Virus record (IMG/VR): IMGVR_UViG_3300023210_000011
Span: 62,001 to 126,000 of that record
Length of the DNA: 64,000 nucleotides
DNA from: a virus
Reading direction: 5' to 3' (one strand)
In this document: in pieces, positions 1 through 64,000 of the stretch
How positions within the stretch are numbered: the first letter of the stretch is position 1
Layout: the number at the start of each line of letters is the position of its first letter
Program-made: the position numbers and the translations under genes
Notes under the pieces: generated by a model
The model's input: only the letters and a program-made list of their open reading frames with translations
Databases searched by the model: none
What the model was told of the DNA's origin: nothing

Positions 1-3000
1 AACACGCCTGCTGCGCTCTCAAACGCGAAGTCGGGGGACGTCCTCACCATCGATGTGGGAGTGAACGCCGGTTCATACGTCATCGACAAGGTCTATACCT
101 ACAAGATCTACCACGGCGGGAGCATCGTCTCGACCGATCCGTCGTCGTCCGCCGACGACTACTTGGATGCCCGCGTGGCTTACACGTTCTCCGTGGTCAC
201 GGTCAAGGGTGAGTTCCCGGTGGCGCCCCTTGAGGGCCTGGCGGACTTCTTCTCCACGAGGACCGCATCTCCCCTGGCCTTCCCGTCAGCTCCGAGCTTC
301 GACGTGGAGAGCAAGATCACGACGGGCCCCTCAGCGGGCAAGGAGCTGGGACCGTGGGAAGTGGTCCAGGAGTCCTTCACCTGGCTGTTCGCGACTCTGG
401 GCAGCGCCGGTTTCGACGTCCCCAGCGAGTTCGTCCTCGACGCCGGGGCGGTCCTGAAGAGCTTGACCAAGGGCTTCTTCGGCTCCTACCAGGTGGGCAG
501 GCCGACGGCAGAGCAGATCGTACGGCTCTTCTTCACCGAGCCCACCTCCGTCACGACGTTCGGCCCCACCAGCTGCGCGAACTACTCCTGGAATGAGGAG
601 GTGACCAGCCCGGCAGATGTCACCGGAGGGGACATCACCCTCCCAGTGGCCAGCAGTGAGGGCCTCGAGGCGGCGCTCACGTTCGTGGGTGCAGCTTCAC
701 GTACCACCCTGACCGGCACAGTGACCGCTGCCATCGCGGCGCTGACCTCCTTCACTGAGCTGGCAACGGCGCTCCAAGAGCTGCTGGACCCGGACGAAGA
801 TCTGGTCCGGTTCACGGGTGCCGAGTCTTCCTGGGGAAGCACCACCGGATCGATCACCGTGAGTCCGATTGAGCGCGGGGTGGGGACCACTCTGACAATC
901 GCTGCAGAGGACCGTGAAGACGGATTCCGCCACTTCGGCTTCTCAGACGAGGAGGGAGGCGGAGTGCTCCAGATTCCGAACTCGGTGGCGTTCCCTGCCG
1001 CGGGCTTCCTGTCTCTGAGCGCAGAGATCGATACGACCCCGTTCGGGGTCTATTACGTCGAAGATGACGTAGTGATCGTGGTGGGAGAGACTCTCACGAT
1101 CACCCAGACTCCTGGGGACTTCGACATCACGCCGCTGGCGGTGATGCGCGTAGACGATCCGGTGTTCGGCGGCATCAAGACGGTGGTTCTGTTCGACCCG
1201 GCCAGCTTCGCGGTGCTGGACCCGGGGGACACTCCGCAGGTCACTCTGGGCTCGGGTACCTACGACATCCTGAGTGCGTCGTCGGTTCTTGGCATCAACA
1301 CCACCTCCGGCGCCACCTACCTGTACCTGGGGTACTCGGCTCTCGAAGAGACCCTGCTCACTGGAATGCAGGCATCCATCGTCTCCGCGATTCTGGCCGT
1401 GGCCATCTCCGACGGGATTCTGGGTGCGGCGACGAGCTACGAGTCCTGGGAGCAGGAGCTGATCACAGGGTTCAGCGTGGCGGGAGACGGCCTCGACCTT
1501 GAGATCTCCGTGGAGTCAGAATCGGACTGGATGGTCTTCGAGTTCCGGACCAAGCTCTACGACGGGACCACCCTCCTGTCGGTGAACATCGACACCTCCG
1601 CAGCCCTCACAGGGACGCTGACCCTCACGGAGATCTTCACCCTTGAGGTCACGCAGCTGGATGCCACGACGCTGACTGCCGCGCTGGCAGACAGTGGGGC
1701 CTCTGCGCTTGAGTTCGAGCAGGCCATTCTGGCGAACATCGCCAACGCCGATGACCTGGCGAGTGCGCTCAACGCCCTCAATGTGGCGGGAGATCTCGGT
1801 CAGTTCGTCTCCCTGTCTGCCGACGGGGGTGATCCTCAGGACGAGCTCGTCCTGCGGGTGCTGGCCGCTGACCAACAGGATGCGGTTCTGGAAGCTGCCA
1901 CGTCGCTCTGCTTCGACGCTGCTACGCCGCACACCACTCTCGAGAGCGTGGTGTGGACTGCTGACGGAACTTCAGAGCCTGGAGAACTCCAGGAAGGAGT
2001 TCTGCATCCGAATGTGCCCACGCTGTTCAGTGTCCCCGCAGGCACCACCGAGCTCCAGTTCGTGGCTTCGGGCACTGAGAGCCCGCGAGAGGTGTTCCCG
2101 GGAGCGTCCACGACCGGGCAGTCCACCCCCATGGAGCTGCCGCGGGATGCTCGGCTGTCCGCGCACTACGACGACGCGGGGTCCTTCCGGGCCATCGCAT
2201 CCGACCCATCCCTTCCCGCATTCGTCCTTTCCGACGTGCATGTCGGGGAAGATTTCCTCCGCGTCTTCGAGCAGAAGATCCTGGCGGAAGTCGTCAGTTC
2301 TGCTTCTGAGGCCGTCCCGGAGAAGGCCGACCGGGTCATCGCTGTGGCGACCGAGGCCGGCTCCAACATCGTCAGCCTCCTGGGGACTGAGGACTACTCC
2401 TTCCTGTCTCCCACGTCTGAGCTGGACCGCGATGCTCTCCGTGAGGGGGACATGCTGTTCACGGAGGAAGGGGACCTGGCGTCGGGCTACCAGATCATCG
2501 ATGTGGCCGAGAACCAGCTCACCCTGGATCGGCCCATGCCCTTCACCACGGGGCAGGTCTACCGGTCCGGAAACGAGGGCATGGTCGAGGAGACAGACAT
2601 CTTCGTGGACCCCACAGGGCCGTTCATCTCGGACGATGTGGGTCGGTATGTCACCATCTACGCGTCGAATTTCCCTGGAATGGACGGCAGCTACCAGATC
2701 TTGGAGGTCACCAACGCCTCTACGGTAGTCCTCGACATGGACGCATTCCCCGTGACCGAGACCGGGCTGCACTGGGCGGTGGTCCGTGCGCCCGTAGACG
2801 AGCTCGGGGACTCTGAGATCGACGGGTTCAACGAGATGCACGGCCTCCGGCCGGTGCGGCTCTACTCGGGGATCCCCTCTGAGTGGCGGATTGTGGGGGT
2901 TCACCCCTCGATCAGCCGGCAGTCCTCGTACCTCACCTGCTCGTACAGCGACGCGTACTTCCCATCTCCGTACGAGGTCCAGCGCAACCTGGCCGCCTAC

Positions 3001-3819
3001 GGGCCGATTCGAGGGGTCAACCAGCCCTACGCGGTGATCCGGAGGGCCACCAAGCACCTCTCATCGACCGAGATGAAGTCTCAGGGGCTTGATAGGGGCC
3101 TGTACTACGCAGATGTGCGGGCGTTCTCCCTGGGTGGAGACCCGGTCTTCAACATCCCGAAGGACACGTCCCTCACTCCTCTGTTCGGCACCTACCACTC
3201 CGATGGCTACCGCCTCGAGGTGGAGGACCCGCTGTTCTCGTACAGCTCTGCGGAGCGGTGCAAGATCCGCATGAGTCCTCGATTCCTGCCCGCAGACCTC
3301 ACGGACATCGAAGAGAACAAGATCTCTCTGGAGCGGTCCAGGTACCAGGTCACCCATGAGTTCTCGTCTCTGGTGGCGCAGGTGCAGGCTCTCCTGCTGT
3401 CCCGGTCTGACCGCACGCTCTGCGCAGATCCCCTCGCGCGCCACTTCCTGCCCTCCTACGTCTACGTGGACATCCGGGCCCTGGGCGGCGACTCCGAGAG
3501 CATGGCGGCGGACATCTACGCCTTCATCGACAGCCTCGAACCCGAAGAGGTCCTCGATGTCTCGCGGCTGGAGAAGTTCCTCCACTCCAACGACGTGTCC
3601 TCCTACGAGCACCCGGTGGTCATCCAGATCGTGACGCACGATCTCTACCGGCGGCGAGTCCTGACCAGGTCCACGGACACGATCGGCAGCTCCTTGGATG
3701 AGGCAGACTTCTCCGGAAGCCACCGCACGACGTTCTACATCCCGGGCCCTCCCAGCTTCTCCGATGGCTCCCGAGAGGGGGCAGAGCGCATCTTGATCTC
3801 GGGCAGGACCAATGGCTGA
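1..3819 (+). CDS. Giant baseplate/tail protein, 5' end missing (candidate gp6/J-like baseplate component)
   Basis: The frame is open from the first base, so the start lies upstream; 1272 residues are visible and the GTG at 55 is not a believable start. The C-terminal ~150 residues (a segment with VYVDIRALGGDSE followed by helices and SYEHPVVIQIV) look like the C-terminal part of phage baseplate J/gp6-type proteins, which form the wedge ring joining tail tube and fibres; this is a weak, by-eye match. Around residues 815-925 there are two copies of a small beta module (GDMLF...GYQIIDV...LTLDRP; GRYVTIY...GSYQILEV) that recurs in the two next giant tail genes. The remainder is beta- and Thr/Ser-rich with no enzymatic motif. 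Its stop overlaps the next ATG by 8 bases, so the tail genes are probably one transcript. Confidence 0.75.
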   Translation, partial: NTPAALSNAKSGDVLTIDVGVNAGSYVIDKVYTYKIYHGGSIVSTDPSSSADDYLDARVAYTFSVVTVKGEFPVAPLEGLADFFSTRTASPLAFPSAPSFDVESKITTGPSAGKELGPWEVVQESFTWLFATLGSAGFDVPSEFVLDAGAVLKSLTKGFFGSYQVGRPTAEQIVRLFFTEPTSVTTFGPTSCANYSWNEEVTSPADVTGGDITLPVASSEGLEAALTFVGAASRTTLTGTVTAAIAALTSFTELATALQELLDPDEDLVRFTGAESSWGSTTGSITVSPIERGVGTTLTIAAEDREDGFRHFGFSDEEGGGVLQIPNSVAFPAAGFLSLSAEIDTTPFGVYYVEDDVVIVVGETLTITQTPGDFDITPLAVMRVDDPVFGGIKTVVLFDPASFAVLDPGDTPQVTLGSGTYDILSASSVLGINTTSGATYLYLGYSALEETLLTGMQASIVSAILAVAISDGILGAATSYESWEQELITGFSVAGDGLDLEISVESESDWMVFEFRTKLYDGTTLLSVNIDTSAALTGTLTLTEIFTLEVTQLDATTLTAALADSGASALEFEQAILANIANADDLASALNALNVAGDLGQFVSLSADGGDPQDELVLRVLAADQQDAVLEAATSLCFDAATPHTTLESVVWTADGTSEPGELQEGVLHPNVPTLFSVPAGTTELQFVASGTESPREVFPGASTTGQSTPMELPRDARLSAHYDDAGSFRAIASDPSLPAFVLSDVHVGEDFLRVFEQKILAEVVSSASEAVPEKADRVIAVATEAGSNIVSLLGTEDYSFLSPTSELDRDALREGDMLFTEEGDLASGYQIIDVAENQLTLDRPMPFTTGQVYRSGNEGMVEETDIFVDPTGPFISDDVGRYVTIYASNFPGMDGSYQILEVTNASTVVLDMDAFPVTETGLHWAVVRAPVDELGDSEIDGFNEMHGLRPVRLYSGIPSEWRIVGVHPSISRQSSYLTCSYSDAYFPSPYEVQRNLAAYGPIRGVNQPYAVIRRATKHLSSTEMKSQGLDRGLYYADVRAFSLGGDPVFNIPKDTSLTPLFGTYHSDGYRLEVEDPLFSYSSAERCKIRMSPRFLPADLTDIEENKISLERSRYQVTHEFSSLVAQVQALLLSRSDRTLCADPLARHFLPSYVYVDIRALGGDSESMAADIYAFIDSLEPEEVLDVSRLEKFLHSNDVSSYEHPVVIQIVTHDLYRRRVLTRSTDTIGSSLDEADFSGSHRTTFYIPGPPSFSDGSREGAERILISGRTNG

Positions 3820-6127
3820 TCCCACCATCGTCAACCGCGTCCCCGGAGAGGGGGAGGAGATGAACCCTCTCCAGCCCGTCTACTTCGGGGTGCGGGATGC
3901 CGATTACCGAACCAGCTTGGCCTCGGTGTCGGCGCTGATGACGTTCTCGCAGCAGCAGTACGCAGCGGAAGAGCTCCCACAGGACGAGAGGTTCTTCATC
4001 GACGTGTTCAGCGATGGTGTCCCCATCGCGCGGACGGGCGAGATCGTAGACCGTGCCCTGGACACTCCGCCGCAGGGCCCAGTGCTCACCTTGACCAACC
4101 AGTCGGCGGACACAGAGAGTGGGACCCTCTTCCTGGAAGAGATCGCCACTCCGCGTGCGCCGGTAGGCTGTGAGATCCGGTTCTCCGTGCAGGCGTTCAC
4201 ACTGGGCACGGCGCTGCCCTACCAGGCGAACTCAGACTACGCAGGGATCATGTTCGGGCTGATTCACTGGCCCACTGGGTCTGCGGTGACGGTCTACCTG
4301 TGCGACGACGGTGCCACCAAGTACCTCGAGTTCGCCAGTCCTTCGCAGGATGGGTCGGGGACCCGCTCGGTGGCCGAGAGAATCGACTTCGACTGGAGTG
4401 TGAATCCTGTCGAGAATGACTTCCGGATCTTGTGGGATCTGACCGCGACTACGGCCAAGATCTACCTCTTCTCCACCGATGCGGACAATGAAGAGACCCT
4501 TCTGCACTCGGAGTCCACCTCGGGATGGCCTCTTCTCCTGTCCTCCGCCCGCATGGGGAATCGCACCCGAGAGGACGAGGACGAGCGGGTCGTCGCGTTC
4601 GTAGGCATCGACGGGAACCGGAGCAGCGGGGACACCGAGATTGACATCGAGGACATCGTACTCGAGCATCATGGTGAGATTCTCATCAGCAGTGGGATCC
4701 AGACTCCCCGCTCCTCCGCGGTGGTCACGTCGAATGCGATGACGCGCGTGGTGGTGGCTTCGGACACCGCGTCCTGGACAAACCTGGATGCGTCTTTCGC
4801 GGGAGAGGAAGATGAGATCTTCAATCTCCAGCGCCTCGCAGACTCATCCGACAGCTCGATGGTGGTCCGAGAGGAGACAGATCTGCAGTCGGAGTCGTTC
4901 CTGGTCCTCGGGAAGATGCAGCCCCAGAGCTCTCTGCACGCAGGGTCATTCAGCACTGGGATGGGGTTCACCCTGGTAGACGGCACGAAGGAGGCCAGTT
5001 TCAGGTTCCTCGAACGTGAGTCGATGACCGTCGGGATCTTCACAGGCACCAACCGGGACATCGACACCGACTACGAGCAGGCGGAGCTGGACTGGAGCGA
5101 CGAACTCCCCGAGCTCATGCTGATCGCGAACTCTGCGTCCGACTTCTGCCATCTCTACGCGACCGACGGTTCCCTGCTCGACGAGGTTGAGCCTGAGATC
5201 TCCCTGGCGTACACCGCCCTCCCAGCAGCGGCAGACACCACCCCTCGAGTGTCCCTGGGGTTCGTGGACACCGACGGAGGGGTGGGCCTCTTTGATGGCT
5301 TCCTGGTCTCAGACTCGTTCACCCTGCTGCCCCGGTGCATCTTCTACTACCCGTACTTGTCGGCCGCGGTGCCCTCCGGGGATTGGACGGTCACGAGCTC
5401 TGACGCTGGGCACTCCTACGACGCGACCTCCAAGACCTGGCAGATCCGCCCCACTGCGGAGGACGAGCACACATTCTGTTCTCTGACCTACGCAGAGCAA
5501 GACCTCCTCGTCAACGAGACAGGCCTGGCGGTGCTCATGCGCGTGACGGTCGGCGACCGCAAGGCGTATGGGCAGACCAACGAGCCGCGCATTCCCTCTC
5601 CTGCGCTGCTTGCCATCGATGTGGGCAGTGGGCGCTTCCTTCAGATCCAGTTCGTCTCAGATCTCCCGTCGTCAGACCCTGCGAGCCGCACGTTCGTGTT
5701 CGTCTCCCAGGACGCGCAGGACTACCTCGAGGTGCTCAACCCGCGCTCTGCGCTGGGACAGCTCATCTCGGCCCCCATCGACCTGTCGGAAGAGCACTTC
5801 ATCCTGGTCGCGTATCGGCCGCGTGGGGGCATCCAGGTCTTCTTGGACATGGATCCGGCCCCTGCCATCGATATCCCCTGGGGCGAGAAGGATGTGGTTG
5901 CGCGGGAGGACGTAGCGAGCGTGCTGACCGGAACTACCGTGTCTATCGGCTCGATCCCGACGATTGACGCAGGAAACGTGATGGACGTGGATGTGCGGAT
6001 GATCGCGTCGTCCCGTGGATCGGGACATGATTTTGCCGTTACACTGGCGGTGCCAGAGGCGGACCTCGAGGACAAGATCTACGGGGCGCAGGCCAACGTC
6101 TTCATCGATGTCACGGACACTGACTGA
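3812..6127 (+). CDS. Tail-associated structural protein with lectin/LamG-like beta domains
   Basis: 771 residues, ATG overlapping the preceding stop, with AGGA just upstream. I recognise no named family. The sequence has three long beta-rich segments of about 130-160 residues (roughly 75-235, 335-465 and 530-690), each alternating hydrophobic strands with acidic loops and ending in short IxI/VxV strands. This resembles concanavalin/laminin-G-type sandwiches used for glycan binding or as spacers in tail fibres. No Cys-rich or catalytic motif is visible. It sits between two baseplate-like giants and its stop overlaps the next start (TGATG), so it is likely made with them and assembled at the tail tip. 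The function is inferred from position and fold-like pattern only. Confidence 0.7.
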   Translation: MADPTIVNRVPGEGEEMNPLQPVYFGVRDADYRTSLASVSALMTFSQQQYAAEELPQDERFFIDVFSDGVPIARTGEIVDRALDTPPQGPVLTLTNQSADTESGTLFLEEIATPRAPVGCEIRFSVQAFTLGTALPYQANSDYAGIMFGLIHWPTGSAVTVYLCDDGATKYLEFASPSQDGSGTRSVAERIDFDWSVNPVENDFRILWDLTATTAKIYLFSTDADNEETLLHSESTSGWPLLLSSARMGNRTREDEDERVVAFVGIDGNRSSGDTEIDIEDIVLEHHGEILISSGIQTPRSSAVVTSNAMTRVVVASDTASWTNLDASFAGEEDEIFNLQRLADSSDSSMVVREETDLQSESFLVLGKMQPQSSLHAGSFSTGMGFTLVDGTKEASFRFLERESMTVGIFTGTNRDIDTDYEQAELDWSDELPELMLIANSASDFCHLYATDGSLLDEVEPEISLAYTALPAAADTTPRVSLGFVDTDGGVGLFDGFLVSDSFTLLPRCIFYYPYLSAAVPSGDWTVTSSDAGHSYDATSKTWQIRPTAEDEHTFCSLTYAEQDLLVNETGLAVLMRVTVGDRKAYGQTNEPRIPSPALLAIDVGSGRFLQIQFVSDLPSSDPASRTFVFVSQDAQDYLEVLNPRSALGQLISAPIDLSEEHFILVAYRPRGGIQVFLDMDPAPAIDIPWGEKDVVAREDVASVLTGTTVSIGSIPTIDAGNVMDVDVRMIASSRGSGHDFAVTLAVPEADLEDKIYGAQANVFIDVTDTD

Positions 6128-9100
6128 TGCCGAGCACCCTCGAGACTCACCGCCTCGGCGTGGCCGACCTGAATCGGCGGCCAACCGCGCGAGTGACTCC
6201 CGAAGAGGCGACCGGCATCCTCGGCGCCATTCTGCCCATCAGTGGTGCAGGTTCCACCCTCGAGGGGCAGCCCTTCGACGACATGGCGTACACCTGGACC
6301 CTCCGCGCCCCCATCGGGAGCGAGGCCGAGCTGCGCTTTGAGGATTCTCAGCAGCAGGTGGCGCAGCTCGAAGGGGACATCACCGGGGTCTACATCGTCA
6401 GCCTCGTAGTCTCCGCCAATGGCCTGGACAGTGAGGCGGCAGAAGCTGCGCTCTTCTTCTCGGCCGCCACGGTACCTGCAGTCCGCCGTCACAATGTGCC
6501 GGGCGACTTCATGTTCTCGGTGCTGTCGGATTTCTGGCGCTTGGTGAACGACCGGGAGGTCTTTCCCATCGTCTGGTCTTCCTACACGCAGGCGGTGGCC
6601 TCAGACTACCTGCGGGCATTCCAGATCGATCGAGCGAAGTCGATTGCGACTGTTCAGCCGCTCTTCCAGGCGCGGTGGATCGATTTCAGTCCTGTAGTGG
6701 AGATCTCCGCACCCGAGGTGGACGCCATCTTTGGGTACCCGCAGAGCGGGACTGGAGCGTTCACTGGCAGCGTGACCTTCGTGGGGCAGGGGATTGTGGT
6801 CTCCCGGAGGGAGCTCCGCCTTCTGGGCGGGACCACGTCTCTGGCCATCGGGACTGACCTCCAGATCTTCGCCGGCTCCAGTGCAGGCGAGTACCAGATC
6901 AACCGGCTGAGCGCAGATGAGCAGGGGTACGTGGTGTCGGGCTCGACTCCGCTTCCCGGGAAAGATGTGGTCTTTTCCGGTGTGGACCTGGTGGCCCCTG
7001 TCTCTTCCCTGGATGCGCCCTACGCGCCCAGCACGGACTTCGAGGCAGAAGGAGTGGAGGTTGGAGACTTCCTTTCCATCTCTACGGGCCGTAATGCCGG
7101 GTACTACGAGGTGACTGCGGTGTCCGGGGCGACCCTGGCCGTCTCCCCCTCTCTGCCGTTCCGAGGGTCGAACATCTCGTTCGAGTTCCTGCGTCCGGTG
7201 CGCTGCAGCTTCCTGCGTCCTGCGGGCGCCGCCACCTCCACGGTCTACATCCCGTTCGACGAGGCAGATCTGACTGTCTACGACGCGCAGGATGTCCGCG
7301 GGGCCGGAGAGGTGGTGGCGCCGTACGAGATCACAGTTCAGGCAGAGCACGTCCTGGATTCCGCCCTCGGGCGGGAGCTTGTGATCCTCTCGGGGTCGCT
7401 CTCTGGGCAAAGATTCCCGATCTCTACGATCAACTCGGCGGGCTCTGGGTACATCGTCTCGCGCGCCATCCCACTGGAGACGTTCCCGGAGACCGTCCAG
7501 TACGGCTTTGTCGTGGGACGGGGGATTCAGGAGCGAATCCTGGCCCTCGATGGCGTTGGGCACCAGATCGCGTCGTACGAAGTCATCCGAGGATTGCCGC
7601 CAGAGGACGCCGGAGGTCGCGGAGACCTCTGGGCCGTGCGACTTGCCTCCGCGACAGCACCGGCCGGCGTAGAGGCGCTGCCGTGGCGAATCAGCCCCAT
7701 CCTGAGATCCTCCGAGCAGGATTTCCAGGGCTTGGCGGTTCGTGCGGGAGATCTGCTCTACCTTGAGGTGAGCCGAGTAGACCTCGAAACCGCCACGCTG
7801 GTCCCCGCACAGGTGACGGGGGTGTCCGGGTCTGTAGTGGCGTTCGAGCTCGGAACGGGAGAGCTCGAGTACGGAACGGACGAGGACGGCAGGTACTACC
7901 GGGGTGAGCTCTCTGCCGAGGAGATTCTGCAGATCTCCGGAGATCTCTCCATCCCGACGGTGACAATCGGGTCCACGGATGAGGCGCTGCTGACCAACGC
8001 GGCGCTGGACATCTACGCCCTGCTGAACGGGTCTACGTTCCGGCGAGAGATGTCCAACCTGCCGCTGGATCCGACTACATCGGTGGATCTGGGCGGGTTC
8101 TTCACGATTCGCGTGTGGCCGAAGAAGATCGTGCGGAACTCCGCCATCCCGCTCCTCGACCTGGTTGATCCGATCTACTCGGTCCCCGCCCTGTTCGAGT
8201 ACCCCACAGCAGAGAGCGTGGCAGAGACCGCAGACGGCTGGCAGATCACCTACGAGGATCGGACCTCTGCCCTGCTGGACCGTGAGCCCGTACAGATGGT
8301 CGAGAACTCCGACTACCTGCTGGTCGGTTCCACGGTCTCTGGTGCCGCGCTGAGTACGACATCGGGTAGCGCCCGAGTCTCCATCGCAGACGTAGACCTT
8401 GTGTCCTCGGGCATCCGTGGTGGGGATAGCTTGGAGCTCCTGACGGGGCTTAGCAAGGGCACCTTCGTGGTTCGCGCGGTGCTGTCGGCATCGGATCTAC
8501 TGATCACCCCTCGGGATGTGGATGGCCGCTACCCCGTGGCCACAGAGTCCGCGGTTGAGTTCACCATCTCCCGTGCGGAGGCGGTCACTACCCTTGAGAT
8601 GGTGCGCAGCTTCTCTCCCTCGAGCCCTGCTCCAGAGGTCTTGTGGGCGCCGCTCGTCCTGCTGGAGAACACTCGGTACATCGAGGACAACTTCGGCCTC
8701 ATGGTTGGGGCGGAGCGGGCAGATCTGGATGCGTTCGGCACGACGCAGATCACCTACCGCTCGGCGGTCGCGGGCCTCATGTACGCATGGGCGACCGGGC
8801 CAGTGCTCAGAAGCGCGGAGATCGGGGCGCACATCCTGGGAGATCTGCCGGTGACGGAGAAGCTCTGTGAGATCGTGGAGATCAACACGGAGTACACAGA
8901 GAACTACGGGCGCGTCCTGGTGGAAGAGCTCAACAATGAGGGGACCGGGACAGGCCTTCTCCAGAGCTACCGGTACCGCCGTTCAGATCTCTACAGCCTC
9001 GCCACCTTCCGGGGCCTGGCACTCAACCCCGAAACGGGGCTGACCTTCGCGGAGGGGGACATCCTCGCCCCGTTCACCCCACTCACGAACAGCATCCTGG

Positions 9101-10890
9101 TCACAGATCGGATCGAGCGCCCAAACTGGTGGCGCGAGTTCTCGGATGTCGCAGGAAGCGTAGAGCTCCAGAAGTACCACTCCTGGCAGGTGGAGGTAGA
9201 TCTCCAGGCCACGGACTCGAGAGACCTGCCGCTGATCGCGGACTTCCTGGGGAAGATTCGCCCGATCTACACCAAGCCCACAGTGCTCGGTGTCCTGTCT
9301 CTCTTGGACACAGTGACCGTAGAGGACGATCTCTCGTTCATCCTCGACGCGTTCCTCTACGACGATCCCGCGTTCAGCAGGCAGTCGAGCCACATGTTCG
9401 ACGACTACAGCGGCAGCAGCCTGGCGCTACGTCGAGTGGACTTCGGGAGTCAGAGCGTCCGTTCGCTGTTCCAGGGAGATGACCTGGTGATGAGTGCCGG
9501 CTCAGGGGTGCTCACGTCTGCCCGTGGGGGGTTCCTCACAGGGACAGTGGGCGACGATGTCACCCTCCCGTACATCAACCGCATTTTTGAGGACGAAGTC
9601 CAGATTCGTGGAGAGGGCTTCGTGCGTGCGGGAGACCACTTCTTCATCACCTCCGGCCCAAACCGGGGCCGCTACGAAGTGTCCACCGTAGACTCTGACA
9701 CGCAGGTCACGGTGGTCCAAGCAGATGGAGAGGTGCCCCGAAGCCTGGAGATCTCCGCAGTCCAGGACGACTCCGAGGCGTACTTCCACATCGTCCGAGA
9801 CACGAGCCCGATTCTGTCCACGGGAACCCTGACTGCGATCGACGCGAACACCGTCGTGGACTCCAGCGCGACGTTCCGGTCAGATGGGGTGACCTCGGAA
9901 GACCGGCTCATCGTGCTGTCCGGCGCCAACCAGGGGGTGTACCGGATCTTCGCAGCTGGGGTGTACGACCCCACCCCTGAGATCTTCGTAGATCAGGAGA
10001 CAAAGCTCACCCTCGAGACTGAGCTCCCCGATTCTGGGGATCTGGAGGACTACCGGATCGAGAGGTGGGCGCTGGGAGCCAACCCCGTCTTCTCCTCCGC
10101 GGCTACCGGCACCATCGGGGGAACCATCATCACCGCTACGGATGTGTCGCTGTACGATGTCGAGCGGGATGACCGAGTCGTAGACCAGGCCTCCGGCGCG
10201 GTCTACCGGGTGATTGCCACTGTTGGGGATGAGATCTTCGTAGACCGCGCCCTTGAGGCGACCATCGCAGGCGACATCGAGGTCAACAAGCTGGTCTTCG
10301 AGGGAGACGGGGATGATAGCGACTACCGCCTCGAGCGCCTCATGGGGTACGACCTGCTTGAGATGGACATCTACTGGCCCCTGACCCTCGTGGATACCTT
10401 CGTCTCCATGACGCTGACCATCGACGGGGACGTGGCGGATGCCGGAGCTGCGCCTTCTGCGGTGGCGGGAGACGTGCTCATCCTCCCGATTGAGTGGACC
10501 GACGCCGACGCCGACCTCACACCCGACCCTGACGAGGTCACCACAAGCGTGTCCCACGGGGCGTACCGGATCACCGGCATCTCCGGGAACGAGATCACAG
10601 TTGACTCGACCTTCCCCGGGGTAGAGGTGGGGGTCACCCCCGAGTCCGGGGTTCCGGGGTACACCTACACTCCTGCAGCCTCCTTCCAGGTCACCGGGAC
10701 CGGAGACACGATCGCCTGCGCAGACGACGTGGAGATCTTGGGCGTGCGCCCCGGAGACTTCATCGAGATCGAGGATTGGACGGTGGCGATCTTGGGGGTC
10801 AGTGGGGCGTACCTGACTCTGGCGGAGACCACAGATCTCACGATCGGGGCCTCCTACACTGGTAGAATCTTCAGGAAGGAAACTCCGTGA
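6127..10890 (+). CDS. Giant baseplate wedge-like tail protein with repeated beta modules
   Basis: 1587 residues. Residues ~1-115 look like an Ig-like beta domain. Residues ~119-190 (VRRHNVPGDFMF, FWRLVNDREVFPIVWSS, LYQ-like helices) and ~850-1070 (TYRSAVAGLMYAWATGP, GAHILGDLPVTEK, a basic KIRPIYTK segment) resemble conserved parts of large phage baseplate-connecting proteins. Between and after them are about nine copies of a ~30-residue module of the form GDxLxIxSGxxxGxYxVxxVxxxxLxVxxxL, starting near residues 243, 313, 415, 765, 1168, 1258, 1348, 1447 and 1542. No enzyme motif is seen. The start is ATG in a TGATG overlap. The likely role is tail-tip or baseplate architecture; the exact homolog is not certain. 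Confidence 0.8.
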   Translation: MPSTLETHRLGVADLNRRPTARVTPEEATGILGAILPISGAGSTLEGQPFDDMAYTWTLRAPIGSEAELRFEDSQQQVAQLEGDITGVYIVSLVVSANGLDSEAAEAALFFSAATVPAVRRHNVPGDFMFSVLSDFWRLVNDREVFPIVWSSYTQAVASDYLRAFQIDRAKSIATVQPLFQARWIDFSPVVEISAPEVDAIFGYPQSGTGAFTGSVTFVGQGIVVSRRELRLLGGTTSLAIGTDLQIFAGSSAGEYQINRLSADEQGYVVSGSTPLPGKDVVFSGVDLVAPVSSLDAPYAPSTDFEAEGVEVGDFLSISTGRNAGYYEVTAVSGATLAVSPSLPFRGSNISFEFLRPVRCSFLRPAGAATSTVYIPFDEADLTVYDAQDVRGAGEVVAPYEITVQAEHVLDSALGRELVILSGSLSGQRFPISTINSAGSGYIVSRAIPLETFPETVQYGFVVGRGIQERILALDGVGHQIASYEVIRGLPPEDAGGRGDLWAVRLASATAPAGVEALPWRISPILRSSEQDFQGLAVRAGDLLYLEVSRVDLETATLVPAQVTGVSGSVVAFELGTGELEYGTDEDGRYYRGELSAEEILQISGDLSIPTVTIGSTDEALLTNAALDIYALLNGSTFRREMSNLPLDPTTSVDLGGFFTIRVWPKKIVRNSAIPLLDLVDPIYSVPALFEYPTAESVAETADGWQITYEDRTSALLDREPVQMVENSDYLLVGSTVSGAALSTTSGSARVSIADVDLVSSGIRGGDSLELLTGLSKGTFVVRAVLSASDLLITPRDVDGRYPVATESAVEFTISRAEAVTTLEMVRSFSPSSPAPEVLWAPLVLLENTRYIEDNFGLMVGAERADLDAFGTTQITYRSAVAGLMYAWATGPVLRSAEIGAHILGDLPVTEKLCEIVEINTEYTENYGRVLVEELNNEGTGTGLLQSYRYRRSDLYSLATFRGLALNPETGLTFAEGDILAPFTPLTNSILVTDRIERPNWWREFSDVAGSVELQKYHSWQVEVDLQATDSRDLPLIADFLGKIRPIYTKPTVLGVLSLLDTVTVEDDLSFILDAFLYDDPAFSRQSSHMFDDYSGSSLALRRVDFGSQSVRSLFQGDDLVMSAGSGVLTSARGGFLTGTVGDDVTLPYINRIFEDEVQIRGEGFVRAGDHFFITSGPNRGRYEVSTVDSDTQVTVVQADGEVPRSLEISAVQDDSEAYFHIVRDTSPILSTGTLTAIDANTVVDSSATFRSDGVTSEDRLIVLSGANQGVYRIFAAGVYDPTPEIFVDQETKLTLETELPDSGDLEDYRIERWALGANPVFSSAATGTIGGTIITATDVSLYDVERDDRVVDQASGAVYRVIATVGDEIFVDRALEATIAGDIEVNKLVFEGDGDDSDYRLERLMGYDLLEMDIYWPLTLVDTFVSMTLTIDGDVADAGAAPSAVAGDVLILPIEWTDADADLTPDPDEVTTSVSHGAYRITGISGNEITVDSTFPGVEVGVTPESGVPGYTYTPAASFQVTGTGDTIACADDVEILGVRPGDFIEIEDWTVAILGVSGAYLTLAETTDLTIGASYTGRIFRKETP
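6853..10851 (+). repeat. Nine-copy degenerate protein repeat (GD...SG...G.Y.V module)
   Basis: In-frame repeats within the 1587-residue tail protein. Aligned by eye, each copy has a Gly-Asp turn, a strand ending in Ser-Gly or Ala-Gly, a Gly-x-Tyr-x-Val/Ile strand and a final strand before a Pro/Phe. Copies are separated by unequal linkers and are not similar as DNA, so they are old protein repeats, not recent tandem duplications. The same module occurs twice in the preceding partial gene and at least twice near residues 330-480 of the large fibre gene. Confidence 0.6.
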
Positions 10891-11069
10891 GGCACAAGGA
10901 CGTCCCCAAGGTCCGAGACTCCCTCCTCATCCAGGGCGGTACTCGCGGCGAGAAGAGGGGTGGGCTAAGATCGGAAACCGGCGGACCCGTCGATCCCGCG
11001 CTCATCGCGAAGAACTTCGGTGTCAGCCTCGAAGAAGCCGAAGAGATCAGCCGGAGGCTGTCCCGATGA
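10887..11069 (+). CDS. Small basic protein between tail genes, unknown
   Basis: 60 residues from a GTG inside a GTGA overlap with the baseplate gene; AGGAAGGA lies 7-8 bases upstream, a good ribosome-binding site. The N-terminal half is Arg/Lys/Gly-rich and probably disordered. The C-terminal half (VDPALIAKNFGVSLEEAEEISRRLSR) reads as two short helices with an HTH-like or UBA-like turn. It ends in an ATGA overlap with the next gene. It may be a tail chaperone or assembly connector, but nothing proves this. Confidence 0.6.
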   Translation: MRHKDVPKVRDSLLIQGGTRGEKRGGLRSETGGPVDPALIAKNFGVSLEEAEEISRRLSR

Positions 11070-11689
11070 ACCTCAACTTCCTGAAGCTGCTCCCGTTCTT
11101 CGGAGCCAAGACTCTCGAAGACCACAAGACGGCCCCCGCGATCGAGGGATTCGTCAAGATCGAGACCCGAGAGGGCGGGAAGCGGCGGCAGTACGTCGAA
11201 GGAAAGAACATCTGGACGCTCACGGGACGTGAGTACCTCTCGGAGCTCATCGCTCTTCGTGTGGTCACGCCGCGTGACACCTTCCGGAATGACCGAATCG
11301 CCTTCATCGGCATGGGAGGGGGATCTCAGGCGGAGGTGGCGAACATCAGCAGCCTGGTGGATCCCCTGCCCTACGCTCCCGCGGAGTTCCTGGCGAGAGT
11401 CAAGACCCCGGCGACGTTCCCGGCCTCGGCATCCTCGTCCGCCCGCACAGCGGTGCGCTTCGTGCGTGAGTACGGACAGACAGAGCTCAGTCTCGGTGCC
11501 ACTGCCATCCTGACGGAAGCCGGTCTGTTCACCGATGGCGACCCCGACAGTGATTGGGACACCTCGTCCCCGATCACAGGATTCAGTGCCAGCTCGGATC
11601 GTGCGCCCATGGCGTACAAGACCTTCGAGCCGGTCAGCAAGACCAGTGCATTCACCCTCCGGGTGATCTGGGAAGTGAGGTTCCTGTGA
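11066..11689 (+). CDS. Conserved-type tail/baseplate connector protein, unknown
   Basis: 207 residues, ATGA start. The protein has a basic N-terminus, then WTLTGREYLSELI, a Gly-rich turn (FIGMGGGSQAEV) and a C-terminal beta region (AILTEAGLFTDGD, APMAYKTFEPVSKT, LRVIWEVRF). This Gly-rich turn and the LTEAGLF / AxKxFxPVxKT / FxLxxxWExxF order recall small phage proteins that sit just before tail-fibre genes and connect fibres to the baseplate. I give no family name with certainty. It overlaps the following giant fibre gene by four bases (GTGA), which supports a connector role. Confidence 0.65.
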   Translation: MNLNFLKLLPFFGAKTLEDHKTAPAIEGFVKIETREGGKRRQYVEGKNIWTLTGREYLSELIALRVVTPRDTFRNDRIAFIGMGGGSQAEVANISSLVDPLPYAPAEFLARVKTPATFPASASSSARTAVRFVREYGQTELSLGATAILTEAGLFTDGDPDSDWDTSSPITGFSASSDRAPMAYKTFEPVSKTSAFTLRVIWEVRFL

Positions 11690-14600
11690 GCGACTACACA
11701 CGCCGCCCGTTCCTGGCGAGCCAGACCGACAAGGTCATCCTCTCCGAGCCGGTCATCTTCGGCGTCGTCCACGTCAATGTGGATGGCGACTACGACGACA
11801 TGCCGGCGTCCGGGACGCTCGAGCTGGCCATCGAGACTGAGTCCACTTCCAGTCCGACCATCGAGACCCAGCAGTGGGACGCCGCGGTCGATGACGTGTC
11901 TCTCGCAGGGCTTGTCGCGGCGATCAACGACTCTGGATCTCCGCTCTACCCCTTCGTCGAGGCCAGCGCCTTCGAGGGGGTCCTGCGCCTGGCGTCCAAG
12001 CAGACTGGCTACCTCTCGGCAGGAAACCCTGCCTACCTGACCATCCACCCGCAGACCTCGGGTAGCGGTGTCACGGACCTCGGGCCGCTCGTAGGGTTCG
12101 CGCTCTCGCCGCACCCGACCGCCACTGTCCGGGCCGGAGATCTGGCGACATCCTCCGTGCGCGCCATGACCCAGGGGAACCGCCCCGGGTCGGTGTTCAT
12201 CGCCCGAGGGGAAGACCGCACCGGGGAGAACTTCAACCGCGCCCTGCATCGCCTGGCGATGAACCTCGACAACCACGAGGTCAAGCTGGTGCGGGATGTG
12301 GCGGTCCCGGTAGCCCTTGAGATCCCGGAAGGATCATCGCGTTTCCGTACCGACGTGGCCACGGGGCAGATCCTCGGTGTGGAGCTCACGATCGGCTTCG
12401 GGGATGACCTCGACTCGGTCTTGGCCACCGGCATCTACGTGGGCGGCCCCGCCCATGATGCGTCCATCGACGAGATCTCCAAGTTCTACTCCGTCCTGGA
12501 TCCCGACTGGAACGAGATCTCCGTGGTCTCCCACGACGACCCAGGCCCCGGGGACGTGAAGGACACTGTGGTCCGAGTGGGCACAGTTGCCTACGTCCCC
12601 TCGTCTCCTCCCGGCTCCTACGCCGACAGCGACTTCGAGCTCGACGGATCTTCGCGCGCGGCCCTGTCCAACGACCCCACGTTCGACTCCTACCGCTCCG
12701 CCTTCCAGGACTCCTCGAATCAGCCGGGCAAGGCCACCAGCGTCATCACGGAGATCGTGGATGGCGCCACAGTGGTCTGTGCGACCGCTACCTTCGAGAC
12801 CGACCTGGTCGAAGCCGGCGACATCGCGATCATCTCGAGCTCGGGGGTCTCCAGCCCCATCAACCACGATGGCGAGTACATCGTTGATGTGGTGGTGTCT
12901 GAGACCGAACTGATCTTGCGTCCAGTGGACGAGGACTCTCTGCATCTCCTGACCGACGATGGGCTGGGAAACATCGAGATCCGTCCCAACGGTGAGTTCG
13001 AAACCAGTCTGTACCTCGGCTTTGAGCCGCCGCTTCCTCGGGTCCCCTCTGGCGGAGTCAAGGTCATCCTGGGCATGCAGGACGGCTTCGGAGACATGCC
13101 GCGGGACTTCCTGCTGGTGCCCGCTGTCAACTCAGCTGACGAGGTCGATGGCTGGGTCCTGAAGAACCTCTTCCGTGCGCTCAACCTGCAGGGCATCTAC
13201 GACGGGCAGGGACAGGACAAGGGCTCCGGGTTTCATGCGGACGCCACGCATCGTCCTCTCACGATGCACTCCATCCCCGAGGCGAACTCTCCGTCCTCCG
13301 TCCGGACGGGGGCCTCTGGGACCATCCAGGCCGGCTCAAACTGGTTCACCATCGGCACAGGTGACGAGTTCACCCTGCCCGATGTGGGACGATCGTTCAC
13401 GTTCACGCTGTCCGGCACGGAGCACCACGACTGGCGGATCTCTCGACTGATCGACGCGCGTACCGTGGAGCTGGTCCCTCCCCCGCATCAGATCGGTACT
13501 GTCCTGGCCACGGGCAGCGTCAGCGCCTGGGAGATCTTCGATACGATGCTGCCGGACTTCCAGGCAGCCATCAGCTCGGTGACAGAGTCCGCCCGAGCCG
13601 GAGGATTCCACCACACGAAGGTCAACGACGGAACCTCGAGTGGTGACCTCTCCTTCGCCCACCTCGAGCACATCACTGAGTTCGAGGCGTTTGGCTCGAG
13701 CGTGGGGGCCGTCAGTCTCCCCACCCTGACTGCGGCGCTGTCTGGCGACGAGCTCACGTTTGCAACAGTGAACGTGGATGACTGTCCGAGCATCTTCCCG
13801 ATCTCGGCCCATGCCTCTTCTCGGCGGAACGACAACATCCGTGGAGGCGTCAGCTTCGCCAAGCTGACCTCTGGCACGGATGTGGGGCTGTACCTGGTCT
13901 ACTCGACGCGCATCAGCGGGTCGGGGTCCATCGTGAAGCTCCAGAACCTGGACGGCACCTCCCCCAGCTTCGCGGCCGGGAGCGAGACCGTCTCGTTCTA
14001 CACGCTGCGCGCTGGGTTCGGGGTTCCGCTCTTCGGCGGTGCAGATGACGCTGGGAGGGCGGCCCTGTCCCTCTTCGAGGACGGGGTGCAGAAGGGAGGG
14101 GATTCGTACGCCCTTCGCGCGGGCTGGGCCGGTCCTGGTGCGGGCGTTCTGGTCACCGCGAATGACTCCTCGTTCGAGGCGCTGCTCGCTACAGCGACGG
14201 ACAAGGGCGCAGTGGGCCCCACCCTGAAGCTCGTCGCGTACGCCCCTGCCTACGGTGCGGATGTCGAGGTCCGCGGAGACCACTCGAGCTCGTCTGCGCA
14301 AGGCCGGGGCGAGTACGGCATCAAGATCGTGGTCGAGACCTACGCCCACGACATGAGCCAGGCGGACTCCACGTGGAGTGACGGCCTGCGTGGCGCTGGC
14401 GTGCAGGCGGTCCAGGAAGGGCTGGACCCCGCAGGCTCCTTCATCCGCAGGGCCGGCGGTAGCGGGTCTGTCGCGCTCCTGTACCCGGCCACCCTGTTCG
14501 TGGCGTCGCTGGGCGAGATCGACCATGTGGGCGCTGCCACGGGCATGACCCTCGTGGGAGACCTGTACCTCCCAGGCCACCAGTCCTCGGGCATCTACAC

Positions 14601-17600
14601 CGGGGGCTCCGGCACCTTCAACGAGCTCCGTCCGGGCTACACCGATCTGGATGTCGATCCCCCGACCTTCTGGGGAGACGGCGCCGCCTGGCTGGGCGGT
14701 CCATACCTCCTGGCAGATGTGGGGTCCGTCACAGTCGCCGATCCCGACTACTCGCGGTTCAACTTCGACCACGACTTCGTCGTCGATCTGACCCGTGCAG
14801 ACGCGCCAGATCTGGATGCGCGTTCTCCGGCGGAAATCGTCCACATGGGGATCCGACTGGACCTGAGTGGCACTCCCTTCGGCGGGACCATCCTGGGCGT
14901 GTGGGACAACGGTTCCGGGGTGTACCGGATGGCAGTGCGTGCCCAGACGGGCACCAGCCACACCACAGGAACCCACGACATGAAGGCCTACGGCCGTCGG
15001 TGGTTCTACAGCTACATCGATATCGCGAACTACTCGGAGATCGGTACGGGCGTCATCGCCCCCTACCAGGATCCGGGCAGCTCGCAGACATCGAACACCG
15101 TCAGCACCTCCTCGATCCCGGCAGTCATGCCGGATGTGGATCAGGGGCAGGACGGGGCCGGGGGTCTGCGCCCGCTGATCACCTACGACTTCGGAGACGG
15201 CTCCGCTGGGTTCGACTACGGGAAGCTGAACATCTCGACCCCGGATTCCGCGGGTCTGGGAGATCTGCTCTCCCTCTTCTCCTTCGGGCAGCGGTCTGGA
15301 GAGAACCTGGCGGACTACGCCACGGCGGTCGCGTCCAACGACGCGCGAGATGAGGACGCATGGCGGAACCTCGCGGGGGCGCTGACTTCGGCGATTGACG
15401 GGCACGTCTCCACTGCGCGTGCGGAGATTGGAGGCCCTGCTCCCTTCGTCAAGGGACAGGTGCCCTCTTCGCGGGATCTCCTCCGGTACGAGATGTTCTG
15501 GGACACGGATGCTGCCCTCGATCCCGCCATCAGCGGCTCCGCCCACGTAGAGGTGATCCCTAACGATGGGGTGCGGACCTTCGGCGGCTGGTCGTACTCG
15601 GCAACCCCACACTTCTCCGGAGGTGGTTCGAAGATCGTGGTCTCTCGTGACCGTGCCGATGCGGATGCCGGCTACGTCTACCTCTACCTGAAGCTCGCAC
15701 GCTCCATCGTGGAGGGGAACCTCGCGTTCCGGGTGCTCGTAGATGCCCTCCAGTTCAGCCTGGTGGACAAGAACATGATCGTGGAGATCGTGGAGGGCAC
15801 CTCGGGGTCCACCGTTCTGGCTTCCAAGACGATCTCGGTCCCCACTGGCAACAACTACGACAGGTTCGTGATCGACTTCCTCGAGTGGACACCCGAGGAT
15901 GAGCTCTCTCGGACAGACCAGGATGTGTTTCTCCGGATCTCGGCGTACCTCCACGGGCCCGCGGTCGTGGAGGCCGCAGGAGACACGTTCATGGGGGACG
16001 GGAGCTCGAACGGAGCTCCTCCCCTCTGGTACTTTCGGGGCATCAACGTCCACCCGCTCGAGCAGGGGCTCTTCAAGGGGAACCTGACGCTGCAGGGTGT
16101 GCTGCGGGCCGCCGGCCTGCGGTCGCATACTCCGATTCTGGGCCACCAGGTCGTGGGTCCGAGCTCGGTGCAGCTTCTCCAGAACGTAGGCTACGGAGAC
16201 CGGGAGTCTGACGCGGATACCTCGAGCTACGCTCGGACAACGGGAGACACGCCGACGATGCCGACCTTCGCGTCGGTGACGTACTCTCCTCTGAGTGACC
16301 CGGGAGGCATCCAGGAAGGTTCGAACGTCGGCACCCTGCCCATGTTCGAACTTTCGAGTCCTGTCCGGACGATTCAGGGCCGCGATACCCAGCCGCACAG
16401 CAAGCTGGCGTACTCCTACTCACGCTCGGACTACACCGACGGGGGGCTGGGGGCCAGTGCGTGGGGGGACACACAACCGGATCTCGACTACGGATCCCAG
16501 AACATCTCGGTGCTTGCCGGCGTCTTCAATAGCGAAGGAAGTTCGCATGATTACACGTTCACGGCCGGCACGTACGTCATGCACACGTTCGTCGGAGTCC
16601 CGGGAATCTACGACCGGACGGATATCCCCGGTGGCGAGGTAGGCAGTCACTACCTGGACGGGACCCTGAAGATCCCCAACACGGCACGGTGGGGCTACGC
16701 AGCCTTTGCCCAGCCCCAGCTCATGTTTACGGGAGACGGCGGGTCCCCCGGAACCAAGGGCCCTGCGGACGCAGACGTCCTCCACCTGTCCAACCATGTC
16801 GGCACGGTGGTTCGGTACTACCGGCCCAAATTCGAGTTTGGGTCGTTCTTCAAAGTGGGCTCTGGCAGTGCAACGGTTGACGCGTACCACCCGTACTTCG
16901 ATCCCTTCTTCTACTGGGCGTACTGCGCCTCTGGGGTGGCAGACCGCTTGTCGGACGACGAGAAGGAGCACCTGGTGGAGACGTACGGCCTTCACGCCGA
17001 CTTCTTCACAGACGTAGATCCCGATGGGAAACTGGGCTCCATGGTGCTGAAGGACCTGGTGGCCGAGGCAGACTACCGGGTGAACCCCGACTTCTGGGAC
17101 ATGCCGGGGCGCACAGGGTTTGTGATTCCTCTGGATCCTCCGCATGGGGCCCTCCTCAGCCAGCTGGAGGTGAACCTCTCGTTCATCGCAGCCGATGGGC
17201 GCTCGCGAAATGCCGACGGAGAGTACTCAGCGTCATCCTCCTTCTCGGTATGGAGGTCCAGCCCGGACAAGGATGCCCCCGCGTCGGAGTGGGTTGATCC
17301 CACAGCCTGGCGGGAGCGAGAAGGGGTGATTGTGCGTCTGTGGCGCCACAACCTCTTCGGAGAATTCGGGGCGCAGGCCCCCAACACAGGAGCATCCGGG
17401 GTCAGCAGCCCCTCCTCGGGATTCGCAGAGCTCTTGGCGGAGACGGAGGTAGATCTCAGCTCGACCACCGCCACCGCTGTTTCTGAGCATTTCGAGCTGG
17501 CGGTCGCCGAGCTGGCAGCGAACACTGCGCGAGTGGTAGACCGTCGCCGGTACAGCTATCACGCCACCGTAGAGTTCTATGTGGGGTGCCGCCGGGAGGC

Positions 17601-18210
17601 TCCGGACGGTCTGGAGATCCCCGGCCTGGGCTCCGATGATCTCGAAAACGCCCAACGGACGTCCCCCCTGACGTGGACCACCGCGTTCTCGGGCATCTGG
17701 CCGAGCAGCCAGGGAGGCTTCGGAGATTGGCGGGATTCTGCGTCATCCTTCCGGAAGGGGTACCAGAAAGCCGTCGCATGGGAGGGCCATCTCGTACGCA
17801 GACGGGGACGCGACAGCGACTCCGCGGCCGCGGTCGTCTATGGGGACTCGTTCTTCTCCCAAGCAGAGAACGAGAGCACCTGGACCTGGGGTAATGTTGA
17901 GTGGCACACCTCCACGTCCCCAAAAAATGGGTTCAATCTCAGGCGGTCTGTGTACGATGCCCAGTCCTTTGTAGCGGCGGGCAGTAGCCCTGGGCCGTTC
18001 TACATTCTGCCGCCGCACACACACGGGGACGACGAGATCTTCACCGATCAGGCGAACACCCCCATAGCCTCGGTGGGGTTTACCGAGCTCGTGGAGTTCC
18101 CCTTCGAGAGCTCCTCCCGTGTGGACTCAGATCCCGCTACCCCCATGGTCAAGTTCCGCGGAGCGCGGCTCACCTGGGTGACTGATCGCCTCTCGGATGG
18201 CGGCTGGTAG
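11686..18210 (+). CDS. Giant tail fibre protein
   Basis: 2174 residues. The GTG at 11686 overlaps the previous TGA and is preferred to an in-frame ATG at 11554 that would lie deep inside the upstream gene. The N-terminal ~250 residues include ENFNRALHRLAMNLDNHE, a helix typical of fibre attachment regions. Two copies of the tail beta module follow (near residues 375-425 and 560-600). The remaining ~1600 residues are beta-rich with many aromatic, Gly and Asp residues and no tandem collagen-like repeat. I see no intramolecular chaperone or lyase signature. As the last and largest gene of the tail module it is the best candidate for the host-recognition fibre. It stops 15 bases before a hairpin. 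Confidence 0.8.
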   Translation: MSDYTRRPFLASQTDKVILSEPVIFGVVHVNVDGDYDDMPASGTLELAIETESTSSPTIETQQWDAAVDDVSLAGLVAAINDSGSPLYPFVEASAFEGVLRLASKQTGYLSAGNPAYLTIHPQTSGSGVTDLGPLVGFALSPHPTATVRAGDLATSSVRAMTQGNRPGSVFIARGEDRTGENFNRALHRLAMNLDNHEVKLVRDVAVPVALEIPEGSSRFRTDVATGQILGVELTIGFGDDLDSVLATGIYVGGPAHDASIDEISKFYSVLDPDWNEISVVSHDDPGPGDVKDTVVRVGTVAYVPSSPPGSYADSDFELDGSSRAALSNDPTFDSYRSAFQDSSNQPGKATSVITEIVDGATVVCATATFETDLVEAGDIAIISSSGVSSPINHDGEYIVDVVVSETELILRPVDEDSLHLLTDDGLGNIEIRPNGEFETSLYLGFEPPLPRVPSGGVKVILGMQDGFGDMPRDFLLVPAVNSADEVDGWVLKNLFRALNLQGIYDGQGQDKGSGFHADATHRPLTMHSIPEANSPSSVRTGASGTIQAGSNWFTIGTGDEFTLPDVGRSFTFTLSGTEHHDWRISRLIDARTVELVPPPHQIGTVLATGSVSAWEIFDTMLPDFQAAISSVTESARAGGFHHTKVNDGTSSGDLSFAHLEHITEFEAFGSSVGAVSLPTLTAALSGDELTFATVNVDDCPSIFPISAHASSRRNDNIRGGVSFAKLTSGTDVGLYLVYSTRISGSGSIVKLQNLDGTSPSFAAGSETVSFYTLRAGFGVPLFGGADDAGRAALSLFEDGVQKGGDSYALRAGWAGPGAGVLVTANDSSFEALLATATDKGAVGPTLKLVAYAPAYGADVEVRGDHSSSSAQGRGEYGIKIVVETYAHDMSQADSTWSDGLRGAGVQAVQEGLDPAGSFIRRAGGSGSVALLYPATLFVASLGEIDHVGAATGMTLVGDLYLPGHQSSGIYTGGSGTFNELRPGYTDLDVDPPTFWGDGAAWLGGPYLLADVGSVTVADPDYSRFNFDHDFVVDLTRADAPDLDARSPAEIVHMGIRLDLSGTPFGGTILGVWDNGSGVYRMAVRAQTGTSHTTGTHDMKAYGRRWFYSYIDIANYSEIGTGVIAPYQDPGSSQTSNTVSTSSIPAVMPDVDQGQDGAGGLRPLITYDFGDGSAGFDYGKLNISTPDSAGLGDLLSLFSFGQRSGENLADYATAVASNDARDEDAWRNLAGALTSAIDGHVSTARAEIGGPAPFVKGQVPSSRDLLRYEMFWDTDAALDPAISGSAHVEVIPNDGVRTFGGWSYSATPHFSGGGSKIVVSRDRADADAGYVYLYLKLARSIVEGNLAFRVLVDALQFSLVDKNMIVEIVEGTSGSTVLASKTISVPTGNNYDRFVIDFLEWTPEDELSRTDQDVFLRISAYLHGPAVVEAAGDTFMGDGSSNGAPPLWYFRGINVHPLEQGLFKGNLTLQGVLRAAGLRSHTPILGHQVVGPSSVQLLQNVGYGDRESDADTSSYARTTGDTPTMPTFASVTYSPLSDPGGIQEGSNVGTLPMFELSSPVRTIQGRDTQPHSKLAYSYSRSDYTDGGLGASAWGDTQPDLDYGSQNISVLAGVFNSEGSSHDYTFTAGTYVMHTFVGVPGIYDRTDIPGGEVGSHYLDGTLKIPNTARWGYAAFAQPQLMFTGDGGSPGTKGPADADVLHLSNHVGTVVRYYRPKFEFGSFFKVGSGSATVDAYHPYFDPFFYWAYCASGVADRLSDDEKEHLVETYGLHADFFTDVDPDGKLGSMVLKDLVAEADYRVNPDFWDMPGRTGFVIPLDPPHGALLSQLEVNLSFIAADGRSRNADGEYSASSSFSVWRSSPDKDAPASEWVDPTAWREREGVIVRLWRHNLFGEFGAQAPNTGASGVSSPSSGFAELLAETEVDLSSTTATAVSEHFELAVAELAANTARVVDRRRYSYHATVEFYVGCRREAPDGLEIPGLGSDDLENAQRTSPLTWTTAFSGIWPSSQGGFGDWRDSASSFRKGYQKAVAWEGHLVRRRGRDSDSAAAVVYGDSFFSQAENESTWTWGNVEWHTSTSPKNGFNLRRSVYDAQSFVAAGSSPGPFYILPPHTHGDDEIFTDQANTPIASVGFTELVEFPFESSSRVDSDPATPMVKFRGARLTWVTDRLSDGGW

Positions 18211-18225
18211 TGTGAGCTAAAGAAA

Positions 18226-18254
18226 GGCGGCCCTCCAACAGTGGAAGGGCCGCC
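18226..18254 (-). terminator. Terminator hairpin for the replication operon
   Basis: GGCGGCCCTCCA and TGGAAGGGCCGCC pair with one bulged base around a four-base loop. Read on the minus strand, the stem is followed by TTTCTTTAGC, a T-rich tail, so it fits an intrinsic terminator for the long minus-strand operon. On the plus strand no T run follows, so any effect on the fibre transcript would be weaker. Confidence 0.75.
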
Positions 18255-18269
18255 CAGAAGTATGAAACG

Positions 18270-18374
18270 CTACACGGTGAGGCTGAGAACCAGCGCGACA
18301 GCCTGTTCGAGGGAATCCCCCCGATACAGGAAGCCGGCGTCGTTCAGCAGGGCCTTCACCTCCCGAAGCCCCAT
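18270..18374 (-). CDS. Possible 34-residue protein at the end of the replication operon
   Basis: ATG at 18374 gives MGLREVKALLNDAGFLYRGD and 14 more residues, ending just before the terminator. The ribosome-binding site is weak (GGGAG about 12 bases upstream). The frame stays open for more than 15 codons upstream of this ATG, with protein-like sequence (VTLFSEGDLAD), and lies -1 relative to the end of the preceding gene. It could therefore be a separate small gene, a gene with a non-standard start, or a frameshifted extension. Existence is uncertain. Confidence 0.3.
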   Translation of the reverse strand: MGLREVKALLNDAGFLYRGDSLEQAVALVLSLTV

Positions 18375-18412
18375 GTCTGCGAGGTCTCCCTCAGAGAACA
18401 GGGTGACTCGGT

Positions 18413-19330
18413 TCAGCTGCGCCAGTCCACGTCGCTCAGGCTCGTGATCTCGTTTCCCGAGTCCACGTCCTGGTTGTACTGGTACGCCAGGTAGCCATCC
18501 AGGGTCTCCAGGTGCTCCAGGACACGGGTGAGGACGGTCTCGACTCCCTCGAGCCGGGACGCCTGCGCATCGACGTGCTTGTCGAGCATGGTGCCGATGG
18601 TGGTGACCATGCCCTCGAGCTTCTCGAGATCGGCCGAAGCTGCCGCGGGGGCGGCGGGGGCGGCGGCCGTCTTCTTGGCCTTCGCGGGAGCACGACGGGC
18701 CGGCGCCTTCTTCACGGGTGCCTTCTTGGCCGGGGCCTTCTTCTCGACCTCCTCCTCCTCTTCCTCGGAAGCCTCTTCCTCGACCTCCTCCTCGACCTCC
18801 TCCTTGGGAGCGGGCTTCTTCCGGGGGCGGCGCGGCTTCTTGGCCGGGGCCTTCTTGGGGGGCGCCTCTTCCTCGGCCTTCTCCTCGGCCTTCTCCTCAC
18901 CACCGCTACCCGCGGGGGCTCCGTTCTCCTTCAGGTCGGCGAGCAGCGTCTTGAGCTCCTCGACATCCAGGTCCCCGATGCTCTCGTAGGGCGCCGCGCC
19001 CTCATCGGTGGTGAACTTGGAGATCATCTCGGCCAGGTCAGCGGCGGGGATCTTGAAGGAGTTGCCGCCGCGGGGCGGGATCAGACCGAGGTGAATGGCG
19101 ATTCCGCGCAGGTACCGCTTCTGTCCAACAGGCATAGGTAGAGTCTCTCGTTTGGGGTTTTTCGTACAAACGGCGAAGGCGCCGAAGTCGAAGACGGCTC
19201 GAATTCGTGCGCGAGTCACCCCCTCATGGGATTCCTCGTGCAGGGAGCAACCTCCCCCGTCTTCGAGCATGACGGGGAAGACCTTCTTGCATTTCGCAAG
19301 CCGGGCGCAGCTAACACACGGCTCGAACAT
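18413..19330 (-). CDS. Cys-cluster protein with histone-H1-like acidic/basic low-complexity region
   Basis: 305 residues from the ATG at 19330, which overlaps the previous stop (TGATG); an internal ATG at 19134 is an alternative. Residues 1-60 hold a CVSCARLAKC...C metal-binding-type cluster. Residues ~75-140 are an ordinary small globular region. Residues ~140-235 alternate acidic runs (EEKAEEKAEEEA, EEEEEEVEKK) with AKKAP/PAKK repeats resembling histone H1 and bacterial H1-like DNA-binding tails. The last ~65 residues look like a coiled coil (LEKLEGMVTTIGTMLDKHV). A role in DNA or nucleoprotein binding is inferred from composition and from its place in the replication operon. Confidence 0.7.
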   Translation of the reverse strand: MFEPCVSCARLAKCKKVFPVMLEDGGGCSLHEESHEGVTRARIRAVFDFGAFAVCTKNPKRETLPMPVGQKRYLRGIAIHLGLIPPRGGNSFKIPAADLAEMISKFTTDEGAAPYESIGDLDVEELKTLLADLKENGAPAGSGGEEKAEEKAEEEAPPKKAPAKKPRRPRKKPAPKEEVEEEVEEEASEEEEEEVEKKAPAKKAPVKKAPARRAPAKAKKTAAAPAAPAAASADLEKLEGMVTTIGTMLDKHVDAQASRLEGVETVLTRVLEHLETLDGYLAYQYNQDVDSGNEITSLSDVDWRS

Positions 19331-19623
19331 CACAGGATCTCGTTGCGGAACTTCGCCCAGCACCCGAGCACGATGGTGTCCGGACACCCGAAGGTGACGC
19401 AGGTACCGTCGCATGTGGGGAGCTGGGTTCGGATCCTGCGCCAGTTTCTCTTGATGTGGCGCTCCATCGTTTCTCGGTGCTCATCCAGGCGGCAGTTCTC
19501 CGGGACTTCGCCACCCTCGAGCGCATCCAGGACCGCAGCAGAGGAGCTGCCCCGAGACAGGTTCCCAAGGCCTTCTTCGCGCGCGATATCGATGAGTTCA
19601 CTCTTGTTGATCTCGTCACCCAT
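19330..19623 (-). CDS. Small Cys-containing protein, unknown
   Basis: 97 residues, ATG overlapping the end of the RusA-like gene by eight bases, and translationally coupled to the next gene through TGATG. The N-terminus (NKSELIDIAREEGLGNLSRGSS) resembles a SAP/HeH-type short helix-extended-helix. The C-terminal half has six Cys residues (CRLDE..., CDGTCVTFGC, LGC) that could bind one metal ion. The combination suggests a small nucleic-acid-binding accessory protein, but no family is recognised. Confidence 0.6.
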   Translation of the reverse strand: MGDEINKSELIDIAREEGLGNLSRGSSSAAVLDALEGGEVPENCRLDEHRETMERHIKRNWRRIRTQLPTCDGTCVTFGCPDTIVLGCWAKFRNEIL

Positions 19624-20077
19624 CGGGGACTCCGAAGTCTTCTGGGTCAGAGGGCTCCAGGAGCAGGTGTACCCCTACTTTGTCTCCCATCTCTTTCCGC
19701 AGGTACAGCTCGAAGAAGAGGCAGTCGTCGATTGACCCTCCAAGGGCTTCGACGAGGCAGTCCTCGATCAACTTCCGCCTATTTCCTACGTCGAATTTCT
19801 TATAGCGGGTTTTTGCCTTTCCTTTAGCCCACCCCTTGTTGATGACCGTTTCGAAGGTGAATGAGAGCGAGAGCGTGTAGATGGACCGCGGAGTGTGCTT
19901 CGCTACGAAACGGTTGATCTCCGTGAAGTAGTTCTCTCTGAGGTACTGCGTGAACACGATCTTGAAGTCGCGCGCCTCCTTGGAGTAGACCTGACCTCCC
20001 TGCCGACGGTGAACCCGGATTCGGTTCTCCGACGGAGGGAGGTACGGCACCCACAGCTCAAGATCTGCGGTACCCAT
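19616..20077 (-). CDS. RusA-like Holliday junction resolvase
   Basis: 153 residues. RusA family endonucleases cut four-way junctions left by recombination or replication before packaging. The family pattern is visible: an N-terminal PYLPPSENRI-type segment, then KKFDVGNRRKLIEDCLVEAL, containing Asp and Asn/Lys of the D-x-x-N-x-x-K-x-x-x-D core, followed by the paired Asp of GGSIDDCLFFEL. Length fits RusA (about 120-160). It starts with ATG, overlapping the upstream gene by 20 bases, inside a run of recombination genes (RecA-like, two PD-(D/E)XK nucleases). Activity is inferred from motif conservation. Confidence 0.75.
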   Translation of the reverse strand: MGTADLELWVPYLPPSENRIRVHRRQGGQVYSKEARDFKIVFTQYLRENYFTEINRFVAKHTPRSIYTLSLSFTFETVINKGWAKGKAKTRYKKFDVGNRRKLIEDCLVEALGGSIDDCLFFELYLRKEMGDKVGVHLLLEPSDPEDFGVPDG

Positions 20078-20609
20078 CTACGTTCCTCCGGCGCTTCTTG
20101 CCGTCCACCTCCATGCGCTTCGTCTCGATGAGCCGGGAGATGACCGCCCGGTCGCGAGAGGCGGACTTGGTGAGGCCCTCCAGGAGCTCGAGGTAGGTCT
20201 TCGCCTCGACGTAGTTCACGTCCGCTTCGACGTAGCGAATGTCCGTGAGGCACTCATCATCCTTCGTCTGGGCGCTCCCCGCCTTCTGCTTCCGAACCAG
20301 GGACTTGGTCAGCTTCAGCTTCCGGTCGGCGTTGAGGACCTCCGCCCGCGCCACTGTGGCCAGGTTCTCCAGGAAATCCGCGTAGCCGCACATCAGCGCG
20401 AAGATGGTCCCCAGCTCCTTGGAGGTGAAGTCCGTGATGTTGGAGGGCAGGTGCCCGTCGAAGGGGTCTCCGTTCTTGTCGTAGGGCCGCTGGGGGGTGT
20501 TCAGCCCCTGCTCCTCCAGTCGCGCGAGGGCGCGCTCTGCGGCGGTGTTGTACATCTCCTCGCCCTCTTCGAGGCCGACGGTGAAGTCTGTTCCTTTGGT
20601 GCGGCTCAC
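20058..20609 (-). CDS. Conserved-type recombination-module protein, unknown
   Basis: 183 residues from a GTG in a GTGA overlap. Middle region LPSNITDFTSKELGTIFALMCGYADFLENLATVARAEV, then long Lys/Arg-rich helices, resembles an uncharacterised helical protein found next to phage recombination genes; I can place it only by that general resemblance. It is predicted mostly alpha-helical, without Cys or catalytic signature. It lies between the Cas4/RecB-like nuclease and the RusA-like resolvase, so a role as a nuclease or recombination partner is plausible. Confidence 0.65.
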   Translation of the reverse strand: MSRTKGTDFTVGLEEGEEMYNTAAERALARLEEQGLNTPQRPYDKNGDPFDGHLPSNITDFTSKELGTIFALMCGYADFLENLATVARAEVLNADRKLKLTKSLVRKQKAGSAQTKDDECLTDIRYVEADVNYVEAKTYLELLEGLTKSASRDRAVISRLIETKRMEVDGKKRRRNVDGYRRS

Positions 20610-21415
20610 AGCTTGTGCTCACAGAAGTAGGCGTAGGGGCAGAAGTTGCACTGGTCCTTCGTGGCATCCGCGATGGGAGGCTTGCCCTCCTCGAGCGCAG
20701 CTTCCACGCGCGAACCCTTGTTCTTCCACCACCGTCGGTAGATCTTGGGGTCATACGGGACCACGAACTCCTTGACGGAGTGCGGCCACTTCTTCGCGAC
20801 GTAGAGGAACGAGATGAAGGGAGTGTCCAGCGCAGTCGCGTAGATGCCCACAGCCTGGATCAGGTGCTCCTTCTTCGGAGCCTGCAGGCGATCGAACTCC
20901 GCCCCCATGCTCTTGATCTCCAGCAGAACCCGAGTCTGCGGAAGGTCCACCACCCCGTCCGTCCGGCTGTTGCTCACGAACGCCTCTGGGAGATCCACCC
21001 GGACCTCATCCCGGAACTGGCCCGGGAGCGCCGTATGCAGTGCCTTCTGGACCACATCGTGGATGGCGTGGCCCATGGAGAAGGTGATCATCAGCTCGGG
21101 CTTGATCTTCTGCTTCGGGCGGAAGCTGCCATCTGCGTCGTAGTACAGCCGACGGATGCAGCCGTGGGCCGAGCTCGCGTGGATGGTCCCCACGCTCCGG
21201 TGGTACTTCTTGACCTTGCCGCCCCCATGACAGGTCCCGCACTCCAGGTCGGGCTCCTCTTCCTGCCACGCCTCGTACTCATCGAGAGTCAGCCCCTCTT
21301 CTGACCCATTTCGCTTCACTCCCGTGTAGTAGTACCCGCGGAGGTTGATCGTGCTTCGAATCTCCTCGACTTCTCGTGAGTCAGCCTTGAGCAGATCGTC
21401 AATCGTTCGGATCAT
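20606..21415 (-). CDS. Cas4/RecB-like PD-(D/E)XK exonuclease
   Basis: 269 residues. The nuclease core is readable: GHAIHDVVQKAL (family His), TDGVVDLPQTRVLLEIKSM (Asp, then Glu-x-Lys) and a helix with QAVGIYA. A CNFCPYAYFCEHK Cys cluster at the C-terminus and an N-terminal CGTC match the four-Cys iron-sulfur arrangement of Cas4-like enzymes, although a zinc site cannot be excluded. Such enzymes resect DNA ends for single-strand annealing or recombination. It is not linked to any CRISPR array. Neighbours are a second PD-(D/E)XK protein and the RecA-like gene, consistent with double-strand-break processing. Confidence 0.8.
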   Translation of the reverse strand: MIRTIDDLLKADSREVEEIRSTINLRGYYYTGVKRNGSEEGLTLDEYEAWQEEEPDLECGTCHGGGKVKKYHRSVGTIHASSAHGCIRRLYYDADGSFRPKQKIKPELMITFSMGHAIHDVVQKALHTALPGQFRDEVRVDLPEAFVSNSRTDGVVDLPQTRVLLEIKSMGAEFDRLQAPKKEHLIQAVGIYATALDTPFISFLYVAKKWPHSVKEFVVPYDPKIYRRWWKNKGSRVEAALEEGKPPIADATKDQCNFCPYAYFCEHKL

Positions 21416-21860
21416 TCTGGTAGGTCTCCAGTAGTTGAAGGAACCAGTCCTCGGGGACGACGTAGTACGCCTCCCCCGACTCCCGGTACTCGATGTAGAA
21501 CAGGGGAATCTGGTCCCCAGTGGCCTGTTCAGCCACCTTCAGGAGGTCCGCCACCTTCAAGGTGAATGACTTCTTATCCGTGTACTTGCACTCAACGCGG
21601 ACAGCGTCTGACCGCACGTCCCCTTTGTCGATGGGGGTCTGGCCGGAGGCGATCGTAGTGCGCCCGCCCACTTGCTTGGCGACGCGCTTCTCCTGCTTGT
21701 CCGACTGCTTCCGGTAGCTGCGGGCCCCAGAACGGAGCTTGTCCTTCTGGGGCGCCTCTCGCTTTGCCTTCCAGGTGCGCCCGCACTTCTGGCACTTCAG
21801 CTTGCCCAGTGCCCAGGGCCTCAAGAGGCCCCGGCACACAGCGCATAGATCCTCGCTCAC
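21399..21860 (-). CDS. Zinc-ribbon plus PD-(D/E)XK endonuclease-like protein
   Basis: 153 residues from a GTG (GTGA overlap with recA-like). An N-terminal zinc ribbon (CAVC... CQKCGRTW, residues ~6-30) precedes a basic linker and a nuclease-type core: GGRTTIASG, then KGDVRSDAVRVECKYTDKKS, giving the Asp ... Glu-x-Lys triad, then a helix and PLFYIEYR. The pattern is like small phage Holliday-junction or VRR/Hjc-type resolvases and restriction-fold nucleases. Together with the RusA-like gene the operon would encode two junction- or end-processing enzymes. The substrate is not determined by the sequence. Confidence 0.7.
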   Translation of the reverse strand: MSEDLCAVCRGLLRPWALGKLKCQKCGRTWKAKREAPQKDKLRSGARSYRKQSDKQEKRVAKQVGGRTTIASGQTPIDKGDVRSDAVRVECKYTDKKSFTLKVADLLKVAEQATGDQIPLFYIEYRESGEAYYVVPEDWFLQLLETYQNDPND

Positions 21861-23023
21861 CCGTAGCTACAGCGAACGCCAGCTGCCGAGAGAGTCTTCT
21901 TCTCCAGGAGCTCCAGGAGCCCGTCCGTCTCTCGGACAAACTCAGCAGCAGCCCGTGCTCCCTGCCCGATCTGCTCACCTTCGTAGGAGTACCACGCGCC
22001 CTTCCGGGTCACGATCCCGTAGTCGCCCGCTACCGCGACAGAGTGTGCTTCTCTGTCGATGCCGCAGTGCTCGTACATGAAGTCGAAGGTCCCGCGAGCA
22101 CCCTCGTGCCCTCCCGCCTTCTGCTTGGTGATCTCCCAGCGGATGGTCTTGCCGGTCAACAGCTTGCCGTCCTTGATCTTGGCCTGGGGCGCCATCTCCA
22201 CCGTCACCCATCGGGCGTGCTTCAGTGCCCAGCCGCCGGCCTCCAGCGTCTTCGGGCTGTACTTGTTGGCCCGGTCGGTGTTGTCCCGAACCTGGTTGAT
22301 CCCGATGACGCAGGTGAGGTTGGGATTGCCGTCCTTGTCCGGAGACAGGGCCGTGTTGAGCTTGCGCGCGAACCTGGTGTTCAGCATCGCCGCTCCTCCC
22401 ACTCGAGGGGAGTCTCCCAGCTCTCCCACGTTGTCGTGCTCCGTCAGAAGAGACCCGAAAGAGTCGATGACGACGATGTCGAACTCACGACTGGCGATGA
22501 CATCGATCGCGATCTGCAGGGCCTCCTCCGCCGTAGACGGCGGGATGGTGGCAAACTCCCCGATCTGCTCGGTCAGCGCCCCCACGATCTCATCCGAGGG
22601 GTCCTCCAGGAGATCTTCACGGTACTCCGAGATGAAGTGAGCGACCTCGAGGTCCGAGAAGGAGACCTTCACGCCGCAGGCGTGGGCGAACTCCTTGTCG
22701 AAGACCATCTCGGTAGACACGACGGCCACCGAAGTCTTCTCCCCATGCTGCCGCTGGTGCTCTCGGATGACCTGGTTGGCCAGCCAGTTCTTCCCCACTC
22801 CCTGCTTGCCCGTGAAGAAGGACATCCCTCCAGCGGGGAGCCCTCCCCCAAGCGCGATGTCCAGATCCAGGACCCCTGTGGGCAGGCGCTTGACCTTCCA
22901 GGGCATCGTGTACTCCCCAGCCGTGAAGACCCGGCCGGGGTACTTGCTCTTCAGCTTGTTGATGACTGCAGAAGCCCGACTACCGGCTGCGGTGGCGGCG
23001 GGGGCCTTCTTCTTTCTTGGCAT
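21857..23023 (-). CDS. RecA-like recombinase (Walker A ends in Asn)
   Basis: 388 residues from ATG 23023, chosen because GGGAG lies five bases upstream; an in-frame ATG eight codons earlier lacks this. RecA proteins form ATP-dependent filaments on ssDNA and exchange strands. Visible are LPTGVLDLDIALGGGLPAG, the P-loop GKQGVGKN (72-79), the hydrophobic Walker B strand FDIVVIDSFGSLL and the CVIGINQVRDN segment near loop L2, all in RecA order. The P-loop residue 79 is Asn where Ser or Thr normally contacts Mg-ATP, a real oddity seen directly in the codon AAC. The C-terminus is longer than the core and ends differently from host RecA. It is in the minus-strand recombination cluster. Confidence 0.85.
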   Translation of the reverse strand: MPRKKKAPAATAAGSRASAVINKLKSKYPGRVFTAGEYTMPWKVKRLPTGVLDLDIALGGGLPAGGMSFFTGKQGVGKNWLANQVIREHQRQHGEKTSVAVVSTEMVFDKEFAHACGVKVSFSDLEVAHFISEYREDLLEDPSDEIVGALTEQIGEFATIPPSTAEEALQIAIDVIASREFDIVVIDSFGSLLTEHDNVGELGDSPRVGGAAMLNTRFARKLNTALSPDKDGNPNLTCVIGINQVRDNTDRANKYSPKTLEAGGWALKHARWVTVEMAPQAKIKDGKLLTGKTIRWEITKQKAGGHEGARGTFDFMYEHCGIDREAHSVAVAGDYGIVTRKGAWYSYEGEQIGQGARAAAEFVRETDGLLELLEKKTLSAAGVRCSYG

Positions 23024-23174
23024 GCTTCTCCCAAGGGCGTGTCCCACAGTTGGGACAGTGGGGGGTCATCCCCCCGTGGTTGACGTTTCGAGAACCGCAC
23101 TCAGGGCAGGGCGCAGCCCCATCCGTGGCGGTCTTCATGTGGTGGTTGTCCAGGACGACAGCGTATTTGTCCAT
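22980..23174 (-). CDS. Small zinc-ribbon protein
   Basis: 64 residues; ATG with GGAG eight bases upstream, overlapping the preceding HU-like gene by 40 bases and the following recA-like start by 44. The core CPECGSRNVNHGGMTPHCPNCG is a classic four-Cys zinc ribbon, flanked by a His-rich N-terminus and a basic tail (KEEGPRRHRSR). Such small ribbons bind nucleic acid or partner proteins. No specific role is evident beyond the replication/recombination setting. Confidence 0.7.
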   Translation of the reverse strand: MDKYAVVLDNHHMKTATDGAAPCPECGSRNVNHGGMTPHCPNCGTRPWEKHAKKEEGPRRHRSR

Positions 23175-23452
23175 GAGTTCATCTCCAGGCGGAAGGCACG
23201 GATGGGCTTGATGCCCAGCATCAGCCTAACCACCGTCTTCCTCTCTCGGTTCTCCGCACCCGGAGGAGAGGTGAAGGAACTGTGTTGTCGGGCAGAGCAG
23301 GTGATCCGGAACAGGCCTCGAAAGACCACCTCCTGCTGCCGTACAAGATTCTCGGCCATGACCTCCTTGAGGGAGTTCATCATCAGCTGTACCGCTGGCA
23401 GGGGGATGCCAGTCCTCTTCATGATTTCCTCTTCCATTTCTCGCTGGGTCAC
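23135..23452 (-). CDS. HU/IHF-like DNA-binding protein (divergent)
   Basis: 105 residues from a GTG in a GTGA overlap. HU-family proteins are small dimeric DNA-bending proteins. The order of features fits: two N-terminal helices (QREMEEEIMKRTGIPLPAVQ, LKEVMAENL), strands EVVFRGLFRIT in place of the usual V-L-x-G-F-G-x-F, a beta-arm region rich in Arg/Ser with a Pro, then VVRLMLGIKPIRAFRLEMN in place of the final strand and helix. It lacks the exact RNPxTG arm signature, so it is a distant member at best. It could bend phage DNA during replication or packaging. Confidence 0.55.
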   Translation of the reverse strand: MTQREMEEEIMKRTGIPLPAVQLMMNSLKEVMAENLVRQQEVVFRGLFRITCSARQHSSFTSPPGAENRERKTVVRLMLGIKPIRAFRLEMNSWTNTLSSWTTTT

Positions 23453-23652
23453 GGAGCCACCAGATCTTCCAGAAGGTGCGCGTGCTCCGAGCACGCTTCC
23501 CACGTCGTGCGGGAGTCCGTGAAGCCGCCGCGCCTCCAGCCGCTGCCGATGACATGCGGCCCCGGCTTGAGAGTCGCGGAGCACCAGTCGCACTTGATCT
23601 CGACGAGGACCGTCTCGCCCGTATCCTCTCGCCTGGCGTAGACGCGGCTCAC
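23449..23652 (-). CDS. Small CxxC protein, copy 2 of a duplicated pair
   Basis: 67 residues, GTG start in a GTGA overlap. The N-terminal 27 residues (MSRVYARREDTGETVLVEIK then CDWCSAT) are nearly identical to the 51-residue gene at 24026-24181, and 37 bases are identical at DNA level, so the pair arose by a recent partial duplication. After residue 27 the two diverge completely; this copy continues with HVIGSGWRRGGFTDSRTTW. A single CxxC could form half of a metal site in a dimer. Function unknown. Confidence 0.7.
   Translation of the reverse strand: MSRVYARREDTGETVLVEIKCDWCSATLKPGPHVIGSGWRRGGFTDSRTTWEACSEHAHLLEDLVAP
23573..23609. repeat. 37-base exact direct repeat, copy 1
   Basis: Identical to 24102-24138. 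It encodes the LVEIK-CDWCSAT portion of the duplicated small genes. The two copies are 529 bases apart in the same orientation, flanking the DnaJ-type zinc protein gene. Confidence 0.9.
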
Positions 23653-24029
23653 CCTTCTTCCGGGGCCGCTGCGTTGATCTCTTCGAATGTGCGTCGGTCT
23701 GACCGGCCCTCTCGCTGGCAGCGAGGAGGATCGCCCATGAAGCCGTCCATGCCGTCAGGATCGCGGCCCCCGCAGCGCATGGTTTCCCCGCAGACGCCGC
23801 AGTACTCCTGGCTCCCCCGCCCCCCGCACACAGGGCACGAGCGCGTCCGCTTCTTCGGGTCCCTGCCGGCGCCCTGACAACGGCTGCATCGGCCCTCGAT
23901 GACGTTGCCGGGGAGGGCCCAGGATGCATAGGCGGCCGGCAGTGCGGCCTCTTGGTGCTCCCGCACCGAAGAGCGGGGGTCCATGGAGGCGCGCGCTCCT
24001 GCCATGAAGGCTTCTTTCTCGGTACTCAT
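23649..24029 (-). CDS. DnaJ-type zinc-finger-like protein
   Basis: 126 residues, ATG overlapping the previous TGA (ATGA). The Cys pairs CSRCQGAG (48/51), CPVCGGRG (65/68) and CGVC (77/80) plus Cys 86 and 104 follow the CxxCxGxG pattern of the DnaJ cysteine-rich domain, which binds two zinc ions. No J-domain (HPD) is present, so this is a stand-alone zinc domain, of the kind phages often encode as small scaffolding or nucleic-acid adaptor proteins. The N-terminus has a short acidic helix. It sits between the two duplicated CxxC genes. Confidence 0.7.
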   Translation of the reverse strand: MSTEKEAFMAGARASMDPRSSVREHQEAALPAAYASWALPGNVIEGRCSRCQGAGRDPKKRTRSCPVCGGRGSQEYCGVCGETMRCGGRDPDGMDGFMGDPPRCQREGRSDRRTFEEINAAAPEEG

Positions 24030-24181
24030 CGCTCACCTGTGTCGTTGTGTGTGAAGAGCGCAGCGCGCTTCTCAATGGCCCAGTGGGTAGCCTCATCCTC
24101 GGTCGCGGAGCACCAGTCGCACTTGATCTCGACGAGGATGTCTTCGCCGGTGTCTTCCCGCCTGGCGTAGATGCGACTCAT
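24026..24181 (-). CDS. Small CxxC protein, copy 1 of a duplicated pair
   Basis: 51 residues, ATG at 24181 overlapping the upstream stop (ATGA), stop overlapping the next ATG. It reads MSRIYARREDTGEDILVEIK, then CDWCSATEDEATHWAIEKRA and a short tail. The first 27 residues match the 67-residue gene at 23449-23652 almost exactly. The tight overlaps on both sides and the conserved paralog argue that it is a real gene despite its size. No function can be assigned. Confidence 0.7.
   Translation of the reverse strand: MSRIYARREDTGEDILVEIKCDWCSATEDEATHWAIEKRAALFTHNDTGER
24102..24138. repeat. 37-base exact direct repeat, copy 2
   Basis: Identical to 23573-23609. Recombination between the copies would delete the DnaJ-type gene and leave one hybrid small gene. 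Confidence 0.9.
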
Positions 24182-24474
24182 TCCTCACCCTCATCGAGCT
24201 CGCGCACGGAAGAAAACCTCCCGACGAGCTCCCCTCCGGCCACCACATCAAAGGGCACATCGTCGTGCTGAAGTTGCGTGAAGATGGTCTCGATCGCGGG
24301 GTAGGGCTCGATGGTCTGCTGCGTGACCTCGTACACGCCCTCCCCTGGCCGATCTTTGCGGAACTTGATCCCGTAGTGGGCACCTCGCGAGTGGCCGCAG
24401 AGGATGCAGGGAGAGTCGGGCGGCCCCCCGATATCGAGGCAGAAGTTTCGACAGGGCTTCTCGTGCTTGCTCAC
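24178..24474 (-). CDS. Small zinc-binding-type protein, unknown
   Basis: 98 residues from a GTG in a GTGA overlap. The N-terminus holds CRNFC and CILCGHSRGAH, a possible Cys3-Cys/His or Cys4 site. The rest (YEVTQQTIEPYPAIETIFTQLQ, DVVAGGELVGRF) looks like a small alpha/beta domain. It is followed by the first CxxC duplicate through an ATGA overlap. No family recognised; an accessory role in replication is suggested only by position. Confidence 0.6.
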   Translation of the reverse strand: MSKHEKPCRNFCLDIGGPPDSPCILCGHSRGAHYGIKFRKDRPGEGVYEVTQQTIEPYPAIETIFTQLQHDDVPFDVVAGGELVGRFSSVRELDEGEE

Positions 24475-24659
24475 TTTTTGGTCTCCGTGCGAGGTGGCTT
24501 GATCGGCAAGCACTTGGGAACGAAGCCGGGGGACAGATGTGTCCGGATGAGGTCCGAGAAGTGCCCGAACTTCTCAGCGTCTTCGACTTTCTTGCGATCT
24601 TCCACCGAGAGACTGTCCAGGAACTCTTGTCTGCGCTCTTCAGAATCTTTGTCGATCAT
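24471..24659 (-). CDS. Small charged helical protein after polA, unknown
   Basis: 62 residues, ATG overlapping the DNA polymerase stop (ATGA), which implies translational coupling to it. Highly charged helix SEERRQEFLDSLSVEDRKKVEDAEK followed by a Pro-rich C-terminus with one Cys. It could be a polymerase-associated peptide, but there is no recognisable motif. Confidence 0.6.
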   Translation of the reverse strand: MIDKDSEERRQEFLDSLSVEDRKKVEDAEKFGHFSDLIRTHLSPGFVPKCLPIKPPRTETKK

Positions 24660-27061
24660 TTGGCATCTCCCCAGGACAACGCGTCGTCCATGTCGATGAG
24701 AATGGGTACGGCCATGGGGAAGGGGTTCTCCATGTTGATTCGCACCCGATCGCGGACAGCTCGGATGAAGTCTTCGTCGTCCGGAACCTCGAAGACGAGC
24801 TCATCGTGGATCTGCATCAGCATCCGGGCACCGAACGCGCGCATCTCCGGGTCGTTCTCACACCGCCGCATGGCCTTGTTGACGATGTCTGCAGCTGACC
24901 CCTGGACCTTGGAGTTGACAGACTGGCGCTGCGCCTGCATGGCCAGGCCGCGCTCACGAGACAGGATGTCTGGAAGCCGGCGGAATCTCCCTGCGAGTGT
25001 CTGGACAAGCAGGTCATTCTTGCATTCCCAGTGGGTCTGCTCGATGAACTCCAGAACCTCCGGGTAGATGTTGAAGTACTTGTCGATGAGGGCTTCTGCC
25101 TCGGGGCAGGTCTCGTAGGCGCGGCCCGCCCGAGAGATCCGCAGCTCCAGCGGAAGGCCCAGCTGCATCCCCAGCTTCTTGGGGCCAATCCCGTACAGAA
25201 GACCGAAGCCCACCGCCTTCATCGCGGCTCGGAGCTCGATGAGCTCCAACTGCTCCTTCGTGGGGTTGTCCGCCTTCTTGGCTGCGACGATGTCGTCGTA
25301 GTTGGCACCGACCGCCAGAGACGCGGTCATGGAGTGAAGGTCTTTCCCCGCATGAATCGTCTGGCACATCACGGGGTCACCACTCAGGTGCGCCATGATC
25401 CGCATCTCGAGCTGCTGGTAGTCCGCCACGATGAGTCGCATCGGGAAGTCCCGCGGCAAATCCGGCAGGGGGACATGCTCCACCGAAGGGAGACACCAGT
25501 GGTCGCAGGCACCCCAGGTGCCCGCCACGAACCACTTCCGCATCTTCCGGCCCCACTCCCCGCGTGAGGGAATGTTCTGGAGATTCGGGTCCCCAGATGC
25601 GAGGCGCCCAGTCACCGTCCCTGCGATCTTCAGATCGGTGTGGATGCGATCTCGGTTGTCCACCTTGGTCGGCAGCCCAGTCACGTAGGTGCCGTGCAGC
25701 TTCTTCAGAACGCGGTGATCTCGAAGGCACTCAGCCAACGGGTTCCCCTTGTCCGCCCACTTCTCGATCGTGGCCTTGTCCGTACTGGGGAGCTTGATCC
25801 CAGTCGTCCCGCCCGTGGTCATCTTCGTGGGCGGCATCCCGAACGGGTCCTCCCACTTGTCTCCGACCTTCTTGAAGAAGAGCTCTCGGAGCTGCTTGGG
25901 GCTGTTGGGATTCACATCCCAGCCGGCCAGGCGCACGAATTCACGCTCGAGCTTCTGGATCGTCTGGAGCATGGGGCCGTCCAGTTCTTCGATCTGCTCC
26001 AGGTCGAGCTGGAACCCTCGGCGCTCCATCATCCACAGGACCCGCAAGAGCTCCGCGGTCTCTGCATGGTAGTAGTCGCAGAGGTTGCTCCCGTTCCCCA
26101 TATCGACTTCTGCCAGCAGCTTCTCGAGGAGATTCGCCAGCATGATCGATGCCCAGGCGTCCAGAGAGGCGTAGTCCCCTACCAGGAGCTCCAGCAGCGC
26201 CAGGGGATCCACATCGGCAGCGGCCGTGTGGATGAGTTCCTCCAGGACCGCTTCGTGCGCCTCAAGGAGCACTTCGGGATCTGTGAGCAGGTGACGCTCG
26301 CCATCCCGGTCTTCCTTCGGGACGGGCGGCGCCCCAAGAATCTCGAAGAAGTCGGACACGTACCCGAGGCGGGTCCTCGTAGTCGGACACAGTCCCGTCT
26401 TCCTGGCGATGCTCAGGAGCTGGGAGGCCGTGAGGAGCCTCCCGAGGTCCGCACGACCCGCAGACGCCTTCTGGGAGACCTTCTTCAGCGATGTGAGGAG
26501 GGCCTCCGTTCCTTCCAACTGGCCCACGATGGCCAGGAGCTCCACCGCACGCCCCGCATCCTGCGCCTCCATCGCATCGTGCATGTCGCACAAGGTCTTG
26601 ACCTCGTTGTCGATCTTGCCGACAGACCCGAACACCTCCCGAAAAGGAGCCATCCGAAGGCCGAGGTAGTCAGCAGAGCACTGCTTGAGCCCGTGACGCC
26701 CGATGCGGTTCTCATCCAGGAGCCAGTCCATGGGGACCGTGTCGAGGAGGTGCCCCTTCAGCTCGATTCCCTCATTCGCCACCATGTGCATGTCGAACTT
26801 GGCGTTCGTGAGGCACTTCTCGATGTTCGGGTCCTCCAGAACCCCGCGGAACACCTCCAGGAGTCGAACGGGGGCACAGATGCGCGTGTCCTCCGTCGCG
26901 AAGGAGAAGAACTTGACTCGCGCACCGAATTTGCTCAGTCCGGTGGTCTCCGTGTCGAACCCCACGCGGGGAGCCTTTGCGTAGAGCGCCGCGTACTGCT
27001 GCGCATCTGTCTCGGTGAAGAGGTAGACGGGGTCGGGGGTCTTTACGAAGGAAAAACGCAT
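24656..27061 (-). CDS. Family A DNA polymerase with 3'-5' exonuclease domain
   Basis: 801 residues. The proofreading domain has ExoI (GFDTETTG, D36 and E38), ExoII (NAKFDMH, D90) and ExoIII (YASLD, Y297 and D301). About 210 residues separate ExoII and ExoIII where E. coli Pol I has about 77, so there is a ~130-residue insertion. The polymerase domain has GRLASGDPNLQNIP (485-498), motif A VADYQQLEMR (D547), motif B with GFGLLYGIG (around 618-626) and motif C QIHDELVFEV (H752, D753). There is no 5'-3' exonuclease domain. This is the likely replicative polymerase. A weak ribosome-binding site precedes the ATG; a hairpin lies in the 55-base gap upstream. Confidence 0.95.
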   Translation of the reverse strand: MRFSFVKTPDPVYLFTETDAQQYAALYAKAPRVGFDTETTGLSKFGARVKFFSFATEDTRICAPVRLLEVFRGVLEDPNIEKCLTNAKFDMHMVANEGIELKGHLLDTVPMDWLLDENRIGRHGLKQCSADYLGLRMAPFREVFGSVGKIDNEVKTLCDMHDAMEAQDAGRAVELLAIVGQLEGTEALLTSLKKVSQKASAGRADLGRLLTASQLLSIARKTGLCPTTRTRLGYVSDFFEILGAPPVPKEDRDGERHLLTDPEVLLEAHEAVLEELIHTAAADVDPLALLELLVGDYASLDAWASIMLANLLEKLLAEVDMGNGSNLCDYYHAETAELLRVLWMMERRGFQLDLEQIEELDGPMLQTIQKLEREFVRLAGWDVNPNSPKQLRELFFKKVGDKWEDPFGMPPTKMTTGGTTGIKLPSTDKATIEKWADKGNPLAECLRDHRVLKKLHGTYVTGLPTKVDNRDRIHTDLKIAGTVTGRLASGDPNLQNIPSRGEWGRKMRKWFVAGTWGACDHWCLPSVEHVPLPDLPRDFPMRLIVADYQQLEMRIMAHLSGDPVMCQTIHAGKDLHSMTASLAVGANYDDIVAAKKADNPTKEQLELIELRAAMKAVGFGLLYGIGPKKLGMQLGLPLELRISRAGRAYETCPEAEALIDKYFNIYPEVLEFIEQTHWECKNDLLVQTLAGRFRRLPDILSRERGLAMQAQRQSVNSKVQGSAADIVNKAMRRCENDPEMRAFGARMLMQIHDELVFEVPDDEDFIRAVRDRVRINMENPFPMAVPILIDMDDALSWGDAK

Positions 27062-27079
27062 AGATGCCTAAACGCATGA

Positions 27080-27107
27080 GGGGCGGGCCCGAAGATGGAC
27101 CCGCCCC
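27080..27107 (-). terminator. Strong intergenic hairpin between the zinc-ribbon gene and polA
   Basis: GGGGCGGG and CCCGCCCC form an eight-pair GC stem with a short inner loop. It fills the only real intergenic gap near polA. No clear T run follows on the minus strand (GTTTAGG), so it may attenuate, pause or protect RNA ends more than terminate fully. Confidence 0.5.
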
Positions 27108-27116
27108 GTGTTGAAA

Positions 27117-28241
27117 TCAGCGCCGGAAGTTGCGGTCGTAGGACTTGGCACTCGACGCGTAGCCGATCTCGCCCTGCCGAAGCCCCAGCATCTGGCTGTA
27201 CTCGGCGTCCGTCTTCGGAGCGGTGTAGCCCTCGAAGTCGAACTGGTTCTTGATCAGCTTGTCCAGTCCCTCGTCGTACGTGAGCTCCCCCGAGTCCGAC
27301 ACGTCCACGACGGGGCACGTCTGCTTGTCAGCCAGGGTGAAGTCCAGCAGGCTGACCACCTTCTCCAGGCTGTAGACGGGGAACCCATCATCGCCCTTCA
27401 CGCGCTTCACCTGAGACGCGACCTGGTGGTACTCGTGCGGCCGGGGGTCGTCACAGGAGTCGCAGTCGTACTCGGCTCGCGGGAACTCCACCTCGCCACA
27501 GTGGCGGCAGCGGATCTCCTGGTCTCCGTAGGCAGAGACCTCTCCGTCGGACATGTCCGTGTCCTCGGTCTCGAGCAGCACCTCCTCGCAGTTGGGGCAG
27601 ATGAACACCGACGGGAAGAGGGTGCCAGCACAGCGGCACATCTCACGCGCGCGACGGTTGATCTCCTGCACCACCTTGAAGTGCGAGGACGCCATCTCCA
27701 GGAACTTCTTCCGGAAGAAGCCGACCTCTTCCATGTTCCCGTCCTTGAGGATCTGCTTGCGCTCCCGGATGCTCGACACGGGATCCCAGCTGAAGACCTG
27801 CTTGCCCTTGAGCTTGCCCCGGGAGTAGAGCAGGGGGGACCCGTTCTTCATCACCGGAGTGCGCTGGTAGAGCGCGTAGTGGATGACTCCGACGTAGTAG
27901 CGGTTGACCTCGTCGTACTTCGGCTCGCTCACGTTGGGGTCTTCCGCGTCCGCCCGAGCCCGCAGAGTGCTCCCGTCCTCCGCTTCGCGGAAGTAGCCCC
28001 AGGAGGTGTTCCCCCGCTCGTTGGTGTACTGCAGCTTGAACATCGGCAGACCCAGGTAGGGTGCCGTGACTCCGGGGCGGTCATGGACCGGGTAGCTGCC
28101 GGGGGTGAGCTGAAGCCAGGTGCTCTCACCATCCTTCATCTTGAGCTGATCGGACCACTTGCAGCCCCATCCGTTCCGGCGTCCACCGCCACGGCCGCCA
28201 CGGCGACCTCGATTTGCACTCAGGGGGATGTTGCGTCCCAT
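27117..28241 (-). CDS. Zinc-ribbon replication protein, candidate ssDNA-binding protein
   Basis: 374 residues from ATG 28241 (GAGG six bases upstream; a GTG 13 codons earlier is less likely). The N-terminus is an Arg/Gly tract (RGRRGGRGGGRR), a nucleic-acid-binding type of tail. Residues ~20-170 look beta-rich. Residues ~195-265 contain four Cys pairs (CRCAG, CPNCE, CRHCGE, CDSCDD) forming two likely zinc ribbons. It lies directly between primase and DNA polymerase, where phages of this type commonly encode their gp32-like or other ssDNA-binding protein. The assignment rests on position and composition, since no OB-fold signature can be proved by eye. Confidence 0.5.
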   Translation of the reverse strand: MGRNIPLSANRGRRGGRGGGRRNGWGCKWSDQLKMKDGESTWLQLTPGSYPVHDRPGVTAPYLGLPMFKLQYTNERGNTSWGYFREAEDGSTLRARADAEDPNVSEPKYDEVNRYYVGVIHYALYQRTPVMKNGSPLLYSRGKLKGKQVFSWDPVSSIRERKQILKDGNMEEVGFFRKKFLEMASSHFKVVQEINRRAREMCRCAGTLFPSVFICPNCEEVLLETEDTDMSDGEVSAYGDQEIRCRHCGEVEFPRAEYDCDSCDDPRPHEYHQVASQVKRVKGDDGFPVYSLEKVVSLLDFTLADKQTCPVVDVSDSGELTYDEGLDKLIKNQFDFEGYTAPKTDAEYSQMLGLRQGEIGYASSAKSYDRNFRR

Positions 28242-29182
28242 ACTTGCCTCGCTTGACTGATATTGATTGGGTTGCCGCACACGTGCACAAGTTCTTCTTC
28301 CAGAAGATCATCCGGTTGATGGATGCCGTCGGGAAGCGCCGCCACGTACACGCGCACTGCCTGAAGTTTATGGCTCGCTTTGAGCATCCCTCGACGGCCT
28401 GCCGGGTCGTTGTCCAGGCAGAGCACCACTCGGGAGCTCATCGCTTCTATCGATCTACACTGCGCATCAGACATGCTGCTGCCCATCAGGGCAACCACCG
28501 TCGTCAGCCCAGCCTGACAGAACCACAAGGCGGCCTTGAAGCCCTCGACCACGTACACGGGCTTCCGCTCGTGGCGAAGCTCCGCAACCACCTTGTCTGC
28601 TCTCCAGAGGTACTCCCCTTTGTTCAGGTGAGGTACCTCGATTCCGTACCGGTGCAGCTCTGTCGTGTACACCTTGTACTTTCCGCCGAACTCTGAATCA
28701 TGGCGGCGGCCGACAATGCCAACCAGCCGCCCCTTCTTGTCTCTAACCGGGTAGGTCACCCGGCTGAGCTCTCTGTCGTATCCCACGTCGTTTTCAAAGA
28801 GCACCCGCTCGTCGAACCCCTCTCTCAAGAGGTCTTCCGGGCACCAGTCAAACATCCCCAAGAGCTTCTCGGGGAGGAACACGGGGCCAGGAGAGCGTGC
28901 CTTCTTCTTAGTCCGTGACGTGTCTTTCTGCTGGAATTTCTTCGACAAACGGACAACAGTTGTCCGCTCCTCGCCAGCCATCTCGAGGAACTTCCGGAGG
29001 TTTCCGCCCCCACACCCACCAAAGCAGTTCCACAGCCCGTTCTCGACGTTGACGGAGAAGCTCGGGGAGTTTCCTCCGTGGAAGGGGCAGAACCCCTTGT
29101 AGTTGGATTCCGAGCTTCTCCGGAGGTTTTCGACATACTTGCCGTAGACCTCCAGGAAGTCAGGTTCGGAAGGGGTCTGCAC
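28220..29182 (-). CDS. DNA primase (CHC2 zinc finger plus Toprim)
   Basis: 320 residues. The GTG at 29182 inside the helicase 3' end is preferred because the sequence upstream in this frame is only the shadow of the helicase. The zinc finger is complete: C32, H35, C53 and C57 (FCPFHGGNSPSF ... WNCFGGC). The Toprim catalytic core has VVEGFKAAL (E213) and LCLDNDPAGR (D257, D259). It makes RNA primers for lagging-strand synthesis. At 320 residues it is compact and lacks the C-terminal helicase-binding domain of DnaG or the fused helicase of T7 gp4; the helicase is instead the overlapping upstream gene. Confidence 0.92.
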   Translation of the reverse strand: MQTPSEPDFLEVYGKYVENLRRSSESNYKGFCPFHGGNSPSFSVNVENGLWNCFGGCGGGNLRKFLEMAGEERTTVVRLSKKFQQKDTSRTKKKARSPGPVFLPEKLLGMFDWCPEDLLREGFDERVLFENDVGYDRELSRVTYPVRDKKGRLVGIVGRRHDSEFGGKYKVYTTELHRYGIEVPHLNKGEYLWRADKVVAELRHERKPVYVVEGFKAALWFCQAGLTTVVALMGSSMSDAQCRSIEAMSSRVVLCLDNDPAGRRGMLKASHKLQAVRVYVAALPDGIHQPDDLLEEELVHVCGNPINISQARQVWDATSP

Positions 29183-30572
29183 GCTTCTTCGCGGGCTTCT
29201 TCTTTGCGGGGTCTGCCTTCGGGGGCCCTCCGGCGCCACGCGCCGCGGCTTCGGATTCTTCCATCTTTGCCTTCTCCGCAAGGAACTGCTTGATGCTCAC
29301 CGTGGACTGTTGAACGCTGAAGTCGGATCCTGGGTTGGCGTTGATGACGAAGGGCGGGATGACGGTCTCTCGAGACTTCGAGAAAACCAGCATGATCGAG
29401 GCCCCTCTGCCCGTGGGGTTGGGACCTCGGAAGGCCCGCACAGCGATGTCTGCGTCCTGTCCGATTCCATCTGCGAAGGACAGGTCGTCGAGGTCTCCAG
29501 ACGGCTCCTTGGCGTTGGCGCGGTTGGCCTGGGTGGTGCCTACGACCGGGCACTCACAGAACTGAGCCATGCCCTTGAGGTCCTGTGAGATGTGCCCGAT
29601 CTGCTTCCAGTCCGCGCTGCGCTGCCCAGAACGTCCATCCCGCATCAGGTAGAACCCGTCCACTACGATGAGATCCGGCTGGAACCGCTCAGCAGCAGCG
29701 ATGAGGTTCTCGACCGTACTGGCCTTCCGCTTGCCCTTGTCGCTCAGAAACAGCAGTGAGCGAGTACGTCCGCGGGGGTTCGCGTCTTCTTCCTCCGTCT
29801 CCGCGAGGATCTCCAGCATGTCGAAGAACTCGTCCCTGTCTTCCGGGGTGAGCGCCCCTCTCCGGAGCCGGTCGTAGCAGACTCCGGCCAGGATTGAGCT
29901 CACACGCTTCAGCATCGCTACTCGAGAGATCTCCTTGGAGAAGATCATCACTCGGTAGTTGTCCAGGTACGCCTGCGCGGCGATGGCACAGGCCAGCCAG
30001 GTCTTCATGTTGCCTGGGCGGCCGTAGATGACGATGAACTCTTCGTCCATCATCCCGCCCGTCTTCTGGTTCAGGAGCGTCCAGGGGTAGGGGATGCCAA
30101 TGAGGCCCCCGCCTTCCTCCTGGGTGTTGTACTCCTGGCGCAGAAGATCGACCGAGGCCGAGAGCAGGATGCCCTCGTCTTCATGCGCCTCTACGTTCAT
30201 CCTCCGGAACTTCGGCAGGAACCCATCGAGGATGGCCGTGGGGTCCTGTCCGTCTGCCAGCTCATCCTGTAGGTCATTCAGGAGGACCTGCAGGTCGACC
30301 TGCGACTTCTGGGTACGCACCTCACGGATCAACGCCGGGAGAGAGTTCCGAGAGGGGCTGAAGTCGAAGTCGGGGAACTTCCTCAGGAACCGCTCTACCG
30401 ACGGCACCTCTCCGCGCTGTTGGGGGTCGTGGTACTCAGACCAGAGCCAGGCGAAGCCCTCGTGCGCGGCCTCCAGCGCGAACATCTCAGGGGTGACCCC
30501 TTTCTTCTTTGGAGTCTGAAAGTCCCCGGTCTCCAGGATGTTGCTGATCAGCTCAAGCTCTGGGTGCGACAT
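29160..30572 (-). CDS. DnaB-like replicative helicase
   Basis: 470 residues. Hexameric RecA-fold 5'-3' helicase. Walker A is GRPGNMKT (184-191), preceded by TGGMMDEEFIVIY; a Glu follows in FSKEIS; Walker B strand LIVVDGFYLM has D305; GTTQANR gives the sensor Gln and the later AVRAFRGPN segment a probable arginine finger region. An N-terminal helical domain of ~130 residues corresponds to the DnaB N-domain. The C-terminus ends in a Lys/Ala/Pro-rich tail. It overlaps the primase start by 23 bases, so helicase and primase are co-translated. The ATG directly follows the previous TAG. Confidence 0.9.
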   Translation of the reverse strand: MSHPELELISNILETGDFQTPKKKGVTPEMFALEAAHEGFAWLWSEYHDPQQRGEVPSVERFLRKFPDFDFSPSRNSLPALIREVRTQKSQVDLQVLLNDLQDELADGQDPTAILDGFLPKFRRMNVEAHEDEGILLSASVDLLRQEYNTQEEGGGLIGIPYPWTLLNQKTGGMMDEEFIVIYGRPGNMKTWLACAIAAQAYLDNYRVMIFSKEISRVAMLKRVSSILAGVCYDRLRRGALTPEDRDEFFDMLEILAETEEEDANPRGRTRSLLFLSDKGKRKASTVENLIAAAERFQPDLIVVDGFYLMRDGRSGQRSADWKQIGHISQDLKGMAQFCECPVVGTTQANRANAKEPSGDLDDLSFADGIGQDADIAVRAFRGPNPTGRGASIMLVFSKSRETVIPPFVINANPGSDFSVQQSTVSIKQFLAEKAKMEESEAAARGAGGPPKADPAKKKPAKKRADPFRT

Positions 30573-30851
30573 CTACAGTTCTTCCTCGTTGTGCTGTGGG
30601 GTCTCAGGGGGCGCATCCACCAGCCCGAGGTCTTCGTTGATGACTGACTGGATGTCGCGCACCACCGCAAACAGCCGCGCCACGAGCTCTGCATGCTTCT
30701 CGTCCAGCGTCGTCTCCCCTCCCCCGATGGTTCCCTCGAAGGTGGGTGTGGTGAGGTTGACGACGTAGGCTGCGCGGACTGTGGACTGTCGGACGGAGGC
30801 CTCCACCGAGACGAGCTCGATGGAGGTGGTGCTACGAGGTCCGGATGTCAC
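30573..30851 (-). CDS. Small protein upstream of the helicase, unknown
   Basis: 92 residues from the GTG at 30851, chosen because AAGGAG stands seven bases before it; a TTG two codons earlier is too close to that site. N-terminal beta-type region (STTSIELVSVEASVRQSTVRAAYVVNL) with a Gly-rich turn, then a helix (LDEKHAELVARLFAVVRDIQSVI) and an acidic tail. Its composition resembles the preceding 113-residue protein only loosely. It could be a helicase loader or cofactor by position, but no evidence shows this. Confidence 0.55.
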   Translation of the reverse strand: MTSGPRSTTSIELVSVEASVRQSTVRAAYVVNLTTPTFEGTIGGGETTLDEKHAELVARLFAVVRDIQSVINEDLGLVDAPPETPQHNEEEL

Positions 30852-31173
30852 GGTCAAGCTCCTTGGCCTGCGACACCGCAGAAGCCAGGCTCTCGGACAC
30901 CAGCTCCGCCGCGATTACAACCGCAGCCATCACGCCGTCCTCACTCTGGTCACAGGTCAGGGTGAGGCCGACTGAAACGTCAAAGCCGTTCCCGAAGTCC
31001 TTGTCCGAGTAGGACTGCCGGTAGTTGATCTGGGCCTTCTCGTCGCCGAGCAGCGAGATGAGCTGGTCGTCTTCCATATTGAGATGCTCCTGGGTGATTG
31101 GGACCGAGAAGTCCCGTCTGTCGCTCTTGCCGTTCCTCACTTCTCCGTAGAGCTCGCCGACGGGCCGGCGCAC
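30832..31173 (-). CDS. Small protein, unknown
   Basis: 113 residues from the GTG at 31173 inside a TAGTG overlap with the upstream stop; a shorter start at an internal ATG (MEDDQLISLLGDEK) is possible. It has a beta-rich middle (FDVSVGLTLTC) and a C-terminal helix (AAVVIAAELVSESLASAVSQAK). Nothing matches a family I know. It overlaps the next gene by 20 bases and belongs to the replication operon. Confidence 0.55.
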   Translation of the reverse strand: MRRPVGELYGEVRNGKSDRRDFSVPITQEHLNMEDDQLISLLGDEKAQINYRQSYSDKDFGNGFDVSVGLTLTCDQSEDGVMAAVVIAAELVSESLASAVSQAKELDRDIRTS

Positions 31174-31598
31174 TACTGGAGGGCCTTCGGGATGGTCACG
31201 CGAAGCGTGCCCTTCTTCAAGGTGAACATCTGCCCGTAGATGGCGCGGAGCTCGGGGTTGAGCCGCTCCATCTGCGTGGGATTGACGGTGTACCCGATCA
31301 CCCCGTACCGGAAGAGCTCGTCCATGTGTCCCCGCTCCTCCGCCTCCTCCACGATGTCCTCGGAATCGTACACCTTCTTGTCGGAGCCCGACGACACCCG
31401 GAACTGGTAGGCTCCGATCTTCGTGCTTCCGGCCCCGCCTTCGCGGAGCTCCTTCTTCGCCTCGTTCACGAGGGCGGGCCTCTTCGCCTCCAGCTCGCGG
31501 AGCATGTCCACGGCATCCGAGTCGGCCAGCTTCAGCCGCTCCCACAGGGCGGAAATCTCGTCGTTCGTCTCGAGCAGTGCGTCAACAGCGGTAGGCAT
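31173..31598 (-). CDS. Unknown helical protein of the replication operon
   Basis: 141 residues from ATG 31598, coupled to the uracil glycosylase stop by TGATG; longer readings upstream are shadows of the glycosylase gene. N-terminal ~60 residues are charged coiled-coil-like helices (NDEISALWERLKLADSDAVD, RELEAKRPALVNEAKKELRE), followed by a beta-containing domain (IGAYQFRVSSG, YGVIGYTVNPTQ, GTLRVTIP). This helix-then-beta layout is common in small phage nuclease-inhibitor or ssDNA-accessory proteins, but the resemblance is too general to name it. Confidence 0.6.
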   Translation of the reverse strand: MPTAVDALLETNDEISALWERLKLADSDAVDMLRELEAKRPALVNEAKKELREGGAGSTKIGAYQFRVSSGSDKKVYDSEDIVEEAEERGHMDELFRYGVIGYTVNPTQMERLNPELRAIYGQMFTLKKGTLRVTIPKALQ

Positions 31599-32311
31599 CA
31601 GTGGCCTCCAATCAGGGTCTTGTGGTGGCTGATGAGGGACAGCGCAAAGCGCAAATCCCGGATGGTCTCGTAGGTGTGGCCTCGCCCCTCTTTCACAAGG
31701 GGTCCATCTCCCTTGCGCAGGAGGAAGCCAGGGCTCAGTGTAGGCAGCATGGCGTACCGCACCGGACGTCCGGTGCTCGGGGAGTCGATGGAGATGTCCA
31801 TCAGTCCCCCGCGCTTGTCCATGATGGCCACCTTCTTCCCAAGGAGGGTCGTAGCGGCGACCTTCCCTCCTGCGATGATGAGCAGGGGGTCGATGGCGTA
31901 GATGGTCCGATGCAGGCGATTCCTGCACGCCTTCACTTCTTTCGCGCTCGGGGTTCGATCGTCTTCAGGGCGGCACATCACCGCGTTGGTGAAGAAGATG
32001 TGGCCCTCGAGGTAGTTCCGCAGATTCTCGAAGAAGGCGTCGTTCTCCTCGATCATGCGTACTTCTTCCAGCTCTGGACTGTCCCACCACGCCTTCTCGA
32101 AGAGCTGAAGTAGGAGTCTCCCGGCAGGTCCCACGAATGGGTACCCCGCCTCATCATCTTCGATGCCTGGGGCCTCTCCCACGTAGAGGATTCGAGCACT
32201 GACGCTGCCAGATCCGAAGACTGGCTGCACTCGACTCTCGCAGAGGAGTTCACAGGCGTCACATCGAGAATACTCCTCAAGGAGTGCCCTCAACGCAGTA
32301 CTACCTATCAC
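31598..32311 (-). CDS. Uracil-DNA glycosylase, family 4 type (iron-sulfur)
   Basis: 237 residues. It removes uracil from DNA in base-excision repair. The glycosylase motif YVGEAPGIEDDEAGYPFVGP (from residue 43) and AGRLLLQLF match family 4/5 enzymes. Cys 17, 20, 113 and 129 have the 2- and 15-residue gaps of the 4Fe-4S ligands. The second catalytic motif is less typical (LPTLSPGFLLR where H-P-S/A-x-x-x-R is usual), so activity is likely but not certain. It stands just after the SF2 helicase. A phage with this gene presumably uses ordinary thymine DNA rather than uracil DNA. Confidence 0.88.
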   Translation of the reverse strand: MIGSTALRALLEEYSRCDACELLCESRVQPVFGSGSVSARILYVGEAPGIEDDEAGYPFVGPAGRLLLQLFEKAWWDSPELEEVRMIEENDAFFENLRNYLEGHIFFTNAVMCRPEDDRTPSAKEVKACRNRLHRTIYAIDPLLIIAGGKVAATTLLGKKVAIMDKRGGLMDISIDSPSTGRPVRYAMLPTLSPGFLLRKGDGPLVKEGRGHTYETIRDLRFALSLISHHKTLIGGH

Positions 32312-32323
32312 GATATTTTCTCC

Positions 32324-33703
32324 TTATGGTAGGTCTTCCCATCTCCACTTCCTTATGACTCGGTAGCCCTTTTCTCGGGATTTGCGGATCAGGGAGTGGA
32401 TCATTCCCCGGAACGTGTCCACCGAGGAATCGAGTAGCAGGAAGACAAGAGGGTTCGGCTTTCCGTCGAGGGCACGCAGTACCCGGCCCACACTCTGCTC
32501 GTAGGCGATGGCAGAGTGAGACCTGGCAGCGAACGGGGTCATCAGGACCAGGGTGTCCAGGTCTTTCCGGTTGTACGCCGCGGCCCCCACCCCGAGAGAG
32601 GCGAAGACCAAGTCGGAGCCGTTGAGGCGTTCCAGGCGCTCCTTCGACTTCGTCTTCCCGTGGATCACTGTGCTCCCGGGGTTCTGGGCGTGCAGGTGCT
32701 CCAGGTGGTCGGGGCCATGGGAGAGGGCGTAGACGATCCGTCCGCGCTTCTTGAGCTCATCCAAGAGCCGTTGGATGAGGGAGTTGCGGTCTTCGTTCTG
32801 CGCCAGAACCTTGTGGGCGCGGCCCACATTGAACTTCCCATTCCGATCCAGCATCCCCTTTCGCTCGTCCTCCCGGAAAAACACTCCCATGTCGAGCACG
32901 TAGACCGTGGGGTCGAGGTCCTGCTCCACGTTGGAGTGGAAGATGGGCCCCAGGTTGGTCAGGAAGATGCCCTCGCACCGGTCAGTCCGCACTGGCGTGG
33001 CGCTCAGCCCCAGACGCATCCCAGCCCCCACGGCGCACGCCTGGGAGAAGAAATCCGCGCCCATGATGTGGCACTCATCGTAGATCACCAGTCCGAACTT
33101 CCTGTAGAAGTCCGCAGGGAGTCTCCCGGTCTGCGCCCTGCGCGCCAGCATGTTCACTGTCGAAAGACAGATCCCAGCTTCGTAGTCGAACTTCTTCCCC
33201 TGGATCCAGCCAGTCTCCCCTCGGTAGTCGAAGAACTCGTCGAGCTCTCCCAACCAGTTGTCCAGGTGCGCCCTCTGGGGGCTCACCACCAGAGTGGACA
33301 CCTTCTCATGGGCGGCCTTGTTCCACGCCAAGACGGTCTTGCCCAGGCCACACGCCAGATTCAGGACGCCTGAGTGCGCTGCCTTCAGGTCCTCCCATGC
33401 CTCTACTTGGTTGTCGCGTAGTTGGAATGCCGGCTTGGCGGTGAGGTCGATGCTGTCGAACTCAGTGGGCCGCAGATCTACCACCTCGCAGCCAAGCTCC
33501 TCAACCTGCTTGTCCGTCAGGGTGTACAGCGGGACCTGGTAGTGGAACTTGTGAGTCCGCATGAGGGCGCGGCGCTGCTCTTCCGGGTCGGCCCCGAAGG
33601 TCAGAAGACCTTCGAGGATCCCAGAAGACACCGCAGACCGGGGCAGGAACAGGTGCCTGCCCCGGTATACGACGCCCGCCTCGAGGTGAGGCAGTCTTGT
33701 CAC
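32324..33703 (-). CDS. SF2 DNA/RNA helicase
   Basis: 459 residues from GTG 33703 (GTGA overlap; GAGGAG upstream). Motif I ACGLGKT (117-123), motif II YDECH (208-212), motif III LSATPVRTD (233-241) and motif VI QSVGRVLRA are all present, giving a complete two-lobe superfamily 2 motor of the UvsW/RecG/XPB-like group. N-terminal ~90 residues are a small accessory domain. In T4, UvsW remodels branched DNA and controls origin RNA; a similar role fits the setting beside recombination and replication genes, but the exact subfamily is inferred. Confidence 0.88.
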   Translation of the reverse strand: MTRLPHLEAGVVYRGRHLFLPRSAVSSGILEGLLTFGADPEEQRRALMRTHKFHYQVPLYTLTDKQVEELGCEVVDLRPTEFDSIDLTAKPAFQLRDNQVEAWEDLKAAHSGVLNLACGLGKTVLAWNKAAHEKVSTLVVSPQRAHLDNWLGELDEFFDYRGETGWIQGKKFDYEAGICLSTVNMLARRAQTGRLPADFYRKFGLVIYDECHIMGADFFSQACAVGAGMRLGLSATPVRTDRCEGIFLTNLGPIFHSNVEQDLDPTVYVLDMGVFFREDERKGMLDRNGKFNVGRAHKVLAQNEDRNSLIQRLLDELKKRGRIVYALSHGPDHLEHLHAQNPGSTVIHGKTKSKERLERLNGSDLVFASLGVGAAAYNRKDLDTLVLMTPFAARSHSAIAYEQSVGRVLRALDGKPNPLVFLLLDSSVDTFRGMIHSLIRKSREKGYRVIRKWRWEDLP

Positions 33704-34074
33704 TCCTTTCTCCTCTTCCGGAACGAGGGATACCTCTTTCGGGGGATCCCACTGAGAGCCTGCGTCAGCGTCTCGCTCATGGCGGTAGCGGCGTTGAGGC
33801 TCGAGTTGTACGTGAGCGCGGACACAAAGGTGTCCCCCTCGTCAGGATCCTCTGTGGGGACCGGAACTGACCGCCCGTTGGTGGGGTGCCCCTTCTTTGG
33901 CCCCGGGGTATCTCTGCTCCGGCCGGATTTCCCTGCCTGGACCTTGATCCGGCAGGTTCCTTTGTACCGGCAAGCCCGGCAAGTGCTATCCGTGATGTCG
34001 TAGTAGTCTTCCTCTCCGTAGCACCCTGGCTTCTCCTCGGTATGGGTTGAATATCGGCTTGTGAAGTCACCCAT
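33700..34074 (-). CDS. First gene of the replication operon, small Cys-cluster protein
   Basis: 124 residues; ATG with AGGAG seven bases upstream. The N-terminal half has CYGEEDYYDITDSTCRACRY and KGTCR, a four-Cys metal-binding-type cluster with spacing like iron-sulfur or zinc proteins. The C-terminal half is Pro/Ser/Arg-rich and probably disordered, ending in a strongly basic RKRYPSFRKRRKE. As promoter-proximal gene of a ~16 kb operon it may be an early regulator, but that is conjecture. Confidence 0.65.
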   Translation of the reverse strand: MGDFTSRYSTHTEEKPGCYGEEDYYDITDSTCRACRYKGTCRIKVQAGKSGRSRDTPGPKKGHPTNGRSVPVPTEDPDEGDTFVSALTYNSSLNAATAMSETLTQALSGIPRKRYPSFRKRRKE

Positions 34075-34087
34075 GGACGCTCCTAAG

Positions 34088-34127
34088 ACCCTGGTGATGT
34101 GCTACCAGGGTTATGACAGAGTATGAT
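34088..34127. promoter_or_regulatory. Divergent control region with an operator-like palindrome and a -10-like box
   Basis: This lies between the divergent replication and head/neck operons. ACCCTGGT (34088-34095) and ACCAGGGT (34104-34111) form a perfect eight-base inverted repeat with an eight-base spacer, typical of a dimer operator or a hairpin. TATGAT at 34122-34127 is a good -10-like hexamer for the plus strand; no matching -35 is seen. The palindrome sits just behind it and just upstream of the minus-strand ribosome-binding site, so one protein could control both operons. Confidence 0.5.
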
Positions 34128-34157
34128 GTTCCCTACATCTGGCGCAGAGGTGCAGTG

Positions 34158-35189
34158 ATGGAAGTGATCGACCAGTACGATGACCTGGGCGAGCGGTTCT
34201 CGCGGTCGGAACTCGCAGCACTCGCCACCTCGCTGCTCAAAGAAGCCTCCTGGGTGGAGCGGGATGACCTCCTCGACCGGGACTTCGCGCTCATCCTGGT
34301 GGACGGCGAAGGGAAGGAGCACCGGAAGTTCGCTTGCTACGACGCAGGCTCCACTCTGGTCTCGCAGTGGTACCTCCTGAACGCGACCCACGGGCTCCCC
34401 GACACCGCGATGAAGGTCGCCTCGGTGAACCTGACTCGAGCAGCGCAGCACTACGGAGTCATCACAGACGGAGATCTGGAGAAGGCCGCTTCTGCCCCGC
34501 TGGAGGGAGCAGATGAGCGCCGGGTCTTCCTCTCCGTCGCCCCGTCTCGCCCCTCGACCTCCCCGTCCGTCATCCGCAAGGTGGCATCGGCCTTCGACGT
34601 GATGACGGAGGTGACCCGGGAGTGGGCAGACCTCGACCCCTACGATCGGCATGACGCCGCAGTGGACCTGGTGAAGATGGCGTCCCTCACGGGGGCCACG
34701 GTGCCAGATCACATCTTCCAGTACAGCGGCACGGAGCTCAGCCCGCGCTTCTCCAAGGTCGCACAGGCGCGGCGGGAGTTCACTACCCGTGAGGACACGC
34801 GAGAGGGGTACCTCCGCCTCTCGAAGATGGCCGCGGCGATGGACACCGAGGATGTCGTTGAGGCGATGTTCCTCCTGGACGAGCAGGCGGGTGTGACTGG
34901 CCGCTACGGCGCGCGTCTCCCCGATCCAGTTCTCGCGGTCTACGGGGCCACGAAGGAGGCCGAGTTCTCCTGGATCCAGGGCGGCGACTACGTCAACGAG
35001 CGCATGCTGAAGAGCTACTCCGGCAGCAGCGCGTTCAACGCCACCAGTGGCAAGGTCTTCACGGACGCGGTCTGCGACCGGTTCAAGAAGGACCCGATCG
35101 GCACCTTCAAGGCCATGCCTCCCGAGCAGCAGAAGCTCATGGCCCGCCTCGCCTCCCAGTCCCGAGACAGCAACGATGGCGGCAACTGA
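34158..35189 (+). CDS. Head/neck structural protein rich in K-x-A-S motifs, unknown
   Basis: 343 residues from ATG 34158, preferred over ATG 34113 because GAGG lies eight bases upstream and because 34113 would start upstream of the TATGAT promoter-like box. It is mainly helical. The tetrapeptides KEAS, KVAS, KAAS, KVAS, KMAS, KVAQ and KMAA occur along it, a pattern shared with other head-associated products of this phage. No enzyme motif. It is the first gene of the operon that ends in the portal, so it is probably an internal or neck virion protein. Confidence 0.65.
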   Translation: MEVIDQYDDLGERFSRSELAALATSLLKEASWVERDDLLDRDFALILVDGEGKEHRKFACYDAGSTLVSQWYLLNATHGLPDTAMKVASVNLTRAAQHYGVITDGDLEKAASAPLEGADERRVFLSVAPSRPSTSPSVIRKVASAFDVMTEVTREWADLDPYDRHDAAVDLVKMASLTGATVPDHIFQYSGTELSPRFSKVAQARREFTTREDTREGYLRLSKMAAAMDTEDVVEAMFLLDEQAGVTGRYGARLPDPVLAVYGATKEAEFSWIQGGDYVNERMLKSYSGSSAFNATSGKVFTDAVCDRFKKDPIGTFKAMPPEQQKLMARLASQSRDSNDGGN

Positions 35190-35979
35190 TCTGCAGCTCT
35201 TCCGGGATGAGCAAGCTCACCCCCTGGTCCTACTCCGTGCCTGCCTCCGCCTGTTTGGGGCAGAGGTGCTGGAGTGGGAGCCCACGGTCGTGAAGAGGTC
35301 GATCGAAGACGCCACTGAGGCCACCGTATCTCGCGTGAACTTCGTGAAGATCCTGGCGGCCCTGACCGTCGCGAACCGCGACAACTTCTGGCTGGAGTGG
35401 GAGACCTTCCACTTCTTGTCCCAGGCGTTGAACAACAACCTCCCCTCGGCAGGTGCCATCCAAGATCAGAGCGTCGGACAGATGATGGTGGCGGTGGACA
35501 TCGCTGCCAGCATCCGGAAAGAGCTGGGGACGCTCTCGGAGGTCCCGGAGTTCAGCGACGAGGTGCGGCGGTACATCGCGGCCCAGCTCTCGGAGGCGGG
35601 AATCTGGTTCGTCCCAGAGCCCCTCACCTTCGTCAACCCCCTCATCTCTGGACTCACCCAGGTTTGCGGTGAGTGTGACAATGAGGAGGAGCCGCAGGTG
35701 GACGGCCTCTGCAGCTACTGCACGGATCGGTACGACGCGGACTCTCTGCTCAAGCTCGAACCGGACGAAGAGCTCAGCAAGAAGTACGACGGATCCAAGG
35801 TGCGGGTCATCGAGAAGTTCAAGACGCTCCCCGTCCAGAAGCGGCTCATGGACTACCTGACAAAGCCTGCTACGGTACTCCGCGAGACCCAGGCGGATAT
35901 CTGTACCGCCAAGATCGTGACCGGATTGGAGTACATGATGCACCGCCGGGCGCAGCTGAGCCGACAGGAGGCCGTATGA
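35176..35979 (+). CDS. Zinc-ribbon-containing structural-module protein, unknown
   Basis: 267 residues from ATG 35176, which overlaps the previous gene by 14 bases. It is helical with a CGECDN ... CSYC zinc-ribbon pair around residues 166-185. LRACLRLFGAEVLEWEPTVVKRS near the N-terminus and ISGLTQVCGEC are well-formed segments but match no family I can name. It ends in an ATGA overlap with the next gene. Its position two genes before the portal suggests a head completion or packaging-related role. Confidence 0.6.
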   Translation: MAATDLQLFRDEQAHPLVLLRACLRLFGAEVLEWEPTVVKRSIEDATEATVSRVNFVKILAALTVANRDNFWLEWETFHFLSQALNNNLPSAGAIQDQSVGQMMVAVDIAASIRKELGTLSEVPEFSDEVRRYIAAQLSEAGIWFVPEPLTFVNPLISGLTQVCGECDNEEEPQVDGLCSYCTDRYDADSLLKLEPDEELSKKYDGSKVRVIEKFKTLPVQKRLMDYLTKPATVLRETQADICTAKIVTGLEYMMHRRAQLSRQEAV

Positions 35980-37001
35980 CCCCGGAATCCCTGGCCGCCT
36001 TCGTAGACGAGATGCAGAAGCTCTCAGAAATGCCCGCACCGGCTGCCAAGGAGGAAGATCGCGGTGGGGTCGTCAGTCGCGCACGTAGCTCTCTGAAGCG
36101 GCACGCAGGAGTCGGAACCCTCGCCATGGGAGGCCTGACCGCGGCGCTGGCTGCGAAGAACCCGCAGGCAGCCGGGAAGTTCTTTCGGCACGCCAAAGAG
36201 CTGGTGACGAAGCCGGGTAAGAGTCTCGCGCGCGGGTGGAAGTCTGGAAGGACAGACATCACCTCTGGAGCTGGGGCATCGGACGCTGCGTCGAAGCGGG
36301 TCGGCATGTACAAGGACACGTTCCGCAGTGCCGGAGATGGGCGACTCCTCCAGCATGACGTGCTCACTCAGAAGGACCCAGGGTTCTTGCGGCGGCAGAA
36401 CATCCTCGGCGTCGGAGAGCGCAGCAAAGAGGGCCTAAAGCTGAACAAGGCGCTGGCACAGCGGGTCAAGGAGACTCAGGGCAGGTTGGACGCTGGGGAG
36501 CGGATTCCGGAGAGTCAGTTGCGCGCACTCTACGACGAGATCGGCCAGGCTGGTAGCGCCCAGAAGCTCAAGCCGGCGGCGGGCCTGACGACGTACATGC
36601 CCGGAGAGAGGTCTGCTAACGTGGGCCTCGGGACCGTCGGAGGAGTGGCAGGAGGCCTCGAGTCGCACGATCCCGAGACGGGGCGTAAGCGTGGGGTAGG
36701 AGAGCGCCTGGCCCGTGGTGCTGCTGGGGCAGGCACCGCCATTGGGCTGGGACACATGTTCATGGGTCGAGGCACTGGGATGGACGCCGGGAACTTCATC
36801 CCCAAGAGCCTCCGGGCTAAGCTGCCGAAGACGTTCCGCGGTAACCAGATCCCCCTCACAGGGGATAGGTCGATGCTCTCCCAGAAGGGGCTGCTGCCGC
36901 TGGCCGCTGGCGGCGTACTCGCAGCAGGAGAGGGCGTAGCCGCAGATGCTGCAGGTGCGGGCGGGCAGTTGGTAGATCGGGCCTTCGGGCAGGGGGAGTA
37001 G
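35976..37001 (+). CDS. Glycine-zipper virion protein, candidate internal/ejection protein
   Basis: 341 residues, ATGA start, AGGAGG five bases upstream. A short N-terminal leader with EMQKLSEMPAPAA precedes a hydrophobic Ala/Gly stretch (LAMGGLTAALAAKNPQAAG). A second Gly/Ala-rich stretch lies at ~210-260 (VGLGTVGGVAGGLE, RGAAGAGTAIGLGHMFMGRG), and a third at the C-terminus (LPLAAGGVLAAGEGVAADAAG). Such glycine-zipper helices insert in or span membranes. Directly upstream of the portal, this fits proteins held inside the head and ejected with DNA. The role is inferred. Confidence 0.6.
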   Translation: MTPESLAAFVDEMQKLSEMPAPAAKEEDRGGVVSRARSSLKRHAGVGTLAMGGLTAALAAKNPQAAGKFFRHAKELVTKPGKSLARGWKSGRTDITSGAGASDAASKRVGMYKDTFRSAGDGRLLQHDVLTQKDPGFLRRQNILGVGERSKEGLKLNKALAQRVKETQGRLDAGERIPESQLRALYDEIGQAGSAQKLKPAAGLTTYMPGERSANVGLGTVGGVAGGLESHDPETGRKRGVGERLARGAAGAGTAIGLGHMFMGRGTGMDAGNFIPKSLRAKLPKTFRGNQIPLTGDRSMLSQKGLLPLAAGGVLAAGEGVAADAAGAGGQLVDRAFGQGE

Positions 37002-39065
37002 ATGTCGGTCTCAGGCGAGCTCAGTCGGTTCAATCCGCGTCGCGCCAGTGTGGACGGGAGCCGTGGATTCGGTATCCAATACCCGTCCCCCTTCTTCGAC
37101 ATCGCGCAGCAGTTCCTCCCGACGAACCAGCACCAGCTGCACAAGTGGTGTCGGTACTACTTCCTCACGAATCCGGTCATCAACGCCGCCTGCTCCAAGA
37201 TGGCCGAGTACCCGGTCACCCCTCTGGTGTTCGAGACAGAGGACCCGGAGCTCCAGAAGCTCGGACGCAAGGTCGAGGGGCAGCTCAAGCTGCGCTCGTT
37301 CCAGGTCGAGGTGGGCCTGGACTACTTCGTGTACGGCAACGCCTTCGTCTCGGTGTTCCTGCCGTTCGAGAAGTACCTCATCTGCTCGAGCTGCAAGGCC
37401 CGGTACCGGGCGAAGACGAACCGCTTCCGCTACACCTGGCGCAACTCCCGTTTCTACCTCAAGAAGTGCAAGTGTGGGCACGTCGGCTACGCCAAGCAGC
37501 ACGACGTCTACATGCGGAGCTTCCGGCAGATCAAACTGGTCCGCTGGAACCCCGAGAACATCACGATCAAGCACAACGAGATCACAGGGGAGACGAAGTA
37601 CTTCTTCAAGCTCCCCCGTGCGGTGCTCAATGACATCAAGCTGGGGGACAAGGACACCATCGAGACGCTGCCCATCGAGTTCCTCGAGGCGGCGCGGCGT
37701 CGGAAGTCTCTGCTCTTCTCGAAGGACAACCTGTACCACCTGAAGCGTCCGACCATCGCGCAGAAGGACCAGGGGTGGGGAACCCCCCTGATCTACCCGC
37801 TGCTGAAGGATGCGTACTACCTGCAGGTGATGAAGAAGGCGAACGAGGCAGTCCTCCAGGAGAGCATCGTCCCCCTCCGCATTCTCTTCCCGGGCCAGAG
37901 CACGGGAGGTAACGAGGGGCCGTACGGCGCGTACAACCTGACGAACTGGAAGAAGCGTGTTGATGAAGAGATCAACATGTGGAAGCGGGACCACAACTAC
38001 ATCCCTGTCCTTCCGGTGAACGTCGGCTTCCAGCAGATCGGCGGCCAGGGGCGCTCCCTCCTGCTCTACCAGGAGATGCGACTCCTCGCGGAGCAGATGC
38101 TGGCCGGTGCCGGCATCCCCGTAGAGTTCATCTTCGGCGGCCTCCAGTGGAGTGGGTCGAGTACCTCTCTCCGTGCCCTGGAGAACATGTTCCTGGGCTT
38201 CAACATGCAGCGGCATGAGCTCGTGAATGAGTTCATCCTCGGGAAGATCTTCTCCTTCATGGACTGGCCGAAGGTCCCTGCGCGGTTCGACAAGTTCCGC
38301 ATGGCCGACGATCTCCAGAGGAGCATGTTCTACCTGCAGCTCAACCAGGCACAGAAGATCAGCAACCGCCGGCTCATGGAGGAGGTCGGAGAGAACTTCG
38401 ACCTCGAGACCGAGCGCATGGAAGACGAGATCGCGACGCAGCTCCAGGCCAACCGCAAGATGCAGGTGGCTTCTGCCGACATCCAGGGCGAAGCCCAGCT
38501 GCGTGGATCCCGCTACCAGACCAAGGCCCAGGAGCTCCAGATGCGCTCCCAGGCCAAGGTACAGATGGAGATGCAGCAGGAGCAGATGCAGGCTCAGGCG
38601 GCCATGCAGGGCGGAGCTCCGGGGCAGCCTCCCCCACAGCAGCCCGCGCAGCCTCCACAGCAGCCTTCACAGCAGCCTCAGCAGGGCGGAGATCAGGCCC
38701 AGCAGACTGCAGGTCTCCCAGAAGGGGCCACGGCGTACGACGAGAACGCACAGAACCCCAACGCCACGGGCATGCCGGCAGCGATGGCGGGAATGCAGTC
38801 ACAGGTACAGCCCGGTGGAGGAGGCGTAGACCTCCGGTACATCGCGCAGCGAGCCGCGGCATTCCTGCGCACCGTGAAGGCTGAGCAGGGTGAGGAGGCG
38901 ATGTTCCAGTCTCTTGCGCAGATGCAGACCTCCAACCCCGCGCTCTACCAGCTGGTAGTCCAGCTAATGAATGAGACGGGGTCGAAGCAGGATCCGACAA
39001 ACGCGATGTCGAATCCTGCTCCGAATGGAACTCCGCAGGCCAGTGCGGGACGCCAGGTCGGCTAA
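37002..39065 (+). CDS. Portal protein with zinc-ribbon insertion and Gln/Pro-rich tail
   Basis: 687 residues; ATG one base after the previous stop, with GGGGGAG ahead. Portals form the dodecameric DNA entry ring. Portal-like features are the N-terminal clip/stem pattern (FLTNPVINAACSKMAEYPVTP, VGLDYFVYGNAFVSVFLPFEK), LVRWNPENITIKHNE, YPLLKDAYYLQVMKKANEA and LLAEQMLAGAGIPVEFIFGG. Unusual are Cys 128, 131, 156 and 158 (CSSC ... CKC), a probable zinc ribbon inserted in the wing, and a C-terminal ~130-residue region of Gln/Pro repeats (QQPAQPPQQPSQQPQQ). Its stop overlaps the stop of a convergent gene. Confidence 0.85.
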   Translation: MSVSGELSRFNPRRASVDGSRGFGIQYPSPFFDIAQQFLPTNQHQLHKWCRYYFLTNPVINAACSKMAEYPVTPLVFETEDPELQKLGRKVEGQLKLRSFQVEVGLDYFVYGNAFVSVFLPFEKYLICSSCKARYRAKTNRFRYTWRNSRFYLKKCKCGHVGYAKQHDVYMRSFRQIKLVRWNPENITIKHNEITGETKYFFKLPRAVLNDIKLGDKDTIETLPIEFLEAARRRKSLLFSKDNLYHLKRPTIAQKDQGWGTPLIYPLLKDAYYLQVMKKANEAVLQESIVPLRILFPGQSTGGNEGPYGAYNLTNWKKRVDEEINMWKRDHNYIPVLPVNVGFQQIGGQGRSLLLYQEMRLLAEQMLAGAGIPVEFIFGGLQWSGSSTSLRALENMFLGFNMQRHELVNEFILGKIFSFMDWPKVPARFDKFRMADDLQRSMFYLQLNQAQKISNRRLMEEVGENFDLETERMEDEIATQLQANRKMQVASADIQGEAQLRGSRYQTKAQELQMRSQAKVQMEMQQEQMQAQAAMQGGAPGQPPPQQPAQPPQQPSQQPQQGGDQAQQTAGLPEGATAYDENAQNPNATGMPAAMAGMQSQVQPGGGGVDLRYIAQRAAAFLRTVKAEQGEEAMFQSLAQMQTSNPALYQLVVQLMNETGSKQDPTNAMSNPAPNGTPQASAGRQVG

Positions 39066-39325
39066 TCCCACTGCGGTGGGTTGATCGCCCACTTGCGAGG
39101 CTTTGAGATCTGGATTCCTTCCAGCAGAGCCCCCAAGATCTTGGGGGCATGTTCCACGAAGCACGCCTCATGGAACATGACTTCGTGATCTCCCGTAGTG
39201 AACGTCTCTACTTCTGCGGTCCACCGCACGGCCCGTCGGAAAATCCGGTGTCGGGAGAGACAGAGGGCGGCCTCCCGCCGCACAATGTGAGCTCCGCAGT
39301 ACTCACAGTAGTAGCTGGGGGTCAC
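39062..39325 (-). CDS. Small Cys/His protein converging on the portal gene
   Basis: 87 residues from GTG 39325 (GTGA overlap). The N-terminus CEYCGAHIVRREAALCLSRH carries a CxxC and further Cys/His residues, a zinc-finger type; later VMFHEACFVEH may complete it. The stop TAG (39062-39064) overlaps the portal TAA (39063-39065). Two large inverted repeats lie within its coding sequence. It is the last of four tiny minus-strand genes. Function unknown. Confidence 0.6.
   Translation of the reverse strand: MTPSYYCEYCGAHIVRREAALCLSRHRIFRRAVRWTAEVETFTTGDHEVMFHEACFVEHAPKILGALLEGIQISKPRKWAINPPQWD
39129..39179. terminator. Two palindromes in the portal convergence, candidate bidirectional terminator
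   Basis: 39129-39148 is a perfect 20-base palindrome, GCCCCCAAGA joined to its complement; as RNA it forms a strong GC hairpin. Immediately after it, CATGTTCC (39148-39155) and GGAACATG (39172-39179) form a second perfect eight-base inverted repeat. Both lie 64 or more bases past the portal stop but inside the convergent coding gene. No T run follows on either strand. A terminator or RNA end-protection role is inferred from the position. Confidence 0.5.
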
Positions 39326-39651
39326 GGCATCACCGCCAGCAGGAAACTCGAGTAGTCTCCGCAGCCAGCACATTCTCCTGCGCCCCAAAAGGGGAGAGCC
39401 GGTAGGGCCCCCGCGCAGGCAGAGCACAACCACAGGGCATCGGGTACTTCCTCCTTCAACTCTGGGCAGCCCTTGCAGTCCATGTCCCCACAGCGTCCCT
39501 CTACGATCGGGCAGTATGCTGCGAGGATGTCCTCTTCTGCGGTTCGAGGGGCTATAGAAATCTCGGGAGGACGGAGAGAAAGCCCCTCGAGGCCGGCATC
39601 ACGCCGACCTCGAAGGACACTCTCCCGGGGCCTCCTACCCATCCTGGGCAT
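39322..39651 (-). CDS. Small multi-CxxC protein, unknown
   Basis: 109 residues from ATG 39651; ATG 39642 is an alternative start. The N-terminus is very basic (MPRMGRRPRESVLRGRR) and the second half has Cys pairs CGDMDCKGC, CSAC and CAGC, enough for two zinc ions. The product resembles a rubredoxin-like or zinc-ribbon protein in spacing only. It overlaps the preceding tiny gene by 17 bases and the next by four. Confidence 0.55.
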   Translation of the reverse strand: MPRMGRRPRESVLRGRRDAGLEGLSLRPPEISIAPRTAEEDILAAYCPIVEGRCGDMDCKGCPELKEEVPDALWLCSACAGALPALPFWGAGECAGCGDYSSFLLAVMP

Positions 39652-39742
39652 CGTCCAAGTCCTCGATGTGATCCTCGAAGACGTCAGACGATGTTCTCAC
39701 GGCGGCAGCAATCACTGCCGCCCAGAAGGCCCACGTCAGCAT
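39635..39742 (-). CDS. Possible 35-residue membrane peptide
   Basis: ATG 39742 follows a GGGGAGGG ribosome-binding site by about seven bases. The product MLTWAFWAAVIAAAVRTSSD plus 15 acidic residues has a single hydrophobic helix and a charged tail, like small inner-membrane phage peptides. It is too short for normal gene finders. The good ribosome-binding site and the close spacing to its neighbours are the only support. Confidence 0.45.
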   Translation of the reverse strand: MLTWAFWAAVIAAAVRTSSDVFEDHIEDLDDAQDG

Positions 39743-39743
39743 C

Positions 39744-39827
39744 TCAGAGCCCTCCCCAATCATCGGGCCACTCCGGCTCGATGGGCTGGGGGTCGGGATC
39801 GGTCTTGGTACGCTGCTGCTTGATCAT
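39744..39827 (-). CDS. Possible 27-residue peptide, first of the short minus-strand operon
   Basis: ATG 39827 has GGAG seven bases upstream and the stop ends two bases before the next ATG. The product MIKQQRTKTDPDPQPIEPEW plus seven residues is charged and Pro-rich. It could be a leader peptide rather than a functional protein. Confidence 0.35.
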   Translation of the reverse strand: MIKQQRTKTDPDPQPIEPEWPDDWGGL

Positions 39828-39859
39828 GTGCTGCTCCAGCGTCGGCGCTACTTGCCGAC

Positions 39860-39868
39860 TGTTATACT
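39860..39868 (+). promoter_or_regulatory. Extended -10-like promoter before the RNA polymerase gene
   Basis: TGTTATACT is an extended -10 box (TG, one base, TATACT) of the sigma-70 type. A start about seven bases downstream would give a ~21-base leader containing GGAG seven bases before the GTG at 39896. Read on the other strand the same bases give TATAAC in front of the short minus-strand operon, so it may fire both ways. It stands out as AT-rich in a GC-rich genome. Confidence 0.55.
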
Positions 39869-39895
39869 TATGGCCTCGATCTGTGGAGTATTTAG

Positions 39896-42800
39896 GTGTC
39901 CAATCTGAACCCTGAAGCAGCCCACCGCTCCCTGGTCCAGAAGACCAAAGAGGCGATCTCCTCTCACTTTCCGATTGAGGGCAGGAAGCACCGCCTGGAG
40001 CTCCTCTCTCTCGTCATTGAGGAAGGGCCGAAGTTCAGTTCGGCCAACTACGAGTCCCAGGCGGGCGCGCGACTGACGGGGAAGACCTGGGGACCGGACA
40101 TCAAGGCGAAGTTCCGCCTGGTGGACATCGAGACCAAGAAGGTTCTGGACGAGAAGACCCGGACGATCGGCACTCTGCCCAAGATCACCACTCGGTACAG
40201 CTACATCGTAGCAGGCAGCGAGCGGCAGTTCGATGGGGTGTTTCGGCTGAACCCCGGTGCCTACCACGCAGAGGCCAGCAACGGCGACCTCCTCGCGAAG
40301 TGGAATGTCGCTGCTGGGTCAAAGATCGGGTCCTTCAAGATCTTCATCGAGCGGAAGGACCCGAAGAAGGTCGGGCGCATGCACCTGATCGTGAAGAGCG
40401 GGGATGCGTCCACCGTGAAGATCGCGATCTACCCGGTGCTCAAGGCCATGGGCATCAGCGATGAGCAGATGAAGTCCAAGTTCGGAGAGAAGATCTTCGA
40501 GGCCAACAGGGCTGCGGCAAAGCCCGGAACCCTGCAGCGGTTCCACAAGGCGATCGAGAACCGGAAGAAGTCTCAGGACTACAAGCCCCCGCCCCCAGCA
40601 GAGGCTGCCCAGTTCGCCAAGCAGGTGTTTGAGGGAGCCGAAGTCAGCGCCGACACGATGCAGTCCGCGCTGGGCAAGAAGTTCGAGAAGATCTCCGGGG
40701 AGGCCCTGCTCCTCTCCGCGGCGAAGCTGGTGGGGATCAGCAAGGGTCGCGTGAAGGAGGACGATCGACAGTCCCTCTCGAACAAGCGCCTCTTCGGGGC
40801 CGAGGATTTCATCCACGAGCATCTGACGAAGGGCGCCAACATCTACTCGTTGCAGCGGAAGATTCGCAACAACGTCGATCGCCGCGATCGCATCTCGGAG
40901 ATCATCCCCGCACCTGGCGTGGGGTACGGCGCGGCCATCCTGTCGAAGTTCAAGGCGGGACAGCTCCCCACCCAGACGAACCCCCTGCAGTTCGTCTCGA
41001 ACCACACGAAGACCACGATCCTCGGAGCGGAGTTCGGCGGCATCAAGGGCGACAACGTCAACATGATGCAGGACAAGCTGATCAACCCGAGTCACCTCGG
41101 GCTCCTCGATCCGCTTCAGACCCCTGAGAACTCCGCCACTGGCGTAGTCCTCCATGTACCTCTCGGCGCCAAGAAGAAGGGCCACCGGCTGATGGCGCAG
41201 GTCATCAACGTGAAGACCCGTCGGGTCGAAGAGAAGAGCGCCGCCGAGCTCGAGAACGCGGTGGTCGCTTACCCAGACCAGGTCAAGGTCACGAAGAAGG
41301 CCGACGGCACGTACAGCCTGAAGCCTCGGTTCTCGAATGTCGTTGTCTACGACGACGAGCGCAACACCTCCAAGCGCCCATGGAATCAGGTCCAGTACGT
41401 GCTCCCCTCGGCTCGGAACCTCTTCGCGATCAGCGCCAACCTGGTGCCGTTCATCCAGAACGACAACGGCAACCGTGCGATGATGGCCGCCAAGCACCAG
41501 GAGCAGGCCGTGGGGCTCCAGAAGCGGGAGGCCCCACTGGTACAGTCAGTCCAGAAGGGGAAGGCCTCCTACGAGCGCCTGGTGGGCGCCATGGCCGCTA
41601 TCACAGCGGTCACGGATGGGACGGTCTCCTCTGTCTCCAAGAAGGCCATCGTGGTGAAGGGCCCGGACGGCAAGGCCTCGAAGTACCCCCTGTACGATCA
41701 CTACCCGCTGAACGGCGCGAAGCACATGATGCACTCCACCCCTCTGGTAGAGGTGGGGGACAAGGTCAAGCGCGGCCAGGTCATCGCGGACTCCAACTTC
41801 ACCCACAAGGGCACCCTGGCCCTGGGTACCAACCTGCGTGTGGCCTACATCCCGTACAAGGGCCTGAACTTCGAGGATGGCATCGTCATCTCGGAGAGTG
41901 CCGCGTCCAGCCTGGTGTCCAGTCACCTGCACAGCGTCGAAGTCGAGATGACGCCGAACGTGGTGGTGAACCGGAAGCTGTGGCGGCAGTACGCTGGGGC
42001 GATCAAGGCCACTCCTGAGGCGCTTCGGAAGCTGGATGAGAATGGCGTGATCAAGAAGGGGACCCGGGTTCAGCCCGGAGATGTCCTGATCGCGAAGCTG
42101 CGCAAGCAGGACAACACCAAGGAGACCCAGGTAGTCAAGGCCGCGCTGAAGAAGGCGATCCGGGACTACGTCGATGCCGCTGAGATCTGGGATCACGAGT
42201 ACGGCGGCACAGTCGTTCGCGTGGTGAACACCGGGAAGAAGCTGGCGGTCTACGTCCGGACTGAGCAGACGATGGAGATCGGGGACAAGCTCTCAGGTCG
42301 ACATGGCAACAAGGGCATCGTCACCAAGATCCTCCCCGATGACCAGATGCCGCGGGACAAGAGCGGGAAGCACGTCGAGGTTCTCCACAGCCCGGCGGGC
42401 ATCCCCTCACGCATGAACGTCGGACAGGTCCTCGAGACCGCAGCGGGCAAGATCGCGAAGAAGACGGGCAAGCCCTTCCTGGTTGAGAACTTCGACCCGG
42501 ACAAGGACTACAGCCAGTTCGTGAAGGACGAGCTCAAGAAGCACAAGCTCTCGGACACCGAAGAGCTCTTCGATCCGGAGACGGGGGAGAGCCTCGGTCA
42601 GATCTTCACGGGGTTCCAGTACACGCTGAAGCTGGACCATCAGGCGGAGAAGAAGGTCACGGCTCGCGCTGGTGGATTCGGGTACAAGTACCGTCCCACT
42701 GGGGAGGCAGCTCAGGGCTCTGGCGTCGGGCAGGGAGGCCAGCGCATTGGTGGCCTGGATCTGTACTCCATGCTGGCTCACGGAGCTGTACACAACCTTC

Positions 42801-45800
42801 GGGAGATGCAGACCTACAAGTCTGACCGAGAGCAGGCCGAGGATGTGTGGCTGCGGATCATGCGGGGAGAGCGCCCGCCGCCCCCGAAGGTCCCCCGCTC
42901 CATGGTCCACTTCCAGCACTACCTCCGTGCGATGGGGGTGAGTACATCCGAGAAGGGTGGAAAGTACAGCCTCATGCCCATGACGGATGCCCAGGCCGTT
43001 GCCCAGAGCAGTGGTCAGCTCACCCTCCCAGAGAAGACGCTCGCGGCCAAGGGCTCGCTGACTCGAGAGGAGCGGGGCGGCCTCTTTGACCGCGGCAAGA
43101 CCGGAGGGCTTGACGGCCGGAAGTGGAGTCACATGGACCTGGGCATGCGCGTGCCCAACCCGGTCTTCGAAGAGCCTGTCCGGCTGCTGCTCCGGATGAA
43201 GAAGCCCGAGTTCCGGAAGCTCCTGTCCGAGTCCGGTGCGCAGGGTCGCAAGTCCGGCTTCACGATCATCGAGGAGAAGCTCCGCGCGTTGAACGTGGAC
43301 ACTGAGCTCAAGAAGAGCGAGAAGTCCCTGACGGATGCGAAGAAGGGCAAGCTCAACGTGGAGTACAAGCGTGTTCGCTATCTCCGCGCCCTGAAGAAGC
43401 TGAAGCTGAAGCCGATCGACGCGTACACCAACCGTGTGATCCCGGTGCTTCCTCCGCAGCTCCGGAAGGTGAGCATCGGCTTTGACGGCACGCAGATCAT
43501 CGACCCCGTCAACCAGATGTACGCCATCACCGGGTCTATGGTGAGGCAGCTCAAGAACGCGGAGAAGGAGCGTCTGCCGGTGGGGGACATCCAGAAGCTC
43601 CAGGCGGAGATCTACACGACCGTCAAGGCGCTGCGCACAACCGGGATGACGCTCGAGGGCAAGCAGCTCCCGAGTCTGATGGACAAGCTTTCGGGGGCGA
43701 GCAGCCAGCCGAAATATTCGTTCTTCCAGACGGGCGTACTCGGCAAGCGTCAGGATCTCTCTGGTCGCTCTGTGATCACACCAGATCCAGACCTCCCGCT
43801 GGATGAGGTCGGGGTCCCCCGCTCCATGGCCATGGAGATGTACAAGCCGTTCGTCATCCGGGAGCTCTGGCGCCGCATGGGGCGCGCGCGTACTCCACGA
43901 GAGGCGCGGGAGATGATCAAGAAGAACCACCCCGCCGCCAACGAGGCGCTGGCCCGCGTGGTGAAGGACCGTCCCGCGATCATGAAGCGGGACCCCGCCC
44001 TTCACATGTTCTCGATGATGGCCTTCCGCCCGAAGATCGTAGAGGGCCGCTCCATCAAGATCCATCCCCTGGTCGTCGGAGGCTTCAACGCTGACTTCGA
44101 TGGGGACACCATGGCCATGTACGTCCCGATCTCAGACAAGGCGGTGGAAGAGGCGAAGGGCATGCTCCCCTCGAAGAATCTCTTCTCGCCCACTTCTGGC
44201 AACCTGATGGTCGCCCCGAGCCAAGATGGCGTCCTGGGGATCTACCAGGCGACCCGCTGGGGGAAGAAGAAGTCCGGATCCTTCACGCAGGAGGAGGCCC
44301 TCAAACTCATGAAGCAGGGCAAGCTGAAGTCCTACGATGTGATCTCAGTCAAGGGGATGACGAAGCCCACCACCCCGGGCCGCCTGGCGCTGAACAAGAC
44401 GCTCCCCGCGGAGTTCAAGGGAGATGCCGAGCTCCTGCATGACCCCAGCTTCCGCATGGCCAAGGGGAAGATGAAGGGTCTCGCTACGCGGGTCGCTCGA
44501 GCGCACCCAGGTGAGTTCGCCTCGATGATCGATCAGTGGAAGACGCTGGGGCACAATCTGGCCTACAAGAACGGGTCGAGCGTCAGCCTCAACGACTTCC
44601 ATGACGGCTTCAAGCTCCGAGATGAGCGCCTCAAGAAGTACCAGGTGAAGGAGCGGGAGATCCGCAAGGGCTCCGGCAGCCAGAAGGAGAAGGACCAGAA
44701 GATCGTCAACCTGTACCGCAAGGCGCAGACAGAGCTCCGTGAGGTCGGCACCGCTCGGTACAACCGCACGGACAGCAACCGCATGTGGGACTGGGCGCAG
44801 AGCGGGGCGAAGGGCAACTGGAACCAGTTCGGCCAGCTCGTGATGGGCCCGATCTTGGTCCAAGATCCGATGAACAAGGAGGTCCCGTTCCCGATCGTGA
44901 AGTCGTTCGGAGAAGGCCTCCCCATCTCCCAGTATTGGGCATCCCTGCATGGAGCGCGGAAGGGAACCATCGACCGCGCGAGCGCGACGGCGAAGCCTGG
45001 CGCGCTCACCAAGGAGCTTATCAACACGGTCATCGACCAGACGATCAAGTCGGAAGACTGTGGCACCACGAAGGGCACCCTCCTCCCCGTGACGGATGCA
45101 GATGTTGGCGGCCGCTACCTGGCTGCTGATGTCCCCCTGAAGGGCGGCGATTCCCTCAAGAAGGGCACGCTCATCACTGAGCCCCTCCGCACGCGCCTCA
45201 AGAACTCGGGCCCCAAGAAGGTGCTGGTCCGGTCTCCCCTGGCCTGCAAGGAAGTGAAGGGGATCTGCGCCACCTGCTACGGGCTGAGCGAGCGCGGGAA
45301 GAACTACAAGGTCGGCACCAACGTCGGGGTCATCGCGGGGCACGCCCTCGGAGAGCCCATCACCCAGATGCAGATGCGGACGTTCCACACAGGTGGTGTG
45401 GGCGGTGCGGGAGATGTCGGAGACTACTTCACCGCGGCGGAAGACCTCCTCAAGGTCCCGAAGAAGCTGCGCGGTGAGGCGACGCTGGCGACCGTGTCGG
45501 GCCGCGTAGAGAAGATCATGAGCGACGCCCTGGGTGGAAAGATCGTGACGATCACTGGGAAGCAGCACACGGTCCCGCACACCAACCAGCTCCTCCCCAA
45601 GATTCGGGTAGGCGCGGAAGTGAAGAAGGCGGAGGCCCTCTCCACAGGCAGGAAGAACCCGAACCACATCCTCGAGATCACAAAGAGCATGGGTGCGGTT
45701 CGGAACCACCTGACGGAGAACCTGAACAGCCTCTACGTGGAGACCACAGGGAACGAGCGGAGGCGCAACATCGAGACGGTGATCCGGGCGATGACCGATC

Positions 45801-46222
45801 TCACCAAGGTGAACAACCCCGGTGACGCCCCCAACATCCTGCGCGGGCAGATGCTCCCTCTGAGTGAGGTCGAGAACCTGAACAAAGACCTGCGCCGGGC
45901 AGGCAGGAAGGAGATCACCCACAGCCCCACGCTCAAGCCCCTCAACCAGGCTCCGCTGGCAGGGTCAGAGGACTGGATGGCGCGGCTCAACTTCCAGCGG
46001 CTGAAGGAGACGTACGTGGAAGGAGGGGCCCAGAACTGGGTCTCTGACATCCACGGCCACCCCATCCCCGGAGCTGCCCACGGTGCTTCCTTCGGGCTCA
46101 CTCCGCCGTCCCCCGCTACAATGCCCAAGTCGGCCCCCAAGCCACTTCCTGTCTCGCGGCCTGCGCCCCAAAAGAAGGCCCCGGCCTCGCCACCCTCCAG
46201 GTTCTCATTCTTCGGGAAATGA
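39896..46222 (+). CDS. Single-chain multisubunit-type RNA polymerase (fused beta and beta-prime)
   Basis: 2108 residues from GTG 39896 with GGAG seven bases upstream. It is a complete DNA-dependent RNA polymerase core. Beta part: YIPYKGLNFEDGIVISE (from 651), GDKLSGRHGNKG (796-807), HSPAGIPSRMNVGQVLET and GGQRIGGLDLYSMLAHG (from 947), ending near 1015. Beta-prime part: SHMDLGMRVPNP (from 1078), LGKRQDLSGRSVI (1282-1294), catalytic NADFDGD (Asp 1400, 1402, 1404), SPTSGNLMVAPSQDGVLGIY, zinc ligands C1722, C1784, C1791 and C1794 with bacterial-type spacing, and IAGHALGEPITQMQMRTFHTGG. The N-terminal beta-prime zinc finger is absent, and the total is about 640 residues shorter than E. coli beta plus beta-prime. 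The C-terminus is Pro-rich. It lies between portal and spike genes, which suggests late expression or packaging in the virion. Confidence 0.97.
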   Translation: MSNLNPEAAHRSLVQKTKEAISSHFPIEGRKHRLELLSLVIEEGPKFSSANYESQAGARLTGKTWGPDIKAKFRLVDIETKKVLDEKTRTIGTLPKITTRYSYIVAGSERQFDGVFRLNPGAYHAEASNGDLLAKWNVAAGSKIGSFKIFIERKDPKKVGRMHLIVKSGDASTVKIAIYPVLKAMGISDEQMKSKFGEKIFEANRAAAKPGTLQRFHKAIENRKKSQDYKPPPPAEAAQFAKQVFEGAEVSADTMQSALGKKFEKISGEALLLSAAKLVGISKGRVKEDDRQSLSNKRLFGAEDFIHEHLTKGANIYSLQRKIRNNVDRRDRISEIIPAPGVGYGAAILSKFKAGQLPTQTNPLQFVSNHTKTTILGAEFGGIKGDNVNMMQDKLINPSHLGLLDPLQTPENSATGVVLHVPLGAKKKGHRLMAQVINVKTRRVEEKSAAELENAVVAYPDQVKVTKKADGTYSLKPRFSNVVVYDDERNTSKRPWNQVQYVLPSARNLFAISANLVPFIQNDNGNRAMMAAKHQEQAVGLQKREAPLVQSVQKGKASYERLVGAMAAITAVTDGTVSSVSKKAIVVKGPDGKASKYPLYDHYPLNGAKHMMHSTPLVEVGDKVKRGQVIADSNFTHKGTLALGTNLRVAYIPYKGLNFEDGIVISESAASSLVSSHLHSVEVEMTPNVVVNRKLWRQYAGAIKATPEALRKLDENGVIKKGTRVQPGDVLIAKLRKQDNTKETQVVKAALKKAIRDYVDAAEIWDHEYGGTVVRVVNTGKKLAVYVRTEQTMEIGDKLSGRHGNKGIVTKILPDDQMPRDKSGKHVEVLHSPAGIPSRMNVGQVLETAAGKIAKKTGKPFLVENFDPDKDYSQFVKDELKKHKLSDTEELFDPETGESLGQIFTGFQYTLKLDHQAEKKVTARAGGFGYKYRPTGEAAQGSGVGQGGQRIGGLDLYSMLAHGAVHNLREMQTYKSDREQAEDVWLRIMRGERPPPPKVPRSMVHFQHYLRAMGVSTSEKGGKYSLMPMTDAQAVAQSSGQLTLPEKTLAAKGSLTREERGGLFDRGKTGGLDGRKWSHMDLGMRVPNPVFEEPVRLLLRMKKPEFRKLLSESGAQGRKSGFTIIEEKLRALNVDTELKKSEKSLTDAKKGKLNVEYKRVRYLRALKKLKLKPIDAYTNRVIPVLPPQLRKVSIGFDGTQIIDPVNQMYAITGSMVRQLKNAEKERLPVGDIQKLQAEIYTTVKALRTTGMTLEGKQLPSLMDKLSGASSQPKYSFFQTGVLGKRQDLSGRSVITPDPDLPLDEVGVPRSMAMEMYKPFVIRELWRRMGRARTPREAREMIKKNHPAANEALARVVKDRPAIMKRDPALHMFSMMAFRPKIVEGRSIKIHPLVVGGFNADFDGDTMAMYVPISDKAVEEAKGMLPSKNLFSPTSGNLMVAPSQDGVLGIYQATRWGKKKSGSFTQEEALKLMKQGKLKSYDVISVKGMTKPTTPGRLALNKTLPAEFKGDAELLHDPSFRMAKGKMKGLATRVARAHPGEFASMIDQWKTLGHNLAYKNGSSVSLNDFHDGFKLRDERLKKYQVKEREIRKGSGSQKEKDQKIVNLYRKAQTELREVGTARYNRTDSNRMWDWAQSGAKGNWNQFGQLVMGPILVQDPMNKEVPFPIVKSFGEGLPISQYWASLHGARKGTIDRASATAKPGALTKELINTVIDQTIKSEDCGTTKGTLLPVTDADVGGRYLAADVPLKGGDSLKKGTLITEPLRTRLKNSGPKKVLVRSPLACKEVKGICATCYGLSERGKNYKVGTNVGVIAGHALGEPITQMQMRTFHTGGVGGAGDVGDYFTAAEDLLKVPKKLRGEATLATVSGRVEKIMSDALGGKIVTITGKQHTVPHTNQLLPKIRVGAEVKKAEALSTGRKNPNHILEITKSMGAVRNHLTENLNSLYVETTGNERRRNIETVIRAMTDLTKVNNPGDAPNILRGQMLPLSEVENLNKDLRRAGRKEITHSPTLKPLNQAPLAGSEDWMARLNFQRLKETYVEGGAQNWVSDIHGHPIPGAAHGASFGLTPPSPATMPKSAPKPLPVSRPAPQKKAPASPPSRFSFFGK

Positions 46223-46224
46223 CC

Positions 46225-46677
46225 ATGAACAAGATCGCCGCCTACGAAGCCGCTCTCGCACGCCTCGACGCAGAGAAGACCGCCGAGGCGATCATCGACG
46301 CATACGGCACTTCTGAGGGCTACATGCCGGGCCCGTACCTTCTCGCCTTCGACCAGATGGAGAAGGAGGCGGGCATCAAGGCCCTGCAGGAGTTCGGGAA
46401 GGGGTTGTTCCGCTCTGGCATGAAGGGAGCGAAGACTGTCGGAACTCGGGTGGGGGGCACCCGAGAGGGGGGTAAGTTCGTCCGTGGCGGCTGGAAGATG
46501 AACAAGGGCATGGGCGCAGGAGATCAGCTCAAGTGGCTCGGGAGCCGCGCCCAGATGCACGTTGGTCGCGCCCTCCAGACCGGCGGCGGCCAGGCAGCCC
46601 TCGGTGCCGCGGGCGCTGCTGGAGTGGGTGCCGCCGGCTACGGAGGCTACCGCGTCCTCGGCGGTGGCCAGAAGTAG
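46225..46677 (+). CDS. MNKIAAYE-type glycine-rich virion protein
   Basis: 150 residues. ATG 46225 is preferred to ATG 46219 because it aligns with the MDKIAAYE/MDKLAAYE starts of two related genes downstream. The N-terminus (MNKIAAYEAALARLDAEKTA) is an amphipathic helix; a basic Gly-rich middle follows (GMKGAKTVGTRVGGTREGGK); the C-terminus is a Gly/Ala zipper (GGGQAALGAAGAAGVGAAGYGGY). Small proteins of this build could be internal virion or ejection proteins. It follows the RNA polymerase directly and abuts the spike gene. Confidence 0.6.
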   Translation: MNKIAAYEAALARLDAEKTAEAIIDAYGTSEGYMPGPYLLAFDQMEKEAGIKALQEFGKGLFRSGMKGAKTVGTRVGGTREGGKFVRGGWKMNKGMGAGDQLKWLGSRAQMHVGRALQTGGGQAALGAAGAAGVGAAGYGGYRVLGGGQK

Positions 46678-47775
46678 ATGGAGAGTCCCGCCACGCCAAC
46701 CCGGGCGGTCTCAGCGCAGATCCACCTCGGCCGAGTGGTCGAGGTGGACCCCGACCGCTGGATCTGCCGCGTGATCGGCGATGACCCACCGAAGGAGTTC
46801 ACTCCTGTTCTGGTGTCATCGCTGTTCATGGGCGCGTTGGGGGAAGGCATCCATGCCATGCCTGAGGTCGGTGCTCGGGTGTACGTGGCCGTACCGTCAG
46901 ACGGGTCGCAGAAGTTCCTCGTCGGGTACGCGTACACCATGGATCCGACGACAGAGGATGCGCGCAAAGCGGGCTCTTTCCATTCCGGTCGCCCCTACTT
47001 GAACCCGGGGGATATCGCCGCGCTCTCTCGAGATCAGAACGGGGTGGTGATCCGGCGTGGGGGCATCGTAGAGATCCGCAGCACTCCGCTGGCTCGGACC
47101 ATCTTCAACCCCCAGCAGAACCAGGTACTCACCCTGGCGGAGAACTGGGAGGTGGAGACATTCGGCGGGAAGATTTCCTGGCGAAACCTCCACAGAGAAG
47201 ATGATCGAGATGGAGAGCTGACAGCTCAGTACGAGCACCAAGTACGCCAGTATGTGGATTCCCCCAGCTCTACGCTCCGCCTGCAGATGGGGGCTACCGA
47301 GGGGACCCGACTGGAGCTCGATGAGCCGGTAGACCGGCCTCCTCTGAAGGATGTCTCGACCAAGGTGACACTCCTTGCGGCAGGTGCCCTCGCGCCTCTG
47401 CCCATCACGATCCCTGTGCGGAGGCCCGACGCACCGGACCCCGCAGCGCGAGTAGTGGACTTCCGGGTCTACGACGACGAGATGGCCCCGGTGTCAGCCG
47501 AGAGCCTGACGTTCGGGATCTCCCGCCAGGGAGCGGCGCTCCTCGAGACTGCTGAGAAGATCAGGATCGCCAAGGACGTAGACACCGGCAATAGTGAGCC
47601 GGTCCTCCGGGGCAGTTCCTTCCTCTCCGCCCTCTCCAAGTCTCTCGCTGAGATCCAAGCAGGCCTGAACGCTCTGGGGGTCCCTACCCCGGACACGGCG
47701 GTCTTCTTGGGCGAGCTCGCCGCATCAGAGATCACAGGGGAGCCCTTCCTTTCCTCCACGCTCGAGAGCGAGTAG
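46678..47775 (+). CDS. Baseplate spike protein with OB-fold (gp5/gpV-like)
   Basis: 365 residues, ATG immediately after the previous TAG. Residues ~13-95 have the five-strand OB pattern found at the N-terminus of phage spike proteins (GRVVEVDPDRWICRVIGDDP, then VLVSSLFMGALGEGIHAMPEVGARVYVAVP and KFLVGYAY). The middle (~125-225) has GVVIRRGGIVEIRSTPL and later beta strands compatible with a triple-stranded spike. The C-terminal ~100 residues are helical. In contractile or long-tailed phages this protein caps the tail tube and pierces the outer membrane. The assignment rests on the OB pattern and is moderately firm. Confidence 0.55.
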   Translation: MESPATPTRAVSAQIHLGRVVEVDPDRWICRVIGDDPPKEFTPVLVSSLFMGALGEGIHAMPEVGARVYVAVPSDGSQKFLVGYAYTMDPTTEDARKAGSFHSGRPYLNPGDIAALSRDQNGVVIRRGGIVEIRSTPLARTIFNPQQNQVLTLAENWEVETFGGKISWRNLHREDDRDGELTAQYEHQVRQYVDSPSSTLRLQMGATEGTRLELDEPVDRPPLKDVSTKVTLLAAGALAPLPITIPVRRPDAPDPAARVVDFRVYDDEMAPVSAESLTFGISRQGAALLETAEKIRIAKDVDTGNSEPVLRGSSFLSALSKSLAEIQAGLNALGVPTPDTAVFLGELAASEITGEPFLSSTLESE

Positions 47776-47779
47776 TATG

Positions 47780-47837
47780 GGTTCACCCGTGCCTGCGAAC
47801 ATCACCTCTTGTTTGGAGGTTACGAGGCAGGCGAACC
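47780..47837 (+). ncRNA. Structured leader or small RNA upstream of an internal virion gene
   Basis: In the 110-base gap after the spike gene, three nested inverted repeats align on one axis: GGTTC (47780-47784) with GAACC (47833-47837), GCCTGC (47791-47796) with GCAGGC (47827-47832), and ACCTC (47804-47808) with GAGGT (47816-47820) around a seven-base loop. The resulting long interrupted hairpin ends about 35 bases before the AGGAG of the next gene. An alternative four-pair hairpin (CAGG/CCTG around CGAA) overlaps its 3' side, so switching is imaginable. It could be a regulatory leader, RNA-processing site or small RNA. Confidence 0.4.
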
Positions 47838-47885
47838 TGGCTACGCGCGCCGGCACCAGTTCAGCCGTCCTGTAGGAGCACCTCG

Positions 47886-49085
47886 ATGACTGCCCTCTTC
47901 CTTCCCGAGGTCGACCCGCATTCCTTCTTCGAGAAGGCGGCGTCCATCGCCAAGATGCCGGACGACGAGACGAAGTGGCCTGCGCATGTGCTGTCGAACC
48001 TGCACCAGCAGCTCCCGTTCCTCAGCCAGTTCGAAGTCAACATTGACATCCAGCGCATGGAGCCGGAGGCCGGATTCGCATTCGGGCACGCCATGCTGCT
48101 GCCGAAGAGTGATCCCGCTGCGGCGACCGAGTCGAAGAATCCTGAGAACATGCTCCGGATTCCGATCATCATCTCGGACCGACAGCTGCAGCCCTTCCAC
48201 GTATTCGAGGTCGCGGGGAACGCGTTCCCCCTGACCGCGGAGCGTGTGCAGTCTGCGCTCACCAGCCCGGCCATCTTCGACGGTCCGGCCAAGCGTCCGT
48301 CTGGGCAGAAGTCTCTGATCGACCAGCTGCACCCGCCCTACCAGCAGCGTCAGGGCTTTGGCCTCCACAAGTCTGCGGGGGCGCCGAACTACGAGAACAT
48401 GAGTGCCGACCAGCTCCAGCAGATGGCGGAGCTCAAGCGGACGAAGAAGCTCGACAAATACCAGCGCGGGCTCTCCGGGAAGGAGAGGGTCGAAGGGGCC
48501 GTTCGTCAGTCCACCATCCCTATCGGGGTTGGTGCCGGTCTCGGGGCGCTCAGGGCGATGGGAGCATCGAAGGCCAAATGGGACAAGAAGGGCATCCAGC
48601 AGCGGCTTGGAGCCGGCCTCGGTGGCGCTCTTGTTGGTACTGGAACGGGTGCGGCCATCACCGCCGCCAATCAGGGAGTCCAGAACTGGCGGCGGAAGAA
48701 GCGAGATGCGGCGCGTAGGGAGATGGGCCTTCTCAAGAAGGAAGGTTCCGTCACCCTCAGTTTCAGCTCCTCGAACATGGTCCCGGCTTCTGCAGTAGTG
48801 GGGAGCCAGCGGCTTCCTCTGAAGAGCGGGGCCACGGTGGCTTCCCTCGCCTTCTACCAGGTGCCCGGCACGAAGTTCGTGATGGCCGTACCTCGGAGCA
48901 TGGCGAAGAAGCTCGAGAAGGTCTCGGACCAGCAGAAGCTCCGCAGCATGCTCAGCGGTGGGATGCGCGAGGAGATCCGGGCTGCACGCAGCGGACTCCC
49001 TTCCCCCGGCCTGTTCATGGTCTTCGAGAAGGCCAAGAAGGGCTACCGCTACCTCAAGCCCAGTCCCATCGCCGGCATGCGCTGA
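47886..49085 (+). CDS. Virion protein with internal glycine-zipper insertion, unknown
   Basis: 399 residues; ATG with AGGAG eight bases upstream. Residues 1-125 and ~275-399 look like two halves of an alpha/beta domain (DIQRMEPEAGFAFGHAMLLP, PIIISDRQLQPFHVFEV; SVTLSFSSSNMVPASAVVG, TKFVMAVPRSMAKKLEKV). Between them, at ~210-260, is a Gly/Ala zipper (IGVGAGLGALRAMG, LGAGLGGALVGTGTGAAITAA) like those in the small neighbouring proteins. FFEKAASIAK near the N-terminus is another K-x-A-S site. It is probably a structural or ejection protein. Confidence 0.6.
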   Translation: MTALFLPEVDPHSFFEKAASIAKMPDDETKWPAHVLSNLHQQLPFLSQFEVNIDIQRMEPEAGFAFGHAMLLPKSDPAAATESKNPENMLRIPIIISDRQLQPFHVFEVAGNAFPLTAERVQSALTSPAIFDGPAKRPSGQKSLIDQLHPPYQQRQGFGLHKSAGAPNYENMSADQLQQMAELKRTKKLDKYQRGLSGKERVEGAVRQSTIPIGVGAGLGALRAMGASKAKWDKKGIQQRLGAGLGGALVGTGTGAAITAANQGVQNWRRKKRDAARREMGLLKKEGSVTLSFSSSNMVPASAVVGSQRLPLKSGATVASLAFYQVPGTKFVMAVPRSMAKKLEKVSDQQKLRSMLSGGMREEIRAARSGLPSPGLFMVFEKAKKGYRYLKPSPIAGMR

Positions 49086-49489
49086 TGCTCCCGTTCTACC
49101 CCAAGCTGGCTGCGGCATCCGACGCCCCGGGGTACACCCCGATCTCGTCGAGGGATGAGAAGTGCGAGGACTGCCGCTTCTACCGGGCCATCGCTTCCGG
49201 GGGCGGGTACTGCGAACAGTTCTCCTTCGGGGCAACTCCAGAGGGTGTCTGCGATGACTACTCCCGGGTGGAGCGAGACCAGGTCAAGACAAGTTCGGCC
49301 ATCGATCCGGCGCTCAGTGAATTGAAGCTGCGGAAGCAGTATGCCAGCCAGGCGGCCAGAGATTTGACTCGGGGAAAGGTCTCGAAAGACACTGCACTTG
49401 CGGCGATCCGTGCGGCCGAAACATCTCGGACTGCCAAGTTCCTCAAGCTGGTCGATACGATCGATCAGGAATACCCCAAGAAATCCTGA
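49085..49489 (+). CDS. HiPIP-like Cys-motif virion-module protein
   Basis: 134 residues, ATG overlapping the previous TGA. The segment CEDCRFYRAIASGGGYCEQF then GVCDDYSRV has the C-x2-C ... C ... C pattern with aromatic residues seen in small high-potential-iron-protein-like or zinc domains encoded by many phages. The N-terminus has PKLAAASD. The C-terminal half is a basic helical region (LRKQYASQAARDLTRGKVSK). Role unknown; its genes on both sides are structural. Confidence 0.6.
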   Translation: MLPFYPKLAAASDAPGYTPISSRDEKCEDCRFYRAIASGGGYCEQFSFGATPEGVCDDYSRVERDQVKTSSAIDPALSELKLRKQYASQAARDLTRGKVSKDTALAAIRAAETSRTAKFLKLVDTIDQEYPKKS

Positions 49490-49502
49490 GTAGGAGAAGC
49501 CC

Positions 49503-51014
49503 GTGACCACGCATTCTGGAGGGTCTCTCTGTCAGGCCATCTCAGGTACGCTCAACGAGAGCGACTTCGGCGCGTTCAACCAGGAGTTCGCAGACCCCAA
49601 GGTTCGCCGGCTCATCGAGAAGAACGCCTCGGTGATGGCCTGTCTCGCCCGGCTCACTGAGCGCCCCATCACCAGCTCGGAGAAGCTGGCCTCTGCTGCT
49701 CGTTCCGCCTTCCGTCCGGGTACCGATGTCGTACAGGTGCGGCCAGACGGCTACGGCTACGTCATCAAGGTCTCTGCTGCCCCACAGGGCATGGCCCCGC
49801 AGGAGACCAAGGTGACGGCTCAGCAGGCCCAGCAGGCGCTCCCTCCGGAGATGCTGCAGGCCGCTGACCAGCAGGGAGCGGCTACCGTCACCAACGTCCA
49901 GGCTGCGCCCGACCCTCTGCAGGAGCAGGCGGTTCCGGTGAGTCAGTTCGGCATCTACAAGGTCACTGACGCCTCCACCGGGAAGCAGGTGGTGGGTTTT
50001 GTGCTCCCCACGCTGTTCGACCCGGTTGCGGGTCAGCCGACTCCGATGAAGCTCTTCACCAACGGGAGTCAGTATTCGGTGCAGCCGGAGATCGTGGGAT
50101 CTCTCGTGGGGGTGAGCCACAACCTGCCGCTGCCCCAGAAGCCTGAAGTCCGAGGCTTCGGCGTCTTCGTGAAGGTCAACGAGAAGGCGATCGTCGCCAC
50201 CGTGCCCTACACGATCCTCACCAAGGTCACGGTGGAGGGTCGTGGGTACTTCGCAGCGCAGGACATGAACCGACAGGACATCCGGATCATCCCCTCGGAG
50301 GGCCTGGCGTCTCCGGTCGCGTCATCTCCTACCGAGATCGCAATCCCTGCCGACTACAAGTTCCTCCCTCTGGACAACCCGGTGCAGCTCACCGCGGGGC
50401 CCGAGCTCATGAAGGCGGCGCAGGCCAACGCGTACCCCACGATGGTGGAGATCCGCGCCTGGCAGGGCGGCTGTCGGCTTGACGGTCCGGTTTTCGACAA
50501 GCTCGGCTCCGGGGAGCATGACTGGGTGGACGGGGCCTTCTGGTTGGCTGCGGCGGGCATGCCGCAGAATCTCACCACTGCGATCTTCGAGAAGGCCGCA
50601 GCATCGGGAGAGGCGGTTCGCCTCTTCGGGCTCCAGCCGCTCTCGAGTCGGGATGAGTACCAGGTCGAGGCGGCGAAGGAAGCCGCGGTGGACATGCTCG
50701 ACGTGCAGATCCCCAAGCGGGTCAACCTGATCAAGGAGATCAGCGCCATCTCCTTTGACAAGCGGGCCTCCGCCATGGTGGACACCGCGTCCGTGGATGC
50801 TGTCCTCGCGCTCAACTTCCTGAACCCCGAGAACGTGGACACCTTCGTGGAGTTCCTGCCCCAGCTCGAGGATGCGTCCACGAAGCTGGCGGGAGTAGTC
50901 CTCGCGGCGCAGGTCGGCCTGCAGTCCATCCCCAAGACCGCAGCGGTCCGTGCGCTGTTCGCACTTGAGGACGTCATCACCGGCCTCAAGAGCCTCAAGA
51001 AATACACCGTGTAG
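49503..51014 (+). CDS. Large virion structural protein, unknown
   Basis: 503 residues from GTG 49503 (AGGAG six bases upstream). Beta-rich centre (QFGIYKVTDASTGKQVVGFVLP, FGVFVKVNEKAIVATVPYTIL, GRGYFAAQDMNRQDIRIIPS), a Gln/Ala-rich stretch at ~105-130 and helical ends. K-x-A sites occur at EKLAS, EKAAAS, AKEAA, DKRAS, TKLAG and PKTAA. I considered a major capsid protein, but the HK97 E-loop/P-domain pattern is not visible and the likely capsid position is beyond 64 kb. It is probably an internal or tail-associated virion protein. Confidence 0.6.
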   Translation: MTTHSGGSLCQAISGTLNESDFGAFNQEFADPKVRRLIEKNASVMACLARLTERPITSSEKLASAARSAFRPGTDVVQVRPDGYGYVIKVSAAPQGMAPQETKVTAQQAQQALPPEMLQAADQQGAATVTNVQAAPDPLQEQAVPVSQFGIYKVTDASTGKQVVGFVLPTLFDPVAGQPTPMKLFTNGSQYSVQPEIVGSLVGVSHNLPLPQKPEVRGFGVFVKVNEKAIVATVPYTILTKVTVEGRGYFAAQDMNRQDIRIIPSEGLASPVASSPTEIAIPADYKFLPLDNPVQLTAGPELMKAAQANAYPTMVEIRAWQGGCRLDGPVFDKLGSGEHDWVDGAFWLAAAGMPQNLTTAIFEKAAASGEAVRLFGLQPLSSRDEYQVEAAKEAAVDMLDVQIPKRVNLIKEISAISFDKRASAMVDTASVDAVLALNFLNPENVDTFVEFLPQLEDASTKLAGVVLAAQVGLQSIPKTAAVRALFALEDVITGLKSLKKYTV

Positions 51015-51023
51015 GAGGCCGCA

Positions 51024-51725
51024 GTGGCCCCGCAGCTCATCGAGATCGGAAACATGACGCCTGCCGAGGTCCGGCAGGCGTACGACTCCTTCCGGAAGAT
51101 GGAGATGGAGAAGAAGCAGCAGCTCGCTGAAACTCCTCCGGGCACCCTGCGCCACCGGTGGCGCTCTCGGCAGTACAAGAACCACCGCAGGGACGCGGAG
51201 TCCTTCTTGGCGAAACAGGGAGCCGCCCCCATGGACAAGCTCGCACGCATTTTCGGCGCCCAAGAGCCGGATGTATCAGAAGCTGCAATCCCGTACGGCG
51301 TTCGGAAGCGTCAGTACTCTCGGTACGCCAAGGCCAAGGCCAAGGAGAAGGCTACCCCCATGGGTAAGGCCTCCCTGGTGGGCGGCCTTGTTGGGGGCGG
51401 CATCGGGGCGCTCGGCGCGGCCCTGAGCGGACCGTCACGGCGTGCGGCACCCAACGCTGTGATCGGGGGAGTCCTCGGTGGCCTCGGTGGGGCCCTGGTT
51501 GGCGCCGGGCTGTCTGCCCAAGATGAGAGCCACATCCGGGCGGCCAAGAGCATCGTCCGCAACAACAACTACGACCGGGCCACCCTGGGGGCCGTCCGCC
51601 GGCAGCTCGATACCAAGCAGCACCAGCGGGAGTTGAACGAGTTCTACAAGGAGCAGCGGGCGGAAGATCGCCACCATGAGCTCCGCAATCGCCTGGATCG
51701 CATCGATCGGCATAGCCGCTACTGA
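51024..51725 (+). CDS. Glycine-zipper protein with basic ends, unknown
   Basis: 233 residues from GTG (AGGAGG six bases upstream). Residues ~10-65 are very basic helices (FRKMEMEKKQQLAETPPG, LRHRWRSRQYKNHRRDAES). An internal MDKLARIFGAQEPD at ~70 resembles the shortened MDKLAAYE signature. Residues ~112-170 form a strong Gly/Ala zipper (GGLVGGGIGALGAALSG, GGVLGGLGGALVGAGL) long enough to span a membrane twice. The C-terminus is a charged coiled-coil-like helix (HQRELNEFYKEQRAEDRHHE). It fits a membrane-active ejected protein, by inference. Confidence 0.6.
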   Translation: MAPQLIEIGNMTPAEVRQAYDSFRKMEMEKKQQLAETPPGTLRHRWRSRQYKNHRRDAESFLAKQGAAPMDKLARIFGAQEPDVSEAAIPYGVRKRQYSRYAKAKAKEKATPMGKASLVGGLVGGGIGALGAALSGPSRRAAPNAVIGGVLGGLGGALVGAGLSAQDESHIRAAKSIVRNNNYDRATLGAVRRQLDTKQHQRELNEFYKEQRAEDRHHELRNRLDRIDRHSRY

Positions 51726-51733
51726 GGACCACC

Positions 51734-52177
51734 GTGGACAAACTCGCAGCATACGAATCTCTTTTGGAAGGCCACCCACTCTGGGAGGATTTCGAAAAGT
51801 CTGCAGCCTGGGCCCCAGTTGGGGCCCTAACCGGCGTGGTGGGCGGAGCTGCGCTTGGCTACGCCAAGAGCCGAGAGCTGCCCCGGAAGTCTCGTGTTCG
51901 CGGAACTATCGCAGGCGGGGCGCTCGGCGGTGCCGTAGGTATGACCGCGGGGGGAATGGCAGATGTGACCAGCTCTTTCCGCCGGGCCAATGCGGCGCTG
52001 GAACGCGCGCACGCAGGGGGGCTGTTGCAGGATGCCCTGGACAATCGAAATCACTTGGCTGCCCTGCGAGAGTTGGACCTCTCGAGTGCCCGCGTCGATA
52101 GAATTCGAGGCAAAATGAATTCCTTGGAGAAGGAGATCAAATCCCTGGATGACCTCGATCGGTTTATGACGGAGTAG
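51734..52177 (+). CDS. MDKLAAYE-type glycine-zipper protein
   Basis: 147 residues from GTG 51734 with GAGG upstream. It begins MDKLAAYESLLEGHPLWEDF, nearly matching the start of the 109-residue gene at 56331, then EKSAAWAPV. Residues ~25-80 are a Gly/Ala zipper (GALTGVVGGAALGYAK, GTIAGGALGGAVGMTAGGMAD). The C-terminal ~60 residues form a probable coiled coil (LRELDLSSARVDRIRGKMNS). The shared N-terminus with an otherwise different body suggests a common targeting, packaging or cleavage signal. Confidence 0.65.
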   Translation: MDKLAAYESLLEGHPLWEDFEKSAAWAPVGALTGVVGGAALGYAKSRELPRKSRVRGTIAGGALGGAVGMTAGGMADVTSSFRRANAALERAHAGGLLQDALDNRNHLAALRELDLSSARVDRIRGKMNSLEKEIKSLDDLDRFMTE

Positions 52178-52181
52178 CTCT

Positions 52182-53045
52182 ATGGCGCACCCGGCTGAAT
52201 TCTTCATCAAGTACCTCCTCGTGATCGGGGCGGCGCTGTCGTATGAAGAGGTGGTGCTGAACCTTGAGATCCACGGCCTCTCCGCGCATTCCGAGGAAGA
52301 CCACGACCGGCTCCAGAGGGAGGTGTCGGGGGGACCAAAGGACTTCCGGCCCTGGGACCCGAAGCACCGCGCCTCCACTCGTTGGCTAAGGGAGAAGAAG
52401 ATCTTCTCCCTGGTTCACCCAGACGCCGCGACGCATGCGATGAAGCGTCTGATCCTCGGCAATCCCCATGTGCGGGAGAAGGCAGAGGCTCTGGTGATGA
52501 GCGGGGTCCCGTTCCACGAGGCCGCCGCAAACCTGGGGGAGCTCGGGTGCGCGGTCCCGGAGCTCGCGGTTGCGGAGTTCCGGCACTACTTCTGGAATCC
52601 AGACATCATGGGTGTGGGGGATTGGGCCGAGTACCTTCAGACGGACTCCACAAAGCGCACCTACCCGCTGCAGAGCGCGTACCAGCTTGCAGTGCGCGCA
52701 GGTCCGGAGGCTGCGGCCTACCGCCTGGGGGTTCACCGGGAGCTGGACGGGAAGAAGATCATGGTCGAGGTGCAGCGGGAGCTGTACCACTCGTTCCTCG
52801 AGGCCCGGTCACTACCGCTCTCGTCCAAGAAGGTGGAGATGCTGGGGAACCTGGCGCGCGGCCTGGCGCGAATCGACGAGCGCGTTCAGGCAGGTGATAG
52901 TGCCCTGCAGGAGACGCTCAAGAAGTTCGAGAAGTTCAAGGTCCTCCACGGTCGGAAAGAGATGCCCAGTTTGATAGACTTGGCCCCCACAGGCTCTGTG
53001 AGCAATCGCTCCCGGGACGAGATTCTCCAGTCCGAGGGGAGCTGA
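52182..53045 (+). CDS. Structural-module protein, unknown
   Basis: 287 residues, ATG with GGAG seven bases upstream. Mostly helical. LSYEEVVLNLEIHGLSAHSEED, AEALVMSGVPFHEAAANLGE, FRHYFWNPDIMGVGDWAEYL and FLEARSLPLSSKKVEMLGNL are well-formed segments with conserved-looking aromatic residues, but no family is recognised. No zipper and few K-x-A sites, so it differs from its neighbours. Possibly an assembly or packaging factor. Confidence 0.55.
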   Translation: MAHPAEFFIKYLLVIGAALSYEEVVLNLEIHGLSAHSEEDHDRLQREVSGGPKDFRPWDPKHRASTRWLREKKIFSLVHPDAATHAMKRLILGNPHVREKAEALVMSGVPFHEAAANLGELGCAVPELAVAEFRHYFWNPDIMGVGDWAEYLQTDSTKRTYPLQSAYQLAVRAGPEAAAYRLGVHRELDGKKIMVEVQRELYHSFLEARSLPLSSKKVEMLGNLARGLARIDERVQAGDSALQETLKKFEKFKVLHGRKEMPSLIDLAPTGSVSNRSRDEILQSEGS

Positions 53046-53128
53046 CGTTGCGGCCCAATGACAGCTTCTCCGGCCTGGGTAGCGGCCACGGGGTACACTC
53101 CCAGAACTTCGCGTAGCAGGAGCCGCAC

Positions 53129-53512
53129 ATGGGACAGACTTCCCGGTCGTTCGCGACCATCTTCGAGCTCAAGACCTACATGGCGGACAACGACGTCGCG
53201 TCGTCTGCGATCCTGAGCATCGACCGCAATGCCTCCGGCCACATCAACCTGCTCCATGACGGCGACTACGATCACGCGTCGGGCACCGGAGGCGCGACCG
53301 TGACTGTCCCCGCGGGAGCCACGGTCCAGAAGATCACGGCCTTCGCCAACGGCGCAGATGGCACGATCACGATCGACGGCGGAGACCCAATCACGGTGCG
53401 CACGAGCGGCGGGTTCGAGGACTCCCCTACGGGACTGGTCTCTCCGGTCGGCGGGGCGATCGACATCGTCTTCTCCGCGTCGATGGACTACTTCGTCTCC
53501 TGGACTCTGTAG
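53129..53512 (+). CDS. Small beta-rich protein, candidate decoration protein
   Basis: 127 residues, ATG with GGAG six bases upstream. After a short helix (SFATIFELKTYMADND) the protein is almost entirely beta with Gly/Asp turns (GATVTVPAGATVQKITAFANG, GTITIDGGDPITVRTSGG, GAIDIVFSASMDYFVSWTL). This resembles a small jelly-roll or capsid-decoration-type domain. It is followed within nine bases by the propeller-containing protein, so the two may be partners on the virion surface. The function is a guess from fold pattern and place. Confidence 0.5.
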   Translation: MGQTSRSFATIFELKTYMADNDVASSAILSIDRNASGHINLLHDGDYDHASGTGGATVTVPAGATVQKITAFANGADGTITIDGGDPITVRTSGGFEDSPTGLVSPVGGAIDIVFSASMDYFVSWTL

Positions 53513-53521
53513 GAGGGCGCG

Positions 53522-55426
53522 GTGGGCTTCACTGGAATCATGGGCGGCGGAGCTGCGATCGTCCCCAGAGAGGGGGCGGATCTCCAGGTGTCCACCCTCG
53601 GGCCCCATGCGATTGCCACGCCGGCAGGCTCGCTGGGGACGTTCAACGGATGGACGGCCACCGTCGTTCCGGCGGCCAACGATCCTGCATTCCCGAATGG
53701 GACGACAACCGGGGCCGTCGTCATCGCGGATGCCGCTGCGTCCAGCACGACCATCACCCTTCCGGGGCCTGGCTACTATGAGCTGGAAGCGGACATCGGC
53801 GGTGAGATCGAGACGCTGGGAATCTACTGCACTCGTCCGCTTCCGCAGCTTGCTGTGGCAGGCCGTACGAATGCCGAAGCGTTCAACTCCGCGGCCGGCG
53901 CGCGCTCTGCCACGCTCTCCGACTCCGGAGGGTCCGACAGCCCCGCGCACAGCACTGTGGCCGCCCAGGGCTCCGACGGAGCCCCCCTCACGGTGACGGG
54001 CAGCACGACGGCGTCTCCGTCGTGGACCAACCCGTCGACTGCCACAGGCGACGGGGTGCAGCTGTCGCATGTGCTGACCGACGCGTACGGGCGTGTCAGT
54101 GTGTTCGCGTACTCCGAGCGCATCGCGGGCGCGGGCGGCGGGAGCAGCCTCGATCCTGACGCAAACACGCCATCCATCCTCGAGCTGAATGTCTCTGCCT
54201 CGCCCTCGGGCACGACGGTCGGGTCTGTCGCATTCCGCGGCCCCGTGGACGCGGACGGGGCCACGCTCGGCGGTGCGGATGCTTCATCCTTCACGGTGTC
54301 TGGCAACGGCGACGGCAGCTTCGACATCGTGGCCGCCACAGACCTCACCGAGGCGACGCGCATCATCACGGCGACGGTGGGTGGCTACACGACCGGCAAC
54401 ATCGAGATCCAGACGTACCCGGACACCGCCACGCTGCTCACGGCTGTCACCTCAGACGGCGAGACCCTCTGGAGGCACGGCGGTGGCTCGTGGACCGTCC
54501 ACGAAACGTGGTCAGGACAGAACCTCCTGGGCATCGACACCAGCGAGGACGGCAACCTCCTCTCGTTCCTGTGCCGCTTCGATCAGACAACCGGTGTGGA
54601 CACCGCCCAGACCACGGACCTCGTCACTCCGTCCTGGGGCGGGAACACCAACATTGGTGGCACCAGCTATGCCACGCAGACCGTCTATATCGACAGCGTG
54701 AACGGGTACGCGCTGACCGGTCACAACAATGGGCGCGGCAGGTACAAGTCCATCGCGGACGTGCTCGCCGACGGGAACTTCAACAGCTCGGTCGAGATGA
54801 GGTTCAACTCCGGCGGCCACTGGACTGGCAACAACTACTCCCTGGCTGACGACTTCCTCACCCTCGCCAGCGGGCGCATGCTCGCATGCGGGTGGCACTG
54901 GAACAGCGGCAACGGTCAACCTCACCTCTCGACGAGTGATACCGGCCCCGGCGGGACATGGACCGAACGCGCCATCGGTACGTGGACAGTCGGGTTCCCG
55001 CGAATGATGGCAACAGATGGCACGCTGATTGTCGTCGTTGGAGGCTCATCGACCTGGGGTGTCCTGGGCTACTCCGCCGACAGCGGGACCACCTGGGCCA
55101 CGGGCGGCGCCATTGCCGGAACCAACTTCTATGCCGTGGCGTGCAAGCCAGATGGCAGCCTGTGGGTTGCTGTTGGGGCTTCAGGCGCCGTTGCCACGAC
55201 CGCAGACCCCACCCTGCTATCGTGGGATCTGCGCACCAGTGGCACGGCCGAGGATCTGCGTGGCGTGGCGTGGGACGCCTCCGCAGGCGAGTTCGTCGCC
55301 GTCGGCACGACCCAGACGGTGATCACGTCGTCCGACGGCATCACCTGGACGGCGGAGACACTGCCGGCCGGGGTGAACGGGACGATCAACGCTATCCGCG
55401 CGCGCACCACAGCCGCACCGACGTGA
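53522..55426 (+). CDS. Surface protein with C-terminal beta-propeller (BNR/Ycf48-like repeats)
   Basis: 634 residues from GTG (AGGAGG five bases upstream). Residues ~1-300 are Ser/Thr/Gly-rich beta domains, including a cadherin/Ig-like segment (SILELNVSASPSGTTVGSVA). Residues ~300-634 have repeated propeller blades, with Asp-box-like turns SADSGTTW and SSDGITW and blade strands such as YAVACKPDGSLWVAVG and GVAWDASAGEFVAVG. Such propellers occur in sialidase-like and glycan-binding phage proteins. No catalytic Arg triad is evident, so binding is more likely than hydrolysis. It could be a head fibre, decoration or receptor-binding protein. Confidence 0.65.
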   Translation: MGFTGIMGGGAAIVPREGADLQVSTLGPHAIATPAGSLGTFNGWTATVVPAANDPAFPNGTTTGAVVIADAAASSTTITLPGPGYYELEADIGGEIETLGIYCTRPLPQLAVAGRTNAEAFNSAAGARSATLSDSGGSDSPAHSTVAAQGSDGAPLTVTGSTTASPSWTNPSTATGDGVQLSHVLTDAYGRVSVFAYSERIAGAGGGSSLDPDANTPSILELNVSASPSGTTVGSVAFRGPVDADGATLGGADASSFTVSGNGDGSFDIVAATDLTEATRIITATVGGYTTGNIEIQTYPDTATLLTAVTSDGETLWRHGGGSWTVHETWSGQNLLGIDTSEDGNLLSFLCRFDQTTGVDTAQTTDLVTPSWGGNTNIGGTSYATQTVYIDSVNGYALTGHNNGRGRYKSIADVLADGNFNSSVEMRFNSGGHWTGNNYSLADDFLTLASGRMLACGWHWNSGNGQPHLSTSDTGPGGTWTERAIGTWTVGFPRMMATDGTLIVVVGGSSTWGVLGYSADSGTTWATGGAIAGTNFYAVACKPDGSLWVAVGASGAVATTADPTLLSWDLRTSGTAEDLRGVAWDASAGEFVAVGTTQTVITSSDGITWTAETLPAGVNGTINAIRARTTAAPT

Positions 55427-55434
55427 GGTGACTC

Positions 55435-55920
55435 GTGAGCATCATCGACCGCATCGCCGACCACGGGCGCTATCTCGCCCCCACAGACCGGCCGCCCACC
55501 GGGGACCCTTCCAATCCCGCGTCTCCTGAGTCCATCGCCTACCGTGAGTGGGAGCGCGCCGCGCCGCGCCGGCTCAACTGCATGGGCGAGGACCTGCGTG
55601 GACTGGACTTCAATGAGGCCAGCCTCCGCATGGCGGGACTGAAGGGTGCCGACCTGCGGAACTGTGACCTGCGTAAGTGCGACCTGCACGGTGCAGATCT
55701 ACGGGACTGCGCGTTGGAGGGCGCGAACCTCGCTGGGGCCCATGTCGACGCAAGCACTCGTATTGCCCACATCGACCTGGGCACGGGCCTCGCCAACCGC
55801 ACGAGCCTCGTGCTGCTGTTGGAGGCCGTAGGTGGCGACCCCGAGGAGGAGCAGACCCGCGCCCTCGTGGAGGCGCTCAAGGGGCGGACGGGCAGACCCG
55901 GCGGCAGGGTCACGAGGTAG
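55435..55920 (+). CDS. Pentapeptide-repeat protein
   Basis: 161 residues from GTG, GAGG six bases upstream. Residues ~50-105 form about eleven A(D/N)Lxx-type pentapeptides (EDLRGLDFNEASLRMAGLKG, ADLRNCDLRKCDLHGADLRD), which fold as a right-handed square beta helix. The C-terminal ~55 residues are a charged helical region. Phage members of this fold are structural or interaction proteins; resemblance to Qnr-type gyrase protectors is only at the fold level. It follows the propeller gene by eight bases. Confidence 0.8.
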   Translation: MSIIDRIADHGRYLAPTDRPPTGDPSNPASPESIAYREWERAAPRRLNCMGEDLRGLDFNEASLRMAGLKGADLRNCDLRKCDLHGADLRDCALEGANLAGAHVDASTRIAHIDLGTGLANRTSLVLLLEAVGGDPEEEQTRALVEALKGRTGRPGGRVTR

Positions 55921-55969
55921 GGCGATAGTTCGTCGAGCTCCCCATCACCATCACCAAGGTTACAGCCTG

Positions 55970-56329
55970 ATGCACACTCCCGACTTCATGAAAGACCCTG
56001 ACCGTTCAGCGCCAGGGCACGAAGTCAAGCTCGATACTCCGCCGCGTGCCGAGTACCGAGGCACGCACTTCCGCGCCGAGATCGTGGCCAAGAACGGGGA
56101 CCTGATCTACCAGTTCTTCGACGTCAAGAACGCGGACTTCCGCAGCTTCCTCGCAGAGATCGTCGAGTCCCACTTCGGCTCCACCGAGGCGTTCAGTGCG
56201 GACTACATCCCCGAGGTCCAGTCACACGGACTGCGTGCGAAGGGCGTGACCGATTCTCCCTTCTTCAGCTACGACCACTACACGTCAGACTTCCTGGGTC
56301 TGGTGGATCGATGCCTTCAGGAGTCCTGA
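55970..56329 (+). CDS. Small protein, unknown
   Basis: 119 residues from ATG 55970 (AAGGT about ten bases upstream; ATG 55988 is an alternative start). It is a compact alpha/beta sequence (YRGTHFRAEIVAKNGDLIYQ, FDVKNADFRSFLAEIVESHF) ending in an acidic aromatic-rich stretch (PFFSYDHYTSDFLGLVDR). The 50-base gap before it contains no clear promoter. One base separates its stop from the next ATG. No family recognised. Confidence 0.6.
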   Translation: MHTPDFMKDPDRSAPGHEVKLDTPPRAEYRGTHFRAEIVAKNGDLIYQFFDVKNADFRSFLAEIVESHFGSTEAFSADYIPEVQSHGLRAKGVTDSPFFSYDHYTSDFLGLVDRCLQES

Positions 56330-56330
56330 C

Positions 56331-56660
56331 ATGGACAAGATTGCCGCGTACGAAAAGATTCTCGCCGAGCATCCGCTGTGGGAGAAGACTGCCGTGACGG
56401 AGATGGGTGCGCTGATCCTTGCGGGGCTGGGAGCTGCTACTGCGCTGGGGGCAGCAGCCGGAGGAGCTGCAGGCGCCATGACTACCCACGAGGGAAATAG
56501 ACTTCGGGGGGCCGGAGTCGGTGCGATGGCTGGGGGCATTGGCGGACTTCTGATGGCCTCGCCGGTGGGTTCCCCCGTTGCTGGCGGCGTGGCGGGCGGC
56601 CTTGCTGCCCACTACCTGGCGGGACCCGGCGCCACGAAGGAAGCGAAGCTGCTGCGGTAG
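56331..56660 (+). CDS. MDKIAAYE-type glycine-zipper protein
   Basis: 109 residues. It begins MDKIAAYEKILAEHPLWEK, then TAVTEMGA, and the remainder is a long Gly/Ala hydrophobic region (LGAATALGAAAGGAAGAMTT, GAMAGGIGGLLMASPVGS, GGVAGGLAAHYL), followed by a short charged tail. It has enough hydrophobic length for two or three membrane helices. The N-terminal 19 residues match the gene at 51734 but the DNA is clearly diverged, so the signal is under selection. It is the last plus-strand gene before a convergent minus-strand island. Confidence 0.65.
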   Translation: MDKIAAYEKILAEHPLWEKTAVTEMGALILAGLGAATALGAAAGGAAGAMTTHEGNRLRGAGVGAMAGGIGGLLMASPVGSPVAGGVAGGLAAHYLAGPGATKEAKLLR

Positions 56661-56667
56661 CGTCTCG

Positions 56668-56967
56668 CTACAAGAGGTCAAAAGGGCTGTTGTCCTGCAC
56701 GGGACCCAGCCCTTTGATGAAGATCAGCGCCCGGAAGTCCCACTTCTTCCAGGTTGACTTCCGGTAGACCGCGTCGTTGGCCTCGCACCATTCCGAGAGG
56801 AGGGACCTAAGAAAAGGTACTTCTTCTTTGCGGATCCACCGCTTGAGCCGCAGGTGGACCACCCAGCGAAGGGGGTCCACCTGCGGCTTCAGTTCCCACG
56901 AGTAGAGGTCACCAAGTAGAGATCTCCGGAAGCTGGCTTCCGCCTGCTCCGACCAGCGTAGGCTCAT
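56668..56967 (-). CDS. Small protein, unknown
   Basis: 99 residues from ATG 56967; ATGs 12-15 codons further upstream are possible but overlap the preceding gene more. The sequence is Trp/Arg-rich (LDPLRWVVHLRLKRWIRKEE-type segment, WKKWDFRALIFIKGLG). It overlaps the 3' end of the 214-residue gene by 59 bases and converges on the glycine-zipper gene with a seven-base gap. No family recognised. Confidence 0.5.
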   Translation of the reverse strand: MSLRWSEQAEASFRRSLLGDLYSWELKPQVDPLRWVVHLRLKRWIRKEEVPFLRSLLSEWCEANDAVYRKSTWKKWDFRALIFIKGLGPVQDNSPFDLL

Positions 56968-57553
56968 CGGGAGACTCACTGGGGGACTGGTCGTTGACGA
57001 CATACTTCCCATGGTAGCCCACCTTGAGCGGCCAGACGCTCCCCAGGGGGAGCACCTCGCTCAGGTTCCCGATGAGCTCCCGGACCAGGATCCCCCAGCG
57101 GCCATCCTCCGGGATCTCCTCTCCGATGAGATCTTGGAGGACCCCTTCGATGTTCTCCTCCCGGATTTCCTGCACCAGTGCGGGGACCACCGAAGAGCCG
57201 AACTTGTCGGTGATCTCCGCTGCCGCCCAGAGCTGGATCCCGTGCTTCTTGTGGTAGGTCACCCGCCACCCGCGACAGATGCCGGTGGTCTCATCCCCCG
57301 CCGTCTGCCGGTGGTGACGGTGCAGCGCCTTGCGGCGGTAGTACTCTGCGACCATGCAGGACCCGAACTTCGTCGGATCCTGCGCCTTCTCGGTGAGGGC
57401 GCCCTGCAGGGCGCCCAGCTCTCCCGTGCTGTGGATGCACGTGTGCAGCTTTCCGCTGCGGTCCTCCACTACGAGGGCGAGCATGTGCTCGCCCGTATTC
57501 CTGATGGCGCGCACCTCTGCGCCGACCACCAGGACACTCAAGTCATCATTCAT
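56909..57553 (-). CDS. Unknown protein divergent from the terminase gene
   Basis: 214 residues; ATG with GGAGG eight bases upstream. N-terminal beta-type region (LSVLVVGAEVRAIRNTGEHM, LALVVEDRSGKLHTCIHSTG) resembles a small barrel or OB-like fold. The middle has HRHHRQTAGDETTGICRGWR with clustered His/Arg, and ITDKFGSSVVPALVQEIREE follows. I cannot assign a family. Being divergently transcribed from terL with an early-type arrangement, it may be regulatory. Confidence 0.6.
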   Translation of the reverse strand: MNDDLSVLVVGAEVRAIRNTGEHMLALVVEDRSGKLHTCIHSTGELGALQGALTEKAQDPTKFGSCMVAEYYRRKALHRHHRQTAGDETTGICRGWRVTYHKKHGIQLWAAAEITDKFGSSVVPALVQEIREENIEGVLQDLIGEEIPEDGRWGILVRELIGNLSEVLPLGSVWPLKVGYHGKYVVNDQSPSESPDEPTLVGAGGSQLPEISTW

Positions 57554-57568
57554 GGGAAAATCCTCCGT

Positions 57569-57576
57569 GTATAGTG
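57569..57576 (+). promoter_or_regulatory. -10-like promoter box before terL
   Basis: TGTATAGT, with TG directly before TATAGT. Transcription starting about seven bases later gives a ~22-base leader to the ATG at 57605, whose ribosome-binding site is weak (GGA). It matches TGTATACT at 60869 and TGTTATACT at 39860, the other strand-switch points. No clear -35 is seen. Confidence 0.45.
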
Positions 57577-57604
57577 TCTTCCGAAAGCGTTATGCCGGAT
57601 TTCT

Positions 57605-59320
57605 ATGAGTTTTTCCAAAGACCATTCGGGGCCATGGGAGTACCAGGCGCCGCGTAGGGAGAGGCAGAAGTCGGCAGATCTACGCCGTGCGCCGATCCCC
57701 GTGCGTCCCTCCGAGTTCGTCGAGACCACGGTTCTCATGCCGGACGCGCACACCCGGTCCCTCACGAACTTCTCGTTCGCAGAGCGGGGGTACCTTCGGG
57801 AGATCTACGACATCCAGGCACCCCGCACGTTGCTGATGTGCGGCAGACAGGTCGAGAAGAGCACGACGCTCGGCAACAAGATGCTGGCCTACTCGTGTCT
57901 CATCCCCCACTTCAAGGTTCTCTACGTCTCGCCCTCGAGCACGCAGACGAAGGAGTTCTCGAAGACGCGGCTGAAGGAGTCGATCGATACGTGTCCAGAT
58001 CTACGGACCTGGTTCCCGTCGCACCTCACGGACAACGTCTTCGAGAAGAAGGCGATCAACCGTAGCAAGCTCACCCTGCGGTACGCCTTCCTCAACGCTG
58101 ACCGGTGCCGTGGGCTGTCCGCCGATCTCATCGCGATGGACGAGTTTCAGGATCTCCTGCTCGACAACATCCCGGTCATCGAAGAGGCCGCATCCCACAG
58201 CCCCTTCAAGTGGTTCATCTACAGCGGCACCCCCAAGTCGCTGGACAACCCCATCCAGGTCTACTGGGACTCGTATTCGACGAAGAACGAGTGGGTGGTG
58301 CCTTGTGATAGGCATGGCCTCCCCAACAACCCCGGGTCGTGGCACTGGAACATCCTGGGGGAGAAGAACATCGGCCTTCGAGGCCTCTCCTGTGATCGGT
58401 GTGGGGAGCCCATCCACGCGAACCACCCGATGGCTCAGTGGATCCGGACCGGCAACCCGAACCCGAAGTTCGACACCTTCGAGGGCTTCCGCATCCCTCA
58501 GTTGATGGTGCCCTGGATCTCTTGGAGCAACATTCTAACGAAGTACAACGGGTACTCGAGAGGCAAGTTCTACAATGAGGTCCTTGGCCAGAGCTTTGAC
58601 TCCGGCCAGCGCCCCCTGACGCAGAGCGACGTCCAGGCGAACTGCGACCCCGAATTCAGCATGGCCGCGGACAAGCTGAAGGAGGCGATGGGCAAGGTCC
58701 GGGGCAAGAAGGTCTACGCTGGGATCGACTGGGGGCAGGACAGCAACAACTCGTACACGATCTTGATGATCGGTGCGTACATCGACGGGTTCTTCCGCAT
58801 CATCTTCTCGCACAGATTCAGCGGTGCGGAGGCGGAGCCGAAGGAGCAGATCACCAAGATCAAGAAGCTCCTCAAGGCGTTCAATATCGACCGAGTGGGG
58901 GTCGATTACGGTGGAGGCTACTGGCCGAATGATGAGCTCTTGCGGACGTACGGATCCCAGCGCGTCGTCAGGTACCAGTACTCCACTCCGAAGACGATCA
59001 TGAAGTACGACTCCTCGAAGGGGCGCTTCCTGATTCACCGCTCTGAGGTGATGAGCGCGGTCTTCAACGCCATCAAGCGGCGGTCGGTCTTCCGATTCCC
59101 GAAATGGTCGGAGTTCCGGAGCCCCTTCGCGTCGGACATGCTGGCGATCTTCTCTGAGTACAACGAGCGCACGCGGATGACGGAGTACCGGAAGTCTCCG
59201 AACACCACGGATGACTCCTTCCACGCCCTGCTGCTCTGTTTCATCGTCTCCATGATCGACAACCCGCGTCCGGACATCCTGGTACCGAGTGCTAAGATCG
59301 ATCGGGAACTGGATGACTGA
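57605..59320 (+). CDS. terL: Terminase large subunit
   Basis: 571 residues. It powers DNA packaging and cuts the concatemer. The ATPase has GRQVEKST (80-87) as Walker A; Glu replaces the usual Gly, a variant that still keeps Arg, Gln and Lys. Walker B is LIAMDEFQD with D179 and E180, and YSGTPKS fits the coupling motif. A Cys pair CDRCGEPIH with a nearby Cys-x2-His forms a possible zinc site between domains. The RNase-H-like nuclease begins at GIDWGQDSNNSYTIL and continues with VDYGGGYWPND and a C-terminal DDSFHALLLC. It is a single gene flanked by minus-strand islands; no obvious small subunit is adjacent in the same strand. Confidence 0.93.
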   Translation: MSFSKDHSGPWEYQAPRRERQKSADLRRAPIPVRPSEFVETTVLMPDAHTRSLTNFSFAERGYLREIYDIQAPRTLLMCGRQVEKSTTLGNKMLAYSCLIPHFKVLYVSPSSTQTKEFSKTRLKESIDTCPDLRTWFPSHLTDNVFEKKAINRSKLTLRYAFLNADRCRGLSADLIAMDEFQDLLLDNIPVIEEAASHSPFKWFIYSGTPKSLDNPIQVYWDSYSTKNEWVVPCDRHGLPNNPGSWHWNILGEKNIGLRGLSCDRCGEPIHANHPMAQWIRTGNPNPKFDTFEGFRIPQLMVPWISWSNILTKYNGYSRGKFYNEVLGQSFDSGQRPLTQSDVQANCDPEFSMAADKLKEAMGKVRGKKVYAGIDWGQDSNNSYTILMIGAYIDGFFRIIFSHRFSGAEAEPKEQITKIKKLLKAFNIDRVGVDYGGGYWPNDELLRTYGSQRVVRYQYSTPKTIMKYDSSKGRFLIHRSEVMSAVFNAIKRRSVFRFPKWSEFRSPFASDMLAIFSEYNERTRMTEYRKSPNTTDDSFHALLLCFIVSMIDNPRPDILVPSAKIDRELDD

Positions 59321-59336
59321 CGGCCCCGAAGGGCCG
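59321..59336. terminator. Short GC hairpin between convergent terL and minus-strand gene
   Basis: CGGCCC and GGGCCG pair around a CGAA loop; on the minus strand the loop is TTCG closed by C-G, the very stable UUCG tetraloop. It fills the 33-base gap between the two convergent stops. No T run follows, so it may need Rho or act as an RNA end-stabiliser. Confidence 0.55.
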
Positions 59337-59353
59337 CCAGTCGCCAGGTCTTC

Positions 59354-59779
59354 TCAGCCCCGTCCGCCACCGCGGTTCCGGAGCACCTCGGGCCCCTGCT
59401 GGGCGCCCCCATCATCCATGCCCATGGCGCTGCGCATGTCCCGCGCCTCCGCGATGGCCTTCGCCATCGCGGGGTTGTTGGCCTCCGCCTTCCGGAGGCG
59501 CTCGAGCGCCATCAGCGCCTTCTGTCCGTCATCAAGCAGCATCGCATCCGCCGCGAAGGTGCCGATGAACCCTCCCACGAACCCGGCCCCGATGGCCGGG
59601 ATCATGTTCTCCTGGATGATCTCGATGCCGCCGTACGTGCCGGCGGCCCAGACTCCACCGGCGACGGCGACTCCGTGGAGCGCACGGCGGCCGTTCGGAC
59701 CGACCCCGAGCCCGTCTTCGACGAACAGGTTGTACTTCGCGTACCCACTCATCTCGGTGGTTGCCTTGTTGTTGGCCAT
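59354..59779 (-). CDS. Glycine-rich hydrophobic protein, candidate membrane protein
   Basis: 141 residues from ATG 59779 with GAGG six bases upstream. A polar N-terminus is followed by Gly/Ala-rich hydrophobic segments (LHGVAVAGGVWAAGTYGG, MIPAIGAGFVGGFIGTFAAD), likely two transmembrane or zipper helices, then a charged helix (LMALERLRKAEANNPAMAKA) and a Gly/Arg tail. It resembles the plus-strand zipper proteins in composition but lacks the MDKIAAYE start. It may be a virion or holin-like membrane protein; holin is not supported by context. Confidence 0.6.
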   Translation of the reverse strand: MANNKATTEMSGYAKYNLFVEDGLGVGPNGRRALHGVAVAGGVWAAGTYGGIEIIQENMIPAIGAGFVGGFIGTFAADAMLLDDGQKALMALERLRKAEANNPAMAKAIAEARDMRSAMGMDDGGAQQGPEVLRNRGGGRG

Positions 59780-59781
59780 TT

Positions 59782-60171
59782 CTACCCTCGCTTCTGCTTC
59801 TGTGTGGTGATGAATCCCGCCTTGAGGACCGCGTGAAGCGTCCTCGGGGGGCGGGGATCGATGCCGTGGCTTTCTGCCAGGGCGTGTGTGTGCTGCTCCA
59901 TGATCCCCACGACGTGGTCGACGATGCTGTCGAGCCACGCGGTGATGATCTTCTCCGTGTTCTCCGGATTCTCCAGGCAGGCCGCCAGGAGGTCTCCCGC
60001 CGGCTTGCCCGGGAGGAAGAGGACCTCGAACGGTCCCATCATCGACGCCATCTGGAGGGCGTTCCGCTCCAGCACGGCAACCCGCGCCTCGAGGAGCGCA
60101 CTCTTCTCCTTCTCTTTCTCGAAGAGGCCCTCAAGGGCCTCCACCCGTGCCGTCAGGGTCACTTTGGGCAT
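59782..60171 (-). CDS. Coiled-coil protein, unknown
   Basis: 129 residues; ATG preceded by AAAGGAGG seven bases upstream, the strongest ribosome-binding site seen in the window, so it is probably abundant. Residues ~5-42 form a clear coiled coil (VEALEGLFEKEKEKSALLEA, VAVLERN). The remainder is helical (DLLAACLENPENTEKIITAW, VDHVVGIMEQHTHALAESHG). It lies between the HTH protein and the glycine-rich protein. A scaffolding or small-terminase-like oligomer is conceivable; nothing proves either. Confidence 0.6.
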   Translation of the reverse strand: MPKVTLTARVEALEGLFEKEKEKSALLEARVAVLERNALQMASMMGPFEVLFLPGKPAGDLLAACLENPENTEKIITAWLDSIVDHVVGIMEQHTHALAESHGIDPRPPRTLHAVLKAGFITTQKQKRG

Positions 60172-60205
60172 TAGGTACCTCCTTTGCCACAGAGGTTATG
60201 GCCGT

Positions 60206-60886
60206 TTATTCCCCGAATTTTACTCTGTGAAAGAGGTCCTCCTTCACAGTCGCGCCTTCTCGAAACTCCGGAGGCAGCGCCCCCTTGAGTTCGCGGTAGA
60301 CGAAGCAGGAAATTCGCAGCCGGCGGCGCGCGTCTGCCAGCAGTTTGTGGACTTCCTGCGCAGCGAGGGAGTTCTTGTAGTCCGCCCTCGCCACGACCTC
60401 GGAGATCATCCGGCTGCTCAGGCGCAGGAGCTCCACCCACGCGGTCGGATGCCCCGCCCTCTCGAAGACCGCGAGGTCTTCCTCATCTGCGCGACCGAAG
60501 ATGTCGGCCCAGCTCTCCAGGTCTCTCAGGGTGTACGACCCTTGGGGACGCGCAGCCTGATCTCGGAGCAGTCCCATCACGGCATTGGCGTAGTCCGGGG
60601 TCATCCCCAGCTTGGCGTTCCGTAGATCCAAGATCTGCTGGACCACAGCCATCTGGGATTCCAATCGCCGCACTTTCGCGCGCAGCGTTCGGATCTCCGC
60701 CAACTTCGGCCGCTCCAGCATCCCCTCTGTCTTGAGCTCATGGACCTCTTCGGGGTCCAGGTGCTGGCGCCGCCCAGACCGCTGGCTCGACAGCTGGCCC
60801 GAGTTGATGTAGTTGCGTATAGTACGCTCGGAGCGACCCAGAACGCGCGCAGCTTCTGAGATCGTCATTGTATACTGAGTGCCCAT
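60206..60886 (-). CDS. Helix-turn-helix DNA-binding protein (MerR/excisionase-like N-terminus)
   Basis: 226 residues from ATG 60886 (GGGGAG close upstream); an ATG six codons later is possible. Residues ~6-50 are an excisionase/MerR-type winged HTH (TISEAARVLGRSERTIRNYI, SGQLSSQRSGRRQHLDPEEV). A coiled-coil stretch (LAEIRTLRAKVRRLESQMAV) and a helical C-terminal domain follow. Its 5' end overlaps the TGTATACT box of the divergent head operon, so it could repress that operon and itself. Because it stands near terL, a small terminase subunit is an alternative, less likely given the HTH type. Confidence 0.7.
   Translation of the reverse strand: MGTQYTMTISEAARVLGRSERTIRNYINSGQLSSQRSGRRQHLDPEEVHELKTEGMLERPKLAEIRTLRAKVRRLESQMAVVQQILDLRNAKLGMTPDYANAVMGLLRDQAARPQGSYTLRDLESWADIFGRADEEDLAVFERAGHPTAWVELLRLSSRMISEVVARADYKNSLAAQEVHKLLADARRRLRISCFVYRELKGALPPEFREGATVKEDLFHRVKFGE
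60869..60876 (+). promoter_or_regulatory. -10-like promoter box of the head operon
   Basis: TGTATACT lies 29 bases before the ATG at 60905; a start near 60883 would give a ~22-base leader. It overlaps the first codons of the divergent HTH gene. No -35 consensus is visible at 17 bases. Confidence 0.45.
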
Positions 60887-60904
60887 TCTCTCCCCGGATG
60901 ATGA

Positions 60905-61849
60905 ATGTTCAGCGGGCCCACAATCACGCGCAGCTACCTTCAGGGCCTTGCTCGCAACGCGACTACCGATTTCCTCACGCACGGAACTCCGCTCACCGAA
61001 GCCGTGGTGAAGCAGGCGAGTGCGGTAGACGCGACCCTCACCGCGGAACACGTCCGGCGTGTGTGTGAGATGACGTACCACGACGCGTACGAGCGGATGC
61101 ACAAGCAGGCGGGCAGCGCAGATCGCTACATCGTCTTCGACCCGCCCGACCCCTGTGTCGCGGCAGGGATGCTCAACGCTGCGAAGGTGGCTTCCGCGCA
61201 GGCGCGAACTACTTCCACCTCGGGATCTCTTATGACAGAGAAAATCGCCTCTGCCCAGCCTCGCGTCAAGTTCCAGCGGGCCAACGCTTTCGACGAACTG
61301 ATGAAGACCGCCAGCGGCGAGGATGAGGCGTTCGAGAACAAGAAGCTCGCCCGCCAGGTGCAGGATCTCGATCGGAATCTCCGAGAGGCTTCCAGTGCCC
61401 TCGAGGGGCAGATCGAGGCGTGCAAGACGGCGTCCGCCATGGCGTGGGACGCGCTGGTGAAGACGGCGTACAACACCTACAAAGACGGGCACTCCCTGGA
61501 GGAGGTTCTGCACGCAGGCTTCTCCGGCATGGACTCCTCCGTCAACCATGCTGAGGCCACCAAGGTCGCTTCCCAGCTCGCGGAGTTCTTCGCGGACAAG
61601 GTCGAAAAGACCGCAGGCCTCAAGGTCCACCGGACGCAGCGCCTGGGTGAGATCGACCCCGACCATCCGTTGCCATCCCGCTTCAACAAGATGGCTGCCC
61701 TGGCGACGCAGCGCGCTCACATGGAGATCGCGTTGAGTGACCTCCAGCGGGATCGCAAGTACCTCAACGAGGAGATCTCCGAGACCCTCTTCGGGGACAA
61801 GACCGCAAGTATCCGCCAGATCTCCGCTCTCCAGACTCGAGGTTCCTGA
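60905..61849 (+). CDS. Head-operon protein with a dozen K-x-A(S) motifs, unknown
   Basis: 314 residues, ATG 60905 with a weak GGA site. It is almost wholly helical. K-x-A tetrapeptides occur about twelve times: KQAS, KQAG, KVAS, KIAS, KTAS, KLAR, KTAS, KTAY, KVAS, KTAG, KMAA and KTAS. Such spacing could mark cleavage or docking sites of a scaffold or core protein. The helical, charged make-up and its place ahead of the protease-like gene fit a prohead core or scaffold candidate. It ends in a TGATG overlap. Confidence 0.6.
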   Translation: MFSGPTITRSYLQGLARNATTDFLTHGTPLTEAVVKQASAVDATLTAEHVRRVCEMTYHDAYERMHKQAGSADRYIVFDPPDPCVAAGMLNAAKVASAQARTTSTSGSLMTEKIASAQPRVKFQRANAFDELMKTASGEDEAFENKKLARQVQDLDRNLREASSALEGQIEACKTASAMAWDALVKTAYNTYKDGHSLEEVLHAGFSGMDSSVNHAEATKVASQLAEFFADKVEKTAGLKVHRTQRLGEIDPDHPLPSRFNKMAALATQRAHMEIALSDLQRDRKYLNEEISETLFGDKTASIRQISALQTRGS

Positions 61850-62403
61850 TGTCTGTCTCTGTGCCCGCCGATGCCTACGCCGCCTACGCTCGCGGTGAGA
61901 TCTCCCAGGACGAGCTGGCCGAGCTCGAGAAGTTCGCAGACGCGCTCAACAAGGAGGCGGGGGCCCCCATGGGCGGACTGTCTACCGCCCAGCTCGGGGG
62001 TCTGATGCTGGCAGCTCCCACGGCAGTGTGGGCGGGATCCAAGATCCCCCAGGCCCTCGACAACACGCTCAGTGCGATGACCTTCAACCGGGACTACAAC
62101 CGGATGCTGAAGGTGAACCCGCAGCTGGGTGCCCCGGACGACCCGAACCTTCGGATGGCCTTCAAGACCCTCCGGAGTACCAATCCGAGCTACTCGAAGG
62201 ATCCGCTCATCGCCGGGACCATCCTCGACATGGTGATGACCAACCGCATGGACCCGGATGACCCCTCGAGTGCTCCGCGCTTCGATCCGGCTCTCCTGCA
62301 GCAGCTCCAGAACCGAGGGTCGGACCCTGCGGCCACTGAGGCAGGCAAGGCGGTGAGTCGTGTTCCGCAGCAGATGATGGCCGGATTTGGCGGCGGGGAC
62401 TGA
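61849..62403 (+). CDS. Head-operon protein, unknown
   Basis: 184 residues, TGATG start. N-terminal helix (ARGEISQDELAELEKFADAL) ends in NKEAGAPMGG, again K-x-A. A hydrophobic helix follows (TAQLGGLMLAAPTAVWAGSK), then polar helical sequence (FNRDYNRMLKVNPQLGAPDD) resembling small internal head proteins, and a Gln/Gly-rich end. The next gene starts inside its stop codon. Function unknown; virion association inferred from the operon. Confidence 0.6.
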   Translation: MSVSVPADAYAAYARGEISQDELAELEKFADALNKEAGAPMGGLSTAQLGGLMLAAPTAVWAGSKIPQALDNTLSAMTFNRDYNRMLKVNPQLGAPDDPNLRMAFKTLRSTNPSYSKDPLIAGTILDMVMTNRMDPDDPSSAPRFDPALLQQLQNRGSDPAATEAGKAVSRVPQQMMAGFGGGD

Positions 62404-64000
62404 TGGACAAGGAAGCCCTCTTCAGAGGCACTTCTCGTGATGGATCTCCCCTGATCCATCGAGTAGAGCCCGGCTCCGCCCACGGGGCCTCCGAAACTGG
62501 AGGTCTCTGCAAGACTGCGTCTGGAGAGCACCTTCCTGAAGTCCTGGAACTTCTGGAGTCCATCGAGGCCCAGCCAGGCCGCCTGTACCTGGTGAACTCC
62601 GCCCTGGGGGCCGGTGAGTACGTGGGGTTCAACCTCCGCGGCGATTGGTTCACCGAAGCTGGACTGCGGAGAGCGCCTCCCGGCTTCGAGGACATTCCCG
62701 TGTGGGACATCGATGCGCGGCGTCGTGCGGCGAACCAGACTGAGGCCCTCCCTCGCTGGGGGTCCCTGACCTGGGGATACCCCACGTTCTACAACGCGCA
62801 CCGCTTCCGGCACCACGTCAACAAGGACCCCAATAAGGCGTACGGCTTCATCCTCGGCGCCTTCTGGGACGACCGCATGAAGCGGGTCATCCTGGTCTCG
62901 GAGCTCGTGAGGGACATGTGCGCCAAAATGGGCGCTCTCGATCTCTACGATCGGATCCGGAATGGGGAGTTTCCTGACACATCCATGGGCTCCAAGGTGC
63001 CCTACGATCGCTGCTCGATCTGCGACAACCACGCACGCACCCCACTCGAGTACTGCAAGCACGTCCAGCGAGGCGCCCCAGCTCCGTATGGGATGAAGAC
63101 CCTTCTGCCAGACGGCCGCATCTGCGGGGTCTACAACGACTACCCTCGCTTTTTCGATGACTCCTACGTGTTCGTCGGAGCGGAGCGGTCTGCGAAGGTC
63201 ATGTCGAATGTGACGGACCAGGTGCTCGGCTCAAACGGGTACTCCCAGACGATCTACCCGTTCATCCCGCCCCGCATGCGGAAGACCGCAGGAGCAGAGG
63301 AGCCGGCAGCGGCACCTATGCCCGATTTCGTCATTGAAGAGAAGCTGACGCGTGCCCTGGGTTCGATCCCGGCATCGACCCCGATGGAGCGGGAGGCTCT
63401 GCGCTTCTTCATGCAGGAACGCCTGGCTGAAGAGCGCCTGTTGATCGGAACCATGTCTGCGACTGAGTTCGAGATGTGGAAGGAGATCGCGGTCAACACG
63501 TTCTCGCGCCAGTACGGACTCCCGCCGCACCATCTTTCGCACCTGAAGGACGTCTTCAACCAGAGGGTCAACCTCTCCGGGGTAACGAAGGTCGCGGAGA
63601 TGCCCAAGTGGGCGGAGATGCTCAAGCGGATCCCCGCCCCGACTGCTGCGCAGATGAGCCTGCTCCGCAAAGAAGAGCAGAGTCTCCCGGAGCTCCCACG
63701 AGAGGTTCTGGACCAGATGGCGGAGTCTCCGGGCCCCAACCTACGCGCCGCGGCGCGATTGGGGATCGTGGTACGTCCGCACGAATTCCAGAGGATCCTT
63801 CTCTCACGAAAGAACCCCGCCTTGGCGGATGAGCTCTACCAGAACCGGGAAGTGTTCCGTCCCTGTGCGCTGAAGTCTCAGGCGTCTCCCTTCGACGCCG
63901 CGTCTTTCGTGCCTCAAGAGGCGATGTCTCGGATCATCTCTCTTCTGACGGATTTTCTTCCGAAACGGTCGTTCGCCCCATCGGCGATTCGCATTCGGCT
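62403..64000 (+). CDS. Candidate prohead-protease-like head protein, 3' end beyond window
   Basis: 532 codons are visible from ATG 62403 (TGATG overlap) and no stop occurs before the window ends. Residues 76-88 (FNLRGDWFTEAGL) resemble the N-x-x-G-D-x-F strand of phage head-maturation proteases. Residues 194-220 (SMGSKVPYDRCSICDNHA, then EYCKH) carry C204, C207, C218 and H220, a probable CCCH zinc site. A combination of this type occurs in large-phage head proteins annotated as proteases, from memory and without a search. A catalytic Ser/His pair is not proven. GGLCKTAS near residue 40 is another K-x-A-S. The gene order supports a head role, with the capsid gene expected downstream. Confidence 0.55.
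   Translation, partial: MDKEALFRGTSRDGSPLIHRVEPGSAHGASETGGLCKTASGEHLPEVLELLESIEAQPGRLYLVNSALGAGEYVGFNLRGDWFTEAGLRRAPPGFEDIPVWDIDARRRAANQTEALPRWGSLTWGYPTFYNAHRFRHHVNKDPNKAYGFILGAFWDDRMKRVILVSELVRDMCAKMGALDLYDRIRNGEFPDTSMGSKVPYDRCSICDNHARTPLEYCKHVQRGAPAPYGMKTLLPDGRICGVYNDYPRFFDDSYVFVGAERSAKVMSNVTDQVLGSNGYSQTIYPFIPPRMRKTAGAEEPAAAPMPDFVIEEKLTRALGSIPASTPMEREALRFFMQERLAEERLLIGTMSATEFEMWKEIAVNTFSRQYGLPPHHLSHLKDVFNQRVNLSGVTKVAEMPKWAEMLKRIPAPTAAQMSLLRKEEQSLPELPREVLDQMAESPGPNLRAAARLGIVVRPHEFQRILLSRKNPALADELYQNREVFRPCALKSQASPFDAASFVPQEAMSRIISLLTDFLPKRSFAPSAIRIR

Follow-up and report, generated by a model that had tools for sequence, protein, structure and literature searches.

The window, a 64,000-nucleotide stretch of one IMG/VR virus record, carries on its plus strand a frame of 2108 codons without interruption, which was identified as a fused beta-beta-prime RNA polymerase (RNAP) gene from the open frame, its Pfam matches and homologues with the same frame. 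This gene and the features considered with it are:

37002..39065, plus strand: gene for a 687-aa portal protein, next to the RNAP gene on its upstream side (30% identity to portal Gp204 of Salmonella phage Arash, E 7e-87)
39885..39888, plus strand: GGAG ribosome-binding site seen in the sequence, 7 nt 5' of the RNAP GTG start
39896..46222, plus strand: fused beta-beta-prime RNAP gene, 2108 aa
57701..59320, plus strand: large terminase gene (29% identity to the Arash terminase; PF05876)
54128-54940 of the record, outside the window: phage FliA-like sigma gene

Along the chain the Pfam matches came in the order RNA_pol_Rpb2_6 (3e-63), Rpb2_7 (4e-6, under the Pfam cut-off), Rpb1_2 (7e-32), Rpb1_3 (1e-9) and Rpb1_5 (5e-23), and with the beta families followed by the beta-prime families in one frame, the description of a near-complete cellular-type core as a single chain, given in the first-pass annotation, was borne out. 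The same frame was found, identical, on two further contigs, and frames of similar length that were 70-72% identical lay at nine additional loci, which rules out an assembly artefact as the source of the fusion. Relative to L009, differences in the gene fell mostly at third codon positions (0.51, vs 0.24 and 0.16 for the others), and the gene shows a purifying pattern of change. An intact fused frame was present at 38 IMG/VR loci, not all of them distinct, and in deposited phages a single chain comprises beta and the first part of beta-prime; the idea that the gene stands alone is thus not supported. Alignment with the E. coli subunits placed the following elements on the chain:

42287..42313, plus strand: barrel lysines of beta, K798 and K806 (K1065 and K1073 in E. 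coli beta)
42941..42985, plus strand: beta/beta-prime junction, about residues 1016-1030
44087..44107, plus strand: NADFDGD active-site motif, residues 1398-1404
44912..45022, plus strand: bridge-helix region, about residues 1673-1709 (E. coli beta-prime 765-801)
45059..45277, plus strand: second zinc site C1722/C1784/C1791/C1794 (E. coli C814/C888/C895/C898)
45350..45397, plus strand: beginning of the trigger loop, approximately residues 1819-1834, including Q1824 and H1831 (E. coli Q929 and H936)

About 1995 residues of the fused chain could be aligned to E. coli beta plus beta-prime. K798 and K806 were invariant across every fused, split and bacterial row, and all 17 fused rows and 18 split ones retained every catalytic residue. 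The NADFDGD motif, which aligns with D460/D462/D464 of E. coli beta-prime, and the four cysteines of the zinc site lie exactly where they had been reported and match their E. coli equivalents. At the junction, the alignment pairs residue 1016 with beta 1336 and residue 1025 with beta-prime 3, and hardly any linker lies between the two parts. The accompanying claim of a full set of beta-prime motifs was too strong; it holds for the catalytic residues, but the whole phage lineage to which the gene belongs has lost the N-terminal zinc ribbon (C70/C72/C85/C88 in E. coli). Nor does the lineage retain R275, E295 and A302, clamp-helix residues with which the bacterial enzyme binds sigma. Judged by its conserved residues, the fused enzyme would be an active polymerase. 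AlphaFold gave moderate models of residues 490-1689 and 1011-2108 (pTM 0.38 and 0.33), for which Foldseek ranked bacterial beta-prime first (1e-29), but with a TM of about 0.2; the models were too weak to make an assembled two-barrel core visible, and no claim about assembly rests on them.

The position of the RNAP gene downstream of the portal gene agrees with its earlier assignment to a phage structural module; portal matches were obtained in 18 of 20 target sets and the portal-RNAP neighbourhood is conserved. PF05876 was the sole family matched by the terminase, PF03237 giving no match, and the capsid protein is homologous to that of Arash. The capsid family PF07068 was found in 0 of 14 lineage records, the Rhizobium phage RHph_TM61 being positive in this search. 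An SNF2 helicase was considered as a constant partner and rejected, as it was present in just 8 of 20 records. No alpha gene was detected in 30 records (29 of them of the lineage) and no omega gene in 20, with positive controls that worked in both searches. A sigma gene was present in 26 of 29 lineage records; FliA/WhiG was the best NCBIfam match for the sigma here as for Arash Gp10, and the sigmas of the lineage are FliA-like where they were typed.

In the virion proteome of Arash the RNAP homologue Gp206 is the most-detected protein, and Gp216 and the sigma Gp10 are also present; the second sigma Gp196 and the terminase are unlisted (PMC10585845). Spectra per residue, which we computed from this published proteome, were 2.31 for Gp206, 2.00 for Gp216 and 2.00 for Gp10. 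Within the lineage, RNAP in the virion is published for Arash only, and by analogy the RNAP of the present phage would be packaged as well. We consider it likely that the gene encodes a packaged, sigma-directed, alpha-free single-chain RNAP that reads early genes. The product would be a complete DNA-dependent RNA polymerase, free of alpha and omega, in which the covalent linkage of beta and beta-prime would probably help assembly by replacing the alpha dimer in uniting the two barrels. Together with the phage FliA-like sigma it would probably be packed in the virion and ejected with the DNA, and the sigma would steer it to bipartite promoters of the form AAW-N15-GGCATAA-N6-TR that precede genes on the minus strand, presumably early ones. 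The packaging, sigma and promoter parts of this proposal, and the fission discussed below, draw on the present analysis and the Arash paper.

The strongest competing explanation, which we nevertheless regard as unlikely, is that the polymerase does not belong to the virion but is synthesised once infection has begun, to transcribe later genes, and that its presence in the Arash particle reflects carry-over of an abundant protein. The Arash preparation comprised 116 proteins, with primase and ligase among its many replication enzymes, and carry-over is an alternative that the authors themselves raise (PMC10585845). However, the spectra of Gp206 exceed those of the capsid protein, the similar counts per residue of Gp206, Gp216 and Gp10 contrast with a second sigma and a terminase that went unlisted, and the RNAP gene adjoins that of the portal.

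The proposed role of a packaged, sigma-directed enzyme also draws on a strand-specific motif, AAW-N15-GSCATAA, which gave 21 full-pattern hits in the record and none in the reversed control, where shuffled sequences gave an expectation of 0.01-0.04 (0.04 for the whole window). Its G[GC]CATAA part had 24 matches in non-coding sequence, every one on one strand and 23 of them with the AA element fixed. Three sites within the window are:

39868..39892, minus strand: AAW-N15-GSCATAA motif, immediately upstream of the RNAP gene and directed away from it
57590..57614, minus strand: AAW-N15-GGCATAA motif, 37 nt before the minus-strand gene 56909-57553
60196..60220, minus strand: AAW-N15-GCCATAA motif, before the minus-strand gene 59782-60171

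Arash has a GGTATAA version, the variants in Arash and the relatives keep the spacing, and both this phage and Arash have a GGnATAA promoter confined to one strand, in which TR follows 13-14 bases after the start of the motif; searched with the exact pattern, several fused-clade records yielded few sites or none. Sigma, RNAP and promoter would be paired, and the minus-strand genes led by the motif are presumably early. It is less probable again that the conserved promoters are read by the host RNAP, using either the sigma-28 of the host or the sigma of the phage, and that the phage enzyme serves other genes. The motif does resemble promoters of the sigma-28 class, and redirection of the host enzyme by phage sigmas is well known (see also PMC7824862). 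Against this explanation, the sigma co-occurs with the phage RNAP and both were detected in the Arash particle, and the changed clamp-helix contact residues fit a dedicated partner, without proving one.

In the deposited phages Arash and D69 (the latter a Vibrio phage) the enzyme is divided after the active-site barrel, beta and the first part of beta-prime forming one chain, and D148 and D181 have the same combined chain as judged by tblastn hits; in all four these chains are annotated merely as 'beta' or 'hypothetical'. Other, three-chain relatives have an additional cut 85-100 residues into beta-prime, and their 'beta' gene retains the beta-prime start. Because the split sites lie past the beta/beta-prime boundary, inside beta-prime, the one-chain state is most simply ancestral in the phage lineage, and the Arash/D69-type enzymes would have arisen from it by fission, a history that the trees also favour. 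The fuller proposal, an autonomous, virion-packaged, sigma-dependent RNAP with beta and beta-prime in one chain and no alpha or omega, whose one-chain form is ancestral and of which the multi-chain enzymes of relatives are fission products, is favoured with a little less assurance. That beta and beta-prime were fused several times, the fused state here being derived, seems improbable: the rooting of our trees does lean on distant bacteria and long branches, but the first 85-100 beta-prime residues stay on the beta gene in three-chain phages, and beta and the start of beta-prime form one chain in every other lineage member seen.

In those trees (maximum-likelihood supports from IQ-TREE on 34 sequences; small bacterial sampling) the phage lineage branched outside all sampled bacteria, a set without the Helicobacter and Wolbachia fusions, which supports the separate viral RNAP lineage suggested at the outset. 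Several large hits labelled as phage, namely Enterococcus and Staphylococcus wastewater records and Salmonella and Acinetobacter contigs, are bacterial or apparently so and were left out of the phage count. In the beta-prime tree RHph_TM61, Cobetia phage Carin-5 and Yersinia phage GN1 fell on other branches, and a search of IMG/VR for relatives of the RHph_TM61 beta-prime found none. Recent capture of a host gene, which the first-pass annotation had named as an outcome that would tell against it, was ruled out for the sampled bacteria by this separate branch and by identity (27% to each bacterium compared vs 55% among bacteria); natural bacterial rpoB-rpoC fusions are known, though none is among the bacteria sampled, but it is extremely improbable that the gene is such a fusion, recently captured or in decay, given the lineage-wide loss of zinc ribbon 1, the purifying pattern of change and the many contigs on which the frame is intact.

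A natural full-size RNAP without alpha or omega would make the purpose of the alpha platform testable with one gene, and a sigma packed along with it, if true, would amount to a packaged holoenzyme; the cultured members Arash and D69 permit immediate tests. The fission scar gives a direction, from one chain to two to three, in which split phage RNAPs can arise; the literature is divided on their origin, with introns, a cyanobacterial source and pre-LUCA relics all proposed.

In the literature searched, we found no description of the fusion, the sigma pairing or the promoter. The closest system is that of Arash and D69, whose RNAP is homologous across almost the entire chain at about 30% identity, with a matching portal-RNAP order and, in Arash, homologous terminase, capsid and sigma and the same promoter type, although their enzyme is two chains; the Arash paper makes no mention of fusion or promoter (PMC10585845). 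The multi-subunit RNAP-encoding Caudovirales (mReC; Weinheimer and Aylward 2020) likewise have beta and beta-prime that align with cellular families and contain NADxDGD, on a branch apart from bacteria (of which our sampling was limited). They were described as a deep separate branch, readily alignable with bacterial beta/beta-prime, and as having two subunits, fusion being mentioned for crAssphage only (PMC7481178). Unlike in mReC, the PF07068 capsid family and PF03237 terminase are absent here, and mReC membership by capsid was rejected on the lack of PF07068 in lineage records; some mReC contigs may belong to the present lineage.

The phiKZ/AR9 RNAPs share the absence of alpha and omega genes, whereas the present enzyme is one chain and far nearer to bacterial enzymes, matching bacterial beta chains at E ~1e-77 vs 4e-21 for 7s00_C, which we take to be the AR9 enzyme. 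RNAPs of that type have four or more chains, are very divergent and have no sequence-level sigma homologue; they include a virion form, and their split after the active-site barrel resembles that of Arash (PMC7598289). P23-45 gp96/gp64, gp66 of the crAss-like phage phi14:2 and YonO also hold both barrels in a single polypeptide, gp96 being a virion enzyme, but these are strongly reduced and scarcely alignable to cellular subunits (PMC10770324), in contrast to the near-complete core and separate sigma found here. The beta-prime of RHph_TM61, a T4-like Rhizobium phage, and the Carin-5 and GN1 RNAPs are also phage enzymes of cellular type, but their genes are separate and in Carin-5 and GN1 run beta-prime then beta. 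The natural rpoB-rpoC fusions of Helicobacter and Wolbachia have the same beta to beta-prime order and are bacterial enzymes with alpha and omega.

The first-pass annotation had proposed a single beta-beta-prime frame in the window, and this frame proved to be real and intact:

39896-46222, plus strand, fused beta-beta-prime RNA polymerase (RNAP) gene, 2108 codons, GTG start, GGAG site 7 nt upstream

Pfam analysis of the 2108-aa chain placed the Rpb2 domains first and the Rpb1 domains after them, in order, with the Rpb2_7 match below the Pfam cut-off. The window covers bases 62001-126000 of a 131,435-base IMG/VR virus record, which gave one Rpb2_6 match in all; this record is probably incomplete, since its end falls within a gene matching the capsid gene of Salmonella phage Arash. 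When the chain was aligned with the E. coli enzyme, every catalytic residue checked was found to be kept (the D460/D462/D464 triad; beta R678, D814, K1065, K1073 and R1106; beta-prime R425, R780, Q929 and H936), and the four cysteines initially assigned to a zinc site corresponded to E. coli C814/C888/C895/C898. The beta-prime motif set, originally described as full, held for the second zinc site and the catalytic residues, but the first zinc ribbon is missing throughout the lineage (deletion point between residues 1074 and 1075). The beta/beta-prime junction lies near residues 1016-1030, with almost no linker. Several rifampicin-pocket positions are changed (D516T, H526N, R529K, S531T and N568A, E. 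coli numbering), and so the sequence leads us to expect rifampicin resistance.

The enzyme had been viewed as unusual and as a possible separate lineage; it does form one, apart from the bacteria sampled, but is not alone. Two IMG/VR scans revealed 38 loci at which beta and beta-prime share a frame of 2098 aa or more, a count that includes near-duplicates (e.g. L007/L008 and L023/L032). Four of the 38 frames are longer (2476-3249 aa), and intein-size inserts were located in three of these. Intein-like inserts, each of 334-428 aa and some with LAGLIDADG-like motifs, were found in the RNAPs of four loci:

L044 (10001-19750), three inserts, after residues 411, 1404 and 1831
L045, one insert, immediately past the NADFDGD motif
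L041, one insert, immediately past the NADFDGD motif
L052, one insert, after residue 810

At L041 (9989-17381) the fused-type RNAP is split into two overlapping frames just past the active-site insert, and the RNAP of locus L038 likewise has an excess length of about 350 aa. At locus L024 (5215-10001) the portal and RNAP genes, near neighbours in most relatives, are separated by about 4.8 kb. Loci L004 and L005 (OR846602, OR844998) are labelled as phages; both contain bacterial rpoB-rpoC in complete form, scoring about 1885 bits to TIGR02386, and are probably bacterial contigs.

Other loci encode two chains, with the cut at residue 1487/1488, past the active-site barrel (about residue 552 of E. 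coli beta-prime); in yet others a further cut lies at about residue 1113/1125. Matching enzymes occur in the isolates Arash and Vibrio phages D69, D148 and D181, with the two-chain form confirmed for Arash and D69; between Arash and this phage, homology extends to the portal, terminase, capsid and sigma genes. Trees built with FastTree (53 sequences) and IQ-TREE (34 sequences) agreed in topology, within the limits of few bacterial phyla, long branches and no site-heterogeneous model. With bacteria as outgroup, one-chain forms cluster (UFBoot 97), as do cut forms (100), and three-chain forms fall inside the two-chain forms (100). The beta-prime tree sets the lineage apart from bacteria and also from the T4-like Rhizobium phage RHph_TM61, Cobetia phage Carin-5 and Yersinia phage GN1. 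The last two (L118, L119) belong to another phage RNAP branch with the order beta-prime then beta, and the Carin-5 RNAP adjoins a gene with a sigma annotation. In three-chain phages the 'beta' gene retains the first 85-100 residues of beta-prime, as would follow if a fused gene had been split and would not if the two genes had been separate from the start. The most economical history has a single fusion, followed by a first and then a second cut.

Using positive control genomes, no alpha gene was detected in 30 records (29 of the lineage) and no omega gene in 20. A sigma with region 3 was present in 26 of 29 lineage records. In this phage it is:

record 54128-54940, sigma gene, 270 aa, best NCBIfam match FliA/WhiG

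The same best match was obtained for Arash Gp10, both far under curated cut-offs. Arash and other split-type phages have a second, RpoD/RpoS-like sigma (Arash gp196, L165:2657-3694), with a region-2 match in 12 of 30 records; it may serve a later gene class. A 958-aa SNF2-type helicase (L089:16877-19753; record 36877-39753) has 40% identity to Arash Gp217, whose gene adjoins that for beta-prime-C and whose virion count per residue is similar; such helicases occur in only 8 of 20 records.

De novo word counts in gene upstream regions, with genes called by a codon-score script written for this analysis rather than a published gene finder, identified GGCATAA (12 observed, 0.26 expected). Across the record, G[GC]CATAA has 24 non-coding sites, all on the minus strand, and one within genes. 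Nearly all have AA, which was not selected for, at -18/-17, and most have T, then a purine, at distances of 13 and 14 bases, counted from the first base of the motif. The resulting bipartite pattern, AAW-N15-GSCATAA, had 11 hits in a single 20-kb stretch, against 0.01 expected, and three in the window, against 0.04. Among 20 records searched, its hits kept to one strand in this phage (0 and 21) and the relative G003 (0 and 8), both with no match to the reversed pattern; many of the other records had few hits or none. Unbiased counts gave variants in relatives: GTCATAA in G001, GG[CG]ATAAG in G005 and GGTATAA in Arash, where 17 of 18 non-coding sites are on the minus strand, mostly 28-56 nt upstream of annotated genes and with unchanged spacing to the T-purine pair. 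Such a layout is that of a sigma-70-family promoter, similar to sigma-28 promoters, and agrees with the FliA-like sigma. From their position and type, the genes behind the motif would be early; the replication genes of the window lack it. One minus-strand copy (39868-39892) lies immediately before the RNAP start, facing the portal gene, and could possibly act as an antisense control element or serve a small gene at 39635-39763.

In the Arash virion proteome the RNAP chain Gp206 tops all proteins in spectra, above the capsid protein; Gp216 (beta-prime-C) and Gp10 were detected, and Gp196 and the terminase are missing from the table (PMC10585845). Spectra per length, calculated here from the published spectra, were 2.31 for Gp206 and 2.00 for both Gp216 and Gp10, compared with 1.51 for portal and 4.34 for capsid protein. 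The preparation comprised 116 proteins, and carry-over was named by its authors as the alternative (PMC10585845); with so many proteins, specific packaging is strongly but not conclusively supported. In the most likely scenario, the fused chain would fold both barrels without an alpha scaffold, presumably borrowing no host alpha, bind the phage sigma, be packed in the particle, enter with the DNA and start transcription at the bipartite promoters. Sequence, motif and lineage are established here, and detection in particles has been established for Arash; for this phage we infer RNAP activity, packaging, sigma binding and timing. The AlphaFold models of the RNAP were too weak to inform the mechanism.

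In the literature searched, which excluded most subscription papers, we came across no description of a phage enzyme with full-size beta-beta-prime in a single chain, of the products of its fission, of its sigma or of the bipartite promoter. Phage beta/beta-prime enzymes have been described in the multi-subunit RNAP-encoding Caudovirales (mReC; PMC7481178) and the phiKZ/AR9 group (PMC7598289), as have reduced single-chain enzymes (PMC10770324). Unlike mReC, the lineage of this phage lacks the mReC capsid family (PF07068; none of 14 lineage records matched), and some overlap between the lineage and mReC contigs is possible.
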